From Candidula unifasciata (lineage: Eukaryota; Mollusca; Gastropoda; Stylommatophora; Geomitridae): DNA of 64,000 nt. Position numbers and translations under genes: made by a program. Shown here in pieces: positions 1-64,000 of this stretch (positions within the stretch are counted from its first letter, which is position 1; each line of letters starts with the position of its first letter). The DNA lies in the NCBI GenBank assembly GCA_905116865.2, contig CAJHNH020000791.1, forward strand, positions 808,161 to 872,160, in the 5' to 3' direction. A model generated the notes under the pieces. The model was given only the letters and a program-made list of their open reading frames with translations. It was not told the DNA's origin and did not search any database.

Positions 1-246
1 GTAATGTGATCCATGGATGTAGACCCTGAAGATCAGTGGTAGGTTGCCGTAACCTCGACAATGATCGACCCATGTTGACACGTCACATCCGGGCCTGGGG
101 ATGCCGGGATCAGTTGTGTCCCCTTCAGGTCAACAATGACAAAATGCCATGTCCTTCACGAGCTGAGACCGCGGAGAAGACATGTTCGGCTGCTATATTC
201 ACTTAGCCATTAGAGCCAGCTACAACAGATCACCAAAGAAACAATT

Positions 247-572
247 GATCCGTTGTGCAAAACCTCAAACCTCAAACCAACTGATATCTCAGTTAACTGA
301 TGTTGATCCGTTGTGCAAAACCCCCAACCTCAAACCAACTGATATCTCAGTTAACTGATGTTGATCCGTTGTGCAAAACCCCCAACCTCAAACCAACTGA
401 TATCTCAGTTAACTGATGTTGATCCGTTGTGCAAAACCCCCAACCTCAAACCAACTGATATCTCAGTTAACTGATGTTGATCTGTTGTACAAAACCTCCA
501 ACCAACTGATATCTCAGTTAACTGATGTTGATCCGTTGTACAAAACCTCCAACCTCAAATCAACTGATATCG
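247..572. repeat. 58-bp minisatellite, about 5.5 copies
   Basis: GATCCGTTGTGCAAAAC recurs at 247, 305, 363 and 421 (58 bp apart), then variant copies start at 479 and 530. The unit also contains CAACTGATATCTCAGTTAAC, which is internally near-palindromic. Confidence 0.95.
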
Positions 573-880
573 AGTGCCCTGTCTTCTGCAGCTCACACAA
601 TGTGACCCCAACAGAGCAGAAATACCCTCTCTCATTGTTCCTAGGTTATTACTATCTATGCTGTCAGGCTAGTTCAATCCTGGCTGGTCACTGAGCGACA
701 GTTTTCTACAAGATGAAAGCAACCAATCAAAGACGGCCAGTTAGTTAGTCGACAGATTATTCTCACTGCACATCGGACAAGACCATAAGCGCTCAGTCTT
801 TTTTCCAGTCTAGTGGATTCAAGGTGGTCTCCAGAATCAGAATCTCGTCTGCCTCCCGGACAGCATTGAATATCTCGGAC

Positions 881-1051
881 CGGTCCATGGCCTTTCCTGT
901 ACCTTCCGTGGCCCTGACAACAATCATTGACTAACACCGGTCCATGGCCTTTCCTGTACCTTGCGTGGCCCTGACAACAATCATTGACTAACACCGGTCC
1001 ATGGCCTTTCCTGTACCTTCCGTGGCCCTGACAACAATCATTGACTAACAC
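881..1051. repeat. 57-bp tandem repeat, 3 copies
   Basis: CGGTCCATGGCCTTTCC recurs at 881, 938 and 995 (57 bp); one substitution distinguishes the middle copy (TTGCGTGG for TTCCGTGG). Confidence 0.95.
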
Positions 1052-1119
1052 TCTCAAGGTTCCTGTAACGACATATTTGACGTATTCTAGTTGTAGTGTT
1101 TCATGTTTTCCTTAATGGA

Positions 1120-1136
1120 CCCCCCCCCCCCCCCCC
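1120..1136. repeat. Poly-C run of 17
   Basis: Uninterrupted C17. Similar runs occur at 6762-6776 (C15), 7706-7718 (C13), about 4327-4340 (G) and 21,458-21,468 (G). Confidence 0.95.
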
Positions 1137-2207
1137 TACTTTTCCCCATGACAACAAAGGAACGGAACCAGCTGCCGTCAGTGGCTCAGGTCTGTGAACG
1201 CGCTTCGTAATTCCCAGGTACCCGGATTGACTCCAGCTGCAGGAGATCTGGCAGAAGACCGCCTTGCTTCGAGTTCGACACTGGTATCAAGAGCCGACAG
1301 TTAATGCGCAATTTACTAAGACTGGTTCTGCAAAGTCCTCTAAAGGAAATGAAACAAAGCGAATTTTTAGCATCTCCAAAGGCCCGTCGCAAAATACGAA
1401 CGAACCCAGTAGTCATATAAGACATTTTTTAAACAGAAACCGACTTTCTGGGCAGATACCGTTATGCGATACCGTCCTGCCACAAGGCCCGCCTCCATCC
1501 CCAACAACGGAGCGGAATTCTCCCTTGCCCCACTCCCCTGCCGGTGTCAGGTTCCGGCAGACATTGATCTCCAGATCACAGATTCCCCACGCTGTATCCG
1601 CCGGGCCGCCAGCCCTAGCCAAATAACCACCCAGTCAAGTCACGACAATGGCCCTCTGCCGGACACAAGGGCCCTTGGGCTGATTATAGGCTCTGTCAAA
1701 TGACGCACTCGTCGTCACGCTCGGATCAATAAACCCACACCGGGGATTTCCACCAATCGTTGACGGAGCAGATCAGGCAGGCAACTCTGATTTCCCATCT
1801 AGCGCACAGTGGAAACTGCAGGCTTACGATTCTGGCGATGTCAGACCACAGGTTGTTTTCTTCTTCTTCTGCGACATTTAAATTCTTAGTCTTGGCTGAG
1901 GGAGTCCAGTGGAAGGATCCTACTAGGGTCGACTGCGTGTTAGCGTAGGAAATGATCTATACCGTGGTCATAATCTTGGTAATCTTAGTCTCAGCTTCAT
2001 AGCAAACGAGTCAACCCATAGTTGCTCCGCTCCTGTGCCAACGAAAAACACAGAATGTTCGTCGCAGTCCCCTGTGGAAAGAATGACAGACTGCTGTCCC
2101 AGCATATGCAATAGCATACACACGCATTAAAAGCATGCGGTAGCCATCAGAAGTGCCGCAGTTGCCTTTCTCATCATAGATTGGTTCTCAACTTCAGTGA
2201 GCAGACG
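1137..2207. other. Unique sequence, no gene recognised
   Basis: Short open frames only, none with recognisable motifs or supporting splice sites. 1-246 and 573-880 are likewise featureless apart from the flanking repeats. Confidence 0.6.
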
Positions 2208-3229
2208 ACTTCCAACACATGTAGATTCTGAATACGGGTAACTAACTTCCAACACATGTAGATTCCGAGCACGGGTAACTAACTTCCTACACATGTAGAT
2301 TCCGAGCACGGGTAACTAACTTCCAACACATGTAGATTCCGAATACGGGTAACTAACTTCCAACACATGTAGATTCTGAATACGGGTAACTAACTTCCTA
2401 CACATGTAGATTCTGAATACGGGTAACTAACTTCCAACACATGTAGATTCTGAATACGGGTAACTAACTTCCAACACATGTAGATTCCGAGCACGGGTAA
2501 CTAACTTCCTACACATGTAGATTCCGAATACGGGTAACTAACTTCCAACACATGTAGATTCTGAATACGGGTAACTAACTTCCAACACATGTAGATTCCG
2601 AATACGGGTAACTAACTTCCAACACATGTAGATTCTGAATACGGGTAACTAACTTCCAACACATGTAGATTCCGAGCACGGGTAACTAACTTCCTACACA
2701 TGTAGATTCCGAATACGGGTAACTAACTTCCAACACATGTAGATTCCGAATACGAGTAACTAACTTCCAACACATGTAGATTCCGAGCACGGGTAACTAA
2801 CTTCCAACACATGTAGATTCCGAATACGGGTAACTAACTTCCAACACATGTAGATTCTGAATACGGGTAACTAACTTCCTACACATGTAGATTCTGAATA
2901 CGGGTAACTAACTTCCAACACATGTAGATTCTGAATACGGGTAACTAACTTCCAACACATGTAGATTCCGAGCACGGGTAACTAACTTCCTACACATGTA
3001 GATTCCGAATACGGGTAACTAACTTCCAACACATGTAGATTCTGAATACGAGTAACTAACTTCCAACACATGTAGATTCCGAGCACGGGTAACTAACTTC
3101 CAACACATGTAGATTCCGAATACGAGTAACTAACTTCCAACACATGTAGATTCCGAATACGAGTAACTAACTTCCAACACATGTAGATTCCGAATTCAGG
3201 TAACTAACTTCCAACACATGTAGATTCTC
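2208..3229. repeat. 37-bp minisatellite, about 27 copies
   Basis: The unit carries ACTTCCAACACATGTAGATT and an AATACGGG or AGCACGGG variant ending in TAACTA. Spacing is a constant 37 bp (e.g. GTAGATTC at 2221 and 2258). Variants alternate in recurring orders, suggesting multi-unit duplications. Confidence 0.95.
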
Positions 3230-3399
3230 AAAATGGCTAGATTCTCAATTTCTCAACAAGACAGACTTTTGACTTTTGAGAAAGGTAAGTTCTCAACTCG
3301 GGTAGATTCCGACCTTCTCAACAATGGTTGTCTCTCAACAAGTCGAATGTTCATTACATATCGCTACTGCTTTCTTGTAATGATGATAAGTTCCACTTG

Positions 3400-3955
3400 C
3401 TGCTTGTAAAAACGGTTGTCGACTGTATACAGTTCTTTAACTTGTTGCTTCTATAAACGGTTGTCGACTGATTGTGTACAACTGTATACAGTTCTTTAAC
3501 TTGTTGCTTCCATAAACGGTTGTCGACTGATTGAGTACAACTGTATACAGTTCTTTAACTGGTTGCTTCTATAAACGGTTGTCGACTGATTGTGTACAAC
3601 TGTATACAGTTAACTTGTTGCTTCTATAAACGGTTGAAACTGATTGTGTACAACTGTATACAGTTCTTTAACTTGTTGCTTCTATAAACGGTTGTCGACT
3701 GATTGTGTACAACTGTATACAGTTCTTTAACTTGTTGCTTCCATAAACGGTTGTCGACTGATTGTGTACAACTGTATACAGTTCTTTAACTTGTTTCTTA
3801 AACGGTATATTGAGTACGGTTACAGTTCTTTAACTTGTTGCTTGTATAAACGGTTGTCGACTGAGTACAACTGTATACAGTTCTTTAACTTGTTGCTTGT
3901 ATAAACAGTTGTCGACTAACTGTGTACGGTTATAGATTGATTATGTACAACTGTA
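3400..3955. repeat. 59-bp minisatellite, about 9 copies
   Basis: CAGTTCTTTAACTTGTTGCT and AAACGGTTGTCGACTG recur with 59-bp spacing (3430, 3489, 3548), with several internally deleted units (3608-3640, 3800-3830). Confidence 0.9.
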
Positions 3956-5345
3956 TTTCCGCTCTTTAACTTATTCGCCGCCTTGTTCTCCGCGTTCACT
4001 CGCTGTAAAAATCCGGTAGAAAGTTCTGGACTCTGGTATTTCCCCCAGAATTTGGTTTTTGAGTGCACGCCCGTTTTACAGATCTGGCGTATTTGTATAC
4101 AGACTGTTGGTTCCTCGCCCCTCACGCAGATGCACTCCGACTTGAAAAGAACAGCCCCATGAGTTACCTCCTAGAATTGAAAAAAAGGGTGCCGGTACTC
4201 ACCATAAGGTGTCTATTACAGATTAGAATAACGCTAACAATAAGTCTACAATGATGCGCGTGCTGTTTACTAGGCATGTTGCCAGGATACAGTCATTTCT
4301 TGCATGACATGCTTGTGTGTGCGCGTTGGGGGGGGGGGGGTATATTCTTCTTTACCGGAACAGACACGAGGGATGGAGGTCTGCTAGCACAACGCTGACT
4401 CTAAACATCAGATAAACTAACGCAACCCCTAATCATTAGATAAGTTTAGCAGTTCATCTCTAACCATCACATCTCTTATTGTTGATCTCTAATGATTAGA
4501 CAACCACTGTTTCCATGAAGACAAAGCCCCAATACAAGCGACAATGCTGTAACGACCTCCAACTGACAGACCCAACCAACCGTCTGTTCTCACTCGCCAG
4601 CGCCCATTGCGGGTATCGTGTATCCGGGCCACGGACTAGCAAGGCCGATAACTCGAAATATCAGGGGACGCAACTTTCCAGGCGAGCTCCTCCTTCATCT
4701 TCATTAGCGAGGCCGGGCCGGACAGGCCAGGGACCGGACCGGTCTCCAGTTACCGGCACCAGTGCCAGAAATTAGCAGTTTCAATCACCTCCAACCCCGA
4801 CTGGCCCGGAGAATGGTAATCGTCTGTGGAAATGTGCACGTTCGAGGGGGACTGTAGGCATCTGCTCCCTGCCAGCCATCGGCACTACAGCCTCATGAAG
4901 ACCAGAATGGTCTCTGTTGTTTTACTTACAGTAGCGCAGTTGGGACAACAATAAAGGGCATCGTTAACACAATAATAAGCAAACTAACCCAACAGTTATA
5001 ATAAAACAACAAATCTTAGCTTCTTCTTATTCCCCACACCTTCCTCTTCTTGTTCTAATTCTCCTGTTGGTATTACAGTGGTGTCTAACCACCCATGTTG
5101 GCACACAAGTTTCAAACAAAGGAAATAAAATGATGCTATCGACATGTCAGTTTATGGAAAGCAAACTGACAACCCGTTTGGCACACGAATCCATTAGATG
5201 ACGTATCCAAAGAAATCAACGAAGAACATCACGTCATAAAGGCCAGAAACTGTTGCCTAAAACAGTGATCAAGAAACCCCAAACAGATGTGGAAAGTCAA
5301 GGAAAACCACTACACTATCTTCACTGGAACAGGTCTGTAAATACA
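3956..5345. other. Unique sequence, no gene recognised
   Basis: Contains a G run near 4,330 and A/T-rich stretches; nothing coding-like was identified. Confidence 0.6.
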
Positions 5346-5590
5346 GCAATACCTTGCGTCACGAACGCCTCTAGTCACGAACAAATCGGCCCACGAACAC
5401 TTACGAAACAAACTTTGACTTAACCCACGAACAATACCGCAGCCCACGAACACAATGTCGGAACACATTTTTACTTAACCCACGAACAATGTCTCTGCCC
5501 ACGAACGCAACTTCCAAACACATTTTGACTCGACCTACGAACAATGTCTCAGCCCACGAACGCACACAGACAGCTTTAGCGCTACGAGTT
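5346..5590 (+). mobile_element. Possible Tigger/pogo-like terminus with sub-repeats
   Basis: TA followed by CAGCAATACCTTGCGTCACG and then repeated CACGAAC motifs (ACGAAC occurs about ten times to 5565), with a loose 62-66 bp internal period (ACAATG...CCCACGAAC, TTGACTTAACCC). CAG next to TA plus A-T-A-C-C-T-x-G resembles ends of pogo/Tigger-like DNA transposons. No matching inverted terminus was found downstream, so this is a solo end at best. Confidence 0.3.
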
Positions 5591-5853
5591 CAGCTAACGG
5601 ACAGCATCACTTGTACTTAGGTTTATACGCGCTGTGAACAATGTTTGTTGTTGCGTTGCTCTTGATACAAATTCCCCATCCCATTACAGTAACCCTCATT
5701 ATAGCTCACAAGAAAATGAACAGGTGAGCGACAGGGGGGTCAAGACAAAAGCCCAAGCGTGTTACAGCAGTCACCAAGGAGGAAATGATAACTAAACATG
5801 AGATTGGATAAATCCACGATCTGTACTATCTTTAAGAACAAAGCTGCGCTCAG

Positions 5854-6100
5854 GACGGCTGATGTCGCTTAAGACGGCTGATGTCGCTCAAGACGGCTGA
5901 TGTCGCTCAAGACGGCTGATGTCGCTCAAGACGGCTGATGTCGCTCAAGACGGCTGATGTCGCTCAAGACGGCTGATGTCGCTCAAGACGGCTGATGTCG
6001 CTCAAGACGGCTGATGTCGCTCAAGACGGCTGATGTCGCTCAAGACGGCTGATGTCGCTCAAGACGGCTGATGTCGCTCAAGACGGCTGATGTCGCTCAA
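5854..6100. repeat. 19-bp perfect tandem array, 13 copies
   Basis: The unit GACGGCTGATGTCGCTCAA is repeated 13 times in exactly 247 bp, with a single C-to-T change in the first copy. This homogeneity implies recent expansion. Confidence 0.97.
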
Positions 6101-8897
6101 GGAGTGACATGTTGACGAGGACAAGTCCCAAAGCGTTAAAAGAAGCAGACCGATTATTGTTAGTCACCAAGCCAGCAATCAAACCACTTCCCATGATACA
6201 AGTAAAAGAGAAAAAAAAAAAATACGATGGCTATTCCAAAATTCTTCGATCGCCTGGTAAAAATAAATCGTTTACCATATGACACAGCTCATTGCTTGTA
6301 TCATTCAGTAGCCTGTTAGTTAACTACACACTAATATTTGTTGTGTGGTTCTCAAACCGGAAAGGAATAACCACTGGACACTGTCACAGCTTGTTCCGCC
6401 AAATGTGAAATGTGTGGTGTGATTGGTTTTCTTCAAGCAGAAGGTCAAAATGACCGGCTCTGACAGAGAAGGATACATCCCAGTTGGGTGTGCACATGAT
6501 CTGTTGTGGCTACTGTAGGTCATCCAGCAACCCCCCGAGTTGTCTCCCGTCTGCCGCACGAGCAGCACAAGACATTCACTTCGCTTCTCAACAGAATACA
6601 TTCCAACGGCAGCATCCACTGTAACTGCTAGCTTCGCTATTCGACGCCCCAAACAAGCTAATGGTGCTATGTCACTTAAACCTGTCGGATAAGCGAGGTG
6701 TACCATACAGAGATAAAGAGACAAAGAATACCAGAGAATCATCTCACGCAATCACCCCCTTCCCCCCCCCCCCCCCACCGCCAGGTAGTAGAGTACCTGC
6801 GACCGTGAACGAGAATGATCAACCGTCCGGTGCCCAGGATTAATTGCCCCGAAATGTACGGGCAGTAATAAGACAATAACAGAGAGCGCTGTCGGCGCTG
6901 TCGTGTTGGCTGTAAATGATGATGGCGCCTGTGGTGGTGTCGCTGACGTCACTGGTGCACCTGTTCCCTCAACCAGCTAGTCTGGACACAGCTCATCCAA
7001 TCAGCGGCGAGAAAGGTTCAGATTGGAGAGCACAAGACACTTATTCCAACACTCCTGTGAAAAAGGTAGGTGAGGGCTTTATCAACATCTACTATCAGTG
7101 CTGGCCAAATGTCGACAGCAACCATCCGTGTCTGATTGTCAGCCTGCACTGCGCACAGTTAGCTCTACAAGGAAACATGACTGGGCAGCAAGAGCAGACA
7201 TTAGTCTCTTACACGCAGTGATGCAGATATGCTGCCCGGGTCATGCTGCAGTCTGAGACTGTCAACGAGAAAATCTGTCAGTTTCCAAAGATATTCTAGT
7301 TGGAACGTTCATGATGGGCAAGGAAGATGATCCGATGGCCACACAGGAACGACCGCTGGTTGAAGACACAGTAAAAATGAAACAAACCGTGTATCGATAT
7401 TCCATGTTAGGGTTCAGCTTGGTGCCAGTCAGGTGCTCTATGTGTAGATGGATCCAATGATGTACAGCCAGAGTGTCACTAGAACAACCAGGGCCTACAC
7501 TGAGATTTACTGAGGCAGACTGAGCATTTATGGGTTTAGCTAGCTGGCTAAGATGTTGATTTTTCACGAACCAGATGCAACACGGAAAGATTGACTATTC
7601 TAGATTATTATTATTCAATACGAATATTGTTCAGTGGTCACAATTTGTTATCCACACGAACCATGGCAGTAGGGAGTCGCAAATACCACCAGGCAGATCG
7701 CGCCGCCCCCCCCCCCCCAGACAATATTCTGGTGCTCGTTTGACTAGGCTGGATCTTCTACAGTTGACCCCTGATCCCTGGGACTAGAGGCCTTAGCGTC
7801 CCTGTGTGAAGGTTTACCCCGACCCACGCTTTGCTTCCTAACTGTGTTGAGAATAAAGAAACGAAAGACAACTGGCAAATGTTTTCACTCTGATGAGTGT
7901 GTCGAGGACACAACGCTGGCGCCAGCGCGGAGACGACCAGAGTAACAAGCAGATTGTGAGCTACGATGGCAGGAATCAATGTACCCGAGTCTTGTACCCC
8001 GAACGCTGACACATCTCCAATGAGAAAAAAAAAAAAAACATTAACACTGGAATTAGGGCTTTCCACTTTCTGTGAATCCTGCCTTCTCTAATCTCTACTT
8101 CATTTTCTCAATTGTCATACTCTATTTTATAGATACCTATCAACAACTGTGAAAATATTTCCAGCACAGCAACCTGAATCTGTAGCCGGCGCCCCCACAA
8201 TACCCAGATGTAGTCGTAAATGTACATACCACCACATTCTGGCGTGCAGAGGACAACAGCAACCATGGTGACAAACAGGGCATGCAACTCCACACAAGGA
8301 GACATGAAAAAATCACGACCCGGGTTACAGCCCCTGACCCACTGAACCAGGCCAGCCGCAGGGGAGACGCGGCTCTATCGCAGGCACCATTAGCACAGGA
8401 AGTCAATGCTGTGATGCTCTGAAGCCCTGATTCAGTCTGTTTCACGCTGTCTGAGTCGATGTGTACCTGTCGGATCCAGGCTGTCACAGTCGATGTGTAC
8501 CCAAGTCTTGGAGCAGATCAGAATCAAAGAGGCACACGAAAGGCACACGGTAGTTTAACTACTACAGAGGGTGAAAAAAGTTACGGGGCGGAGACAGGGG
8601 ACATAATCAAGCTGTGTATGCACATAATTGGTTCAGACGGGCGGACAAGAGCCCAGGGACTCCAAGTTAATGGAAGATAACTAAACACAAATTATGGGAA
8701 CAATCAGTAGAGGTACCTTAGATTGGCTGCTACAGGGGAGGACCGAGCACGCAACGGGAATGCCCAATGTGCAGTGACATCGACTGTGATAACACAACAT
8801 AAACAAAATGATACAGAGCGGAGATTCATCGTGACAAAAGTCACCTAACAAGGAACTTACACAATCAAAAGATAACAATCGCAGACGATACAGTTGC
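6101..8897. other. Unique sequence, no gene recognised
   Basis: Two poly-C runs (6762, 7706) and an A14 run near 8,024. A 143-codon minus-strand frame (6320-6751) has no recognisable family motif and no supporting context. Confidence 0.55.
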
Positions 8898-8998
8898 GTT
8901 GACTGAAACAGTTATGTTGACTGAAACAGTTCTGTTGACTAAAACAGTTCTGTTGACTGAAACAGTTCTGTTGACTGAAACAGTTCTGTTGACTGGTA
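8898..8998. repeat. 18-bp tandem repeat, about 5.5 copies
   Basis: GTTGACTGAAACAGTTCT repeats at 18-bp spacing from 8898. Confidence 0.95.
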
Positions 8999-9842
8999 AT
9001 GTAAACACTATAGAGACAGAATCATATACCCACGAGCTTGGAAGTGTGGACAGGTGTCCTATTGTTGGCAGCTTTCAATAGTTTCCGAGGACAGTCTCGC
9101 ACTGTGCTGTCAGGGGTCGTGGACATGACAGTTGAAGACGATGGCGAGGGTGAGAAGCAGGACCCCTTACATCGATGACTTCAGTGGAGTTAACACACAC
9201 TCAACAATGCCCCAATTTGGAAACGGGTCATTTTCTTTTTAAAATGAAGAGACCACAGCCACACACGCCAACTCTTTCCTAGTCCCAAGTCAGGCTCCAT
9301 CCCATTCAGCTTCCATCGCGGTCATGTCCCACCCAAATAAAATTAGAAATGTATCCCCACGTAGACGCAACACTCGGGCGGGAGCGGCTTGTAACAAAGA
9401 CAAGAGGCTAACAATTAGCACACATTCTCCTTACAGCAACATCAATCATGCCACCAGGCTACAAGAGGCCATGCAGACATGGAGAAAGCGAGCTAACTAA
9501 CATACAGGGCAATAGACAAAGTAAAGACCTGGAGAGAAAGAGTCGGGAGTGGGAGATTCATTAGCATTCACAGGCGTAATCCCAACTTTGTATGGCTGTC
9601 GCGGAGTATGACAGAACTGGCTATAATTTAGTTTGACTCCACTCGGCAGGCATTAGCGGCATACCTGGCCAACGTCCCCTCGCTTATGCAATAAGCCAAC
9701 ACGGCAGTATACATGCGACCCGGCTGAAACAATGGCTGGCTAACGACATATTTATGTAAATTAATCGCTACGTGTATTAATTACATTGCAGACTGTTTCC
9801 ATAATGAAAGGCATTAAAAAGTTACAGCTAATAATTCATACT
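8999..9842. other. Unique sequence, no gene recognised
   Basis: 9,600-9,840 is A/T-rich with paired ATTAAT words (AAATTAATCGCT, TATTAATTACAT); it could be a non-coding regulatory element, but only sequence comparison could tell. Confidence 0.5.
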
Positions 9843-11397
9843 CATGATCACATGACAATGTAACACAGAGGGTCTATCTACATTATCACATGACAATGTA
9901 AAACAGAGGGTGTATCTACATTATCACATGACAATGTAACACAGAGGGCATATCTATATAATCAGACGACATTGTACAACAGGGGGTCTATCTACATTAT
10001 CACATGACAATGTAAAACAGAGGGTGTATCTACATTATCACATAACAATGTAAAACAGAGGGCCTATCTATATAATCAGACGACATTGTACAACAGGGGG
10101 TCTATCTACATTATTCAATGATAACGTAAAACAGAGGGCCTATCTACATTTATTCAATGATAACGTAAAACAGAGGGCCTATCTACATTTATTCAATGAT
10201 AACGTAAAACAGAGGGCCTATCTACATTTATTCAATGATAACGTAAAACAGAGGGCCTATCTACATTTATTCAATGATAACGTAAAACAGAGGGCCTATC
10301 TACATTATTCAATGATAACGTAAAACAGAGGGCCTATCTACATTATTCAATGATAACGTAAAACACGGTGTATCTACATCACCACACGACAACGTAGAAA
10401 AAGTGGGCCTTACTACATTATTACATGACAATGTAAAACAGAGGGCCTAACTACATTGTCACATGACAATGTAAAACAGAAGGCCTATCTACATTATCAT
10501 ACAAGGTAAAACAGAGGGTCTATCTACATTATCATACAAGGTAAAACAGAGGGTCTATCTACATTATCATACAGCAAGGTAAAACAGAGGGTCTATCTAC
10601 ATTATCATACAGCAAGGTAAAACAGAGGGTCTATCAACATTATCATACAGCAAGGTGAAACAGAGGGTCTATCTACATTATCATACGACAAGGACAAAAC
10701 AGAGGGTCTATCTACATTATCATACGACAGGATAAAACAGAGGGTCTATCTACATTATCATACGACAAAGTAAAACAGAGGGCCTATCTAAATGATCACA
10801 TGACAATGTAAAACAGAGGGCCTATCTACATTATCATACAACAAGGTAAAACAGAAGGTCTAACTACAGTATCATACGACAAGGTAAAACAGATGGCTTA
10901 TCCACATTATCATACGACAACGTAAAACTTAGAAGGGCCTATCTACATTATCATACGACAAGGTAAAACAGAGGGTTTATCCACATTATCATACGACAAC
11001 GTAAAACATAGGAGGGCCTATCTAAATTATCATACGACAAGGTAAAACAGGGGGTTTATCCACATTATCATACGACAACGTAAAACATAGGAGGGCCTAT
11101 CTACATTATCATACAGCAAGGTAAAATAGAGGGTCTATCTACATTATTATACAGCAAGGTAAATCAGAGGGTCTATCTACATTATCATACGACAAGGTAA
11201 AACAGAGGGCGTATCGACATTATCATACGACAAGGTAAATCAGAGGGCCTATCGACATTATCATACGACAAGGTAAATCAGAGGGTCTATCTACATTATC
11301 ATACGACAAGGTAAATCAGAGGGTCTATCTACATTATCATACGACAAGGTAGAGGGTCTATCTAAATGATCACATGACAATGTAAAACGGAGAGTCT
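9843..11397. repeat. 38-bp minisatellite with palindromic core, about 41 copies
   Basis: The unit core is GGTCTATCTACATTATC followed by a variable ACATGACAATG, ATACGACAAGG or AATGATAACG block and TAAAACAGAG. In the ACATGACAATG subtype, TACATTATCA and TGACAATGTA form near-perfect inverted arms around two bases. Subtypes occur in runs (10,120-10,370; 10,490-10,680; 11,200-11,340). Confidence 0.95.
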
Positions 11398-11462
11398 ACA
11401 CCATCCTTGTGTGTAGTCAAATAGTCTACTTGTGGTAGAAGAAAACACAGTGCTTAAGCTTT

Positions 11463-11836
11463 AGCGGTGGCCGAATGCATTCACAGTAATGACTGAACAT
11501 CTAGGGGTCGCTGGATCCATCTACAGAAGTGACTGAACATCTAGTGGTCGCTGGATCCATCCACAGTAATGACTGAACATCCAGAGGTCGCTGGATCCAT
11601 CCACAGAAATGACTGAATATCTAGTGGTCGCTAAATCCATCCAAAGTAATGACTGAACATCCAGTGGTCGCTAAATCAATCCACAGTAGTGACTGAACAT
11701 CTAGTGGTCGCTAAATCAATCCACAGTAGTGACTAAACATCTAGTTGTCGCTAAATCAATCCACAGTAGTGACTAAACATCCAGTGGTCGCTAAATCAAT
11801 CCACAGTAGTGACTGAACATCTAGTGGTCGCTAAAT
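11463..11836. repeat. 40-bp minisatellite, left part
   Basis: GACTGAACATCTAGTGGTCG recurs every 40 bp (11491, 11531, ...), with CTAAATCAATCCACAGTAGT as the second half. It is interrupted at 11836 by the non-LTR insertion. Confidence 0.95.
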
Positions 11837-12547
11837 ACGAAGTCTATGCTTATAACAACCAGACAAAAGTTGCAAACATTAATACTGCACAAGCCGACAC
11901 TCGAGCTCTACATTGATAAATTACCTATTGTTAATGTAACGGAACACAAAACTTGAGGCCTTACAATTGACAACCATTTAACCTGGAATTCTCATGTTTT
12001 TGTGATAACTAAGAAAATAGCACAAAAAGTTTATCAGCTTGCAAAAATTCAGCACTTTCTAGACGAAGATGCAAGAAAAGTATTTTACGCGTCTTACATC
12101 CAAACACATGTCGACTATTGTTCCACAGTTTGGGATGGTTGCGCCAAGTCCAATGTTAAAAGACTAAGTTCTCTTCAAAATCGTGCTTTACGCCTGGTTT
12201 CAGATAATAAACATATCGTAAAAAATAATCTCTATAAACATCTAAGACTATTGCCATTTAGCAAACGTTTAATTTTCAACAAGGCCAAATTTATTCATAA
12301 AATTTTATCTCAAAATACTCCAAACTACCTTTTCCGATTAATTAAATCAAATCCTATAAATAGCAAGCGACTAAATTTATTACATTTACCTAAACCTAGA
12401 ATAGATTTATATAAAACAAGTTTAGCGTACTCCGCTGCTCATTTGTGGAACCAACTTCCACTAGACCTGAAACATTCTAAAAGTCCCTATTCATTCAACC
12501 GTAAACTTTTTCAATTCACACTTACAAGCGATTATATGCCACCTTGA
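11837..12547 (+). pseudogene. Reverse transcriptase C-terminal fragment (non-LTR)
   Basis: Reading from TKSMLITTRQKLQTL at 11837, the frame continues through LYIDKLPIVNVTEHKT, meets TGA at 11954-11956 where the family normally has a residue before the G-L-T-I-D-N-H-L-T-W motif, and stays open to the TGA at 12545. The distal part has V-D-Y-C-S-T-V-W-D, L-S-S-L-Q-N-R-A-L-R-L and the ending S-L-A-Y-S-A-A-H-L-W-N-Q-L-P, all typical of the thumb/C-terminal part of Jockey- and CR1-like reverse transcriptases. The catalytic palm is absent, so no activity is expected. The frame is otherwise intact, suggesting a fairly recent insertion. Composition is A/T-rich compared with its surroundings. Confidence 0.85.
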
Positions 12548-12593
12548 ATGTTATGTAACCCACATTGCATTATCAATTTATTATTAAACAAGG

Positions 12594-13030
12594 TGTGTGT
12601 GATATGTATGTTTGCGCGCGCGCGCGTGCTCGATATGTATGTATGTGTAGGCGTGTTTGTATACATATGACTGAGTATGTTGTTTGTCTCCTTGTGTATG
12701 TGCGAATGTGTGTGTGTTCGCGCGTATGTCCACGTGTGTCTATGTGGGAGTGTCCGTGTGTGCATGTGTGTGTCTCCATGCATGACTGGATTTATGACTA
12801 TATGTGTGTATGCCTGTATTACGTATGTATGTATGAATGTATGTATGTATGTATGTAGCCTGTATGTTTGTATCTATGTATGTATGTTTGTGTGTACGTA
12901 TGCCTGTGTGTATGTGTGTATGCATGTTTGTTTATATGTATCTGTGTATGTATGTATGTAATGTATGCATGTTTGTGTGTGTAAGTGAGTGGGTGAGCGT
13001 GTGTATGCGGGTGTATGTATGCACACGCGG
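12594..13030. repeat. TG/TATG-rich microsatellite in retroelement 3' UTR
   Basis: Compound TGTATG, TGTG and CGCG tract on the plus strand, lying between the RT stop and the AATAAA-bearing 3' end of the inserted element. Confidence 0.9.
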
Positions 13031-13198
13031 GTTTTTGCATGCACTTTACAACTCATGCTTTTGTGTTCTTTTATAATATTCATGCTTTATTGGTAAAATA
13101 CAACTGCTGTGCGAAAGATGGTTGACTGGAAGGGCCGAATGTAAGACGGGCCTGCGTGCCCAATTTGTTACCCTTTGAAAATAAAGTTCGTTCGTTCG

Positions 13199-13410
13199 TA
13201 AATCAATCCACAGTAGTGACTGAACATCTAGTGGTCGCTAAATCAATCCACAGTAGTGACCAAACACAGCGTTCGCTGGGTCCATTCAGTGGAGTGACTG
13301 AATACCCAGTTTTTGCCGGATCCATCTATAGGAGTGACTGAACACCAAGGGGTTGCTTAATCCATCCACAGCAGTGACTGGAAACCCAGGGGTCGATGGG
13401 TCCATCAACA
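13199..13410. repeat. 40-bp minisatellite, right part
   Basis: Continuation of the array at 11463-11836 after the retrotransposon insertion; units become increasingly divergent towards 13,410. Confidence 0.9.
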
Positions 13411-13764
13411 GTATTGACCCACGACAGCTGACCTATCTGAACACCGCAATAATGACCCACAAGTACGTGAGGTGCCGTCTCCACAGTGAAGGATGGCTGC
13501 AACAGATCCCTAACACATTCTGTCTTAAGACTGCTGTTCCTACATCTCTTCATGTTTCCTCCCAAATGTATCACCGTCTACCTGCTCGCCGCCAAATCTT
13601 CACATCGAGTAGCCGAATCACCGGTGTACACTACTGTATAATCTAGACAAGCGTTTGTTATCTAACAGTTGCTGTAGCTCTAATGCTGCTATGCCCTGAC
13701 ACCATTCTCTACATTCTTTGCCAAAGGTGATAATGACCTGATTGAGATGAACTTCTACAGACCA
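13411..13764. other. Unique sequence, nothing recognised
   Basis: No coding or structural signal beyond the flanking repeats. Confidence 0.55.
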
Positions 13765-13915
13765 CACATACGTGTGCATGTGCCTGGGTACACACATATA
13801 CGTGTGCATGTGCCTGGGTACACACATATACGTGTGCATGTGCCTGGGTACACACATATACGTGTGCATGTGCCTGGGTACACAAATATACGTGTGCATG
13901 TGCCTGGGTACACAC
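13765..13915. repeat. 30-bp minisatellite, 5 copies
   Basis: CGTGTGCATGTGCCTGGGTA repeats every 30 bp, followed by CACACATATA; nearly identical copies. Confidence 0.95.
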
Positions 13916-13947
13916 ATATTCTACCGGTAGGAGGGTAGTTCAAGAAA

Positions 13948-14571
13948 CAACAGAATCTCCCTCTCTCTCTCTCCCTCTTTGCCCCCCCCTCTCTCTCTCT
14001 GCCCCACTCCCTCTCTCTCTCTCTCTCTGCTCTGCTCCCTCTCCCTCTCTCTCCCTCTCTCCCTCTCCCTCCCTCTCTCTCTGCCCCCACTCCCTCTCCC
14101 TCCCTCTCTCTCTGCCCCACTCCCTCTCTCCTATCTCTCCGCCCCCTCCCTCTCTCTCTCTCCCTCTCTGCCCCACTCCCTCTCCCCCTCTCTCTCCCTC
14201 TCTGCCCCACTCCCTCTCCCCCTCTCTCTGCCCCACTCCCTCCCTATCTCTCCCTCTCTGCCCCACCCCCTCTCCCCTATCTCTCCCTCTCTGCCCCACT
14301 CCCTCTCCCTCTCTGCCCCACTCCCTCTCCCTATCTCCCCTCTCTGCCCCTCTCCCTCTCCACCCTCTTTCTCCCTCTCTGCCCCACTCCCTCTCTGCCC
14401 CCTCTCTCCCCACTCTCTCTGCCCCACTCCCTCTCCCCCTCTCTGCCCCACTCCCTCTCCCTCTCTCCTCTCCCTCTCTGCTCCCCTCTCTCTGCCCCCT
14501 CTCTCTGCCCCACTCCCTCTCCCCCTCTCTCTCTCTCCCTCTCTGCCCCCTCCCTCTCCCTCACAAACTCA
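13948..14571. repeat. Long polypyrimidine tract
   Basis: About 620 bp of nearly pure C/T on the plus strand, built from CTCTCTGCCCCACTCCCTCT-like words; purines are almost limited to TCTGCCCC and CCACT words. All long open frames here are composition artefacts. Confidence 0.95.
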
Positions 14572-15344
14572 CACACGCACCACAGAAGAGGATGTGAAAA
14601 TGTATAAGGTTCAGGCTGTACCGCTGCGAAAGTTGCAAAGCTTTTACCGCCAGGACAACTTAGGTTTTATGTAGACACAGATGGACAGAAACAATTATAC
14701 ACAGGTGAGTACACTTGAAACACCTGTAAAACTCGTGCAGTCACGGTCCAATTTTCACTGCTCACTTGTAATTTAAAGCACAACTTTGCATGAAAGTTGC
14801 CAAGGGACGTAAGTGAGGACTACAGGGGACACAACTTGTGACGCCAGGGGATGTAACTGGGGGAGCTAATGGATATAATCCAGAACCTCCTGCTGGGCGA
14901 ATGAAACGACTTTACCACGCAATAGACACAATGTTAAATTCTTTGAATGCGCTAACAGGTTATAAAACTGAGAGTCAACAAAACTCCACGGCCCAACAAA
15001 GCTGTAAAAAGGCTAACAAAACTAAACAGACAATAACAGTGGCTGGTGGCGTCAGACAAAGAAATTATTCTTAAAGGCTGTCGTAAAATGTATAATTGAG
15101 TGGAAGCTACAGCATATGTGAGGCTGCAACAGATCCCACCCACATAGGACAGAGGGTTACCCGGCTACTGTACGGCTCCCCGATATAGCTTTTTTTATAA
15201 AGTTAAAAAGTGTCTAGGACTTGCTAATGTTCGATTCCCATGGCAACAGTGCCTTCGCGAGGAAGCAATCCAAGAAGGATTAAAATTTCTTCTACTTCTT
15301 CTTCTGTTCCACCGTGTACCTCATCGAAGTGTCGGGGGGAGATG
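14572..15344. other. Unique sequence, no gene recognised
   Basis: Between the pyrimidine tract and the RT fragment; the right part may be 3' UTR of that dead element. Confidence 0.5.
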
Positions 15345-15760
15345 TCATATTCGCCGATGAGCTCTGTCAACAACACTCACTCCATATTTCCGGGGTCTTC
15401 CACTCCTCGCTCTATACCCGTTGTAACGTTTTAGTGTGGCTCGCTGCGGCGGATAGTACCAGGGCATTTTTTTTTTAGGTGTCCAAACCACTTGATTTGT
15501 TGTTCTTTTATGACCTGTAAGCCTGGCTTTATTCCTAGCATTCGTCTGATTTCATGATTTCGTATTCTGTCTTTTCTTGAAACTCCTGCAGCTCTTCTAA
15601 GGCATTCCATCTCTGTTGTCACAATTTTACGTTCATAGGAGGATGTAAGTGTCCACGTTTGGCGTTGATAGCATAGTGTTGGCCCAAAAATAGTTCTGAT
15701 AAGATTCACTTTAGTACTCCAAGGTATCTGCTTGTGTGTCAACAGGCGATAGATGGATTA
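15345..15760 (-). pseudogene. Non-LTR reverse transcriptase 3' fragment, frameshifted
   Basis: On the minus strand the frame reads IYRLLTHKQIPWSTKVNLI, RTIFGPTLCYQRQTWTL, ...EMECLRRAAGVSRKDRIRN, HEIRRMLGIKP and QQIKWFGHLKK. This is the familiar end of RTE-like endonuclease/reverse transcriptases (W-T-L, L-R-R-x-A-G-V, R-I-R-N, W-F-G-H). At a run of ten A (15467-15476 on the plus strand) the frame shifts; in the +1 alternative it continues MPWYYPPQRATLKRYN, then RARSGRPRKYG, matching the usual G-R-P-R-K ending, and stops at 15345-15347. There is also a TAA upstream of the first motif. It is dead. No catalytic motif is present and no ends or target duplication could be defined. Confidence 0.75.
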
Positions 15761-16082
15761 AGTACAGACACAAAACTCGCACATGAATTAAGCTCAAATT
15801 TGGGGCATAAACTTCACTGTAACCATGGTGATGGGACCGGTAGGAAAGGTACTGACAAACGCACCAATGATCATTACTACATTATTGTAGGAAGCTCACA
15901 GGCAGTTTGTAAACGGCTGGATTCAGCTGCAGGTGATTCTGAAGCAATCTGCTGTGCCCTGATTTCAACACCACCAGCGTTCAGTGTCCAGGACAATGAA
16001 TGCACAATTGTCTAGTAATACCACATTCAAACAACAATGACACACTACAGAAAGCACACCACATTCCGATGGCCTCCAGGCT

Positions 16083-16238
16083 TTGCGGTTCTTTCTAGAT
16101 CAGAGAGCCAGTCCTGCCATAGCCACCGACTTTTTGATTCGCCTGGCTGAGTTAGTGCTCACTCTAAACTCGTTCGAGTTTAATGGCCAGTATTTCGACC
16201 ACATCAGCGGTGTCGCTATGGGGACTAAGATAGGACAC
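16083..16238 (+). pseudogene. Penelope-like RT fragment, N-terminal block
   Basis: The frame reads FLDQRASPAIATDFLIRLAE, then LVLTLNSFEFNGQYFD, then HISGVAMGTKIG. The L-x-L-x-x-N-x-F-x-F-N-G-Q-x-F and I-S-G-V-A-M-G-T-K-x-G motifs are the RT block just upstream of the Y-x-D-D motif in Penelope-like elements. The frame runs directly into minisatellite sequence (CACCAATAAGTCATGC) before any catalytic aspartate. Confidence 0.85.
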
Positions 16239-17115
16239 CACTACACCTCGAGCACCAATAAGTCATGCATATACCGGTAGGCTCCCCGAGCACCAGATAC
16301 GTCATGCATTCGGCATATACCAGTGGCCTCCAGGCTTCCCCGAGCGGCATTACTTTCCCCGAGCACCAGATACATGAGAGGCCAGTCCTGCATATACCGG
16401 TAGCTCCCCGAGCACCAGATACGTCATGCATATACCGGTAGATTACGTAGCTGGCGGATGCTATACCGTAGCTCCCCGAGCTCCAGAACGTCATGCATAT
16501 ACGTAGTCGAGTACGTCATGCATATGGTAGGCTACCCGTACGTCATGCATGGTAGGCCCCCGAGCATCACCGGTAGTCCTCCCCGAGCTCGCTATGGGGA
16601 GCTAAGATAGGAGGCCCAGCACCAGATAAAACGCCATGCATATACCGGTAGGCTCCCCGGGCACCAGATACGTCATGCATATACCGGTAGTCTCCCCGAG
16701 CACCAGATACGTCATGCGCACCAGATACGTCATACCGGTAGGCTCCCCGAGCACCAGCTTACCGGTAGGCTCCCCGAGCACCAGATACGTCATGGTACCG
16801 GTAGTCTCCCCGAGCACCAGATACGTCATGCATATACCGGTAGTCTCCCCGAGCACCAGATACGTCATGCATATACCGGTAGTGTCCCCGAGCACGTCCA
16901 TGCATATACCGGTAGTCTCCCCGAGCACCAGATACGCCACTATACCGGTAGGCTCCCCGAGCTTGCATATACATTCCCGAGCACCAGATACGTCATTTAC
17001 CGGTAGTCTCCCCGAGCTCCAGATACGTCATGCATATACCGGTAGTCTCCCCGAGCACCAGATACGTCATGCATATACCGGTAGGCTCCCCGAGCACCAG
17101 ATACGTCATGCATAA
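16236..17115. repeat. 39-bp minisatellite inside the Penelope-like element
   Basis: The unit core is CACCAGATACGTCATGCAT followed by ATACCGGTAG and CTCCCCGAG; full units are about 39 bp. Many units are shortened or joined irregularly (for example 16,440-16,620 and 16,700-16,760), giving a much rougher array than others in this window. It begins and ends exactly in RT-derived sequence; some RT-derived text (GCTATGGGGA, CTAAGATAGGA) reappears within it at about 16,591-16,612. Confidence 0.9.
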
Positions 17116-17903
17116 GGTCGCCATGCTCACCTTTCATACGTCATCCATCACCAGATGTCACCTTTAGCATCTCACCTTCGTCGGTGCATTTTCTGGATCT
17201 CACTGTCACCGTGAACTCTATAGGCCTTAGTCCCTGGGTGTACTATAAGCCTACTGATTCCCACGCTAACTTTCTCCACATCGTCACTCCCATCCACCTC
17301 GTCTGTGCATTTTCTGAAGGACCGTGAAATTCCGTCCCTCGGTGTACTACAAGCCTAACGCTTTCTTCTCTACGCCTCCGAAGGAATCAATTCCATTTTT
17401 CCAACTTCTACGCCTCCGAAGACTATGCCAGAAAAACGACGACTTTCACAACAAGGCCCTGGAAAAGCTTGACTTCTTCCGGCTTCAAGGTATTCTGAAC
17501 ATGTCCTATCTGCCGCCTTTCACCTGGCACGGTCTTTCCATCGTGCCGAGGCTATCGTTTCCAAGCCTAAACGTCACCACAACGGACCTCAGACTTACCT
17601 ACCACCTTCACAACATCCGCGCCAAAAATATTTCCCCAGGCGTCAGGCTCTCCTTAAAGCCGACCCTGCTACCAGTACGATTTTCTCTTAAACTCCTCTA
17701 GTGGTCTACAGGCATGACCGTAACATCAAGTACATGCTAGTCAGGAGTCGGTTACGTCCCGGGTCTGAGTCCTACTTTGGCCACGGTCTCTTGTCACATA
17801 CCTGTATGCAAGACCTGTCCATATGTGGTCCAGGGGACGAGTCTAGAATTGCCGAACGCCACCTTCCACATACGCGAAAGCATTCTATTGTACCAGCCGT
17901 GAG
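17112..17903 (+). pseudogene. Penelope-like RT/linker remnant
   Basis: Starting near 17,180, in successive frames: SSVHFLDLTVTVNSIGL, SPWVYYKPTDSHANFL, then after a local duplication (SVHFL and VYYKP recur near 17,305-17,360) SIPFFQLLRLRRLCQKNDDF and NKALEKLDFFRLQG, then LTYHLHNIRAKNI and RHDRNIKYMLVRSRL. These are the conserved blocks between the RT core and the endonuclease of Penelope-like elements. Stops and shifts occur near 17,320 and 17,701 and around 17,850. No function is expected. Confidence 0.8.
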
Positions 17904-18176
17904 GTCATTTATGCCATCAACTGCAAGAGATGTGGCATGAAAAACATTGGTGAAACAGGTCTACGGCTGGCCGACAGGTTCAGACAACATCTTTTAGATG
18001 TACAAAATGGGGCTCTGAAACCAGTACCGTTACACTTCAAGTCCCAGGATCACCAAGGTGTCCTCGACATGGAGGGGACAGCCATTAAATCTAGCCACTC
18101 CAGCGAGAGTCCGAAAGTCTCTTGAAAATCGCATTATTTACACTTTGGGTACTTTAACACCTAAGGACTGAATTAC
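17904..18176 (+). pseudogene. GIY-YIG endonuclease domain of Penelope-like element
   Basis: The frame VIYAINCKRCGMKNIGETG, then LRLADRFRQHLLDVQNG, then PVPLHFKSQDHQG corresponds to the GIY-YIG domain: V-I-Y-A-I for GIY, N-I-G-E-T-G for YIG (with Tyr changed to Asn), the catalytic-type Arg in L-x-D-R-F-R-x-H, the Cys pair typical of Penelope endonucleases, and the PVxxHF motif. It ends with R-I-I-Y-T-L-G-T-L-T-P in a shifted frame at about 18,130-18,165, matching the usual L-G-T-L-x-P ending. The YIG Tyr loss and the frameshift indicate inactivity. Confidence 0.85.
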
Positions 18177-18229
18177 CAAAACTGTTTCATTAAAACTCCT
18201 AGAGGATTGAACTGCCCTCACAGTTTTAT

Positions 18230-18655
18230 CTCAAACAGTCCTGTAAAATACAAACAGTCAACAGAGGCAAAAATAACTTTGTCCTGTAAGAACACAAACA
18301 GTCAACAGTGATATAAGTGCTGAATGTAGCACTGTCCAGCAACAGAACTAACAGCCAAAAGTGGAAAACTACAGAACCTAACACTGTCCATTAACAACGC
18401 AAACAGTCAACAGTGGCAAAGTGTTGAACACGACATTGTCCTGTAACAACCAAACAGTCAACAGTGGCAAAGTGTTGAACACGACATTGTCCTGTAACAA
18501 CCAAACAGTCAACAGTGATACAAGTGCTGAATGTAGCACTGTCCAGCAACAGAACTAACAGCCAAAAGTGGAAAACTACAGAACGTAACATTGTCCATTA
18601 TCAACGCAAACAGTCAACAGTGGAAAAGTGTTGAACACGATATTGTCCAGTTATC
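18230..18655. repeat. 51-bp minisatellite with longer-range duplication
   Basis: GTGTTGAACACGACATTGTC recurs 51 bp apart (18421, 18472), and AGTGCTGAATGTAGCACTGT with its downstream block recurs about 211 bp apart (18316, 18527). Confidence 0.85.
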
Positions 18656-20274
18656 GAGTGCAGGTCGCGTACTAAAACACACCACTAGTAAAAAGCGCAA
18701 GTAGGATGTCAGAAGTTGTTACATGTTTTTGTTAGGAGATCGAGCTCCAAGCAGTGGCACCCAAGAAGTCTAAGAAGGGGGACGTGTATGACCGAGTGTG
18801 GTTCATTCCTAGTGGAGGATCCCACAGCGAAGATCAGCATGGAGGGTGGAACGTGAATCGTCAGAGACCTGAGCCGTGGTTCTCAAGAGACTGCTAGAGA
18901 ACTGAAATCAGCGTTCCTGCTATACTTTGGAAGTGTCGACTGATTCTGGCTCACTGGTATTATCGGCTACACAATGGGAACTGGTGGAAGAAACCCTTAA
19001 TGTTCTCTAAGGTCGAGGCGACGACCTACAGAAGTGTCTTGATGCCAGAATAGCTGTGATTAGATATCGTCTAATCTTCATCGAGAGCGAGTGCTCCTAC
19101 CTAGCACAATCAATGAGGATTGTCGTGCCGACCCTGACTGGAGATCTTTACAAGAAGAACAAAGAACCAAAACCACCCAGTAAACCAGCAACCATGCTGC
19201 TTCTGTCCCCTGTAAGTGGCCAGGACACATATGCAAGAAATGTTGGCTTACCTCGTGGCGCTTACCTGGCCCGCTGTCACCTACCTGTGTCACACCAGGT
19301 TGACACTGACAGACCGCAACCAGCGCCCATGACAAATGGGGCTATTTATCACCAGCGAATCGCAGCAATTAATATTAATTTATACGGGGATCCGCTGTCC
19401 GTGTACATGTAGGTGTACCTGCATGCTCCCGCCGATACACCGCTTAGCACTTAGTCTAGAGCTGGTCGACAACATGTTTACAGATGGTGTTGTGTGCTGC
19501 TGGTTCTCATAACTGTGCCAGCAGGTAGGCAGGGCAGGTGTGTGTTCATCCTTTCATATAGACAGGTAGAAACATAGGTGTGTAGGTCGACAGATGGGTG
19601 AGAAGACAAGACTGACAGACAGATAGACACGCGCACGCACACACTACATTAGTTCAACAACCAGAACCGGACTGTACCCAGCGTTTGGTGTAATCATAGC
19701 CGGCGGCACGGCCTTGTTTGATGGTGAACGGGTTTTTTTTTTTACTAGTACGTGCATGCAGTCTTGTTAATTAAATATCACAGGTTCTTCAAGTTGTACA
19801 ACAGGGGAGCTCCATGTGATCCCCACAGGGGCGTGGGTTTAGCGCTCTGTGATCTATAAGGGACACAAGACGATTGTCCGGAAACGCAAGGCACAACAAT
19901 ACAATACTGCCATCCTACACTGATCTTTTTCTTCTTCGATCCCTCTATCGGAAAACATATTATGAGGTCGGAAGTCTTTATGAAAGCTATCGTGCAGTCG
20001 ATATCTTCTCGTGTACCATACATCTTTGTCTTCATTATGGTTGGAACAGGCCAGGCTGCGTCTCTGTTGACAGCATACAGTTGACAGTGTTGGAGCACAC
20101 GCTCAGCATTTTCTGGTGTCAGGCTGCTGTTTGCCTTGTGAACATATGTTGACCAAGTTTGCTGTACCCTGTCCTTAGTCCGAATATGACAAATTCCCTG
20201 GCTAGAGGCGATGAAGCAAGTCTTGAGGAAAAATCGTGTGTGTGTATTTAACCATCTCTCTTGGATAATAGATT
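18656..20274. other. Unique sequence, no gene recognised
   Basis: Short open frames only. A/T-rich ATTAATATTAATTTATA lies near 19,370. No motif or splice structure identified. Confidence 0.55.
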
Positions 20275-20592
20275 GTATTAATGTCTTGTAATAAAGTCTT
20301 GTAATAATGTCTTGTATTAATGTCTTGTATTAATGTCTTGTAATAATGTCTAGTATTAGTGTCTTGTATTATTGTCTTGTATTAATGTCGTGTAATAGTG
20401 TCTTGTAATAATGTCTTGCATTATTGTATTGTAATAGTGTCTTGTATTAATGTCTTGTAAAAGTGTCTTGTATTAATCTCTTGTATTAATGTCTTGTATT
20501 ATTGTCTTGAATTAATGTCTTGTATTAATGTCTTGCATTAATGTCTTGTATTAATGTCTTGTATTATTGTCTTGTAATAATGTCTTAGTCTC
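20275..20592. repeat. 13-bp array, about 24 copies
   Basis: The TAATGTCTTGTAT unit repeats with TTA/TAA variants. It abuts the RNase H end of the retroelement remnant. Confidence 0.95.
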
Positions 20593-20611
20593 TTGGTGGG
20601 TCAAGTCACTA

Positions 20612-21005
20612 TTTGATTGTATCACCTTTTGGCCAATCTGTCTGCTATTTCATTTCCCATCAAGCCACATTGACCTGGCATCCATTGCAGTTCAGATTGT
20701 TCTACCAATGAGCCTAAGTGAATCAGCTGTTGCGTCAAGTCTACAAACTGAGTGTCTTTTGGGTTAACAATTGCTTATAAAACTGACATAGCATCAGTCG
20801 GAAAGACCACTCTGCTATATTTGCTGTGCTGTTGTCTATTCAGGAAAGAACATGCCGCCAGAAGTGCTTCTGCCTCTGCTCTGTGACTGGATAAATATGA
20901 ACCTGGTGGTACAACTTAGTAGATTTGTAAACGTTTGGACATTCTATGTATATTCCTCCTCCTCCGTCTCTTACTGCTTTCTTGGCTCAACCATCTGTAT
21001 ACACT
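20612..21005 (-). pseudogene. RNase H domain, broken
   Basis: The domain begins IRVYTDG, then TGA at 20987-20989 in place of the Ser that normally follows Asp-Gly, then AKKAVRDGGGGIYIE. A frame change gives HRAEAEALLAACSFLNRQQH and FPTDAMSVL. A further change gives ELQWMPGQCGLMGNEIADRL. The D of Y-T-D-G, the E of A-E-A-E-A, the D of T-D-A and the D of E-I-A-D-R are the four catalytic positions of retroelement RNase H, so the domain is recognisable from end to end although it cannot be translated. Confidence 0.8.
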
Positions 21006-21148
21006 CTAATCGAAATCCGGTGTGGACACAATCTGTTCATCCGCTCAGAGACGATATGCAGGAGATCGCTGTTACAGTGGTTATGACTCTGAACGCTATA
21101 AATAGGCCAGGGAAAAGGGGAAAGGGGACTGTTAGATTTCAGTGGAAC

Positions 21149-21364
21149 ATTTGCTACTATGGGAGGAAGTCTGAGGTCAGCGAACTTAGCATTTGCTACT
21201 ATGGGAGGAAGTCTGAGGTCAGCGAACTTAGCATTTGCTACTATGGGAGGAAGTCTGAGGTCAGCGAACTTAGCATTTGCTACTATGGGAGGAAGTCTGA
21301 GGTCAGCGAACTTAGCATTTGCTACTATGGGAGGAAGTCTGAGGTCAGCGAACTTAGCATTTGC
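21149..21364. repeat. 42-bp array, 5 copies, inside retroelement remnant
   Basis: Unit with TTTGCTACTATGGGAGGAAG and CTGAGGTCAGCGAACTTAGC; 42 bp is a multiple of three, so the host frame is preserved. Copies are identical over their length. Confidence 0.97.
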
Positions 21365-21663
21365 GTTCTTAATGAAACATGCTCTCTTCAGTGTAGCCCT
21401 CTGGGGGTTTGCAGTTGACTGTGAAGGGGTCGTTCTTTCAATCGGTGGCTTTAAAGGGGGGGGGGGGGGTGGGGTGCATATGGAGCCTTGTGTCTCTCCC
21501 GCCTTCCAAAGCATGGAGACCAGTCAGTGTTTTCATGACTGATATGGGAGTGGAGCGCATGGCCCCTATCATCGTTTGAAGAGCATGATTTAAGATCTTT
21601 GAGACTTCCTGAACATTTGATTCAGCTGCCGTGCCGAATGCAGCTATCCCATACTCAGGCGTC

Positions 21664-22345
21664 AATCATTGATCACTGCAGTGTCAGTCACTGATCACTG
21701 CAGGGTCAATCACTGATCACTGCAGGGTCAATCACCGATCACTGCAGGGTCAATCACCGATCACTGCAGGGTCACTTACTGATCACTGCAGGGGTAATCA
21801 CTGATCACTGCAGGGTCAATCACCGATCACTGCAGGGTCAATCACCGATCACTGCAGGGTCACTTACTGATCACTGCAGGGTAAATTACTGATCACTGCA
21901 GGGTAAATCACTGATCACTGCAGGGTCAATCACCGATCACTGCAGGGTCAATCACCGATCACTGCAGGGTCACTTACTGATCACTGCAGGGTCAATCACT
22001 GATCACTGCAGGGTCAATCATCGATCACTGCAGGGTCACTTACTGATCACTGCAGGGGTAATCACTGATCACTGCAGGGTCAATCCCTGATCACTGCAGG
22101 GTCAATCAATGATCACTGCAGGGTCAATCACTGATCACTGCAGGGTCAATCACTGATCACTGCAGGGTCAATCACCGATCACTGCAGGGTCAATCACCGA
22201 TCACTGCAGGGTCAATCACCGATCACTGCAGGGTCAATCACCGATCACTGCAGGGTCAATCACTGATCACTGCAGGGTCAATCACCGATCACTGCAAGGT
22301 CACTTACTGATCACTGCAGGGTCAATCACTGATCACTACAGTGAT
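21664..22345. repeat. 22-bp satellite, about 31 copies
   Basis: The unit TGATCACTGCAGGGTCAATC plus AC repeats every 22 bp, with ACC/ACT and CTTACT variants. Each unit holds two palindromes, TGATCA and CTGCAG. Confidence 0.97.
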
Positions 22346-22416
22346 CGATTTCCCCGATCAAACATTAGCACAATGTACATAATATACCTCATGGCAGCCA
22401 AGGGCGATATAATTTT

Positions 22417-23985
22417 TGGTGGTGGTTGTGGCGGCGGCAGTGGTGGTAGCAGTAGCAGCAAAAGTAGTATTGTAGTAGCAACATTAGTAGTAGTAGTAGC
22501 GCCAGTAGTAGTAGTAGCGCCAGTAGTAGTAGTAGCAACAGTAGTTGTAGTAGCGCCAGTAGTAGTAGTAGCAACAGTAGTTGTAGTAGCGCCAGTAGTA
22601 GTAGTAGCAACAGTAGTAGTAGTAGCAACATTAGTAGTTGTAATAGCGCCAGTAGTAGTAGTAGGAACAGTAGTAGTAGTAGCGCCAGTAGTAGTAGTAG
22701 CAACAGTAGTTGTAGTAGCGCCAGTAGTAGTAGTAGGAACAGTAGTAGTAGTAGCAACATTAGTAGTTGTAGTAGAGCCAGTAGTAGTAGTAGCGCCAGT
22801 AGTTGTAGTAGCGCCAGTAGTAGTAGTAGCGCCAGTAGTAGTGGTAGCAACAGTAGTTGTAGTAGCGCCAGTAGTAGTAGTAGCGCCAGTAGTTGTAGTA
22901 GCAACAGTAGTTGTAGTAGCAACAGTAGTAGTAGTAGCGCCAGTAGTAGTAGTAGCGCAAGTAGTAGTAGTAGCGCCAGTAGTAGTAGTAGCGCCAGTAG
23001 TAGTAGTAGCAACAGTAGTTGTAGTAGCGCCAGTAGTAGTAGTAGCAACAGTAGCTGTAGTAGCGCCAGTAGTAGTAGTAGCAACAGTAGTTGTAGTAGC
23101 GCCAGTAGTAGTAGAAGCGCCAGTAGTAGTAGTAGCAACAGTAGTAGTAGTAGCGCCAGGAGTAGTAGTAGCGCCAGTAGTAGTAGTAGTAGCAACAGTA
23201 GTTGTAGTAGCAACAGCAGTAGTAGTAGCGCCAGTAGTAGTAGTAGCGCCAGTAGTAGTAGCGCCAGTAGTAGTAGTAACAACAGTAGTTGTAGTAGCGC
23301 CAGTAGTAGTAGTGGCAACAGTAGTAGTAGTAACGCCAGTAGTAGTAGTAACGCCAGTAGTAGTAGTAGCAACAGTAGTTGTAGTAGCGCCAGTAGTAGT
23401 AGTAGCAACAGTAGTAGTAGTAGCGCCAGTAGTAGTAGTAGCAACAGTAGTAGTAGTAGCAACATTAGTAGTTGTAGTAGCGCCAGTAGTAGTAGTAGTA
23501 GCGCCAGTAGTAGTAGTAGCAACAGTAGTAGTAGTAGCGCCAGTAGTAGTAGTAGCGCCAGTAGTAGTAGTAGTAGCGCCAGTAGTAGTAGTAGCGCCAG
23601 TAGTAGTAGTAGCAACAGTAGTTGTAGTAGCGCCAGTAGTAGTAGTAGCAACAGTAGTTGTAACTCCAGCAGAAGTTGTAGTAGTAGCAATAGTAGTAGT
23701 AGTAGCAGCAGCAGCAACAGCAGCAGCAGCAGTAGTAATAGTAACAGTAGTAGTAGTAGTAGTAGTAGTAGTAGCAGCAGCAACAGCAGCAGCAGTAGTA
23801 ATAGTAACAGTAGTAGTAGTAGAAGTAGTAGTAGCAGCAGCAGAAACAGCAGGAACAGGCGCAGCAGTAGTAGCCGAAGTAGTGGAAGTAGAAGTAGTAG
23901 TACTAGTAGCAGCATCAGAAACAGCAGCAACAGCCGCAGCAGTAGTAGCCGAAGTAGTAGAAGCGGCAGCAACATCGATGGCAAC
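22417..23985. repeat. GTA-triplet array with 18-bp sub-units
   Basis: Runs of AGT broken by GCGCC and GCAAC words give alternating 18-bp modules (AGCGCCAGTAGTAGTAGT and AGCAACAGTAGTTGTAGT). From about 23,690 it grades into AGC/AAC/AGT triplets. Because every change is in triplets, both strands stay open for over 500 codons (Val/Ala, Thr-rich or Leu-rich readings). Confidence 0.95.
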
Positions 23986-24504
23986 AGCTAATTCACGGGA
24001 GTAGTCAGATACAATGATCATAAACAACAACCACTAACTCGACGGCATCAGCCACGACATCACTCGCCACACATCATCACCACACACAACCACAAAGGCC
24101 GAACATTAACAGCACTCGGGTGCTTCCCCCTAGACCAGCGTTCGGGATTCACTGAAGCCCGAGGGTAAGAAGCTTCTCCAATTACAGATGAGGTCTCCGA
24201 ACCTGGACTTCACAGAGAAAGCGAAGAGTCAACGAGGGCAACTCGAGAGACAGAAACCCAGCCCCACTGCAAATAAATCCGCCAACACGGGCACAAGACA
24301 GGGCGAGTAGGTACAGAGAGGGCTACAGCTAAGGGGTACATTGAAGGACAGACACTGTAGGTTGGGTTCTGAACCATTGCCACATAGTCGAAATATATGT
24401 GTTCTACAAAAACGTCAACTTCAAACAATAACAGGAAGAAAGCAGGTAACAACTAAGACTAGACATAGACAGACAATGGCAGAATTTATAAATGTAAAAG
24501 ACTG
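23986..24504. other. Unique sequence, nothing recognised
   Basis: Short spacer between two tandem arrays. Confidence 0.55.
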
Positions 24505-24950
24505 AAAGAGTTCCAGTAACTAATAGGACAAAATTCAAGGTATTACTGACAGACAATAGGATTCAAGGGACAACTAAGGCAGGCAATGAGATAATAGAAC
24601 AACTAAGGCAGACAGCGGGATTCAAGGAACAGCTAAGATAGACAATGAAATTCAAGGAACAATGAAGGCAGACTGGGTAGGGGAATTTAACGGACAACTA
24701 AAGCAGACAATGGAATCAAAGGAACAATCAAGACAGACAGTGGAAATCAATGGAAAACTAAGACAGACAATGGAATTCAAGGAACAATTAAGGCGGAGAG
24801 TGGGATTCAAGGGACAACTAAGACAGACAATGGAATTCAAGGAAGAATTAAGGCAATGGAATTCAAGGGATAACTAAAACAGAAAATGGAATTCAAGGAA
24901 CAATAAAGGCAGACACTGGAATTCAAGGGACAACTAAGGCAAACAGTCGA
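24505..24950. repeat. 30-bp minisatellite, about 15 copies
   Basis: Units hold GACAATGGAATTCAAGG then AACAATTAAGGCA with 30-bp spacing; many copies contain GAATTC. Left edge units are divergent. Confidence 0.9.
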
Positions 24951-24957
24951 ATTATCT

Positions 24958-25570
24958 TCTGTACCTGTTAGTCTGTAAGTATTTTGTTGATTACCTATCT
25001 GTCTTCTGTACCTGTTAGCCTGTAAGTATTTCGTTGATTACCTGTCTCTGTCTTCTGTACCTGTTAGCCTGTAAGTGTTTTGTTGATTACCTATCTCTGT
25101 CTTCTGTAACTGTTAGTCTGTAAGTGTTTTGTTGATTACCTATCTCTGTCTTATGTACCTGTTAGTCTGTAAGTGTTTTGTTGATTACCTATCTCTGTCT
25201 TCTGTACCTGTTAGTCTGTAAGTATTTCGTTGATTACCTGTCTCTGTCTCCTGTACCTGTTAGTCTGTAAGTATTTCGTTGATTACCTGTCTCTGTCTTC
25301 TGTACTTGTCAATCTGTAAGTATTTCGTTGATTACCTGTCTCTGTCTCCTGTACCTGTTAGTCTGTAAGTGTTTTGTTGATTACCTGTCTCTGTCTTCTG
25401 TACTTGTCAGTCTGTAAGTATTTTGTTGATTACCTATCTCTGTTTCCTGTACCTGTTAGTCTGTAAGTATTTCGTTGATTACCTGTCTCTGTCTTCTGTA
25501 CCTGTTAGTCTGTAAGTATTTCGTTGAGTACCCTGTCTGTTATCTTCTGTACATGTTAGTCTGTAATTTG
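24958..25570. repeat. 49-bp minisatellite, about 12.5 copies
   Basis: CTGTACCTGTTAGTCTGTAA recurs every 49 bp (25202, 25251, 25300), with GTATTTCGTTGATTACC in each unit. Confidence 0.95.
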
Positions 25571-26196
25571 TTTCTTTAATTTGGTTGTCTTGTCTCCTCA
25601 TACTGTTATTCAACACATGTGTATAATCGGTTCGTTGATTAGGTCTGCCTGACTGTATTCTCGCTGTGCTGTTGGTGTTAATTGTCTACCTAAATAGATT
25701 TAATCAGCTGTAATTGTTCTATATTGTCTTTGTGAGTTGGCATGTCCGTAGATTTTTGTCTAGATGCAAGTCATAAACATTGAGTTACCGACAGGTTAGG
25801 TTAGCGATTGTGGTGAGAGCCATACAGACGGAGAGTGAAGATGGGGTCACAGAATGAAAAAGTGCCCAAGTATAAGTGGCGCAAACACACACACTGGGGG
25901 AGGGATTGGGGAGGGAGAAGGAGACTTGGATCTTCATCATAAAATAGGTCAGAGAGGAAGTATCAACAGTTCATATCTCCCCTTGCACAGCTCCCAATTA
26001 ATCTGGTCCACTGACACGCAGAAAACAATGGAACAGTCTAATCAGCGAGGCGCGGACTGGGCTGGATGTGGCCCGCCCGGGCAAACAATGGCTAATTGCT
26101 CTGGTATTGTCCTCCCGCAACAATCGCCGCCGTCATGGCTGCACTTGCCCGGGGTTCTCTTCTCGGTGGATAAATATCAGTAACGGTAGAGGGTTT
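25571..26196. other. Unique sequence, nothing recognised
   Basis: Short frames only; no recognisable product. Confidence 0.55.
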
Positions 26197-26400
26197 GGGG
26201 CGCTGTCTGAGGCACAGGCTGGACCCGTCACATGGGTTGGGGCGCTGTCTGGGGCACAGGGTGGACCCGTCACATGGGTTGGGGCGCTGTCTGGGGCACA
26301 TGGTGGACCCGTCACATGGGTTGGGGCGCTGTCTGGGGCACAGGGTGGACCCGTCACATGGGTTGGGGCGCTGTCTGGGGCACAGGGTGGACCCGTCACC
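26197..26400. repeat. 42-bp tandem repeat, about 5 copies
   Basis: GGACCCGTCACATGGGTTGG recurs every 42 bp (26221, 26263); GC-rich, frame-preserving. Confidence 0.95.
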
Positions 26401-26730
26401 AAGAATACATGCAGGTCACTCTATAAATGTTGTTGAGGGATCTTGTGGTGACGGGGTGGCTAAGCCTTCTTTGTATGCTCAGTAATAATAATTATTGTGT
26501 ATTGAATATTGCACAATAAGAAAATATACTTGAAATAATGAAATGTGTACAAAAATACTTGAATAGAAAACATCTATATGTGGTTAGACGAAGCAATGGA
26601 CGCCCTTGCAGATTGTCGGGGTAGGGGGCGTGGGTTTGCTGAGCTCTCTTATATAAAATATGGGAGGGGACGGGGCGGGGTGCGGCGATCATTCTGTAGT
26701 ACATCTGTGGGTGCCTAAAGCACCTAGGGA

Positions 26731-26914
26731 CACAAGCTTCGGAGCCTCTAGTCCACAGGGCTTGGGGGTACCACCCATGGGGGAAGGGGACACAAGTTTC
26801 GGCGCCTCTAGTCCACAGGGCTTGGGGGTCCCACCCATGGGGGAATGGTAGACAAGTGTCGGCGCCTCTAGTCCACAGGGCTTGGGGGTCCCACCCATGG
26901 GGGAATGGTAGACA
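26731..26914. repeat. 60-bp tandem repeat, 3 copies
   Basis: CTCTAGTCCACAGGGCTTGG recurs exactly 60 bp apart, with CCACCCATGGGGGAA. Confidence 0.95.
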
Positions 26915-26935
26915 TTGAGAAGATTGGGTATTTTT

Positions 26936-27034
26936 GTGTATGTGTGTGAGAGAGAGAGAGATACACACACACATGGAGACATAGAGATACACACACACAC
27001 ATGGAGAGAGAGACATGGAGAGAAAGAGAGAGAG
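26936..27034. repeat. GA/CA microsatellite
   Basis: Compound (GA)n and (CA)n runs with ATGGAGA words. Confidence 0.85.
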
Positions 27035-27250
27035 ACTCGTTTCGCTGTGTGAAAGGTAAACACCTTGAGTGTAATCTTTGCCCGTGTCTGAACACTTGAA
27101 CTCGGCAAACAGATATTTCAGCACACATTTAACCGAACCTAGTTGACAGCTAACAACTTCTGTGATTTGATGAGCACCCGAGATAGTCGCCTGCCTGCCC
27201 TTGATGCCTCACCAGCCACGCCGCTCAATAGAGACGCTGGTGAAGCTCAC

Positions 27251-27371
27251 CTTTCAGCTCCTCATCGTCCCCCTTCCCGCTGACTAGATTGGCGCAGACA
27301 GTTTTACTGTCCCCGCTCCCGAACGCTGTCGGCCTGTACTGTCGCTCCGACACGTCGAGCACTTCAGTGCA
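27251..27371 (-). CDS. Candidate orphan exon, unassigned
   Basis: A 121-nt segment opens in one minus-strand frame between a possible acceptor (TTTGGTTTTGGCGCCAG) and a good donor (AAAG|GTGAGC). It would read CTEVLDVSERQYRPTAFG, SGDSKTVCANLVSG and KGDDEELK, entering in phase 0. The composition looks coding-like, but I recognise no family. It does not match the PH/BEACH segment expected after NBEA-like exon D, although strand and phase would be compatible. It may equally be a chance open stretch. Confidence 0.2.
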
Positions 27372-27545
27372 CTGGCGCCAAAACCAAATGCACTTGTTTG
27401 ATAGAAAAGCTGCCGCTGGGACATGAGAGTGACGTCTGCTCGACCGGAGATGGTATCATTTCCCCCAACTTGTACATTTGTTGTCTTTTCCTGACTGTGC
27501 TTTATTGTTTCTCTATGCTTGTTGGGGGTCATAGTGTCTTTAATC

Positions 27546-27715
27546 TCTCTGTCTCTCTCTCTCTCTGTCTCTCTCTCTCTCTCTGTCTCTCTCTGTCTCT
27601 CTCTGTCTCTCTGTTTCTCCGTCTCTCTCTGTCTCTCTCTGTCTCGCTCTCTCTTTCTCTCCCTCTCTGTCTCTCTCTCTCTGTGTCTCTCTTTGTCTCT
27701 CTCTCTCTCACTCTA
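27546..27715. repeat. (TCTCTG)n pyrimidine-rich microsatellite
   Basis: CTCTCTCTGTCTCT words with almost no A; directly joined to the 55-bp array. Confidence 0.95.
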
Positions 27716-28375
27716 GCAGTAGTTCCACCGTTATATCGCATGCTCCTCCAGGGACGGTTGTCTGGCGTTAGCAGTATTTTCACCGTTATATCGCATGCTT
27801 CTCCAGGGACGGTTTGGCGATAGCAGTAGTTCCACCGTTATATCGCATGCTCCTCCAGGGACGGTTGTCTGGCGTTAGCAGTAGTTCCACCGTTATATCG
27901 CATGCTCCTCCAGGGACGGTTGTCTGGCGTTAGCAGTAGTTCCACAGTTATATCGCATGCTCCTCCAGGGACGGTTGTCTGGCGTTAGCAGTAGTTCCAC
28001 AGTTATATCGCATGCTCCTCCAGGGACGGTTGTCTGGCGTTAGCAGTAGTTCCACCGTTATATCGCATGCTCCTCCAGGGATGGTTATCTGGCGTTAGCA
28101 GTAGTTCCACCTTTATATCGCATGCTCCTCCAGGGACGGTTATCTGGCGTTAGCAGTAGTTCCACCGTTATATCGCATGCTCCTCCAGGGATGGTTATCT
28201 GGCGTTAGCAGTAGTTCCACCTTTATATCGCATGCTCCTCCAGGGACGGTTATCTGACGTTAGCAGTAGTTCCACCGTTATATCGCATGCTCCTCCAGGG
28301 ACGGTTATCTGGCGTTAGCAGTAGTTCCACAGTTATATCGCATGCTCCTCCAGGGACGGTTATCTGGCGTTAGCC
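27716..28375. repeat. 55-bp minisatellite, 12 copies
   Basis: TATATCGCATGCTCCTCCAG, GGACGGTTGTCTGGCGTTAG and CAGTAGTTCCACCGT make up each 55-bp unit (TATCGCATGC at 27841 and 27896). G-to-A variants (GATGGTTATC) alternate regularly near 28,070-28,210. Confidence 0.95.
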
Positions 28376-28376
28376 A

Positions 28377-28936
28377 GATGATCCCTTCACACACAGACAA
28401 CTACAGGATCCCTTCACACACAGACAACTACAGGGTCCCTTCACACACAGACTACAGGGTCCCTTCACACACAGACAACTACAGGGTCCCTTCACACACA
28501 GACAACTACATGATCCCTTCACACACAGACAACTACAGGATCCCTTCACACACAGACAACTACAGGATCCCTTCACACACAGACAACTACAGGGTCCCTT
28601 CACACACAGACAACTACATGATCCCTTCACACACAGACAACTACAGGATCCCTTCACACACAGACAACTACAGGATCCCTTCACACACAGACAACTACAG
28701 GATCCCTTCACACACAGACAACTACAGGGTCCCTTCACACACAGACAACTACAGGGTCCCTTCACACACAGACAACTACAGGGTCCCTTCACACACAGAC
28801 TACAGGGTCCCTTCACACACAGACAACTACAGGGTCCCTTCACACACAGACTACAGGATCCCTTCACACACAGACAACTACAGGGTCCCTTCACACACAG
28901 ACTACAGGGTCCCTTCACACACAGACAACTACAGGG
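28377..28936. repeat. 27-bp array with 24-bp variants, about 21 copies
   Basis: CCCTTCACACACAGACAACT then ACAGGAT/ACAGGGT; some units lack AAC or equivalent (24 bp). All lengths are multiples of three, so frames on both strands stay open for over 200 codons. Confidence 0.95.
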
Positions 28937-30589
28937 CTCACTGGTTGCACAACTGTCGACACAGAACGGCAGTAGAAACGAACAAACAGGCAAGAATTAA
29001 ATAAACAATCAATCTACAACACACGGCTAGTACCAGCAGGTCTAAGCCAGTCAGGGCAAGAAATGGCGTCCATATCACATCTAGTCAAATATGGCGTGTC
29101 AGTCTTTTTCAGCAAAAGCAGGCAAAAATGTGTTAGCTACAAGAGCAGGCAGTCATTCCAGCTAACTATTTTCTAGCTGTGCACCTCAATTAGCAACATT
29201 CCTCGTTTCTAAGCTACACACAGACAGTTACAGATGACAACAGGTTAGTTACAAGAGCCAAGCAACCACCCGCCCTTTTTTTCTTTCCCCCAAACGCACC
29301 CAAAAAGCACTAGATGCTACCACGCAATATTATAGTGGTATATTTGAGTTAGCCATCAGCGGAACAACCCCACGAGTACCTGGGAATACAGCCTAACAAC
29401 AAAAACGACAACAACAACAATAACAACATTGACAACGATGCATATGTCAGTAAGTTTCCGTACCATGGCAGACGCAGAAATACACCCAGGGGTATTACTG
29501 GGAGTCTGTAGCGGTAGCGGGTCCATAAATGCTGTCCTAACAGTGCCATCTGAAGTGAAACTTCCTGTCTGGTAGCTACAGTGAAAACATCCAGTGACCA
29601 CAAACTGAGCTGACCAGCGAGTTACACAACACAATCAGTGACAGAACAAGCCTCGTGTGGACGACAGAACGAGTCTTGTTGTTCGTTAGTTTTTCTGTGT
29701 GGATGGTACAGTCCAAACGATGAGGCAATAAGTTTATGTTTACAATCTAGTCCCCCCACCATTGGCAGACTCGGAGACATCACTGATGGCGACAGAAAGA
29801 GATCCTGCCCGGTGTCTGCAGACACCTGAGACACCAGACCTGACCATGCTCTCACTGTTCTTCCTGCTGCCTATTCCTCAGTTGTTGTAGTGTCTTGTTT
29901 ACAGCATAGCTGTGATATCTTCCTCTAACGGCTAACCTGGATAGCTCTACCTTGAATACCAACTAATCAACACAAGCAACAGAACTAAATATTTCCCATC
30001 TAATCATCTAACAAAGCAAGACAAGTTTGATATTTAATTATTGTACTCACTAATCATGAACTTTAGACTTGATTATTCTACAAAACAAACGATTTTTATT
30101 TTTGATTTTTCAAGAAAAAAAAAAACATTATTTTTACACTTGATTATTCTTTAAAACTAACTTTTTTTTTTTAAATACTTGATTTTGTTTACAAAAATAA
30201 CATGATTTTTATACTTGATGATTCTACAAAATTGAAACAACTAAATGTGTTAGTAGGTGTTATTCTAGAATCTGATATAGCTCAACAAGAGACACACACA
30301 TTAGGTTAGAAGTTACAAATAAAACAGAGCTAAACATGATCAGGCCAAAGCACCAAAGTAAGACGACTGAAGCTGTTAGTTAGTGTTAGCTAATCTACAG
30401 CAGAGTTTAGCAGCGCACATCAATACCTTCCAAGATATGGGCGTTGTGTGTTACCTGGCATGTGTTCTGATAACACTGCCTGGGTTCCAGCACCATAGGG
30501 AAGAGACAGGAAGAGCGATCCAGCCCTTTCTGCGAACCGAAGCCAGGACCACCATGTTGGTAATCAGGGCACTAACAACTGCACCCTAA
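28937..30589. other. Unique sequence, no gene recognised
   Basis: 30,040-30,260 is strongly A/T-rich with repeated ACTTGATTATTCTAC-like words (four loose copies). No coding signal. Confidence 0.55.
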
Positions 30590-31188
30590 CGCAACACGTC
30601 TAAAGTCCCTCTACTAACACGCCCTAAGTACCTCATTAACACGCCCCAAAGTCCTTCCAATAAACGCCCCAAAGTCCTTCCAATAAACGCACCAAAGTCC
30701 TTCCAATAAACGCCCCAAAGTCCTTCTAATGAACGCCCCAAAGCCCTTTCAATAAACGCCCCAAAGTCATTCCGAAAACGCATTAAAGTCCTACCAATAA
30801 ACGCACCAAAGTCCTACCAATAAACGCCCCAAAGTCCTTCCAATAAACGCCCCAAAGTCCTTCCAATAAACGCCCCAACGCCCTTCCAATAAACGCCCCA
30901 AAGTCCTTCCAACAAACGCACCAAAGTCCTACCAATAAACGCCATAAAGTCCTACCAATAAACGCCCCAAAGTTTTACCAATAAACGCCCCAAAGTCCTA
31001 CCAATAAACGCCATAAAGTCCTACCAATAAACGCCCCAAAGTTCTACCAATAAACGCCCCAAAGTCCTACCAATAAACGCCCCAAAGTCCTACCAATAAA
31101 CGCCCCAAAGTTCTACCAATAAACGCCCCAAAGTCTCTCCACTAAAAACCCCCAAAGTTCATCTACTAACACGCCCCAGAGTCCCTCC
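30590..31188. repeat. 23-bp minisatellite, about 25 copies
   Basis: CAATAAACGCCCCAAAGTCC recurs every 23 bp (30841, 30864), with diverged units at both edges. Confidence 0.95.
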
Positions 31189-31645
31189 ATTTCTAAACAG
31201 GAGCAAACCTCCTGGAACAGTCTGGGAGGCAAATTAAGCATGCACACTTCAACAGACAGAACTGCAAGACAGCTCTAAAACTTTCAGGCCTCGTTTCAAA
31301 GAGCTGGTCTTTAATGTCAAGAGCCGAAGCCTTTTTACAGCGCTCACGTCACACGTGTTAAACGATCGCTCTGTCTGTTTGCACCTGTCTCCTCTCCCCC
31401 TGCAAGTTCCCGGAAGTCAAGAAGAAAAAACGGCCTCCCTCCAGGCAAGATTTGAAACTTGTGTCTTTGTTTGTCGCTGTCATATATTTCTCTACAACAT
31501 CAAATGTCACGTCTTCACTATGTGCTTTTGTTCTCTAAAATGTGACAATTTGCTTTGGGCAGTGACAACGCTGGCAGATAGCGTGGATTTGATTTCATTG
31601 GTGCATGTTGCCAATGCTTAACATAAACACACGCACGCACACGCA
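31189..31645. other. Unique sequence, nothing recognised
   Basis: No coding signal that can be supported. Confidence 0.5.
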
Positions 31646-31666
31646 GAGAGAGAGAGAGAGAGAGGA

Positions 31667-31733
<67 letters not shown>
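31646..31733. repeat. (GA)n microsatellite
   Basis: Nearly pure GA dinucleotides with one AAGGA interruption. Confidence 0.97.
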
Positions 31734-31952
31734 AAAACAACGGCAGTCTGGAAGAAAGTCAGGTAGAGAACATTACACGTAATTATAAAGGCAGGAGCAA
31801 GGAGTTTAGTCCGGGCACATGATAAGAAAGGCTGTAGAGAACAACCATATGATTGTCGAACAGACGAGGTAACGGCGGCTAGAGGGCTCTCACCAACTGC
31901 TCGCTCATACCAACGACCATGTTTTGGGACAGCTGGCAAACGACAGGCAGAA

Positions 31953-32252
31953 GAACTAGACGTCCACTGCTACGATTCAACGACAGGTGGCAAAGAACTA
32001 TATACGTCCACTGCTACGATTCAATGACAGGTGGCAAAGAACTATACGTCCACTGCTACGATTCAACGACAGGTGGCAAAGAACTATACGTCCACTGCTA
32101 CGATTCAATGACAGGTGGCAAAGAACTATACGTCCACTGCTACGATTCAATGACAGGTGGCAAAGAACTATACGTCCACTGCTTCGATTCAACGACAGGT
32201 GGCACAGAACTGGACGTCCACTGCTACGATTCAATGACAGGTGGCAAGGCAG
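31953..32252. repeat. 42-bp minisatellite, 7 copies
   Basis: CCACTGCTACGATTCAATGA then CAGGTGGCAAAGAACTATAC per 42-bp unit; frame-preserving. Confidence 0.95.
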
Positions 32253-32351
32253 GTTTCTGACTAACAGATTAAGGCAAGATATATTTCAACAAGCTCAGTC
32301 CAACAGGAGCAGCCAAACGTGCCACTGAAGGCTGCCTGTACTCAGAGGTCA

Positions 32352-33580
32352 TCAAACAACGGTCAAGTGTGACTGTGGTCAAGTGTGACTGTGGTCAAGT
32401 GTGACTGTGATCAAGTGTGACTGTGGTCAAGTGTGACTGTGGTCGAGTGTGAATGTGGTCAAGTGTGACTGTAGTCGAGTGTGACTGTGGTCAAGTGTGA
32501 CTGGTCAAGTGTGACTGTGGTCGAGTGTGACTGGTCAAGTGTGACTGTAGTCGAGCGTGACTGTGGTCGAGTGTGACTGTAGTCGAGTGTCACTGTGATC
32601 AAGTGAGAATGTGATTAAGTGAGACTGTGATCGCGTGTGACTGTGGTCGAGTGTGACTGTGGTCAAGTGTGACTGTGGTCAAGTGTGACTGTGGTCAAGT
32701 GTGACTGTGGTCAAGTGTGACTGTGGTCAAGTGTGACTGTGGTCGAGTGTGACTGTAGTCAAGTGTGACTGTAGTCAAGTGTGAGTGTAGTCAAGTGTGA
32801 CTGTGATCAAGTGTGACTGTGGTCAAGTGTGACTGTGGTCGAGTGTGACTGTGATCAAGCGTGACTGTGATCTAGTGTGACTGTGGTCACGTGTGACTGT
32901 GGTCACGTGTGACTGTGGTCAAGTGTGACTGTGGTCAAGTGTGACTGTGATCAAGTGTGACTGTGGTCAAGTGTGACTGTGATCACGTGTGACTGTGATC
33001 ACGTGTGACTGTGATCTAGTGTGACTGTGATCACGTGTGACTGTGATCAAGTGTGACTGTGATCATGTGTGACTGTGATCGAGTGTGACTGTGATCGAGT
33101 GTGACTGTGGTCAAGTGTGACTGTGATCAAGTGTGACTGTGGTCAAGTGTGACTGTGATCACGTGTGACTGTGATCGAGTGTGACTGTGGTCAAATGTGA
33201 CTGTGATCAAGTGTGACTGTGGTCAAGTGTGACTGTGGTCAAGTGTGACTGTGGTCAAGTGTGACTGTCGTCAAGTGTGAATGTGGTCAAGTGTGACTGT
33301 GGTCAAGTGTGACTGGTCATGTGTGACTGTGGTCAAGTGTGAATGTGATCTAGTGTGACTGTGGTCAAGTGTGACTTTTGTCATGTGTGACTGTGGTCAA
33401 GTGTGACTGTTGTCATGTGTGACTGTGGTCAAGTGTGACTGTGGTCATGTGTGACTGTGGTCAAGTGTGACTGTTGTCATGTGTGACTGTGGTCAAGTGT
33501 GACTGTGGTCAAGTGTGACTGTGGTCAAGTGTGACTGTGATCAAGTGTGACTGTGGTCAAGTGTGACTGTGGTCAAGTGT
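32352..33580. repeat. 16-bp satellite, about 77 copies
   Basis: The TCAAGTGTGACTGTGG unit varies at fixed positions (GGTC/GATC/TGTC and AAG/GAG/ACG/ATG). A SINE interrupts it at 33581-33798. Confidence 0.97.
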
Positions 33581-33798
33581 TGTTTGTTTTAGTATCCAGA
33601 AGCCATGAGTTGTTAACTCTTAGGCTCGGTATTATGGATATCGCAACCTTTCGGCCTTGATTCCATTTTTAAATACCGTAAATCTGGGAGAAAATGTGGC
33701 TTTTCTGCCCACCCCCGGGAGTGAACCCGGACCACAAGGAGTTCGTCACCCGCTCACCGCGAAATCCGGTTTAGCCAACTTCGCTAGAGAGACGGGCG
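33581..33798 (-). mobile_element. tRNA-derived SINE nested in the 16-bp satellite
   Basis: About 218 bp of unique sequence interrupts an otherwise continuous 16-bp array. On the minus strand it starts with a tRNA-like head (GGTGAGCGGGTGACGAAC, then GGTCCGGGTTCACTCCC resembling a B box). It continues with AACCTTTCG/CGAAAGG-type body sequence and ends in an (AAAC)n-like tail, TAAAACAAACAA. Both flanks carry TGGTCAAGTGT, compatible with a target-site duplication, but as this is also array sequence the duplication cannot be proved. Confidence 0.7.
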
Positions 33799-33860
33799 TG
33801 GTCAAGTGTGACTGTGGTCAAGTGTGACTGTGGTCAAGTGTGACTGTTGTCATGTGTGAA
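33799..33860. repeat. 16-bp satellite, continuation after SINE
   Basis: About four further units of the same array on the far side of the SINE. Confidence 0.95.
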
Positions 33861-34055
33861 CTGTCGGAGGCTAGATACAGGTTTCATGAAGAAGACAGTA
33901 CCTATTTTCTGGATACGTCATTAAAATTAAAATTAAAACAAAAAAACGGGGGCGGGGGTAATAACTAAGGTAATGTAAGGCAGCTAGAAAGTGGAAGGAT
34001 AGGAACAGAAGGTGAGAGAACAACAGAGACAAATGAGATGATGTGGAATCATGTC

Positions 34056-34142
34056 ACGGAGACACACTTGTACCAGAATAGAGCTGATTGTACATGGCAC
34101 GGAGACACACTTGTACCAGAACAGAGCTGATTTTACAGGAGA
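34056..34142. repeat. Two-copy direct repeat, about 46 bp
   Basis: CACGGAGACACACTTGTACC with its downstream AGAGCTGATT block occurs twice in tandem with few differences. Confidence 0.9.
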
Positions 34143-34766
34143 CAGTGGACTGTGAAGGCCATAACGACCAAGACACAGATGGCGTGAACAAGAACAAAGA
34201 AAAAAGTGGGAGGAAGAGTAGGTGATGGAGAAGCTAGCACAACCAACTAGGATCTGCAACAGAACAACAACTATGAACACTCCACCAATCTAAACGATGT
34301 AAAGTCTACAAAGTAATGCAAGTGTTATCAGTATCATGTCTTTACATGACTAAGATTGAACAACAATTTCCCAGCCGATCTAGGAACACGGCCTACCTAC
34401 CAAACCAGAGCACAGACATTCCCCGTCTCGTGCTTGCAGAGACAACAATAAAGCTTGAATGTTGGCACGTGTAACACTGTCTGAAGGCGTTAATACGACT
34501 AGACACAGAGCTAGGTTGACTACACTAAATAAACCGAACCGCCGTATACGCTTGAAATATGTCCACGAGTCTCTCTACTGGAGAATATGACGTGTTGAGA
34601 GACAGTGAATGAGACAGTGAGAGTAAATGGCAGAGTGAGAGGGAGGGACTAAGAGAACGAAACAACGAACTATGTTTCTAAAGGGTACAAAGTGGGCACA
34701 GATTGGTCTTACATTCGGTCCTCCCAAGCATTCATCTTTCATACGGCAATTTTATTTTATATACAG

Positions 34767-34767
<1 letters not shown>

Positions 34768-34833
<66 letters not shown>

Positions 34834-34852
34834 AGACAGACAGACAGACAGA
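34768..34852. repeat. (GA)n and (ACAG)n microsatellite
   Basis: A run of GA dinucleotides followed by CAGACAGACAGACAGA. Confidence 0.97.
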
Positions 34853-35845
34853 GGACAAAAGAAGAGATAGAAAGAACAGACAACAAGGCAGATAGAGAAC
34901 GACAGGCACATAGAGAAGGAGGAGATACAGAGAATATATGTATGTCTGTTTATCTTAGACAGACAGACAGATAAGCAGATAGATTAGATAGACAGACAGA
35001 GAAAAAGAAAGAGAGAGGAAGAAAGAAAGCCAGTGAAGGAGGAGATGGAGAAGGTAAAGACAATTTAATATTTGTTTCTGGACTCAACTGTAGGCCAGTA
35101 CTAACACTGTCTTGTTTCTTCATTGGCACGATTGTATTATTATGGATAAATAAGGAGCTAACAGAGGAAGATATCGTTGTAAAACAAACGTGAATACACA
35201 GCTAACTCGCATCATGTTCAAGGATGGGGGAGAGGTCAGTGAAATACCATCATTATACCCTGGACTCGTCCACAGGTGCTTTAATAAATCCATCAACCTA
35301 AACTGTCTTCTTTGATCTGCTGGAAACAACAAGCCAATACATCTGTGGTACAGTTAATCCTTCAAAGGAGGACACACCTTTAGACCCCACAGGTGAAGAT
35401 AGCCCACTTTGCTGTATCTCGTGGTTCCTTCTATGCCTTTCTTACAGTCTGTTTCAATTTTTTGCCGTGTATTGTTGCTACCTTTTGTTTTAATTCTTTT
35501 ACCTTGTGGGCTCCAGTAAAAAAAAAAGCCTAGCTGTGCTATTGTTTTCTTCTATGCGTATTTATTAACTGGTGCCTTATCCACTGCCAGCATCTTTTCC
35601 TCATCTCTTGCTTCACTATAGTGGACCACATTTTTCCCTTCTTTTCCCCACCTTTAGTGACATCAATCATCTTTAGCTGTGATTATGTTTAGATGTCAAA
35701 GACAAGGGTCCAAACAGCAAACTTGCCCAGTATACACCCCCCACCCCCCCTCCCATTACCCATTTTTTTTTCCTGAACACTTTGCCTCCCATAGATAACT
35801 GACCAAACACAGCAAGCATAACATAAAAACAGAACGGGTGGGATA

Positions 35846-36002
35846 TACAAGCAAACAGAATGCCGAATATAGAGAATCACTGAAAAATACAAGCAAACAG
35901 AATGCCGAATATAGAGAATCACTGAAAAATTCAAGCAAATAGAATGCCGGAAATAGAGAATCATTGGAATATACAAGCAAACAGAATGCCGGAAATACAG
36001 AA
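35846..36002. repeat. 42-bp tandem repeat, about 4 copies
   Basis: CAAGCAAACAGAATGCCG recurs at 35848, 35890, 35932 and 35974. Confidence 0.95.
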
Positions 36003-36703
36003 ATTAAGCCAGCTGAACTTGCCAGGCAAACCAGAAATATGTCAGCTTAAGCAACCATTTTTCAACATGCCAACTGGCAAAACTGTTGATGTGAACAAAG
36101 TAACACCTCTAGACATGGACATAACTGCAAGAATCCACATGTGAATGTTTGAGCAGACCACCGAGGCAACTTTGTCAAACTTCATGGTCACTTCTGGTGA
36201 AAGAAACAAACAGAAGAATGATCACCTACGTGTTGGCAAGACATTAGAAGATGTTCTCCCTTCTTTATAACACAAGATCTGCCCAGGACTACATCCCAGT
36301 GGACTGCAGTTTTCCAGTTTCTGGATCGATGTGAGAGCACCTGCTTCAATAAGGTTTGATTTGATCTGTCTCAGTCCCTCTATGCAGAGCAGATATCAGT
36401 CTGCCAAAACTGTCACGTAAAGCTCAGCTCTCTAACTTCAAGTCACCCCCAGGGATCACAAAACAACAAAAATGTAAAACTGAAGCAATCGGGGCAGCCC
36501 AGGAAAAACCCCATCTCCAAAGCATGAGGCAAACAGCTCAACCACTGGTCAAATGTCTGACCACACCAAGAAGATGGCTCGACCACTGGATTATCTGAAC
36601 AGACATCAGCAAACATAAGGACAGAAATGACGAGTTTTCAGATATACAGGAGATGTCCACAGACAAACAAGCAGGTGAGATAATACAGACAGTACAGACT
36701 TAC
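36003..36703. other. Intron or flank downstream of NBEA-like exon D
   Basis: On the gene's strand this is sequence after the exon D donor. I looked for the next PH-domain exon and did not see it. Confidence 0.6.
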
Positions 36704-36840
36704 CTTTGGGTCTGTCTTCTTGTTGTGTGGGTCATCCTCGTCCATCTCAAAGTAGAGTTCACTCTTGGTGATAGACATGGTTCCATTGACGACCACTCCA
36801 GGGGCTATCAGCTGACACGGGGTGGACAGGGCAACCGGAC
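36704..36840 (-). CDS. NBEA: NBEA-like exon D (start of PH-like domain)
   Basis: This 137-nt exon has acceptor TCTGTGTCCCCAG before GTCCGGTTGC and a consensus donor AAAG|GTAAGT. It encodes (G)PVALSTPCQLIAPGVVV, then NGTMSITKSELYFEMDEDD, then PHNKKTDPK. The G-P-V-x-L-S-T, Q-L-I-A-P, V-V-V-x-G-T and S-E-L-Y-F-E-x-D-E-x-D motifs match the first strands of the PH-like domain of neurobeachin/LRBA, which packs against the BEACH domain. It enters in phase 1 and leaves in phase 0. The next exon of the family should begin with the L-A-Y-T-E-G-L-H-G-K-W segment, and nothing like it was found at lower coordinates. The acceptor and the first 19 coding bases are the founder of a 67-bp minisatellite of about 34 further copies lying directly upstream in the transcript. 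Confidence 0.92.
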
Positions 36841-39152
36841 CTGGGGACACAGAGGCAACATGGGACATTTCAGTGATACAATAACAGAGTGGACAGGGCA
36901 ACCGGACCTGGGGACAGAGAGGCAACATGGGACATTTCAGTGATACAATAACAGAGTGGACAGGGCAACCGGACCTGGGGACAGAGAGGCAACATGGGAC
37001 ATTTCAGTGATACAATAACAGAGTGGACAGGGCAACCAGACCTGGGGACAGAGAGGCAACATGGGACATTTCAGTGATACAATAACAGAGTGGACAGGGC
37101 AACCAGACCTGGGGACAGAGAGGCAACATGGGACATTTCAGTGATACAATAACAGAGTGGACAGGGCAACCGGACCTAGGGACAGAGAGGCAACATGGGA
37201 CATTTCAGTGATACAATAACAGAGTGGACAGGGCAACCGGACCTGGGGACAGAGAGGCAACATGGGACATTTCAGTGATACAATAACAGAGTGGACAGGG
37301 CAAACCAGACCTGGGGGACAGAGAGGGCAACATGGGACATTTCAGTGATACAATAAACAGAGTGGACAGGGCAACCAGACCTGGGGACAGAGAGGCAACA
37401 TGGGACATTTCAGTGATACAATAACAGAGTGGACAGGGCAACCAGACCTGGGGACAGAGAGGCAACATGGGACATTTCAGTGATACAATAACAGAGTGGA
37501 CAGGGCAACCAGACCTGGGGACAGAGAGGCAACATGGGACATTTCAGTGATACAATAACAGAGTGGACAGGGCAACCGGACCTGGGGACAGAGAGGCAAC
37601 ATGGGACATTTCAGTGATACAATAACAGAGTGGACAGGGCAACCGGACCTAGGGACAGAGAGGCAACATGGGACATTTCAGCGATACAATAACAGAGTGG
37701 ACAGGGCAACCGGACCTAGGGACAGAGAGGCAACGTGGGACATTTCAGTGATAGAATAACAGAGTGGACAGGGCAACCGGACCTAGGGACAGAGAGGCAA
37801 TATGGGACATTTCAGTGATACAATAACAGAGTGGACAGGGCAACCGGACCTGGGGACAGAGAGGCAACATGGGACATTTCAGTGATACAATAACAGAGTG
37901 GACAGGGCAACCGGACCTAGGGACAGAGAGGCAACATGGGACATTTCAGTGATACAATAAACAGAGTGGACAGGGCAACCGGACCTGGGGACAGAGAGGC
38001 AACATGGGACATTTCAGTGATACAATAACAGAGTGGACAGGGCAACCAGACCTGGGGACAGAGAGGCAACATGGGACATTTCAGTGATACAATAACAGAG
38101 TGGGACAGGGCAACCAGACCTGGGGACAGAGAGGCAACATGGGACATTTCAGTGATACAATAACAGAGTGGACAGGGCAACCAGACCTGGGGACAGAGAG
38201 GCAACATGGGACATTTCAGTGATACAATAACAGAGTGGACAGGGCAACCAGACCTGGGGACAGAGAGGCAACATGGGACATTTCAGTGATACAATAACAG
38301 AGTGGACAGGGCAACCGGACCTGGGGACAGAGAGGCAACATGGGACATTTTCAGTGATACAATAACAGAGTGGACAGGGCAACCGGACCTAGGGGGACAG
38401 AGAGGCAACATGGGACATTTCAGTGATACAATAACAGAGTGGACAGGGCAAACCGGACCTAGGGACAGAGAGGCAACGTGGGACATTTCAGTGATACAAT
38501 AACAGAGTGGACAGGGCAACCGGACCTAGGGACAGAGAGGCAATATGGGACATTTCAGTGATACAATAACAGAGTGGACAGGGCAACCGGACCTAGGGAC
38601 AGAGAGGCAACATGGGACATTTCAGTGATACAATAACAGAGTGGGACAGGGCAACCGGGACCTAGGGACAGAGAGGCAACATGGGGACATTTTCAGTGAT
38701 ACAATAACAGAGTGGACAGGGCAACCGGACCTAGGGACAGAGAGGCAACATGGGACATTTCAGTGATACAATAACAGAGTGGACAGGGCAACCGGACCTG
38801 GGGACAGAGAGGCAACGTGGGACATTTCAGTGATACAATAACAGAGTGGACAGGGGCAACCGGACCTGGGGACAGAGAGGCAACATGGGACATTTCAGTG
38901 ATACAATAACAGAGTGGACAGGGCAACCGGACCTAGGGACAGAGAGGCAACATGGGACATTTCAGTGATACAATAACAGAGTGGACAGGGCAACCGGACC
39001 TGGGGACAGAGAGGCAACATGGGACATTTCAGTGATACAATAGACAGAGTGGACAGGGCAACCGGACCTGGGGACAGAGAGGCAACATGGGACATTTCAG
39101 TGATACAATAACAGAGTGGACAGGGCAACCGGACCTGGGGACAGTGAGGAAA
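36822..39152 (-). repeat. 67-bp minisatellite of duplicated exon D splice acceptors
   Basis: About 34 tandem copies of a 67-bp unit adjoin exon D. On the minus strand each unit holds CACTGAAATG (branch-site-like), TTGCCTCTCTGTCCCCAG (pyrimidine tract plus AG) and then the first 19 nt of exon D, GTCCGGTTGCCCTGTCCAC. In the genuine exon this continues into coding sequence. In every repeat copy it runs into TCTGTTATTG and then an in-frame TGA, after about 11 residues. Most units differ by only 1-3 substitutions, with scattered single-base indels in homopolymers (37,300-37,370 and 38,340-38,700). The array ends near 39,150 in degenerating copies. Confidence 0.95.
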
Positions 39153-39202
39153 GCGTGGGATACTTCAATACAATAGACAGAGTTTATAGGAAACTTGGCA
39201 AG

Positions 39203-39432
39203 AATAGATCAGATCAGAGAATCATCAGACTGTCACAGATGAGATCAGAGAATCATCAGACTGTCACAGATGAGATCAGAGAATCATCAGACTGTCACAG
39301 ATGAGATCAGAGAATCATCAGACTGTCACAGATGAGATCAGAGAATCATCAGACTGTCACAGATGAGATCAGAGAATCATCAGACTGTCACAGATGAGAT
39401 CAGAGAATCATCAGACTGTCACAGATGAGGTC
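39203..39432. repeat. 31-bp minisatellite, about 7 copies
   Basis: GATCAGAGAATCATCAGACT then GTCACAGATGA; near-identical copies just beyond the decoy-acceptor array. Confidence 0.95.
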
Positions 39433-39689
39433 AGCTCAATGCTGGCAACATCAGCATCATGTGCCCTGCCAAAGGTAGACACACAATGAGTACTAGAAAT
39501 GTTGGTGACTGAGTCTGAAAAACTGTTTACCAACTGAAGAGAACAATATTTCTGCCACTTTCCTCTTCATATCAGTCATTCTTCCACTCACTTACTCACT
39601 CACACATGCACAAATGCAAACACACACATACTCACTTTCTCTCTCTCTCTCTCTCTTTTCCTATTTCCTAAACCTACATAAAATTCTCC

Positions 39690-39930
39690 ATACCAATATG
39701 TTAGGTTAGGTTAGTTGCGTAACCTTTACAGGACATTGTAGAACTAACCCCAGCAGCCCTGGGCTGTTGTGTGGTTTCTCTAGGCAAATTTATGTCCAAT
39801 AGTTTGCCATTGCTTTCTGGATAGTCAGCCCCCTGATACCTCAGTCGAAACCAACGCATGGCCCACAGCTCGGATCGAACCCGGCACCCCGACATTACGA
39901 AGCGTTCGCCACAGAGCCAACTACCAATAT
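39690..39930 (-). mobile_element. tRNA-derived SINE, family 1, copy 1
   Basis: On the minus strand: GGCTCTGTGGCGAACGC (A-box region), GCCGGGTTCGATCC (a consensus B box), body with AAGCAATGGCAAACTA and AAATTTGCCTAG, then GTTCTACAATGTCC and a (CCTAA)n tail. A second diverged copy lies at 60052-60262, sharing ordered blocks including GGCAAATTT, TAGTTTGCCATTGCT, GAAACCAACGCA and CCCGGCACCCCGACATTAC on the plus strand. It lies in the intron between NBEA-like exons C and D, same orientation as the gene. Confidence 0.75.
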
Positions 39931-40040
39931 TTATAACACTGATATATCTTCCAACAAACCCGAAATTCCCCGACCAGACCAAAACAAATGTTATAGTATA
40001 TACAAACTGTATCGATCAGCATCAATTCTTCCACTTCAGG

Positions 40041-41770
40041 CATCTTCGTAAAGGTTTACCATACCACTTGAGTCATCTACCTAAAGGTTTACCATACCAC
40101 TTGGGACATCTACCTAACTACCTAAAGGTTTACCACACCACTTGGGACATCTACCTAAAGGTTTACCATACCACTTGCATCATCTACCTAAAGGTTTACC
40201 ATACCACTTGGGACATCTACCTAAAGGTTTACCACACCACTTGGGACTTCTACCTAAAGGTTTACCATACCACTTGGGTCATCTACCTAAAGGTTTACCC
40301 TAACACTTGGAACATCTACCTAAAGGTTTACCATACCAATTGAGTCATCTACCTAAAGGTTTACCATACCACTTGGGACATCTACCTAACTACCTAAAGG
40401 TTTACCACACCACTTGGGACATCTACCTAAAGGTTTACCATACCACTTGAGTCATCTACCTAAAGGTTTACCATACCACTTCAGTCATCTGTCTAAAGGT
40501 TTACTATACCACTTGGGACATCTACCTAAAGGTTTACCATACCACTTAGGATATCTACCTAAAGGTTTATCATACCACTTAGGACATCTACCTAAAGGTT
40601 TACCACACCACTTGGGACATCTACCTAAAGGTTTACCATACCACTTGGGTCATCTACCTCAAGGTTTACCATACCACTTGGGACATCTACCTAAAGATTT
40701 ACCATACCACTTGGGACATCTACCTAAAGGTTTACCACACCACTTAGGATATCTACCTAGAGGTTTACCATACCACTTGGGTCATCTACCTAAAGGTTTA
40801 CCATACCACTTGGGTCATCTACCTAAAGGTTTACCATACCCCTTGGGGCATCTACCTAAAGGTTTACCGTACCACTTGGGGCATCTACCTAAAGGTTTAC
40901 CATACCACTTGGGGCATCTACCTAAAGGTTTACCATACCACTTGGGTCATCTTTCTAAAGGTTTACCATACTACTTGAGTCATCTACCTAAAGGTTTACC
41001 ATACTACTTGGGTCATCTACCTAAAGGTTTACCATACCACTTGTATCATCTTCCTAAAGGTTTACCATACCACTTGAGTCATCTACCTAAAGGTTTACCA
41101 TACCACTTAGGACATCTACCTAAAGGTTTATCATACCACTTAGGACATCTACCTAAAGGTTTACCACACCACTTGGGACATCTACCTAAAGGTTTACCAT
41201 ACCATTTAGGGCATCTACCTAAAGGTTTACCATACTACTCGGGGCATCTACCTAAAGGTTTAACATACCACTTGGGTCATCTACCTAAAGGTTTACCATA
41301 CCACTTGAGTCATCTACCTAAAGGTTTACCGTACCATTTGGGTCATCTACCTAAAGGTTTACCATACTACTTGGGACATCCAACTAAAGGTTTACCATAC
41401 CACTTAGGGCATCTACCTAAAGGTTTACCATACCACTTGGGTCATCTGTCTAAAGGTTTACCATTCCACTTGGGGCATCTACCTAAATGTTTACCATACC
41501 ACTTGGGACATCTACCTAAAGGTTTACTATACCACTTGGGTCATCTAGCTAAAGGTTTACCATACCACTTGGGTCATCTACCTAAAGGTTTACCATACCA
41601 TTTGGGACATCTACCTAAAGGTTTACCATACCACTTGGGACATCTATCTAAAGGTTTACCATACCACTTGGGACATCTACCTAAAGGTTTACCGTACCAC
41701 TCGGGTCATCTACCTAAAGGTTTACCATACCACTTGGGGCATCTACCTAAAGGTTTACCATACCACATGG
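40041..41770. repeat. 33-bp minisatellite, about 52 copies
   Basis: CATCTACCTAAAGGTTTACC then ATACCACTTGGG repeats every 33 bp (40861, 40894). Being 11 codons long, it yields an uninterrupted frame repeating G-H-L-P-K-G-L-P-Y-H-L for over 440 codons. No splice site, promoter or divergent coding sequence supports a gene. Confidence 0.96.
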
Positions 41771-42041
41771 GCCACAACAGCCAGGTGTCACCTGCAGTTC
41801 TATGCGGGCAAGGAGGATACAAGCTAGGGATGAGAGAAGACATCTGTAGAAACCATGGACATTTCCTGATGGACTGAAAGAGTTATAGAAGAAAGACATG
41901 CAAATGGATAAACTGGGACGAGAAAACCAAAAGCTGTATCTGAAAGTGTGTCGTACACGAAAAAAACAGAACAAAAACATGATGACGATCAACTGTAGCC
42001 AACTTACGATATGAAGATGGCAAGTGATCTGATAAACATAC
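41771..42041. other. Intron sequence next to exon C
   Basis: Spacer between the 33-bp array and the exon C donor. 42186-42604 on the other side is equally plain. Confidence 0.6.
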
Positions 42042-42185
42042 CTGAGAACTCTTGCTCCACATCCTTCTCCTCCATGACCAACTCCTCGTCTGTAAAGTCT
42101 GTTGTTTCTCTTTGAGTTTTCTTCAGGCTGGCTAGATGGGCGTGGAAGGCTTCCCGTGCTGCGTTGATGGCGTCCTCGGCTGCAC
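42042..42185 (-). CDS. NBEA: NBEA-like exon C (acidic linker)
   Basis: This 144-nt exon has acceptor TTTGCTGTTGCCAG before GTGCAGCC and a consensus donor TCAG|GTATGT. It reads (G)AAEDAINAAREAFHAHLAS, then LKKTQRETTDFTDEELV, then MEEKDVEQEFS, and supplies the first base of a Gly codon. It corresponds to the low-complexity, acidic, less conserved linker that ends immediately before the G-P-V-x-L-S-T start of the PH-like domain. It enters in phase 1, so it cannot be joined directly to exon B, which leaves two bases. A direct B-C splice shifts frame. The exit in phase 1 matches the entry of exon D exactly. On its own the peptide would be hard to assign; its identity rests on strand, donor/acceptor quality and the in-frame junction to exon D. 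Confidence 0.8.
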
Positions 42186-42604
42186 CTGGCAACAGCAAAT
42201 ACATCAGTGACACTCACACAAAGTTACATAAACACACAGATTGTTTTCACACTGACAGGTATGTTGCGATACATCTATCTATGCTGTGAGAACCTCTGAA
42301 TGGCAACACATTTAAATCACATACAGTTCTACTGCTCAAACGAGTATCTAGCTCATGCTGTAGGAAAATGACACATTATACATGACTAGAGTCACCACGA
42401 TCCTCATACATACACGCTACAACTGTACATTGCTGAACCTGCAACAGACAACACTTCTCAAGTTATTAGTTGATCGGCATTTTTAATACACTTAACGATG
42501 ATGAGTTATAAACGGTGATGAACTACTTACTATCTCTGTCTCTTGTAATCAACAAAAGATTCAGTTGCTCAATCATAATATTAATACTTTCGCTCTCCAA
42601 AAAT

Positions 42605-44728
42605 GAGATGTGCTAGTGGACTCTAGCATGCAGGCCAAGAAACCGTCTCATCTTCTATGAAGTTCTGCTAGTGGACTCTAGCATGCAGGCCAAGAAACCG
42701 TCTGATCTCCTATGAAGTTCTGCTAGTGGGCTCTAGCATGCAGGCCGAGAAACCGTCTCATCTCCTATAAAGTTCTGCTAGTGGACTCTAGCATGCAGGC
42801 CGAGAAACCGTCTCATCTCCTATGAAGTTCTGCTAGTGGACTCTAGCATGCAGGCCAAGAAACCGTCCCATCTCCTATGAAGTTCTGCTAGTGGGCTCTA
42901 GCATGCAGGCCGAGAAACCGTCTCATCTCCTATGAAGTTCTGCTAGTGGACTCTAGCATGCAGGCCGAGAAACCGTCTCATCTCCTATGAAGTTCTGCTA
43001 GTGGACTCTAGCATGCAGGCCGAGAAACCGTCTCATCTCCTATGAAGTTCTGCTAGTGGACTCTAACATGCAGGCCAAGAAACCGTCTCATCTCCTATGA
43101 AGTTCTGCTAGTGGACTCTAGCATGCAGGCCAAGAAACCGTCTCATCTCCTATGAAGTTCTGCTAGTGGACTCAAGCATGCAGGCCAAGAAACCGTCTCA
43201 TCTCCTATGAAGTTCTGCTAGTGGACTCTAGCATGCAGGCCAAGAAACCATCTCATCTCCTATGAAGTTCTGCTAGTGGACTCTAGCATGCAGGCCAAGA
43301 AACCGTTTCATCTCCTATGAAGTTCTGCTAGTGGGCTCTAGCATGCAGGCCAAGAAACCGTCTCGTCTCCTATGAAGTTCTGCTAGTAGGCTCTAGCAAG
43401 CAGGCCGAGAAACCGTCTCGTCTCCCATGAAGTTCTGCTAGTGGGCTCTAGCATGCAGGCCGAGAAACCGTCTCATCTCCTATGAAGTTCCGCTAGTGGA
43501 CTCTAGCATGAAGGTCGAGAAAACGTCTCATCTCCTATGAAGTTCTGCTAGTGGACTCTAGCATGCAGGCCAAGAAACCGTCTCATCTCCTATGAAGTTC
43601 TGCTAGTGGACTCTAGCATGCAGGCCAAGAAACCGTCTCATCTAATATGAAGTTCTGCTAGTGGGCTCTAGCATGCAGGCCAAGAAACCGTCTCGTCTCC
43701 TATGAAGTTCTGCTAGTAGGCTCTAGCAAGCAGGCCGAGAAACCGTCTTGTCTCCTATGAAGTTCTGCTAGTGGGCTCTAGCATGCAGGCCAAGAAACCG
43801 TCTCATTTCCTAAGAAGTTCCGCTAGTGGACTTTAGCATGCAGGCCAAGAAACCGTCTCGTCTCCTATGAAGTTCTGCTAGTAGGCTCTAGCAAGCAGGC
43901 CGAGAAACCGTCTCGTCTCCTATGAAGTTCTGCTAGTGGGCTCTAGCATGCAGGCCGAGAAACCGTCTCATCTCCTATGAAGTTCCGCTAGTGGACTCTA
44001 GCATGAAGGTCGAGAAAACGTCTCATCTCCTATGAAGTTCTGCTAGTGGACTCTAGCATGCAGGCCAAGAAACCGTCTCATCTCCTATGAAGTTCTGCTA
44101 GTGGACTCTAGCATGCAGGCCAAGAAACCGTCTCATCTAATATGAAGTTCTGCTAGTGGGCTCTAGCATGCAGGCCAAGAAACCGTCTCGTCTCCTATGA
44201 AGTTCTGCTAGTAGGCTCTAGCAAGCAGGCCGAGAAACCGTCTCGTCTCCTATGAAGTTCTGCTAGTGGGCTCTAGCATGCAGGCCAAGAAACCGTCTCA
44301 TTTCCTAAGAAGTTCCGCTAGTGGACTTTAGCATGCAGGCCAAGAAACCGTCTCGTCTCCTATGAATTTCTGCTAGTGGACTCTAGCATGCAGGCCAAGA
44401 AACCGTCTCATCTCCTATGAAGTTCTGCTAGTGGACTCTAGCATGCAGGCCAAGAAACCGTCTCATCTAATATGAAGTTCTGCTAGTGGGCTCTAGCATG
44501 CAGGCCAAGAAACCGTCTCGTCTCCTATGAAGTTCTGCTAGTAGGCTCTAGCAAGCAGGCCGAGAAACCGTCTCGTCTCCTATGAAGTTCTGCTAGTGGG
44601 CTCTAGCATGCAGGCCAAGAAACCGTCTCATTTCCTAAGAAGTTCCGCTAGTGGACTTTAGCATGCAGGCCAAGAAACCGTCTCGTCTCCTATGAAGTTC
44701 TGCTAGTGGACTCTAGCATGCAGGCCAA
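42605..44728. repeat. 55-bp minisatellite with 495-bp higher-order repeat, about 38 copies
   Basis: TGCTAGTGGACTCTAGCATG, CAGGCCAAGAAACCGTC and CTCCTATGAAGTTC make up the unit (42661 to 42716). The rare variant CATGAAGGTCGAGAAAACG occurs at about 43,508 and 44,003 (495 bp, nine units), and TCTAATATGAAG at about 43,641, 44,136 and 44,467. The array ends mid-unit, directly joined to the 26-bp array. Confidence 0.96.
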
Positions 44729-47700
44729 GCCTCTACCAGTCTCAACCCACTTGCCCTCTACCAGTCCCAACCCACTTGCCCTCTACCAGTCTCAACCCAC
44801 TTGCCCTCTACCAGTCTCAACCCACTTGCCCCTCTACCAGTCTCAACCCACTTGCCCCTCTACCAGTCTCAACCCACTTGCCCCTCTACCAGTCTCAACC
44901 CACTTGCCCCTCTACCAGTCTCAACCCACTTGCCCCTCTACCAGTCTCAACCCACTTGCCCTCTATCAGTCTCAACCCACTTGCCCCTCTACCAGTCTCA
45001 ACCCACTTGCCCCTCTACCAGTCTCAACCCACTTGCCCCTCTACAAGTCTCAACCCACTTGCCCCTCTACAAGTCTCAACCCACTTGCCCCTCTACCAGT
45101 CTCAACCCACTTGCCCCTCTACCAGTCTCAACCCACTTGCCCCTCTACCAGTCTCAACCCACTTGCCCTCTACCAGTCCAACCCACTTGCCCCTCTACCA
45201 GTCTCAACCCCACTTGCCCCTACCAGTCTACCAGTCTCAACCCTCAACACTTGCCCCTCTACCAGTCTCAACCCACTTGCCCCTCTACCAGTCTCAACCC
45301 ACTTGCCCCTCTACCAGTCTCAACCCACTTGCCCCTCTACCAGTCTCAACCCACTTGCCCCTCTACCAGTCTCAACCCACTTGCCCCTCTACCAGTCTCA
45401 ACCCACTTGCCCCTCTACCAGTCTCAACCCACTTGCCCCTCTACCAGTCTCAACCCACTTGCCCCTCTACCAGTCTCAACCCACTTGCCCCTCTACCAGT
45501 CTCAACCCACTTGCCCCTCTACCAGTCTCAACCCACTTGCCCTCTATCAGTCTCAACCCACTTGCCCCTCTACCAGTCTCAACCCACTCAACCCCCACTT
45601 GCCCCTCTTACCAGTCTCAACCCACTTGCCCTCTACCAGTCTCAACCCACTTGCCCCTCTACCAGTCTCAACCCACTTGCCCCTCTACCAGTCTCAACCC
45701 ACTTGCCCCTCTACCAGTCTCAACCCACTTGCCCCTCTACCAGTCTCAACCCACTTGCCCCTCTACCAGTCTCAAACCCACTTGCCCCTCTACCAGTCTC
45801 AACCCACTTGCCCCTCTACCAGTCTCAACCCACTTGCCCCTCTACCAGTCTCAACCCACTTGCCCCTACCAGTCTCAACCACTTGCCCCTCTACCAGTCT
45901 CAACCCACTTGCCCCTCTACAGTCTCAACCCACTTGCCCCTCTACCAGTCTCAACCCCACTTGCCCCTCTACCAGTCTCAACCCACTTGCCCCTCTACCA
46001 GTCTCAACCCACTTGCCCCTCTCTACCAGTCCCAACCCACTTGCCCCTCTTCCAGTCCCAACCCACTTGCCCCTCTTCCAGTCCCAACCCACTTGCCCCT
46101 CTACCAGTCTCAACCCACTTGCCCCTCTACCAGTCCCAACCCACTTGCCCCTCTACCAGTCTCAACCCACTTGCCCCCTCTACCAGTCCCAACCCACTTG
46201 CCCCTCTACCAGTCTCAACCCACTTGCCCCTCTACCAGTCTCAACCCACTTGCCCCTCTACCAGTCCCAACCCACTTGCCCCTCTACCAGTCCCAACCCA
46301 CTTGCCCCTCTACCAGTCCCAACCCACTTGCCCCTCTACCAGTCCCAACCCACTTGCCCCTCTACCAGTCTCAACCCACTTGCTCCTCTACCAGTCCCAA
46401 CCCACTTGCCCCTCTACCAGTCCCAACCCACTTGCCCCTCTACCAGTCTCAACCCACTTGCCCCCTCTACCAGTCTCAACCCACTTGCCCCTACTCTCAA
46501 CCACTTGCCCCTCTACCAGTCCCAACCCACTTGCCCCTCTACCAGTCTCAACCCACTTGCCCCTCTACCAGTCCCAACCCACTTGCCCCTCTACCAGTCT
46601 CAACCCACTTGCCCCTCTACCAGTCCCAACCCACTTGCCCTCTACCAGTCCGAAATCAACCCACTTGCCCCTCTACCAGTCTCAACCCACTTGCCCCTCT
46701 ACCAGTCCCAACACCCACTTGCCCCTCTACCAGTCCCAACCCACTTGCCCCTCTACCAGTCCCAACCCACTTGCCCCTCTACCAGTCCCAACCCACTTGC
46801 CCCTCTACCCAGTCTCAACCCACTTGCCCCTCTACCAGTCCCAACCCACTTGCCCCTCTACCAGTCCCAACCCACTTGCCCCTCTACCAGTCCCAACCCA
46901 CTTGCCCCTCTACCAGTCCCAACCCACTTGCCCCTCTACCAGTCCCAACCCACTTGCCCCTCTACCAGTCTCAACCACTTGCCCCTCTACCAGTCAACCA
47001 ACCTCACTTGCCCTCTACCAGTCCCAACCCACTTGCCCCTCTACCAGTCTCAACCCACTTGCCCCTCTACCAGTCTCAACCCACTTGCCCCTCTACCAGT
47101 CCCAACCCACTTGCCCCTCTACCAGTCCAACCCACTTGCCCCTCTACCAGTCCCCACCCACTTGCCCCTCTACCAGTCCCAACCCACTTGCCCCTCTACC
47201 AGTCTCAACCCACTTGCCCCTCTACCAGTCCCAACCCACTTGCCCCTTCAAACATGCTCTACCAGTCCCAACCCACTTGCCCCTCTACCAGTCTCAACCC
47301 ACTTGCCCCTCTACCAGTCCCAACCCACTTGCCCCTCTACCAGTCCCAACCCACTTGCCCCTCTACCAGTCCCAACCCACTTGCCCCTCTACCAGTCTCA
47401 ACCCACTTGCCCCTCTACCAGTCTCAACCCACTTGCCCCTCTACCAGTCCCAACCCACTTGCCCCTCTACCAGTCCCAACCCACTTGCCCCTCTACCAGT
47501 CCCAACCCACTTGCCCCTCTACCAGTCCCAACCCACTTGCCCCTCTACCAGTCTCAACCCACTTGCCCCTCTACCAGTCCCAACCCACTTGCCCCCTCTA
47601 CCAGTCCCAACCCACTTGCCCCTCTACCAGTCTCAACCCACTTGCCCCTCTACCAGTCTTCAACCCACTGCCCCTCTACCAGTCTCAACCCACTTGCCCC

Positions 47701-50700
47701 TCTACCAGTCCCCAACCCACTTGCCCCTCTACCAGTCCCAACCCACTTGCCCCTACCAGTCCCAACCCACTTGCCCCTCTACCAGTCTCAACCCACTTGC
47801 CCCTCTACCAGTCTCAACCCACTTGCCCCTCTACCAGTCTCAACCCACTTGCCCCTCTACCAGTCTCAACCCACTTGCCCCTCTACCAGTCCTCAACCCA
47901 CTTGCCCCTCTACCAGTCTCAACCCACTTGCCCCTCTACCAGTCGCAACCCACTTGCCCCTCTACCAGTCAAACCCAACCCACCCACTTGCCCCTCTACC
48001 AGTCTCAACCCACTTGCCCCTCTACCAGTCTCAAACCCACTTGCCCCTCTACCAGTCCCAACCCACTTGCCCCTCTACCAGTCCCAACAACCCACTTGCC
48101 CTCTCTACCAGTCCCAACCCACTTGCCCCTCTACCAGTCTCAACCCACTTGCCCCTCTACCAGTCCCAACCCACTTGCCCCTCTACCAGTCTCAACCCAC
48201 TTGCCCCTCTACCAGTCTCAACCCACTTGCCCCTCTACCAGTCTCAACCCACTTGCCCCTCTACCAGTCTCAACCCACTTGCCCCTCTACCAGTCCCTCA
48301 ACCCACTTGCCCCTCTACCAGTCCCAAACCCACTTGCCCATCTACCAGTCCCAACCCACTTGCCCTCTACCAGTCTCAACCACTTGTCTACCAGTCTCAA
48401 CCCACTTGCCCCTCTACCAGTCTCAAACCACTTGCCCCTCTACCAGTCCCAACCCACTTGCCCCTCTACCAGTCTCAACCCACTTGCCCCTCTACCAGTC
48501 TCAACCCACTTGCCCCTCTACCAGTCCCAACCCACTTGCCCTCTACCAGTCTCAACCCACTTGCCCCCTCTACCAGTCTCAACCCACTTGCCCCTCTACC
48601 AGTCCCAACCCACTTGCCCCTCTACCAGTCCCAACCACTTGCCCCTCTACCAGTCCCAACCCACTTGCCCCTCTACAGTCTCCCACCCCACTTGACCATC
48701 TACAGTCCAAACCCACTTGCCCCTCTACCAGTCCCAACCCACTTGCCCCTCTACCAGTCTCAACCCACTTGCCCTCTACCAGTCCAACACTTGCCCCTCT
48801 ACCAGTCCCAACCCACTTGCCCTCTACCAGTCCCAACCCACTTGCCCCTCTACCAGTCTCAACCCACTTGCCCCTCTACCAGTCCCAACCCACTTGCCCC
48901 TCTACCAGTCTCAACCCACTTGCCCCTCTACCAGTCTCAACCCACTTGCCCCTCTACCAGTCCCAACCCACTTGCCCCTCTACCAGTCCCAACCCACTTG
49001 CCCCTCTACCAGTCTCAACCCACTTGCCCCTCTACCAGTCCCAACCCACTTGCCCCTCTACCAGTCCCAACCCACTTGCCCCTCTACCAGTCCCTCAAAC
49101 CACTTGCCCCTCTACCAGTCTCAACCCACTTGCCCCTCTACCAGTCTCAACCCACTTGCCCCTCTACCAGTCCCAACCCACTTGCCCCTCTACCAGTCCC
49201 AACCCACTTGCCCCTCTACCAGTCCCAACCCACTTGCCCCTCTACAGTCTCAACCCACTTGCCCCTCTACCAGTCTCAACCCACTTGCCCCTCTACCAGT
49301 CTCAACCCACTTGCCCCTCTACCAGTCCCAACCCACTTGCCCTCTAACCAGTCCCAACCCACTTGCCCCTCTACCAGTCTCAACCCACTTGCCCCTCTAC
49401 CAGTCTCAACCCACTTGCCCCTCTACCAGTCTCAACCCACTTGCCCCTCTACCAGTCTCAACCCACTTGCCCCTCTACCAGTCTCAACCCCTTGCCCTCT
49501 ACCAGTCTCAACCCACTTGCCCCTCTACCAGTCCCAACCCACTTGCCCCTCTACCAGTCTCAACCCACTTGCCCCTCTACCAGTCCCAACCCACTTGCCC
49601 CTCTACCAGTCCCAACCCACTTGCCCCTCTACCAGTCTCAACCCACTTGCCCCTCTACCAGTCTCAACCCACTTGCCCCTCTACCAGTCCCAACCCACTT
49701 GCCCCTCTACCAGTCTCAACCCACTTGCCCCCTCTACCAGTCTCAACCCACTTGCCCCTCTACCAGTCCCAACCCACTTGCCCCTCTACCAGTCCCAACC
49801 CACTTGCCCCTCTTACCAGTCTCAACCCACTTGCCCCTCTACCAGTCCCAACCCACTTGCCCCTCTACCAGTCCCAACCCACTTGCCCCTACTACCAGTC
49901 CCCTCAACCCACTTGCCCCTCTACCAGTCCCAACCCACTTGCCCCTCTACCAGTCTTCAAACCCAACTTGCCCCTCTACCAGTCTCAACCCACTTGCCCT
50001 CTACCAGTCCCAACCCACTTGCCCCTCTACCAGTCCAACCCACTTGCCCCTCTACCAGTCTCAAACCCACTTGCCCCTCTACCAGTCTCAACCCACTTGC
50101 CCCTCTACCAGTCCCAACCCACTTGCCCCTCTACCAGTCCCAACCCACTTGCCCCTCTACCAGTCTCAACCCACTTGCCCCTCTACCAGTCCCAACCCAC
50201 TTGCCCCTCTACCAGTCCCAACCCACTTGCCCCTCTACCAGTCCTCAACCCACTTGCCCCTCTACCAGTCTCAACCCACTTGCCCCTCTACCAGTCTCAA
50301 CCCACTTGCCCCTCTACCAGTCTCAACCCACTTGCCCCTCTACCAGTCTCAACCCACTTGCCCCTCTACCAGTCTCAACCCACTTGCCCCTCTACAGTCC
50401 CAACCCACTTGCCCCTCTACCAGTCTCAACCCACTTGCCCCTCTACCAGTCCCAACCCACTTGCCCCTCTACCAGTCCCAACCCACTTGCCCCTCTACCA
50501 GTCTCAACCCACTTGCCCCTCTACCAGTCTCAACCCACTTGCCCCTCTACCAGTCTCAACCCACTTGCCCCTCTACCAGTCTCAACCCACTTGCCCCTCT
50601 ACCAGTCCCAACCCACTTGCCCCTCTCCCACCCACTTGCCCACCAGTCCCACCCACTTGCCCCTCTACCAGTCTCAACCCACTTGCCCCTCTACCAGTCT

Positions 50701-52038
50701 CAACCCACTTGCCCCTCTACCAGTCCCAACCCACTTGCCCCTCTACCAGTCTCAACCCACTTGCCCCTCTACCAGTCTCAACCCACTTGCCCCTCTACCA
50801 GTCCCAACCCACTTGCCCCTCTACCAGTCTCAACCCACTTGCCCCTCTACCAGTCTCAACCCACTTGCCCCTCTACCAGTCTCAACCCACTTGCCCCTCT
50901 ACCAGTCTCAACCCACTTGCCCCTCTACCAGTCTCAACCCACTTGCCCCTCTACCAGTCTCACCCACTTGCCCTCTACCAGTCCCAACCCACTTGCCCCT
51001 CTACCCAGTCCCCTCTAACCCACTTGCCCCTCTACCAGTCTCAACCCACTTGCCCCTCTACCAGTCCCAACCCACTTGCCCCTCTACCAGTCTCAACCCA
51101 CTTGCCCCTCTACCAGTCTCAACCCACTTGCCCCTCTACCAGTCCCAACCCACTTGCCCCTCTACCAGTCTCAACCACTTGCCCCTCTACCAGTCTCAAC
51201 CCACTTGCCCCTCTACCAGTCCCAACCCACTTGCCCCTCTACCAGTCTCAACCCACTTGCCCCTCTACCAGTCCCAACCCACTTGCCCCTCTACCAGTCC
51301 CAACCCACTTGCCCCTCTACCAGTCCCAACCCACTTGCCCCTCTACCAGTCTCAAACCCACTTGCCCCTCTACCAGTCTCAACCCACTTGCCCCTCTACC
51401 AGTCTCAACCCACTTGCCCCTCTACCAGTCTCAACCCACTTGCCCCTCTACCAGTCTGCCCCTCTACCAGTCCCAACCCACTTGCCCCTCTACCAGTCCC
51501 AACCCACTTGCCCCTCTACCAGTCCTCAACCCACTTGCCCCTCTACCAGTCTCAACCCACTTGCCCCTCTACCAGCCCCTCCAGTCAACCCACTTGCCCC
51601 TCTACCAGTCCTCAACCACTTGCCCCCCTCTACCAGTCCCAACCCACTTGCCCCTCTACCAGTTGCCCACTTGCCCCTCTACCAGTCCCAACCCACTTGC
51701 CCCTCTACCAGTCCCAACCCACTTGCCCCTCTACCAGTCCCAACCCACTTGCCCCTCTACCAGTCCCAACCCACTTGCCCCTCTACCAGTCTCAACCCAC
51801 TTGCCCTCTACCAGTCTCAACCCACTTGCCCCTCTACCAGTCTAACACTTGCCCCTCTACCAGTCCCCACTTGCCCCTCTACAGATCTCAAACTTGCCCC
51901 TACCAGTCCCAACCCACTTGCCCCTCTACCAGTCTCAACCCACTTGCCCCCTTACCAGTCCAACCCACTTGCCCCTCTACCAGTCTCAACCCACTTGCCC
52001 CTCTACCAGTCTCAACCCACTTGCCCCTCTACCAGTCT
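44729..52038. repeat. 26-bp satellite, about 280 copies
   Basis: The unit is CCCCTCTACCAGTCTCAACC plus CACTTG; a CAGTCCCAAC variant is roughly as common from 46 kb on. Three units are 78 nt (26 codons) and no plus-strand frame contains a stop, so frames of up to about 2,400 codons arise. Most deviations are single-base losses or gains in C runs, or partial-unit junctions, and these shift frame without any sign of selection. The very high indel rate also suggests long-read consensus error. Confidence 0.97.
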
Positions 52039-52324
52039 CCCAGTGGGTTCTTGATCATCCTCCTCCTCCCCTTGCCCATCCTCCCAGATATCAACCCACT
52101 TCCAGACAAGCTACCAGTCCCAACCACTGCCCTGCCTTCAGCAGTGGCCTCTGGATCCAGAATCCAGTGCCCCTCTTGATCAACCCACTTGCCCTCTACG
52201 AGACAGTTTTATCCAGCTTATCAACTCTTGCCCCCCTACAGTCTCATTCACTTGCCTATTGTTACCAGTGTCATTGTTATTATTACTGCTTTTTAATCAG
52301 TGGTAGAGTGCCTAGGCTGCCCTT

Positions 52325-52652
52325 CACATGCAGAAATGACAGATGCAGGGATTCAAGAGCAGAGACACAGATGACAGCACCCAACCCAACAAACTGCAGG
52401 GACACAAGAGCAGAGACACAGATGACAGCACCCAACCCAACAAACTGCATTGACACAAGAGCAGAGAAACAGATGACAGCACCCAACCCAACAAACTGCA
52501 GGGACACAAGAGCAGAGACACAGATGACAGCACCCAACCCAACAAACTGCAGGGACACAAGAGCAGAGACACAGATGACAGCACCCAACCCAACAAACTA
52601 CAGGGACACAAGAGCAGAGACACAGATGACAGCACCCAACCCAACAAACTAG
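52325..52652. repeat. 51-bp minisatellite, about 6 copies
   Basis: GGGACACAAGAGCAGAGACA, CAGATGACAGCACCCAACCC and AACAAACTGCA per unit; multiple of three. Confidence 0.95.
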
Positions 52653-52984
52653 CTCTACCTAGCAGCATAAATATTGCTACTAAACAGTTTCCAGAATTCA
52701 TGAAAAACTTCAGGGAGGAAAAGTTGATGAGAAAGGGCACTGGACATCTGTACTCAGAAGCTGTGGCCTAGAACCTCACTGGTAGTATCTGCCTTCAGTG
52801 TCCCAGAGACAGCTGACAGTTGTCACCCAGCACATGGAGAACTCAGAACGAGACTGTGACCTATATCAGCTCCAGTTGTTGATATCTATATGGGTCCACA
52901 ACTTGGCACTGACTGCTGGTGTTCAAACATTTCAACAGGGTGACATCCACATGTCAAATGACTGACTGATGTGACACACATAAT
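52653..52984. other. Unique intron spacer
   Basis: No exon-like segment found here although an exon is expected between B and C. Confidence 0.55.
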
Positions 52985-54440
52985 ACTCACAATTTGTCTG
53001 TTGTCTCGTCCACACACACATATGCAAACATGCATGCACAAACACACACACACAATGTGACAGACACACACACACACACACACACACAAACATGCATGCA
53101 CATACACACACACAAAATGTGACATGGACACACACACACACAATGTGACATGGACATACACACACACACACACAATGTGACACGGACACACACAAACACA
53201 CACAAACAATGTGACAGACACACACACACATATGCAAACATGCATGCACAAACACACACACACAATGTGACGGACACAGGGCACACACACACACTCACAC
53301 ACACAAACATAATGCAGATACACACAGAGCTTTGTGACATGGACACACACCATGACAGCATGGGACACATGGACATGTGAACACACACACAATGTGACAC
53401 GGACAGGAACAGTACCACACACAAAATGTGACATGGTATACACACACACACAATGTGACAGGACACACACACACACAATGTGACACGGACACACACACAC
53501 ACAATGTGACAGGACACACACACACACACAAAATGTGACATGGACATACACACACACACAATGTGACATGGACATACACACACACACAATGTGACACGGA
53601 CACACACACACAAAAATGTGACATGGACACACACACACACAATGTGACAGTGTGTTTGACACAATGTGACACGGACACACACAGACACAATGTGACACGG
53701 ACACACACACACACAATGTGACACGGACACACACACAAAATGTGACATGGACATACACACACACACACAATGTGATCCGGACACACACACACACACACAC
53801 AAAATGTGACATGGACATACACACACACACAATGTGATCCGGACACACACACACACAATGTGACAGACAACACAGACAAGTGTGACACGGAACCACACAC
53901 ACACACACAAAATGTGACTTGTTATACACACACACACATGTGACACGGACACACACACACACATGTGACATGGAAGTACACACACACACACAATGTGCAC
54001 GGACACAGTAGTTGACACACAATGTGTTTGTTACACACACACACAATCACATGACACACAATGGCACACACACACACACACAAGTGTTCACACACAAGAC
54101 ACAATGTGACACGGAACACAGTAGTTGACAATGTGTTTGTTAAGTACACACACACAATGACAGCACACACACACACACACAATGTGACACGGACACACAC
54201 ACACAAGTGTGCACGGACACCACACACACACACAATGTGTTTGTTAAGTACACACACACATGACACATGGGCACACACACACTGTGACACACACACAGAC
54301 AAGACAAGTGTGCAGGAACCAGTAGTTGACACAATGTGACACGGACACATCACACACACAGCATGGACACACATGGACACACACACAATGTGACACGGAC
54401 ACACACACACACACAATGTGACACGGACACACACACAATA
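52985..54440. repeat. CA-rich compound satellite
   Basis: (CA)n runs alternate with AATGTGACACGGACA or AATGTGACATGGACA words and, from about 54,000, AGTAGTTGACACAATGTG and TGTTTGTTAAGTACA words. The latter are also found in the 92-bp exon B array. It runs right up to the donor of exon B. Cys/His-rich open frames here are artefacts. Confidence 0.93.
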
Positions 54441-54445
54441 CTCAC

Positions 54446-54612
54446 TGTTGATCGTCAAGTCCCCAGGCTCCATGTTTGTTGAGAAGGATGTTGAGGATCT
54501 TCTCTTTCTGCTTGACGGCCAGGGCATGGTCACGTCTCTTGGCTGACTTAATGAGATGGTCACAGAGCTTTTCCTCTTCTCGGCGCTCCATGACAGCATG
54601 GGCACACATGGA
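54446..54612 (-). CDS. NBEA: NBEA-like exon B
   Basis: This 167-nt exon has acceptor AACACTTCACAG before TCCATGTGTG and a consensus donor CAACA|GTGAGT. It starts SMCAHAVMERREEEKLCDHL, continues IKSAKRRDHALAVKQKEK and ends ILNILLNKHGAWGLDDQQ. The R-R-E-E-E-K-x-C-D-H-L-I block and the K-H-G-A-W-G motif are hallmarks of neurobeachin/LRBA just before the W-E-D-D/poly-Arg segment. It enters in phase 0 and leaves in phase 2. The first 24 nt and the acceptor are repeated seven more times immediately upstream in the transcript as a 92-bp minisatellite (see the array entry). The start given here is the acceptor nearest the body of the exon, the only one that reads through; in every other copy the ATG that ends the 24-nt segment is followed by TGA. 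A long CA-rich tract begins directly at the donor side. Confidence 0.9.
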
Positions 54613-55310
54613 CTGTGAAGTGTTCAGACAAGACAAGTTGCAGGAACCAGTAGTTGATTGTGTGTTTGTTAAGTACATCACATGACAGCATGGGCACACA
54701 TGGACTGTGAAGTGTTCAGACAAGACAAGTTGCAGGAACCAGCAGCTGATGGTGTGTTTGTTAAGTACATCACATGACAGCATGGGCACACATGGACTGT
54801 GAAGTGTTCAGACAAGACAAGTTGCAGGAACCAGTAGCTGACAGTGTGTTTGTTAAGTACATCACATGACAGCATGGGCACACATGGACTGTGAAGTGTT
54901 CAGACAAGACAAGTTGCAGGAACCAGTAGTTGATGGTGTGTTTGTTAAGTACATCACATGACAGCATGGGCACACATGGACTGTGAAGTGTTCAGACAAG
55001 ACAAGTTGCAGGAACCAGTAGTTGATTGTGTGTTTGTTAAGTACATCACATGACAGCATGGGGACACATGGACTGTGAAGTGTTCAGACAAGACAAGTTG
55101 CAGGAACCAGTAGCTGACAGTGTGTTTGTTAAGTACATCACATGACAGCATGGGGACACATGGACTGTGAAGTGTTCAGACAAGACAAGTTGCAGGAACC
55201 AGTAGTTGATGGTGTGTTTGTTAAGTAAGTACATCACATGACAGCATGGGCACACATGGACTGTGAAGTGTTCAGACAAGACAAGTTGCAGGAACCAGTA
55301 GCTGATGGTG
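54589..55310 (-). repeat. 92-bp minisatellite of duplicated exon B splice acceptors
   Basis: Eight copies in total, counting the one that belongs to exon B. The marker GGACTGTGAAGTG recurs near 54,610, 54,702, 54,794, 54,886, 54,978, 55,070, 55,162 and 55,258. Each unit on the minus strand carries the pyrimidine-rich TTGTCTTGTCTGAACACTTC, then ACAG and the first 24 coding nt of exon B. The seven non-genuine copies then continue TGATGTACTT, so the exon frame reads ...Ala-Val-Met-stop. Copies are nearly identical; one has a 4-bp tandem insertion (near 55,225). The rightmost copy ends near 55,310 in ordinary intron sequence. Confidence 0.95.
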
Positions 55311-56041
55311 TATTTGTTCCATCACATCACCACATGACTTCAACTATATGAAGGCCTACTGGCAGATGGAAGACCGGAAGAAAAAACAGAACAGGAGTTG
55401 AAGGAATGATTGATAAGCATCTCACTCATATAACACATGAGCGAGTAGCCAAATGTACTGCTGCCGACACAAGATAAACAACATCCTTTTGTGTTTTTGT
55501 TTCATTTGATAAAAGCCTTCAGCAGGATCACAATCACTGACTGTGTGGCTCTACAGCAGTGTTCTTCAACCCGCAGGAAAAGTCCAGTTGGGCTGCCCAA
55601 GTTTCTGCTTAATCATGTACCGGGGTAGAGTAAGTCTGTAGGATCAACAGCTTTGATGACAATCAAACACATACAAACTCCAGAAACTCATTTCAACTGA
55701 GTAAAACAGAAAACCCTGATAATCATTTCCATGAAAAAAGAAGGTCAACATAAAGTCAACCTTTGGAAGATGTCAGATCATGCTCACTTGATCATCATTA
55801 AAAGAGAAGCTGATCACTGACTTCTGATGTCTCATGTGTGGCAATTGTTGTCCGGGTTTTAGATATCACTCCAAAAGGAATATCCATCTCTGAGGTAAAG
55901 GGCTGTCAGATTGTGTTTTTGTGTGTGTGGGTGCAAACAGACTTTCTCAGCCATGTCAGAAATGAAACCAAACATAAAAATGGAATGGACGTTTTAGAAA
56001 TGCTCTGTGTGTATCAGAAACAATGCTCCTGTCATGTGTAT
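55311..56041. other. Unique intron sequence
   Basis: A stretch at 56,002-56,041 (CTGTGTGTATCAGAAACAA and following) recurs at about 57,647-57,686 on the other side of the retroelement. Confidence 0.7.
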
Positions 56042-56057
56042 GATTTGATTTGATTTG

Positions 56058-56631
56058 ATTCAAGAACCGACATCACAGCATTTGGGGCATTCACATAAGC
56101 ACTCCATCCCCATCTTCAGCAGCCAGCGAAGAGTTCCGATACTAATGGTGCCAGTAGCTTTCTGATTAAACGTCCGTCTTGCCTTTCCTCTGAGCCTCGA
56201 GCATCTGCCAGAACCTCTAGTCACCCCCAACTGCATCAATCTCACCAGACAGGTGATCCATTTGCTCCTCCGCATTGTACACGCTCTCCCACAAGGCACT
56301 AACCACGTCTGCCCTATCATGTAGCAGTATTCCACCAAGCTGTGCAGAGCCAGCCAGTCTGTCCGCCTGTTCATTTCCCGACACACCGGCGTAAAAACCA
56401 AACAATACTCCTCACTCGCGTCCTCCGCAGCGAAGCATGCCACTCTGCACGAAGCATACCTGTTCTTCCTCAGCATGCTTTCTGAATCAGTTACAATCAC
56501 AATGTGTGTGTGTGTCGTGTTCTCTAGCCAGCGGAAAGCTGCAGTGACCGCCTCCACCTCCATTCTTAAGCTGGATGTTGTGGTATCATATGCTAGGCTC
56601 TCCTGCACCAAACGTTGACCATTAACTTTTG
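56058..56631 (-). pseudogene. RNase H domain and C-terminal tail, frameshifted
   Basis: Frame one gives SSLRMEVEAVTAAFRWLE and IVIVTDSESMLRK (second and third catalytic positions). A second frame gives FGFYAGVSGNEQADRLAGSA (fourth catalytic Asp in Q-A-D-R-L). The first frame then resumes with ARRTFNQKATGTISIGTLRW and ECPKCCDVGS, the usual carboxy-terminal C-P-x-C motif. At least two frameshifts separate these blocks. Confidence 0.8.
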
Positions 56632-57379
56632 CTAAGAAGTCCCAACACTTCCTTTGCCTCTTGACACTGAACGGTCTGTGTAAATGATCAAATCCTCTGA
56701 GCGAGCATTATCTTGAATTAATTGCTGAATTTCCACCTCTGTGGCACCTGCTGGCCAGTCTTTGCATTCCTGGGTCAGCGTGATTATGACTCTACACAAG
56801 TCTGACTGCTCAGGTGGCATTTTGACCCACTCCTCTCCTCGCCTAATGTTCTCAAGGATGCAAACCTGTCTGATTGTGTCTTCTGCCTGAGCCATCCATG
56901 ACCTTCCTCTTATCAGCCGCTGACCCTTAACTGCACCCAGAGCTTCATGTAGAGGGTGGTCTGTGTCTGCAGCTACCCTGAGATGTGACTTCGCCTGCAG
57001 CACCGTGTGCCTACCTGCAACCGTCGGCAAACCAAGGATGTATTGCATACACACCACTGGGGTGTCTCTGGTGCAACCCAGAATGACCCGCACAGCCGCG
57101 TTCTGTATGCGCTCTAGTTTGTCCATCTGACTCTTTGAGATGGTAAGCAGTTCCAGGCCATAGTCAACCACTGACAGGATCAGGTGCTGATATAGTGTGA
57201 AAAGCATTCTCTGCTCTATGTCAATTGCAGCCATAGCCTTAAGTGCACTAAGTCCTTTTTGGCATCTCGTCACAACACTCTCCATATGGTCCTTAAATGA
57301 CAGGCTCCTGTCAAATGTAATTCCCAAATACTTCAGTTTGCTCTCTTTGTTGACGTCTCTACCATCTATCGTGAGGCTT
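56632..57379 (-). pseudogene. Reverse transcriptase thumb and start of RNase H
   Basis: Open frame from the gap: SLTIDGRDVNKESKLKYLGI, TFDRSLSFKDHMESV, ...KGLSALKAMAAIDIEQR, ...SVVDYGLELLTISKSQMDK, LERIQNAAVRVILGCTRDTP, then GLPTVAGRH, and finally DLIIYTDRSVSRGK, the first catalytic Asp of RNase H with Gly changed to Arg. K-Y-L-G-I-T-F-D and L-E-R-I-Q-N-A-A-V-R are hallmark RT-thumb motifs. About 249 codons are free of stops, so the copy is rather young. The catalytic RT core, if present, is hidden by the gap. Confidence 0.85.
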
Positions 57380-57396
57380 NNNNNNNNNNNNNNNNN
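57380..57396. other. Assembly gap (17 N)
   Basis: Seventeen N bases interrupt the RT frame of the adjacent retroelement. The flanks do not join in any frame. Confidence 0.99.
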
Positions 57397-57814
57397 AAAA
57401 ACCCCAATTTTATTTCAATGTACAAAAAAAAACAAACAGCAATTTGGCACTATTGTGGTATCAAAACAAACTCAGTATGTTATCAATTTTGCCCCAATCG
57501 AGCAATTGGAATTTTCGTGGTATCAAAACACCCCATCTGTATATAAAATGTATAACAATAAAAGAGCAGTTTGGGGAACGTCTGGTTATCGAAACAACAC
57601 CCATCTGTATTCAGGTTAAACCAATCAAAGCAGCAGATGTGGAACTGTCTGTGTGTATCAGAAACAACACTCCAGTCATGTATATCAGATGTACGAACCA
57701 ATCAAAGCAGCAGATGTGGAACTAGCTGAAAACTAATTTTATGACAGAGTTGACAAATAAACGACTAACCCCACACAAAATTTTCTTTTTTGGTTTAACT
57801 ATCGTGGGTCATAA
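57397..57814. other. A/T-rich intron sequence with degenerate repeats
   Basis: CAATCAAAGCAGCAGATGTG occurs twice (57,622 and 57,699), and GTGGTATCAAAACA-like words recur three times. It begins at the assembly gap. Confidence 0.65.
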
Positions 57815-58075
57815 AATAGTTTTCCCTGTTCTTGGGGGCCCCAGAAAAATTTTTGCCTGTTCTGGTGGGCCATGAAACAATTTTTGCCTGTTCTGGTGGG
57901 CCATGAAACAATTTTTGCCTGTTCTGGTGGGCCATGAAACAATTTTTGCCAGTTCGGGGGGCCGAAAATTTTTTTGATCTGGTGGGCCACAAAACAGTTT
58001 TTGCCTGTTCTGGTGGGCCATGAAACGATTTTTGCCTGTTCTGGTGGGCCATGAAACGATTTTTGGCCTCAGGTG
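57815..58075. repeat. 31-bp minisatellite, about 8 copies
   Basis: TTTTTGCCTGTTCTGGTGGG then CCATGAAACAA recurs every 31 bp, with divergent units near 57,950; intronic, about 100 bp beyond the exon A donor. Confidence 0.93.
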
Positions 58076-58177
58076 TAAAAAGATTGAGAAAACTGATCTA
58101 GAGGACCAGAAGACAAACAGTGACATCAATGACCAAGTAACAATCAGCATCATGCACTAAACTGTACAGACACAAAC

Positions 58178-58286
58178 CTCAAAGTCAGCATGCTTCTGCA
58201 CGTCCTCTGCCCTCATTCTGTTGAGAATAAACTCTGCCTCGCTGGCCACACGCACAATGTGATCACGGGTGGCGTGGGCTAGCAGC
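58178..58286 (-). CDS. NBEA: NBEA-like exon A (pre-PH region)
   Basis: This 109-nt exon has acceptor TTGATGTTGCAG before GCTGCTAGCC and donor GAG|GTTTGT. It reads [13 protein letters not shown], then [20 protein letters not shown], then DFE. The block with S-E-A-E-F-I-L-x-R-x-R-A-E-D-V-x-x-H-A-x-F-E is characteristic of the segment upstream of the BEACH module in neurobeachin/LRBA. It enters in phase 2 and ends in phase 0, so the Phe-Glu end joins Ser-Met-Cys-Ala of exon B in the order expected for the family. The acceptor is modest (short pyrimidine stretch) and the donor +3 is T rather than A/G, so exact ends are slightly less certain than for exons B to D. A 27-bp minisatellite begins about 100-160 bp upstream in the transcript, and a 31-bp minisatellite lies about 100 bp downstream of the donor. 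Confidence 0.85.
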
Positions 58287-58439
58287 CTGCAACATCAAAC
58301 AAAATTTTGCTCAACAGCTGCCAATAATCCTGTCATAGCTCCCACAACTACATCCGGATCAGCCTGCACAACTCTCTACTCTGTTTTCATTTCACTGCAA
58401 AACTCTCTGTCTTCAGTCAGTCCCAAAACTACACGTGAT

Positions 58440-60032
58440 CTCACCACAACTACACAACTACTCTGTCTTCAGTCAGCTGCACAACTACTCTGTCTTCAGT
58501 CAGCTGCACAACTACTCTGTCTTCAGTCAGCTGCACAACTACTCTGTCTGTCTTCAACTACTCTGTCAGCTGCACAAACTACTCTGTCTTCAGTCAGCTG
58601 CACAACTACTCTGTCTTCAGTCAGCTGCACAATACTCTGTCTTCAGTCAGTCAGCTGCACAACTACTCTGTCATCAGTCAGCTGCACAACTACTCTGTCT
58701 TCAGTCAGCTGCACAACTACTCTGTCTTCAGTCAGCTGCACAACTACATCCGTGATCAGTCAGCTGCACAAATACTCTGTCTTTAGTCAGCTGCACAACT
58801 ACTCTGTCTTCAGTCAGCTGCACAACTACTCTGTCTTCAGTCAGCTGCACAACTACTCTGTCATCAGTCAGCTGTCACAACTACTACTCAGCTGCACAAC
58901 TACTCTTCATCAGTCAGCTGCACAACTACTCTGTCTTCATCAGTCAGCTGCACTGCACAAACTACCTGTAGTCTTCAGTCAGCTGCACAACTACTCTGTC
59001 TTCAGTCAGCTGCTGCACAACTACAAACTACCCTGTCTTCAGTCAGCTGCACAACTACTCTGTCATCAGTCAGCTGCACAACTACTCTGTCTTCAGTCAG
59101 CTGCACAACTACTCTGTCATCAGTCAGCTGCACAACTACTCTGTCTTCAGTCAGCTGCACAACTACTCTGTCTTCAGTCAGCTGCACAACTACTCTGTCT
59201 TCAGTCAGCTGCACAACTACTCTGTCTTCAGTCAGCTGCACAACTACATCCGTGATCAGTCAGCTGCACAACTACTCTGTCATCAGTCAGCTGCACAACT
59301 ACTCTGTCTTCAGTCAGCTGCACAACTACTCTGTCTTCAGTCAGCTGCACAACTACTCTGTCATCAGTCAGCTGCACAACTACTCTGTCTTCAGTCAGCT
59401 GCACAACTACTCTGTCTTTAGTCAGCTGCACAACTACTCTGTCTTCAGTCAGCTGCACAACTACATCCGTGATCAGTCAGCTGCACAACTACTCTGTCTT
59501 CAGTCAGCTGCACAACTACTCTGTCTTCCAGTGTCAACTACTCTGTCTTCAGTCAGCTGCACAACTACTCTGTCTTCAGTCAGCTGCACAACTACTCTGT
59601 CATCAGTCAGCTGCACAACTACTCTGTCTTCAGTCAGCTGCACAACTACTCTGTCTTCAGTCAGCTGCACAACTACCCTGTCTTCAGTCAGCTGCACAAC
59701 TACTCTGTCTTCAGTCAGCTGCACAACTACTCTGTCTTCAGTCAGCTGCACAACTACTCTGTCTTCAGTCAGCTGCACAACTACTCTGTCTTCAGTCAGC
59801 TGCACAACTACTCTGTCTTCAGTCAGCTGCAAAACTACTCTGTCATCAGTCAGCTGCACAACTACTCTGTCTTCAGTCAGCTGCACAACTACTCTGTCTT
59901 CAGTCAGCTGCACAAATACCCTGTCTTCAGTCAGCTGCACAACTACTCTGTCTTCAGTCAGCTGCACAACTACCCTGTCTTCAGTCAGCTGCACAACTAC
60001 TCTGTCTTCAGTCAGCTGCACAACTACTCCGT
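58440..60032. repeat. 27-bp minisatellite, about 58 copies
   Basis: The unit is CAGTCAGCTGCACAACTACT plus CTGTCTT; each copy has CAGCTG. A TCATCAG subtype and a rare ACATCCGTGATCAGTCAG variant (near 58,746, 59,246 and 59,464) are interspersed. Ordinary intron sequence at 58,350-58,440 (GCCTGCACAACTCTCTACTC) looks like the founder. 27 bp equals nine codons, so frames are open on both strands. Confidence 0.95.
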
Positions 60033-60051
60033 CATCAGAAAAGTTAGTTCT

Positions 60052-60262
60052 GAATTGTGTACAGGACATTGCAGAACCAAGCCCAGCATTTCTTACTGTT
60101 GCGGTTTTCCTAGGCAAATTTGATATTTGGTAGTTTGCCATTGCTACAGAATGGTCAGCTCTATGTACTAGTGTTGAAACCAACGCAAAACAGTCTGCTG
60201 TCAAATCGTCTGTAGCTGTGATCAAGCCCGGCACCCCGACATTACAAAGTATGTGTTGCAAC
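60052..60262 (-). mobile_element. tRNA-derived SINE, family 1, copy 2
   Basis: Collinear with the element at 39690-39930: GGACATTGCAGAAC, CCTAGGCAAATTTG, GGTAGTTTGCCATTGCT, ATGGTCAGCT, GAAACCAACGCA and GCCCGGCACCCCGACATTAC recur in the same order. The B-box region is mutated (GGCTTGATCAC on the minus strand). It directly abuts the right end of the 27-bp array. Confidence 0.7.
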
Positions 60263-60287
60263 GCCTAAGCATAAATTGTAACAAGAC

Positions 60288-60540
60288 TCGGAAGCCATGT
60301 TAGCGCAGTCCATAGGAGGCTCGCTTTCAAATCCAGCTGCGACATGCTGCAGCCAGGGTCGGTGTTCGAAACCGAGCGGTTCCTGGGGTTCACTCAGCCT
60401 CTAGGAAATGGGTACCAGAGTTGAGACTCTGGGGTGAATGGAGGAATGTCGCTGTAGCTACGGAGTTACTTGCGGCCGGACCAACAGGCGGACAGTTTCT
60501 AATCAGCTGTCTGTACTGGTGGCAGAGCACTTATGGTTTA
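60288..60540 (+). mobile_element. Probable tRNA-derived SINE, different family
   Basis: The head has GTTAGCGCAGTCCATAGG (A-box-like) and GGTCGGTGTTCGAAACC (B-box-like), separated by about 45 bp. A body follows with TTCACTCAGCCTCTAGG, GGGTACCAGAGTTG and GGCGGACAGTTTCTAATC. The layout is that of a tRNA SINE, but only one copy is visible and no tail or target duplication is defined. It lies head-to-head with the family 1 SINE. Confidence 0.5.
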
Positions 60541-60604
60541 TAACAATGTGCAATGACACGGGTTCACATCTCCTGACTTCACCCTTTTTTGTGTGTGTAG
60601 CAAG

Positions 60605-63600
60605 ACTAAAAAAAAGTCTTAACAATTAAAGATTGTAAGAAGACCAAACACACACAACAACTAAATATTGTAAGGAGATTTTTAAAAAGTCTTAACAATT
60701 AGATACTGTAAGGGGACTCAAAAATGTCCCGCAACAAAAGATTGTAAGGGGACTCAAAAATGTCCCGCAACAAAAGATTGTAAGGGGACTCAAAAATGTC
60801 CAGCAACTAAAGATTGTAAGGGGACTCTAAAAAGTCCAGCAACTAAAGATTGTAAGGAGACTCAAACAAGTCCAGTAACTAAAGATTGTAAGGAGACTCA
60901 AACAAGTCCAACAACTAAAGATTGTAAGGGGACTCTAAAAAGTCCAGCAACTAAAGATTGTAAGGAGACTCAAACAAGTCCAGTAACTAAAGATTGTAAG
61001 GAGACTCAAACAAGTCCAACAACTAAAGATTGTAAGGGGACTCAAAAATGTCCAGCAACTAAAGATTGTAAGGAGACTCAAACATGTCCAGCAACTAAAG
61101 CTTGTAAGGGGACTCAAACATGTCCAGCAACTAAAGATTGTAAGGGGACTCAAACATGTCCAACAACTAAAGATTGTAAGGGGACTCAAACAAGTCCAAC
61201 AACTAAAGATTGTAAGGGGACTCAAACATGTCCAGCAACTAAAGATTGTAAGGGGACTCAAAAAAGTCCAGCAACTAAAGATTGTAAGGGGACTCAAACA
61301 AGTCCAACAACTAAAGATTGTAAGGGGACTCAAACATGTCCAACAACTAAAGATTGTAAGGGGACTCAAAAAAGTCCAGCAACTAAAGATTGTAAGGGGA
61401 CTCAAACAAGTCCAGCAACTAAAGATTGTAAGGGGACTCAAACATGCCCAACAACTAAAGATTGTAAGGAGACTCAAAGAAGTCCAGCAACTAAAGATTG
61501 TAAGGGGACTCAAAAATGTCCAGCAACTAAAGATTGTAAGGGGACTCAAACAAGTCCAACAACTAAAGATTGTAAGGAGACTCAAACAAGTCCAGTAACT
61601 AAAGATTGTAAGGGGACTCTGAAAAGTCCAGCAACTAAAGATTGTAAGGGGACTCAAACAAGTCCAGTAACTAAAGATTGTAAGGGGACTCTGAAAAGTC
61701 CAGCAACTAAAGATTGTAAGGGGACTCAAACAAGTCAAGTAACTAAAGATTGTAAGGGGACTCTGAAAAGTCCAGTAACTAAAGATTGTAAGGAGACTCA
61801 AACAAGTCCAGCAACTAAAGATTATAAGGAGACTCAAACAAGTCCAGCAACTAAAGATTGTAAGGAGACTCAAACAAGTCCAGTAACTAAAGATTGTAAG
61901 GAGACTCAAACAAGTCCAGCAACTAAAGATTGTAAGGAGACTCAAACAAGTCCAGTAACTAAAGATTGTAAGGAGACTCAAACAAATCCAGCAACTAAAG
62001 ATTGTAAGGAGACTAAAACAAGTCCAGTAACTAAAGATTGTAAGGAGACTCAAACAAGTCCAACAACTAAAGATTGTAAGGGGACTCAAACAAGTCCAGC
62101 AACTAAAGATTGTAAGGGGACTCAAACATGTCCAGCAACTAAAGATTGTAAGGGGACTCAAACAAGTCCAACAACTAAAGATTGTAAGGGGACTCAAACA
62201 AGTCCAACAACTAAAGATTGTAAGGGGACTCAAACAAGTCCAACAACTAAAGATTGTAAGGAGACTCAAACAAGTCCAGTAACTAAAGATTGTATGGAGA
62301 CTCAAACATGTCCAGCAACTAAAGATTGTAAGGAGACTCAAACAAGTCCAACAACTAAAGATTGTAAGGGGACTCAAACAAGTCCAACAACTAAAGATTG
62401 TAAGGGGACTCAAACAAGTCCAGCAACTAAAGATTGTAAGGGGACTCCAACAACTAAAGATTGTAAGGAGACTCAAACAAGTCCAACAACTAAAGATTGT
62501 AAGGGGACTCAAAAATGTCCAGCAACTAAAGATTGTAAGGGGACTCAAACAAGTCCAACAACTAAAGATTGTAAGGGGACTCAAACAAGTCCAGCAACTA
62601 AAGATTGTAAGGAGACTCAAACAAGTCCAGTAACTAAAGATTGTAAGGAGACTCAAACATGTCCAGCAACTAAAGATTGTAAGGAGACTCAAACAAGTCC
62701 AGCAACTAAAGATTGTAAGGAGACTCAAACATGTCCAGCAACTAAAGATTGTAAGGAGACTCAAACAAGTCCAACAACTAAAGATTGTAAGGAGACTCAA
62801 ACATGTCCAGTAACTAAAGATTGTAAGGAGACTCAAACAAGTCCAGCAACTAAAGATTGTAAGGGGACTCAAACATGTCCAGCAACTAAAGATTGTAAGG
62901 AGACTCAAACAAGTCCAGTAACTAAAGATTGTAAGGGGACTCTGAAAAGTCCAGCAATTAAAGATTGTAAGGAGACTCAAACAAGTCCAGCAACTAAAGA
63001 TTGTAAGGGGACTCAAACAAGTCCAACAACTAAAGATTGTAAGGGGACTCAAACAAGTCCAGCAACTAAAGATTGTAAGGGGACTCAAACAAGTCCAACA
63101 ACTAAAGATTGTAAAGAGACTCAAACATGTCCAGTAACTAAAGATTGTAAGGAGACTCAAACAAGTCCAGCAACTAAAGATTGTAAGAGACTCAAACAAG
63201 TCCAGTAACTAAAGATTGTAAGGAGACTCAAACATGTCCAGCAACTAAAGATTGTAAGGGGACTCAAACAAGTCCAACAACTAAAGATTGTAAGGGGACT
63301 CAAACAAGTCCAACAACTAAAGATTGTAAGGAGACTCAAACATGTCCAACAACTAAAGATTGTAAGGAGACTCAAACAAGTCCAACAACTAAAGATTGTA
63401 AGGAGACTCAAACAAGTCCAACAACTAAAGATTGTAAGGGGACTCAAACATGTCCAACAACTAAAGATTGTAAGGGGACTCAAACAAGTCCAACAACTAA
63501 AGATTGTAAGGAGACTCAAACAAGTCCAACAACTAAAGATTGTAAGGAGACTCAAACAAGTCCAACAACTAAAGATTGTAAGGAGACTCAAACAAGTTCA

Positions 63601-64000
63601 ACAACTAAAGATTGTAAGGGGACTCAAACAAGTCCAGCAACTAAAGATTGTAAGGAGACTCAAACATGTCCAGCAACTAAAGATTGTAAGGGGACTCAAA
63701 CATGTCCAACAACTAAAGATTGTAAGGGGACTCAAACAAGTCCAGTAACTAAAGATTGTAAGGAGACTCAAACATGTCCAACAACTAAAGATTGTAAGGG
63801 GACTCAAACATGTCCAACAACTAAAGATTGTAAGGGGACTCAAAAAAGTCCAGCAACTAAAGATTGTAAGGGGACTCAAACAAGTCCAACAACTAAAGAT
63901 TGTAAGGGGACTCAAACATGTCCAACAACTAAAGATTGTAAGGGGACTAAAAAAAGTCCAGCAACTAAAGATTGTAAGGAGACTAAAACATGTCCAACAA
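60605..64000. repeat. 36-bp minisatellite, over 90 copies, runs off window end
   Basis: AAAGATTGTAAGGGGACTCA then AACAAGTCCAGCAACT, with GG/GA, AAG/ATG and AAC/AGC/AGT variants, spaced 36 bp. Left-edge units (60,605-60,740) are strongly diverged, the core much less so. A 12-codon period makes both strands open over long distances. Confidence 0.97.

Follow-up and report, generated by a model that had tools for sequence, protein, structure and literature searches.

A 35-copy minisatellite spanning the splice acceptor of exon D in an LRBA/neurobeachin-like gene

Results

The LRBA/neurobeachin-like gene of the window

We analyzed a stretch of 64,000 nucleotides (the window; G000:C791:808161-872160) from an assembly of 1.34 Gb in 7176 contigs. 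An LRBA/neurobeachin-like gene sits on its minus strand, and four exons, A to D, were delimited by reading the sequence together with the exon phases. Slashes mark splice junctions throughout.

58178-58286, minus strand: exon A, 109 nt, DUF1088 region; edges uncrossed by arrays
54446-54612, minus strand: exon B, 167 nt, DUF1088 region; donor CAACA/GTGAGT
42042-42185, minus strand: exon C, 144 nt; ends in phase 1, TTCTCAG/GTATGT
36841-42041, minus strand: intron C-D, 5201 nt; tandem arrays with 33-bp, 31-bp and 67-bp units make up about 83% of it (summed by hand from TRF)
36704-36840, minus strand: exon D, 137 nt, start of the PH-BEACH region; donor AAAG/GTAAGT

Exons A and B match Pfam DUF1088 (E 8.9e-42), and exon D aligns with the start of PH_BEACH at 27.0 bits, just below the cut-off of 27.5. 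With this sub-threshold match, the order DUF1088 then PH-BEACH of neurobeachin and LRBA genes is present. A four-exon query retrieved LRBA (PDB 1t77_A, E 7.9e-15), the matched stretch being the exon D part, and exon D also matches neurobeachin (PDB 1mi1_A); it is open, and the LRBA match spans its 46 codons. Rfam gave no match on the window at the gathering threshold. By eye, two open stretches, at 56060-57414 (minus strand) and 11957-12547 (plus strand), resemble remnants of a non-LTR retrotransposon reverse transcriptase / RNase H.

Because exon B ends in phase 2 and exon C needs phase 1, an exon is missing between them (42186-54445); it was found neither in the window, nor in a 264-kb region around it, nor in the genome above the DUF1088 cut-off. 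The assembly is therefore imperfect here, and the exon may have been lost in a gap near a 7.3-kb array. Much of intron B-C is taken up by this array (44730-52039), which has a 26-bp unit (CCTCTACCAGTCTCAACCCACTTGCC) and a strong strand asymmetry. Two further intronic arrays have minus-strand units that look acceptor-like and no recognised exon at their edge, one at 52344-52650 (TCTTGTGTCCCTGCAG) and one at 58376-60038 (TTGTGCAG), the latter ending about 90 bp upstream of exon A. The first of these was considered as the acceptor of the missing exon and rejected, as its reading is, by eye only, unlike the peptide expected for this position.

The missing exon would also be expected if exon D or the whole gene copy were out of use and the array described below had grown in a dead gene, and a pattern search showed no BEACH motif in 70 kb beyond the window, part of which is masked. 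We nevertheless hold this to be highly improbable, given four open exons with intact splice sites and good DUF1088 and LRBA matches. Nor was any other copy of the gene found: genome-wide, the DUF1088 matches above cut-off are exons A and B only, with a third, weak match below it.

The 67-bp array at exon D

36822-39183, minus strand: 67-bp minisatellite, 35 copies with 34 decoy acceptors (TRF and unit alignment)
36822-36888, minus strand: copy anchored in the exon and carrying the real acceptor; one more purine in the pyrimidine tract than in the decoys
about 39116-39183, minus strand: outermost copy; diverged in its intronic half, with AG/GT and the 19 exon bases retained

TRF returned one array of period 67, with 35.0 copies and 96% matches, and cutting the minus strand at the acceptor gave 34 decoys plus the exon copy. 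The initial annotation had placed about 34 copies at 36822-39152; the array and its 34 decoys stand, while its extent is some 30 bp longer, to 39183, and the exon copy brings the count to 35. The unit consists of 48 nt of the 3' end of the intron and the first 19 nt of exon D. Its intronic part holds TATCACTGAAATG, branch-site-like by eye, followed by CCTCTCTGTCCCCAG, so the composition first proposed for it (branch-site-like stretch, pyrimidine tract, AG and 19 exon bases) was borne out in the 67-bp copies. The consensus unit reads TCTGTTATTGTATCACTGAAATGTCCCATGTTGCCTCTCTGTCCCCAG/GTCCGGTTGCCCTGTCCAC and ends in the 19 bases with which exon D begins. AG/GT at the junction, which had been passed over, is retained in 35/35 copies. 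The copy adjoining the exon runs on as exon, and the other 34 revert to the intronic part of the unit. At positions -20 to -3 the real acceptor has 14 pyrimidines versus 15 in the four decoys compared; the decoy tract is not weaker than the real one, and site strength alone therefore cannot explain the choice between them.

Copies vary chiefly next to the junction, which is preceded by CAG or TAG and followed by GTCCGG or GTCTGG. Units 2-35 differ from the consensus by 39 substitutions and 24 indels in 2278 consensus cells, both counts being overstated, as units with extra bases are partly misaligned. Inner copies are near identical and the outermost, copy 1, is diverged, which places edge copies outside homogenisation, as in the amphioxus "mirages" discussed below. 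Selection for the decoys need not be invoked: independent changes are few, and homogenisation alone can keep AG/GT. Unit types 10-19 recur in the same order as 21-30, and none of 20000 random reorderings of the units reached such a run. The array has thus probably undergone duplication of an 11-unit block, which suggests that its length is unstable. A 34-base probe from the array had at least 24 exact matches in the genome, all listed ones inside the exon D array; no second haplotype or paralogue with another array length was seen among the listed probe matches or the DUF1088 matches above cut-off.

Some of these features could also arise if the assembler had expanded or duplicated a few real copies: several units carry extra homopolymer bases (lengths 68-70), as raw long reads would give, the assembly lacks the exon expected between B and C, and the repeated ten-unit block could itself be an assembly duplication. 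Against such an artefact, the copies differ by point variants, the outermost one is diverged, and six other, independent sites carry arrays built in the same way (see below); we consider it very unlikely.

Similar arrays at other exon edges

54589-55318, minus strand: 92-bp array at exon B, 8 acceptors, of which 7 are decoys; the unit covers TTCACAG/ plus the first 24 nt of exon B
Myosin donor array L038: 44 bp, decoy GT kept in 5/9, AGGT in none
Myosin donor array L054: 44 bp, decoy GT kept in 5/5
Myosin donor array L062: 28 bp, decoy GT kept in 7/9
Myosin donor array L066: 48 bp, decoy GT kept in 4/5
Myosin donor array L072: 42 bp, decoy GT kept in 5/5

The exon B array keeps the acceptor in 8/8 copies, with AG/TC rather than AG/GT at the junction, and its decoys read, by eye, SMCAHAVM (or SMCPHAVM) and then TGA. 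For a wider sample, all 74 of the 74 listed myosin-head matches were fetched and arrays of period at least 20 were counted, with profile-match edges, as opposed to transcript edges, taken as exon edges. Arrays cross the 3' edge in 5/74 matches and the 5' edge in 0/74, and the five donor arrays extend 9 to 26 nt into the exon; their decoy donors (listed above) were scored by eye and within the fetched stretches only. Flanks were mostly 150-250 nt (500 nt for the first 22, trimmed to 250 for the counts), and long-unit arrays starting farther off are therefore missed. The array in match L052, which halts at the pyrimidine tract of an acceptor, was scored as not crossing, since it reaches 4 nt into a profile match that itself starts in the intron. 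The array in L063 (period 11, 3 copies) falls below the period limit of 20, and one match, L088, contains masked bases. No array crosses any of 21 CCT exon matches (0/21), which were taken from 56 for better E-values among multi-exon genes, without two long first-listed single-contig matches. Over the three families, boundary arrays occur in 7/99 exons including the four of the window, a biased sample picked because of the finding, and in 5/95 without those four. By eye, the real junction reads AG/GT in 5/7 boundary arrays. The idea of an array unique to the LRBA/neurobeachin-like gene, or to exon D, is refuted by the exon B array and the myosin donor arrays.

These counts have to be read against a dense background. 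In the 264-kb region, 45.6% of unmasked sequence lies in arrays of period at least 20. Near the myosin matches, such arrays account for 4199/37000 bases of the flanks, 91/4440 bases of the outer 30 nt of the exons and 0/11469 bases of the exon interiors. The five intrusions into the outer 30 nt compare with about 3.0 expected (P 0.18), a value calculated by hand from how densely array ends occur in the flanks, with the edges taken as fully tolerant. An enrichment of arrays at splice sites is thus unsupported. Intrusions are as frequent as flank density predicts, and copies of splice sites are therefore tolerated: arrays are barred from coding interiors, but not visibly from splice-site edges.

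Coverage of the myosin flanks is 6.5% upstream of acceptors versus 16.2% downstream of donors; the lower acceptor-side value agrees, on small counts, with the notion that arrays are more problematic at acceptors. Taken with the 5 versus 0 crossings, this asymmetry between donors and acceptors is no more than suggestive, and the two acceptor arrays of the window point the other way. Array ends fall within -30 to +40 nt of the exon edge in 11/15 cases at 3' edges (binomial P 0.007) and in 2/6 at 5' edges (P 0.75), a hint of clustering near donors in an interval that was picked after seeing the data.

Consequences for the transcript

By coordinates, the exon C donor lies about 2.9 kb from the first decoy AG and 5.2 kb from the real one. 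Joined to a decoy, exon C reads GPVALSTLLLYH and then a stop, 12 residues from the junction codon; without further splicing, the decoy reading is G P V A L S T L L L Y H, stop. The early TGA predicted in the initial annotation is thus there, one residue later than its count of about 11. Its statement that a donor lies at exon-like distance from the last copy alone was too strong: paired with the exon D donor, the three nearest upstream decoys would produce exons of about 204, 271 and 338 nt. Several decoys lie at ordinary exon distance, and the choice must therefore be made by relative proximity across the exon or by exon content; from the anatomy of the array, its view of the locus as a natural test of exon definition was right.

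With AG/GT in the unit, each copy is a potential acceptor and a potential, weak donor, and each 67-nt unit a potential mini-intron that starts at GTCCGG, ends at the following YAG and includes a branch-site-like stretch. One alternative is therefore that the decoys are used and the AG/GT units are then removed as 67-nt mini-introns, in a single step or several, until exon C joins the real exon D, in which case array length would stay hidden from the mRNA. Consistent with this, the motif is kept in every copy and recurs at most of the real junctions of the boundary arrays (the 5/7 scored by eye), the consensus unit matches U1 best at CAGGTCCGG (6/9 positions, with G at +5), and exon C ends in CAG, so that its joining to a decoy would recreate CAG/GTCCGG. 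GTCCGG is a weak donor, though, homogenisation of the array alone may keep AG/GT, and the exon B array is tolerated with AG/TC, so that such removal is not required for tolerance. We regard this alternative as unlikely.

The stops suggest another possibility, in which decoys are used part of the time and the early-stop products degraded, so that array length would lower gene output in a graded and heritable manner. The stop lies 12 codons past the decoy junction in exon D and 8 codons past it in exon B, and the block duplication implies variable length. The amphioxus mirages, on the other hand, are reported without splicing disturbance in RT-PCR (PMC3087553), and we think such graded control quite unlikely.

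Discussion

Taken together, these results point to the exon D array as a splice-site-spanning minisatellite, or mirage, that forms a tolerated ladder of decoy acceptors with no job of its own, the exon-anchored copy winning by exon definition. We give this reading a probability of roughly 0.6. The array may have begun as a short tandem duplication across the boundary of intron C-D and exon D and grown by unequal exchange into a 35-copy, exon-anchored minisatellite. Under exon definition, the acceptor closest to the exon D donor, directly before the complete exon, would win by proximity across the exon. As the arrays are exon-anchored, the intact copy would be the site nearest the exon's other end on either edge. 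Decoys paired with the exon D donor would meet the in-frame stop after 12 codons and yield a non-productive mRNA subject to decay. Four observations favor this reading: (i) AG/GT in all 35 copies, (ii) the block duplication, (iii) the eight intact acceptors of the exon B array and (iv) the arrays at 5/74 myosin donors. The long intron (5.2 kb) upstream of exon D also fits the exon-definition mode. In human minigenes with two identical donors in an exon-definition layout, the exon-proximal donor is reported to be used exclusively (PMC9225289).

Several points weigh against it. For human acceptors, the same paper describes an upstream preference that is reduced, not reversed, under exon definition (PMC9225289); 34 upstream decoys should therefore be a real burden. 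The nearest upstream decoys yield ordinary exon lengths, and, with 0/74 myosin acceptors crossed, the case for tolerance at acceptors comes from the window's two arrays.

It is tempting to extend the argument to a lineage-wide invasion of exon edges by minisatellites, which the spliceosome would read through by a positional rule. Donors would be amplified downstream, where the true site is transcribed first, and acceptors upstream, where it is transcribed last; donor arrays would be tolerated readily, and acceptor arrays only if the choice is enforced across the exon or if, as at exon D, the units are complete AG/GT mini-introns that can be re-spliced. This generalization is unlikely in our estimate. 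If true, the exon D array would be a self-healing splice ladder of 34 rungs and, for the study of splice-site choice, a natural dose series.

In amphioxus, intron-exon boundaries duplicated in the manner of a minisatellite have been described under the name of mirages, in the globins BflGb6 and BflGb9 (PMC3087553) and in PGBD5 and TnC (PMC3902484). BflGb6 is reported with 6 and 3 units (150-160 bp) in two haplotypes, regular splicing by RT-PCR and edge copies outside homogenisation, and units of 10-72 bp are cited there for Adh3 (PMC3087553). Both defining features of a mirage, a tandem unit spanning the exon/intron boundary and an intact adjoining exon, are found at exon D. As described for amphioxus, the unit spans the splice junction, the intact exon lies at one end, AG/GT is kept in many units and the edge copies are not homogenised; mirages there occur at acceptors and at donors, as do the arrays of the present genome. 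The exon D array differs in having 35 copies of 67 bp with AG/GT in all and in belonging to another gene, probably also to another lineage, as the 1.34-Gb assembly exceeds amphioxus genomes in size; BflGb6 was examined by RT-PCR, whereas the exon D array is known from sequence.

In human UBC and other genes, tandem arrays of dual-specific AGGT splice sites are described, together with introns of unit-multiple length in tandem repeats (PMC10809524). The exon D array shares with them an AGGT at the junction of every unit (35/35), the mark of such arrays, which makes each unit a possible intron. The UBC units are coding monomers, in contrast to the exon D unit, which is mostly intron and whose reading hits a stop, and dual use is putative here. 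In human duplicated genes, internal tandem repeats at exon-intron boundaries have been proposed as a possible source of new introns (PMC2812944); these are reported as averaging about 4 units of 30 bp, in segmental duplications and with transcript support, and the exon D array is likewise a boundary minisatellite. The initial annotation knew of no minisatellite amplifying an acceptor at this scale in this gene. The kind is in print (PMC3087553, PMC3902484, PMC2812944), and what stands of the claim is that, among titles and the openings of abstracts, mainly of freely available papers, we found no acceptor array of such copy number and none in neurobeachin/LRBA.

A single genome thus carries boundary-spanning minisatellites in two gene families. 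They could give rise there to new introns or make gene output variable, and the donor arrays provide mirror cases to the acceptor arrays. The choice between identical sites has so far been tested with two sites in constructs, in which position must decide (PMC9225289). The natural gene described here presents 35 near-identical acceptors, in an arrangement that could separate first-come, intron-proximity and exon-proximity rules of site choice. The kind is already known, and the exon D array is a large member of it in a genome where it recurs.
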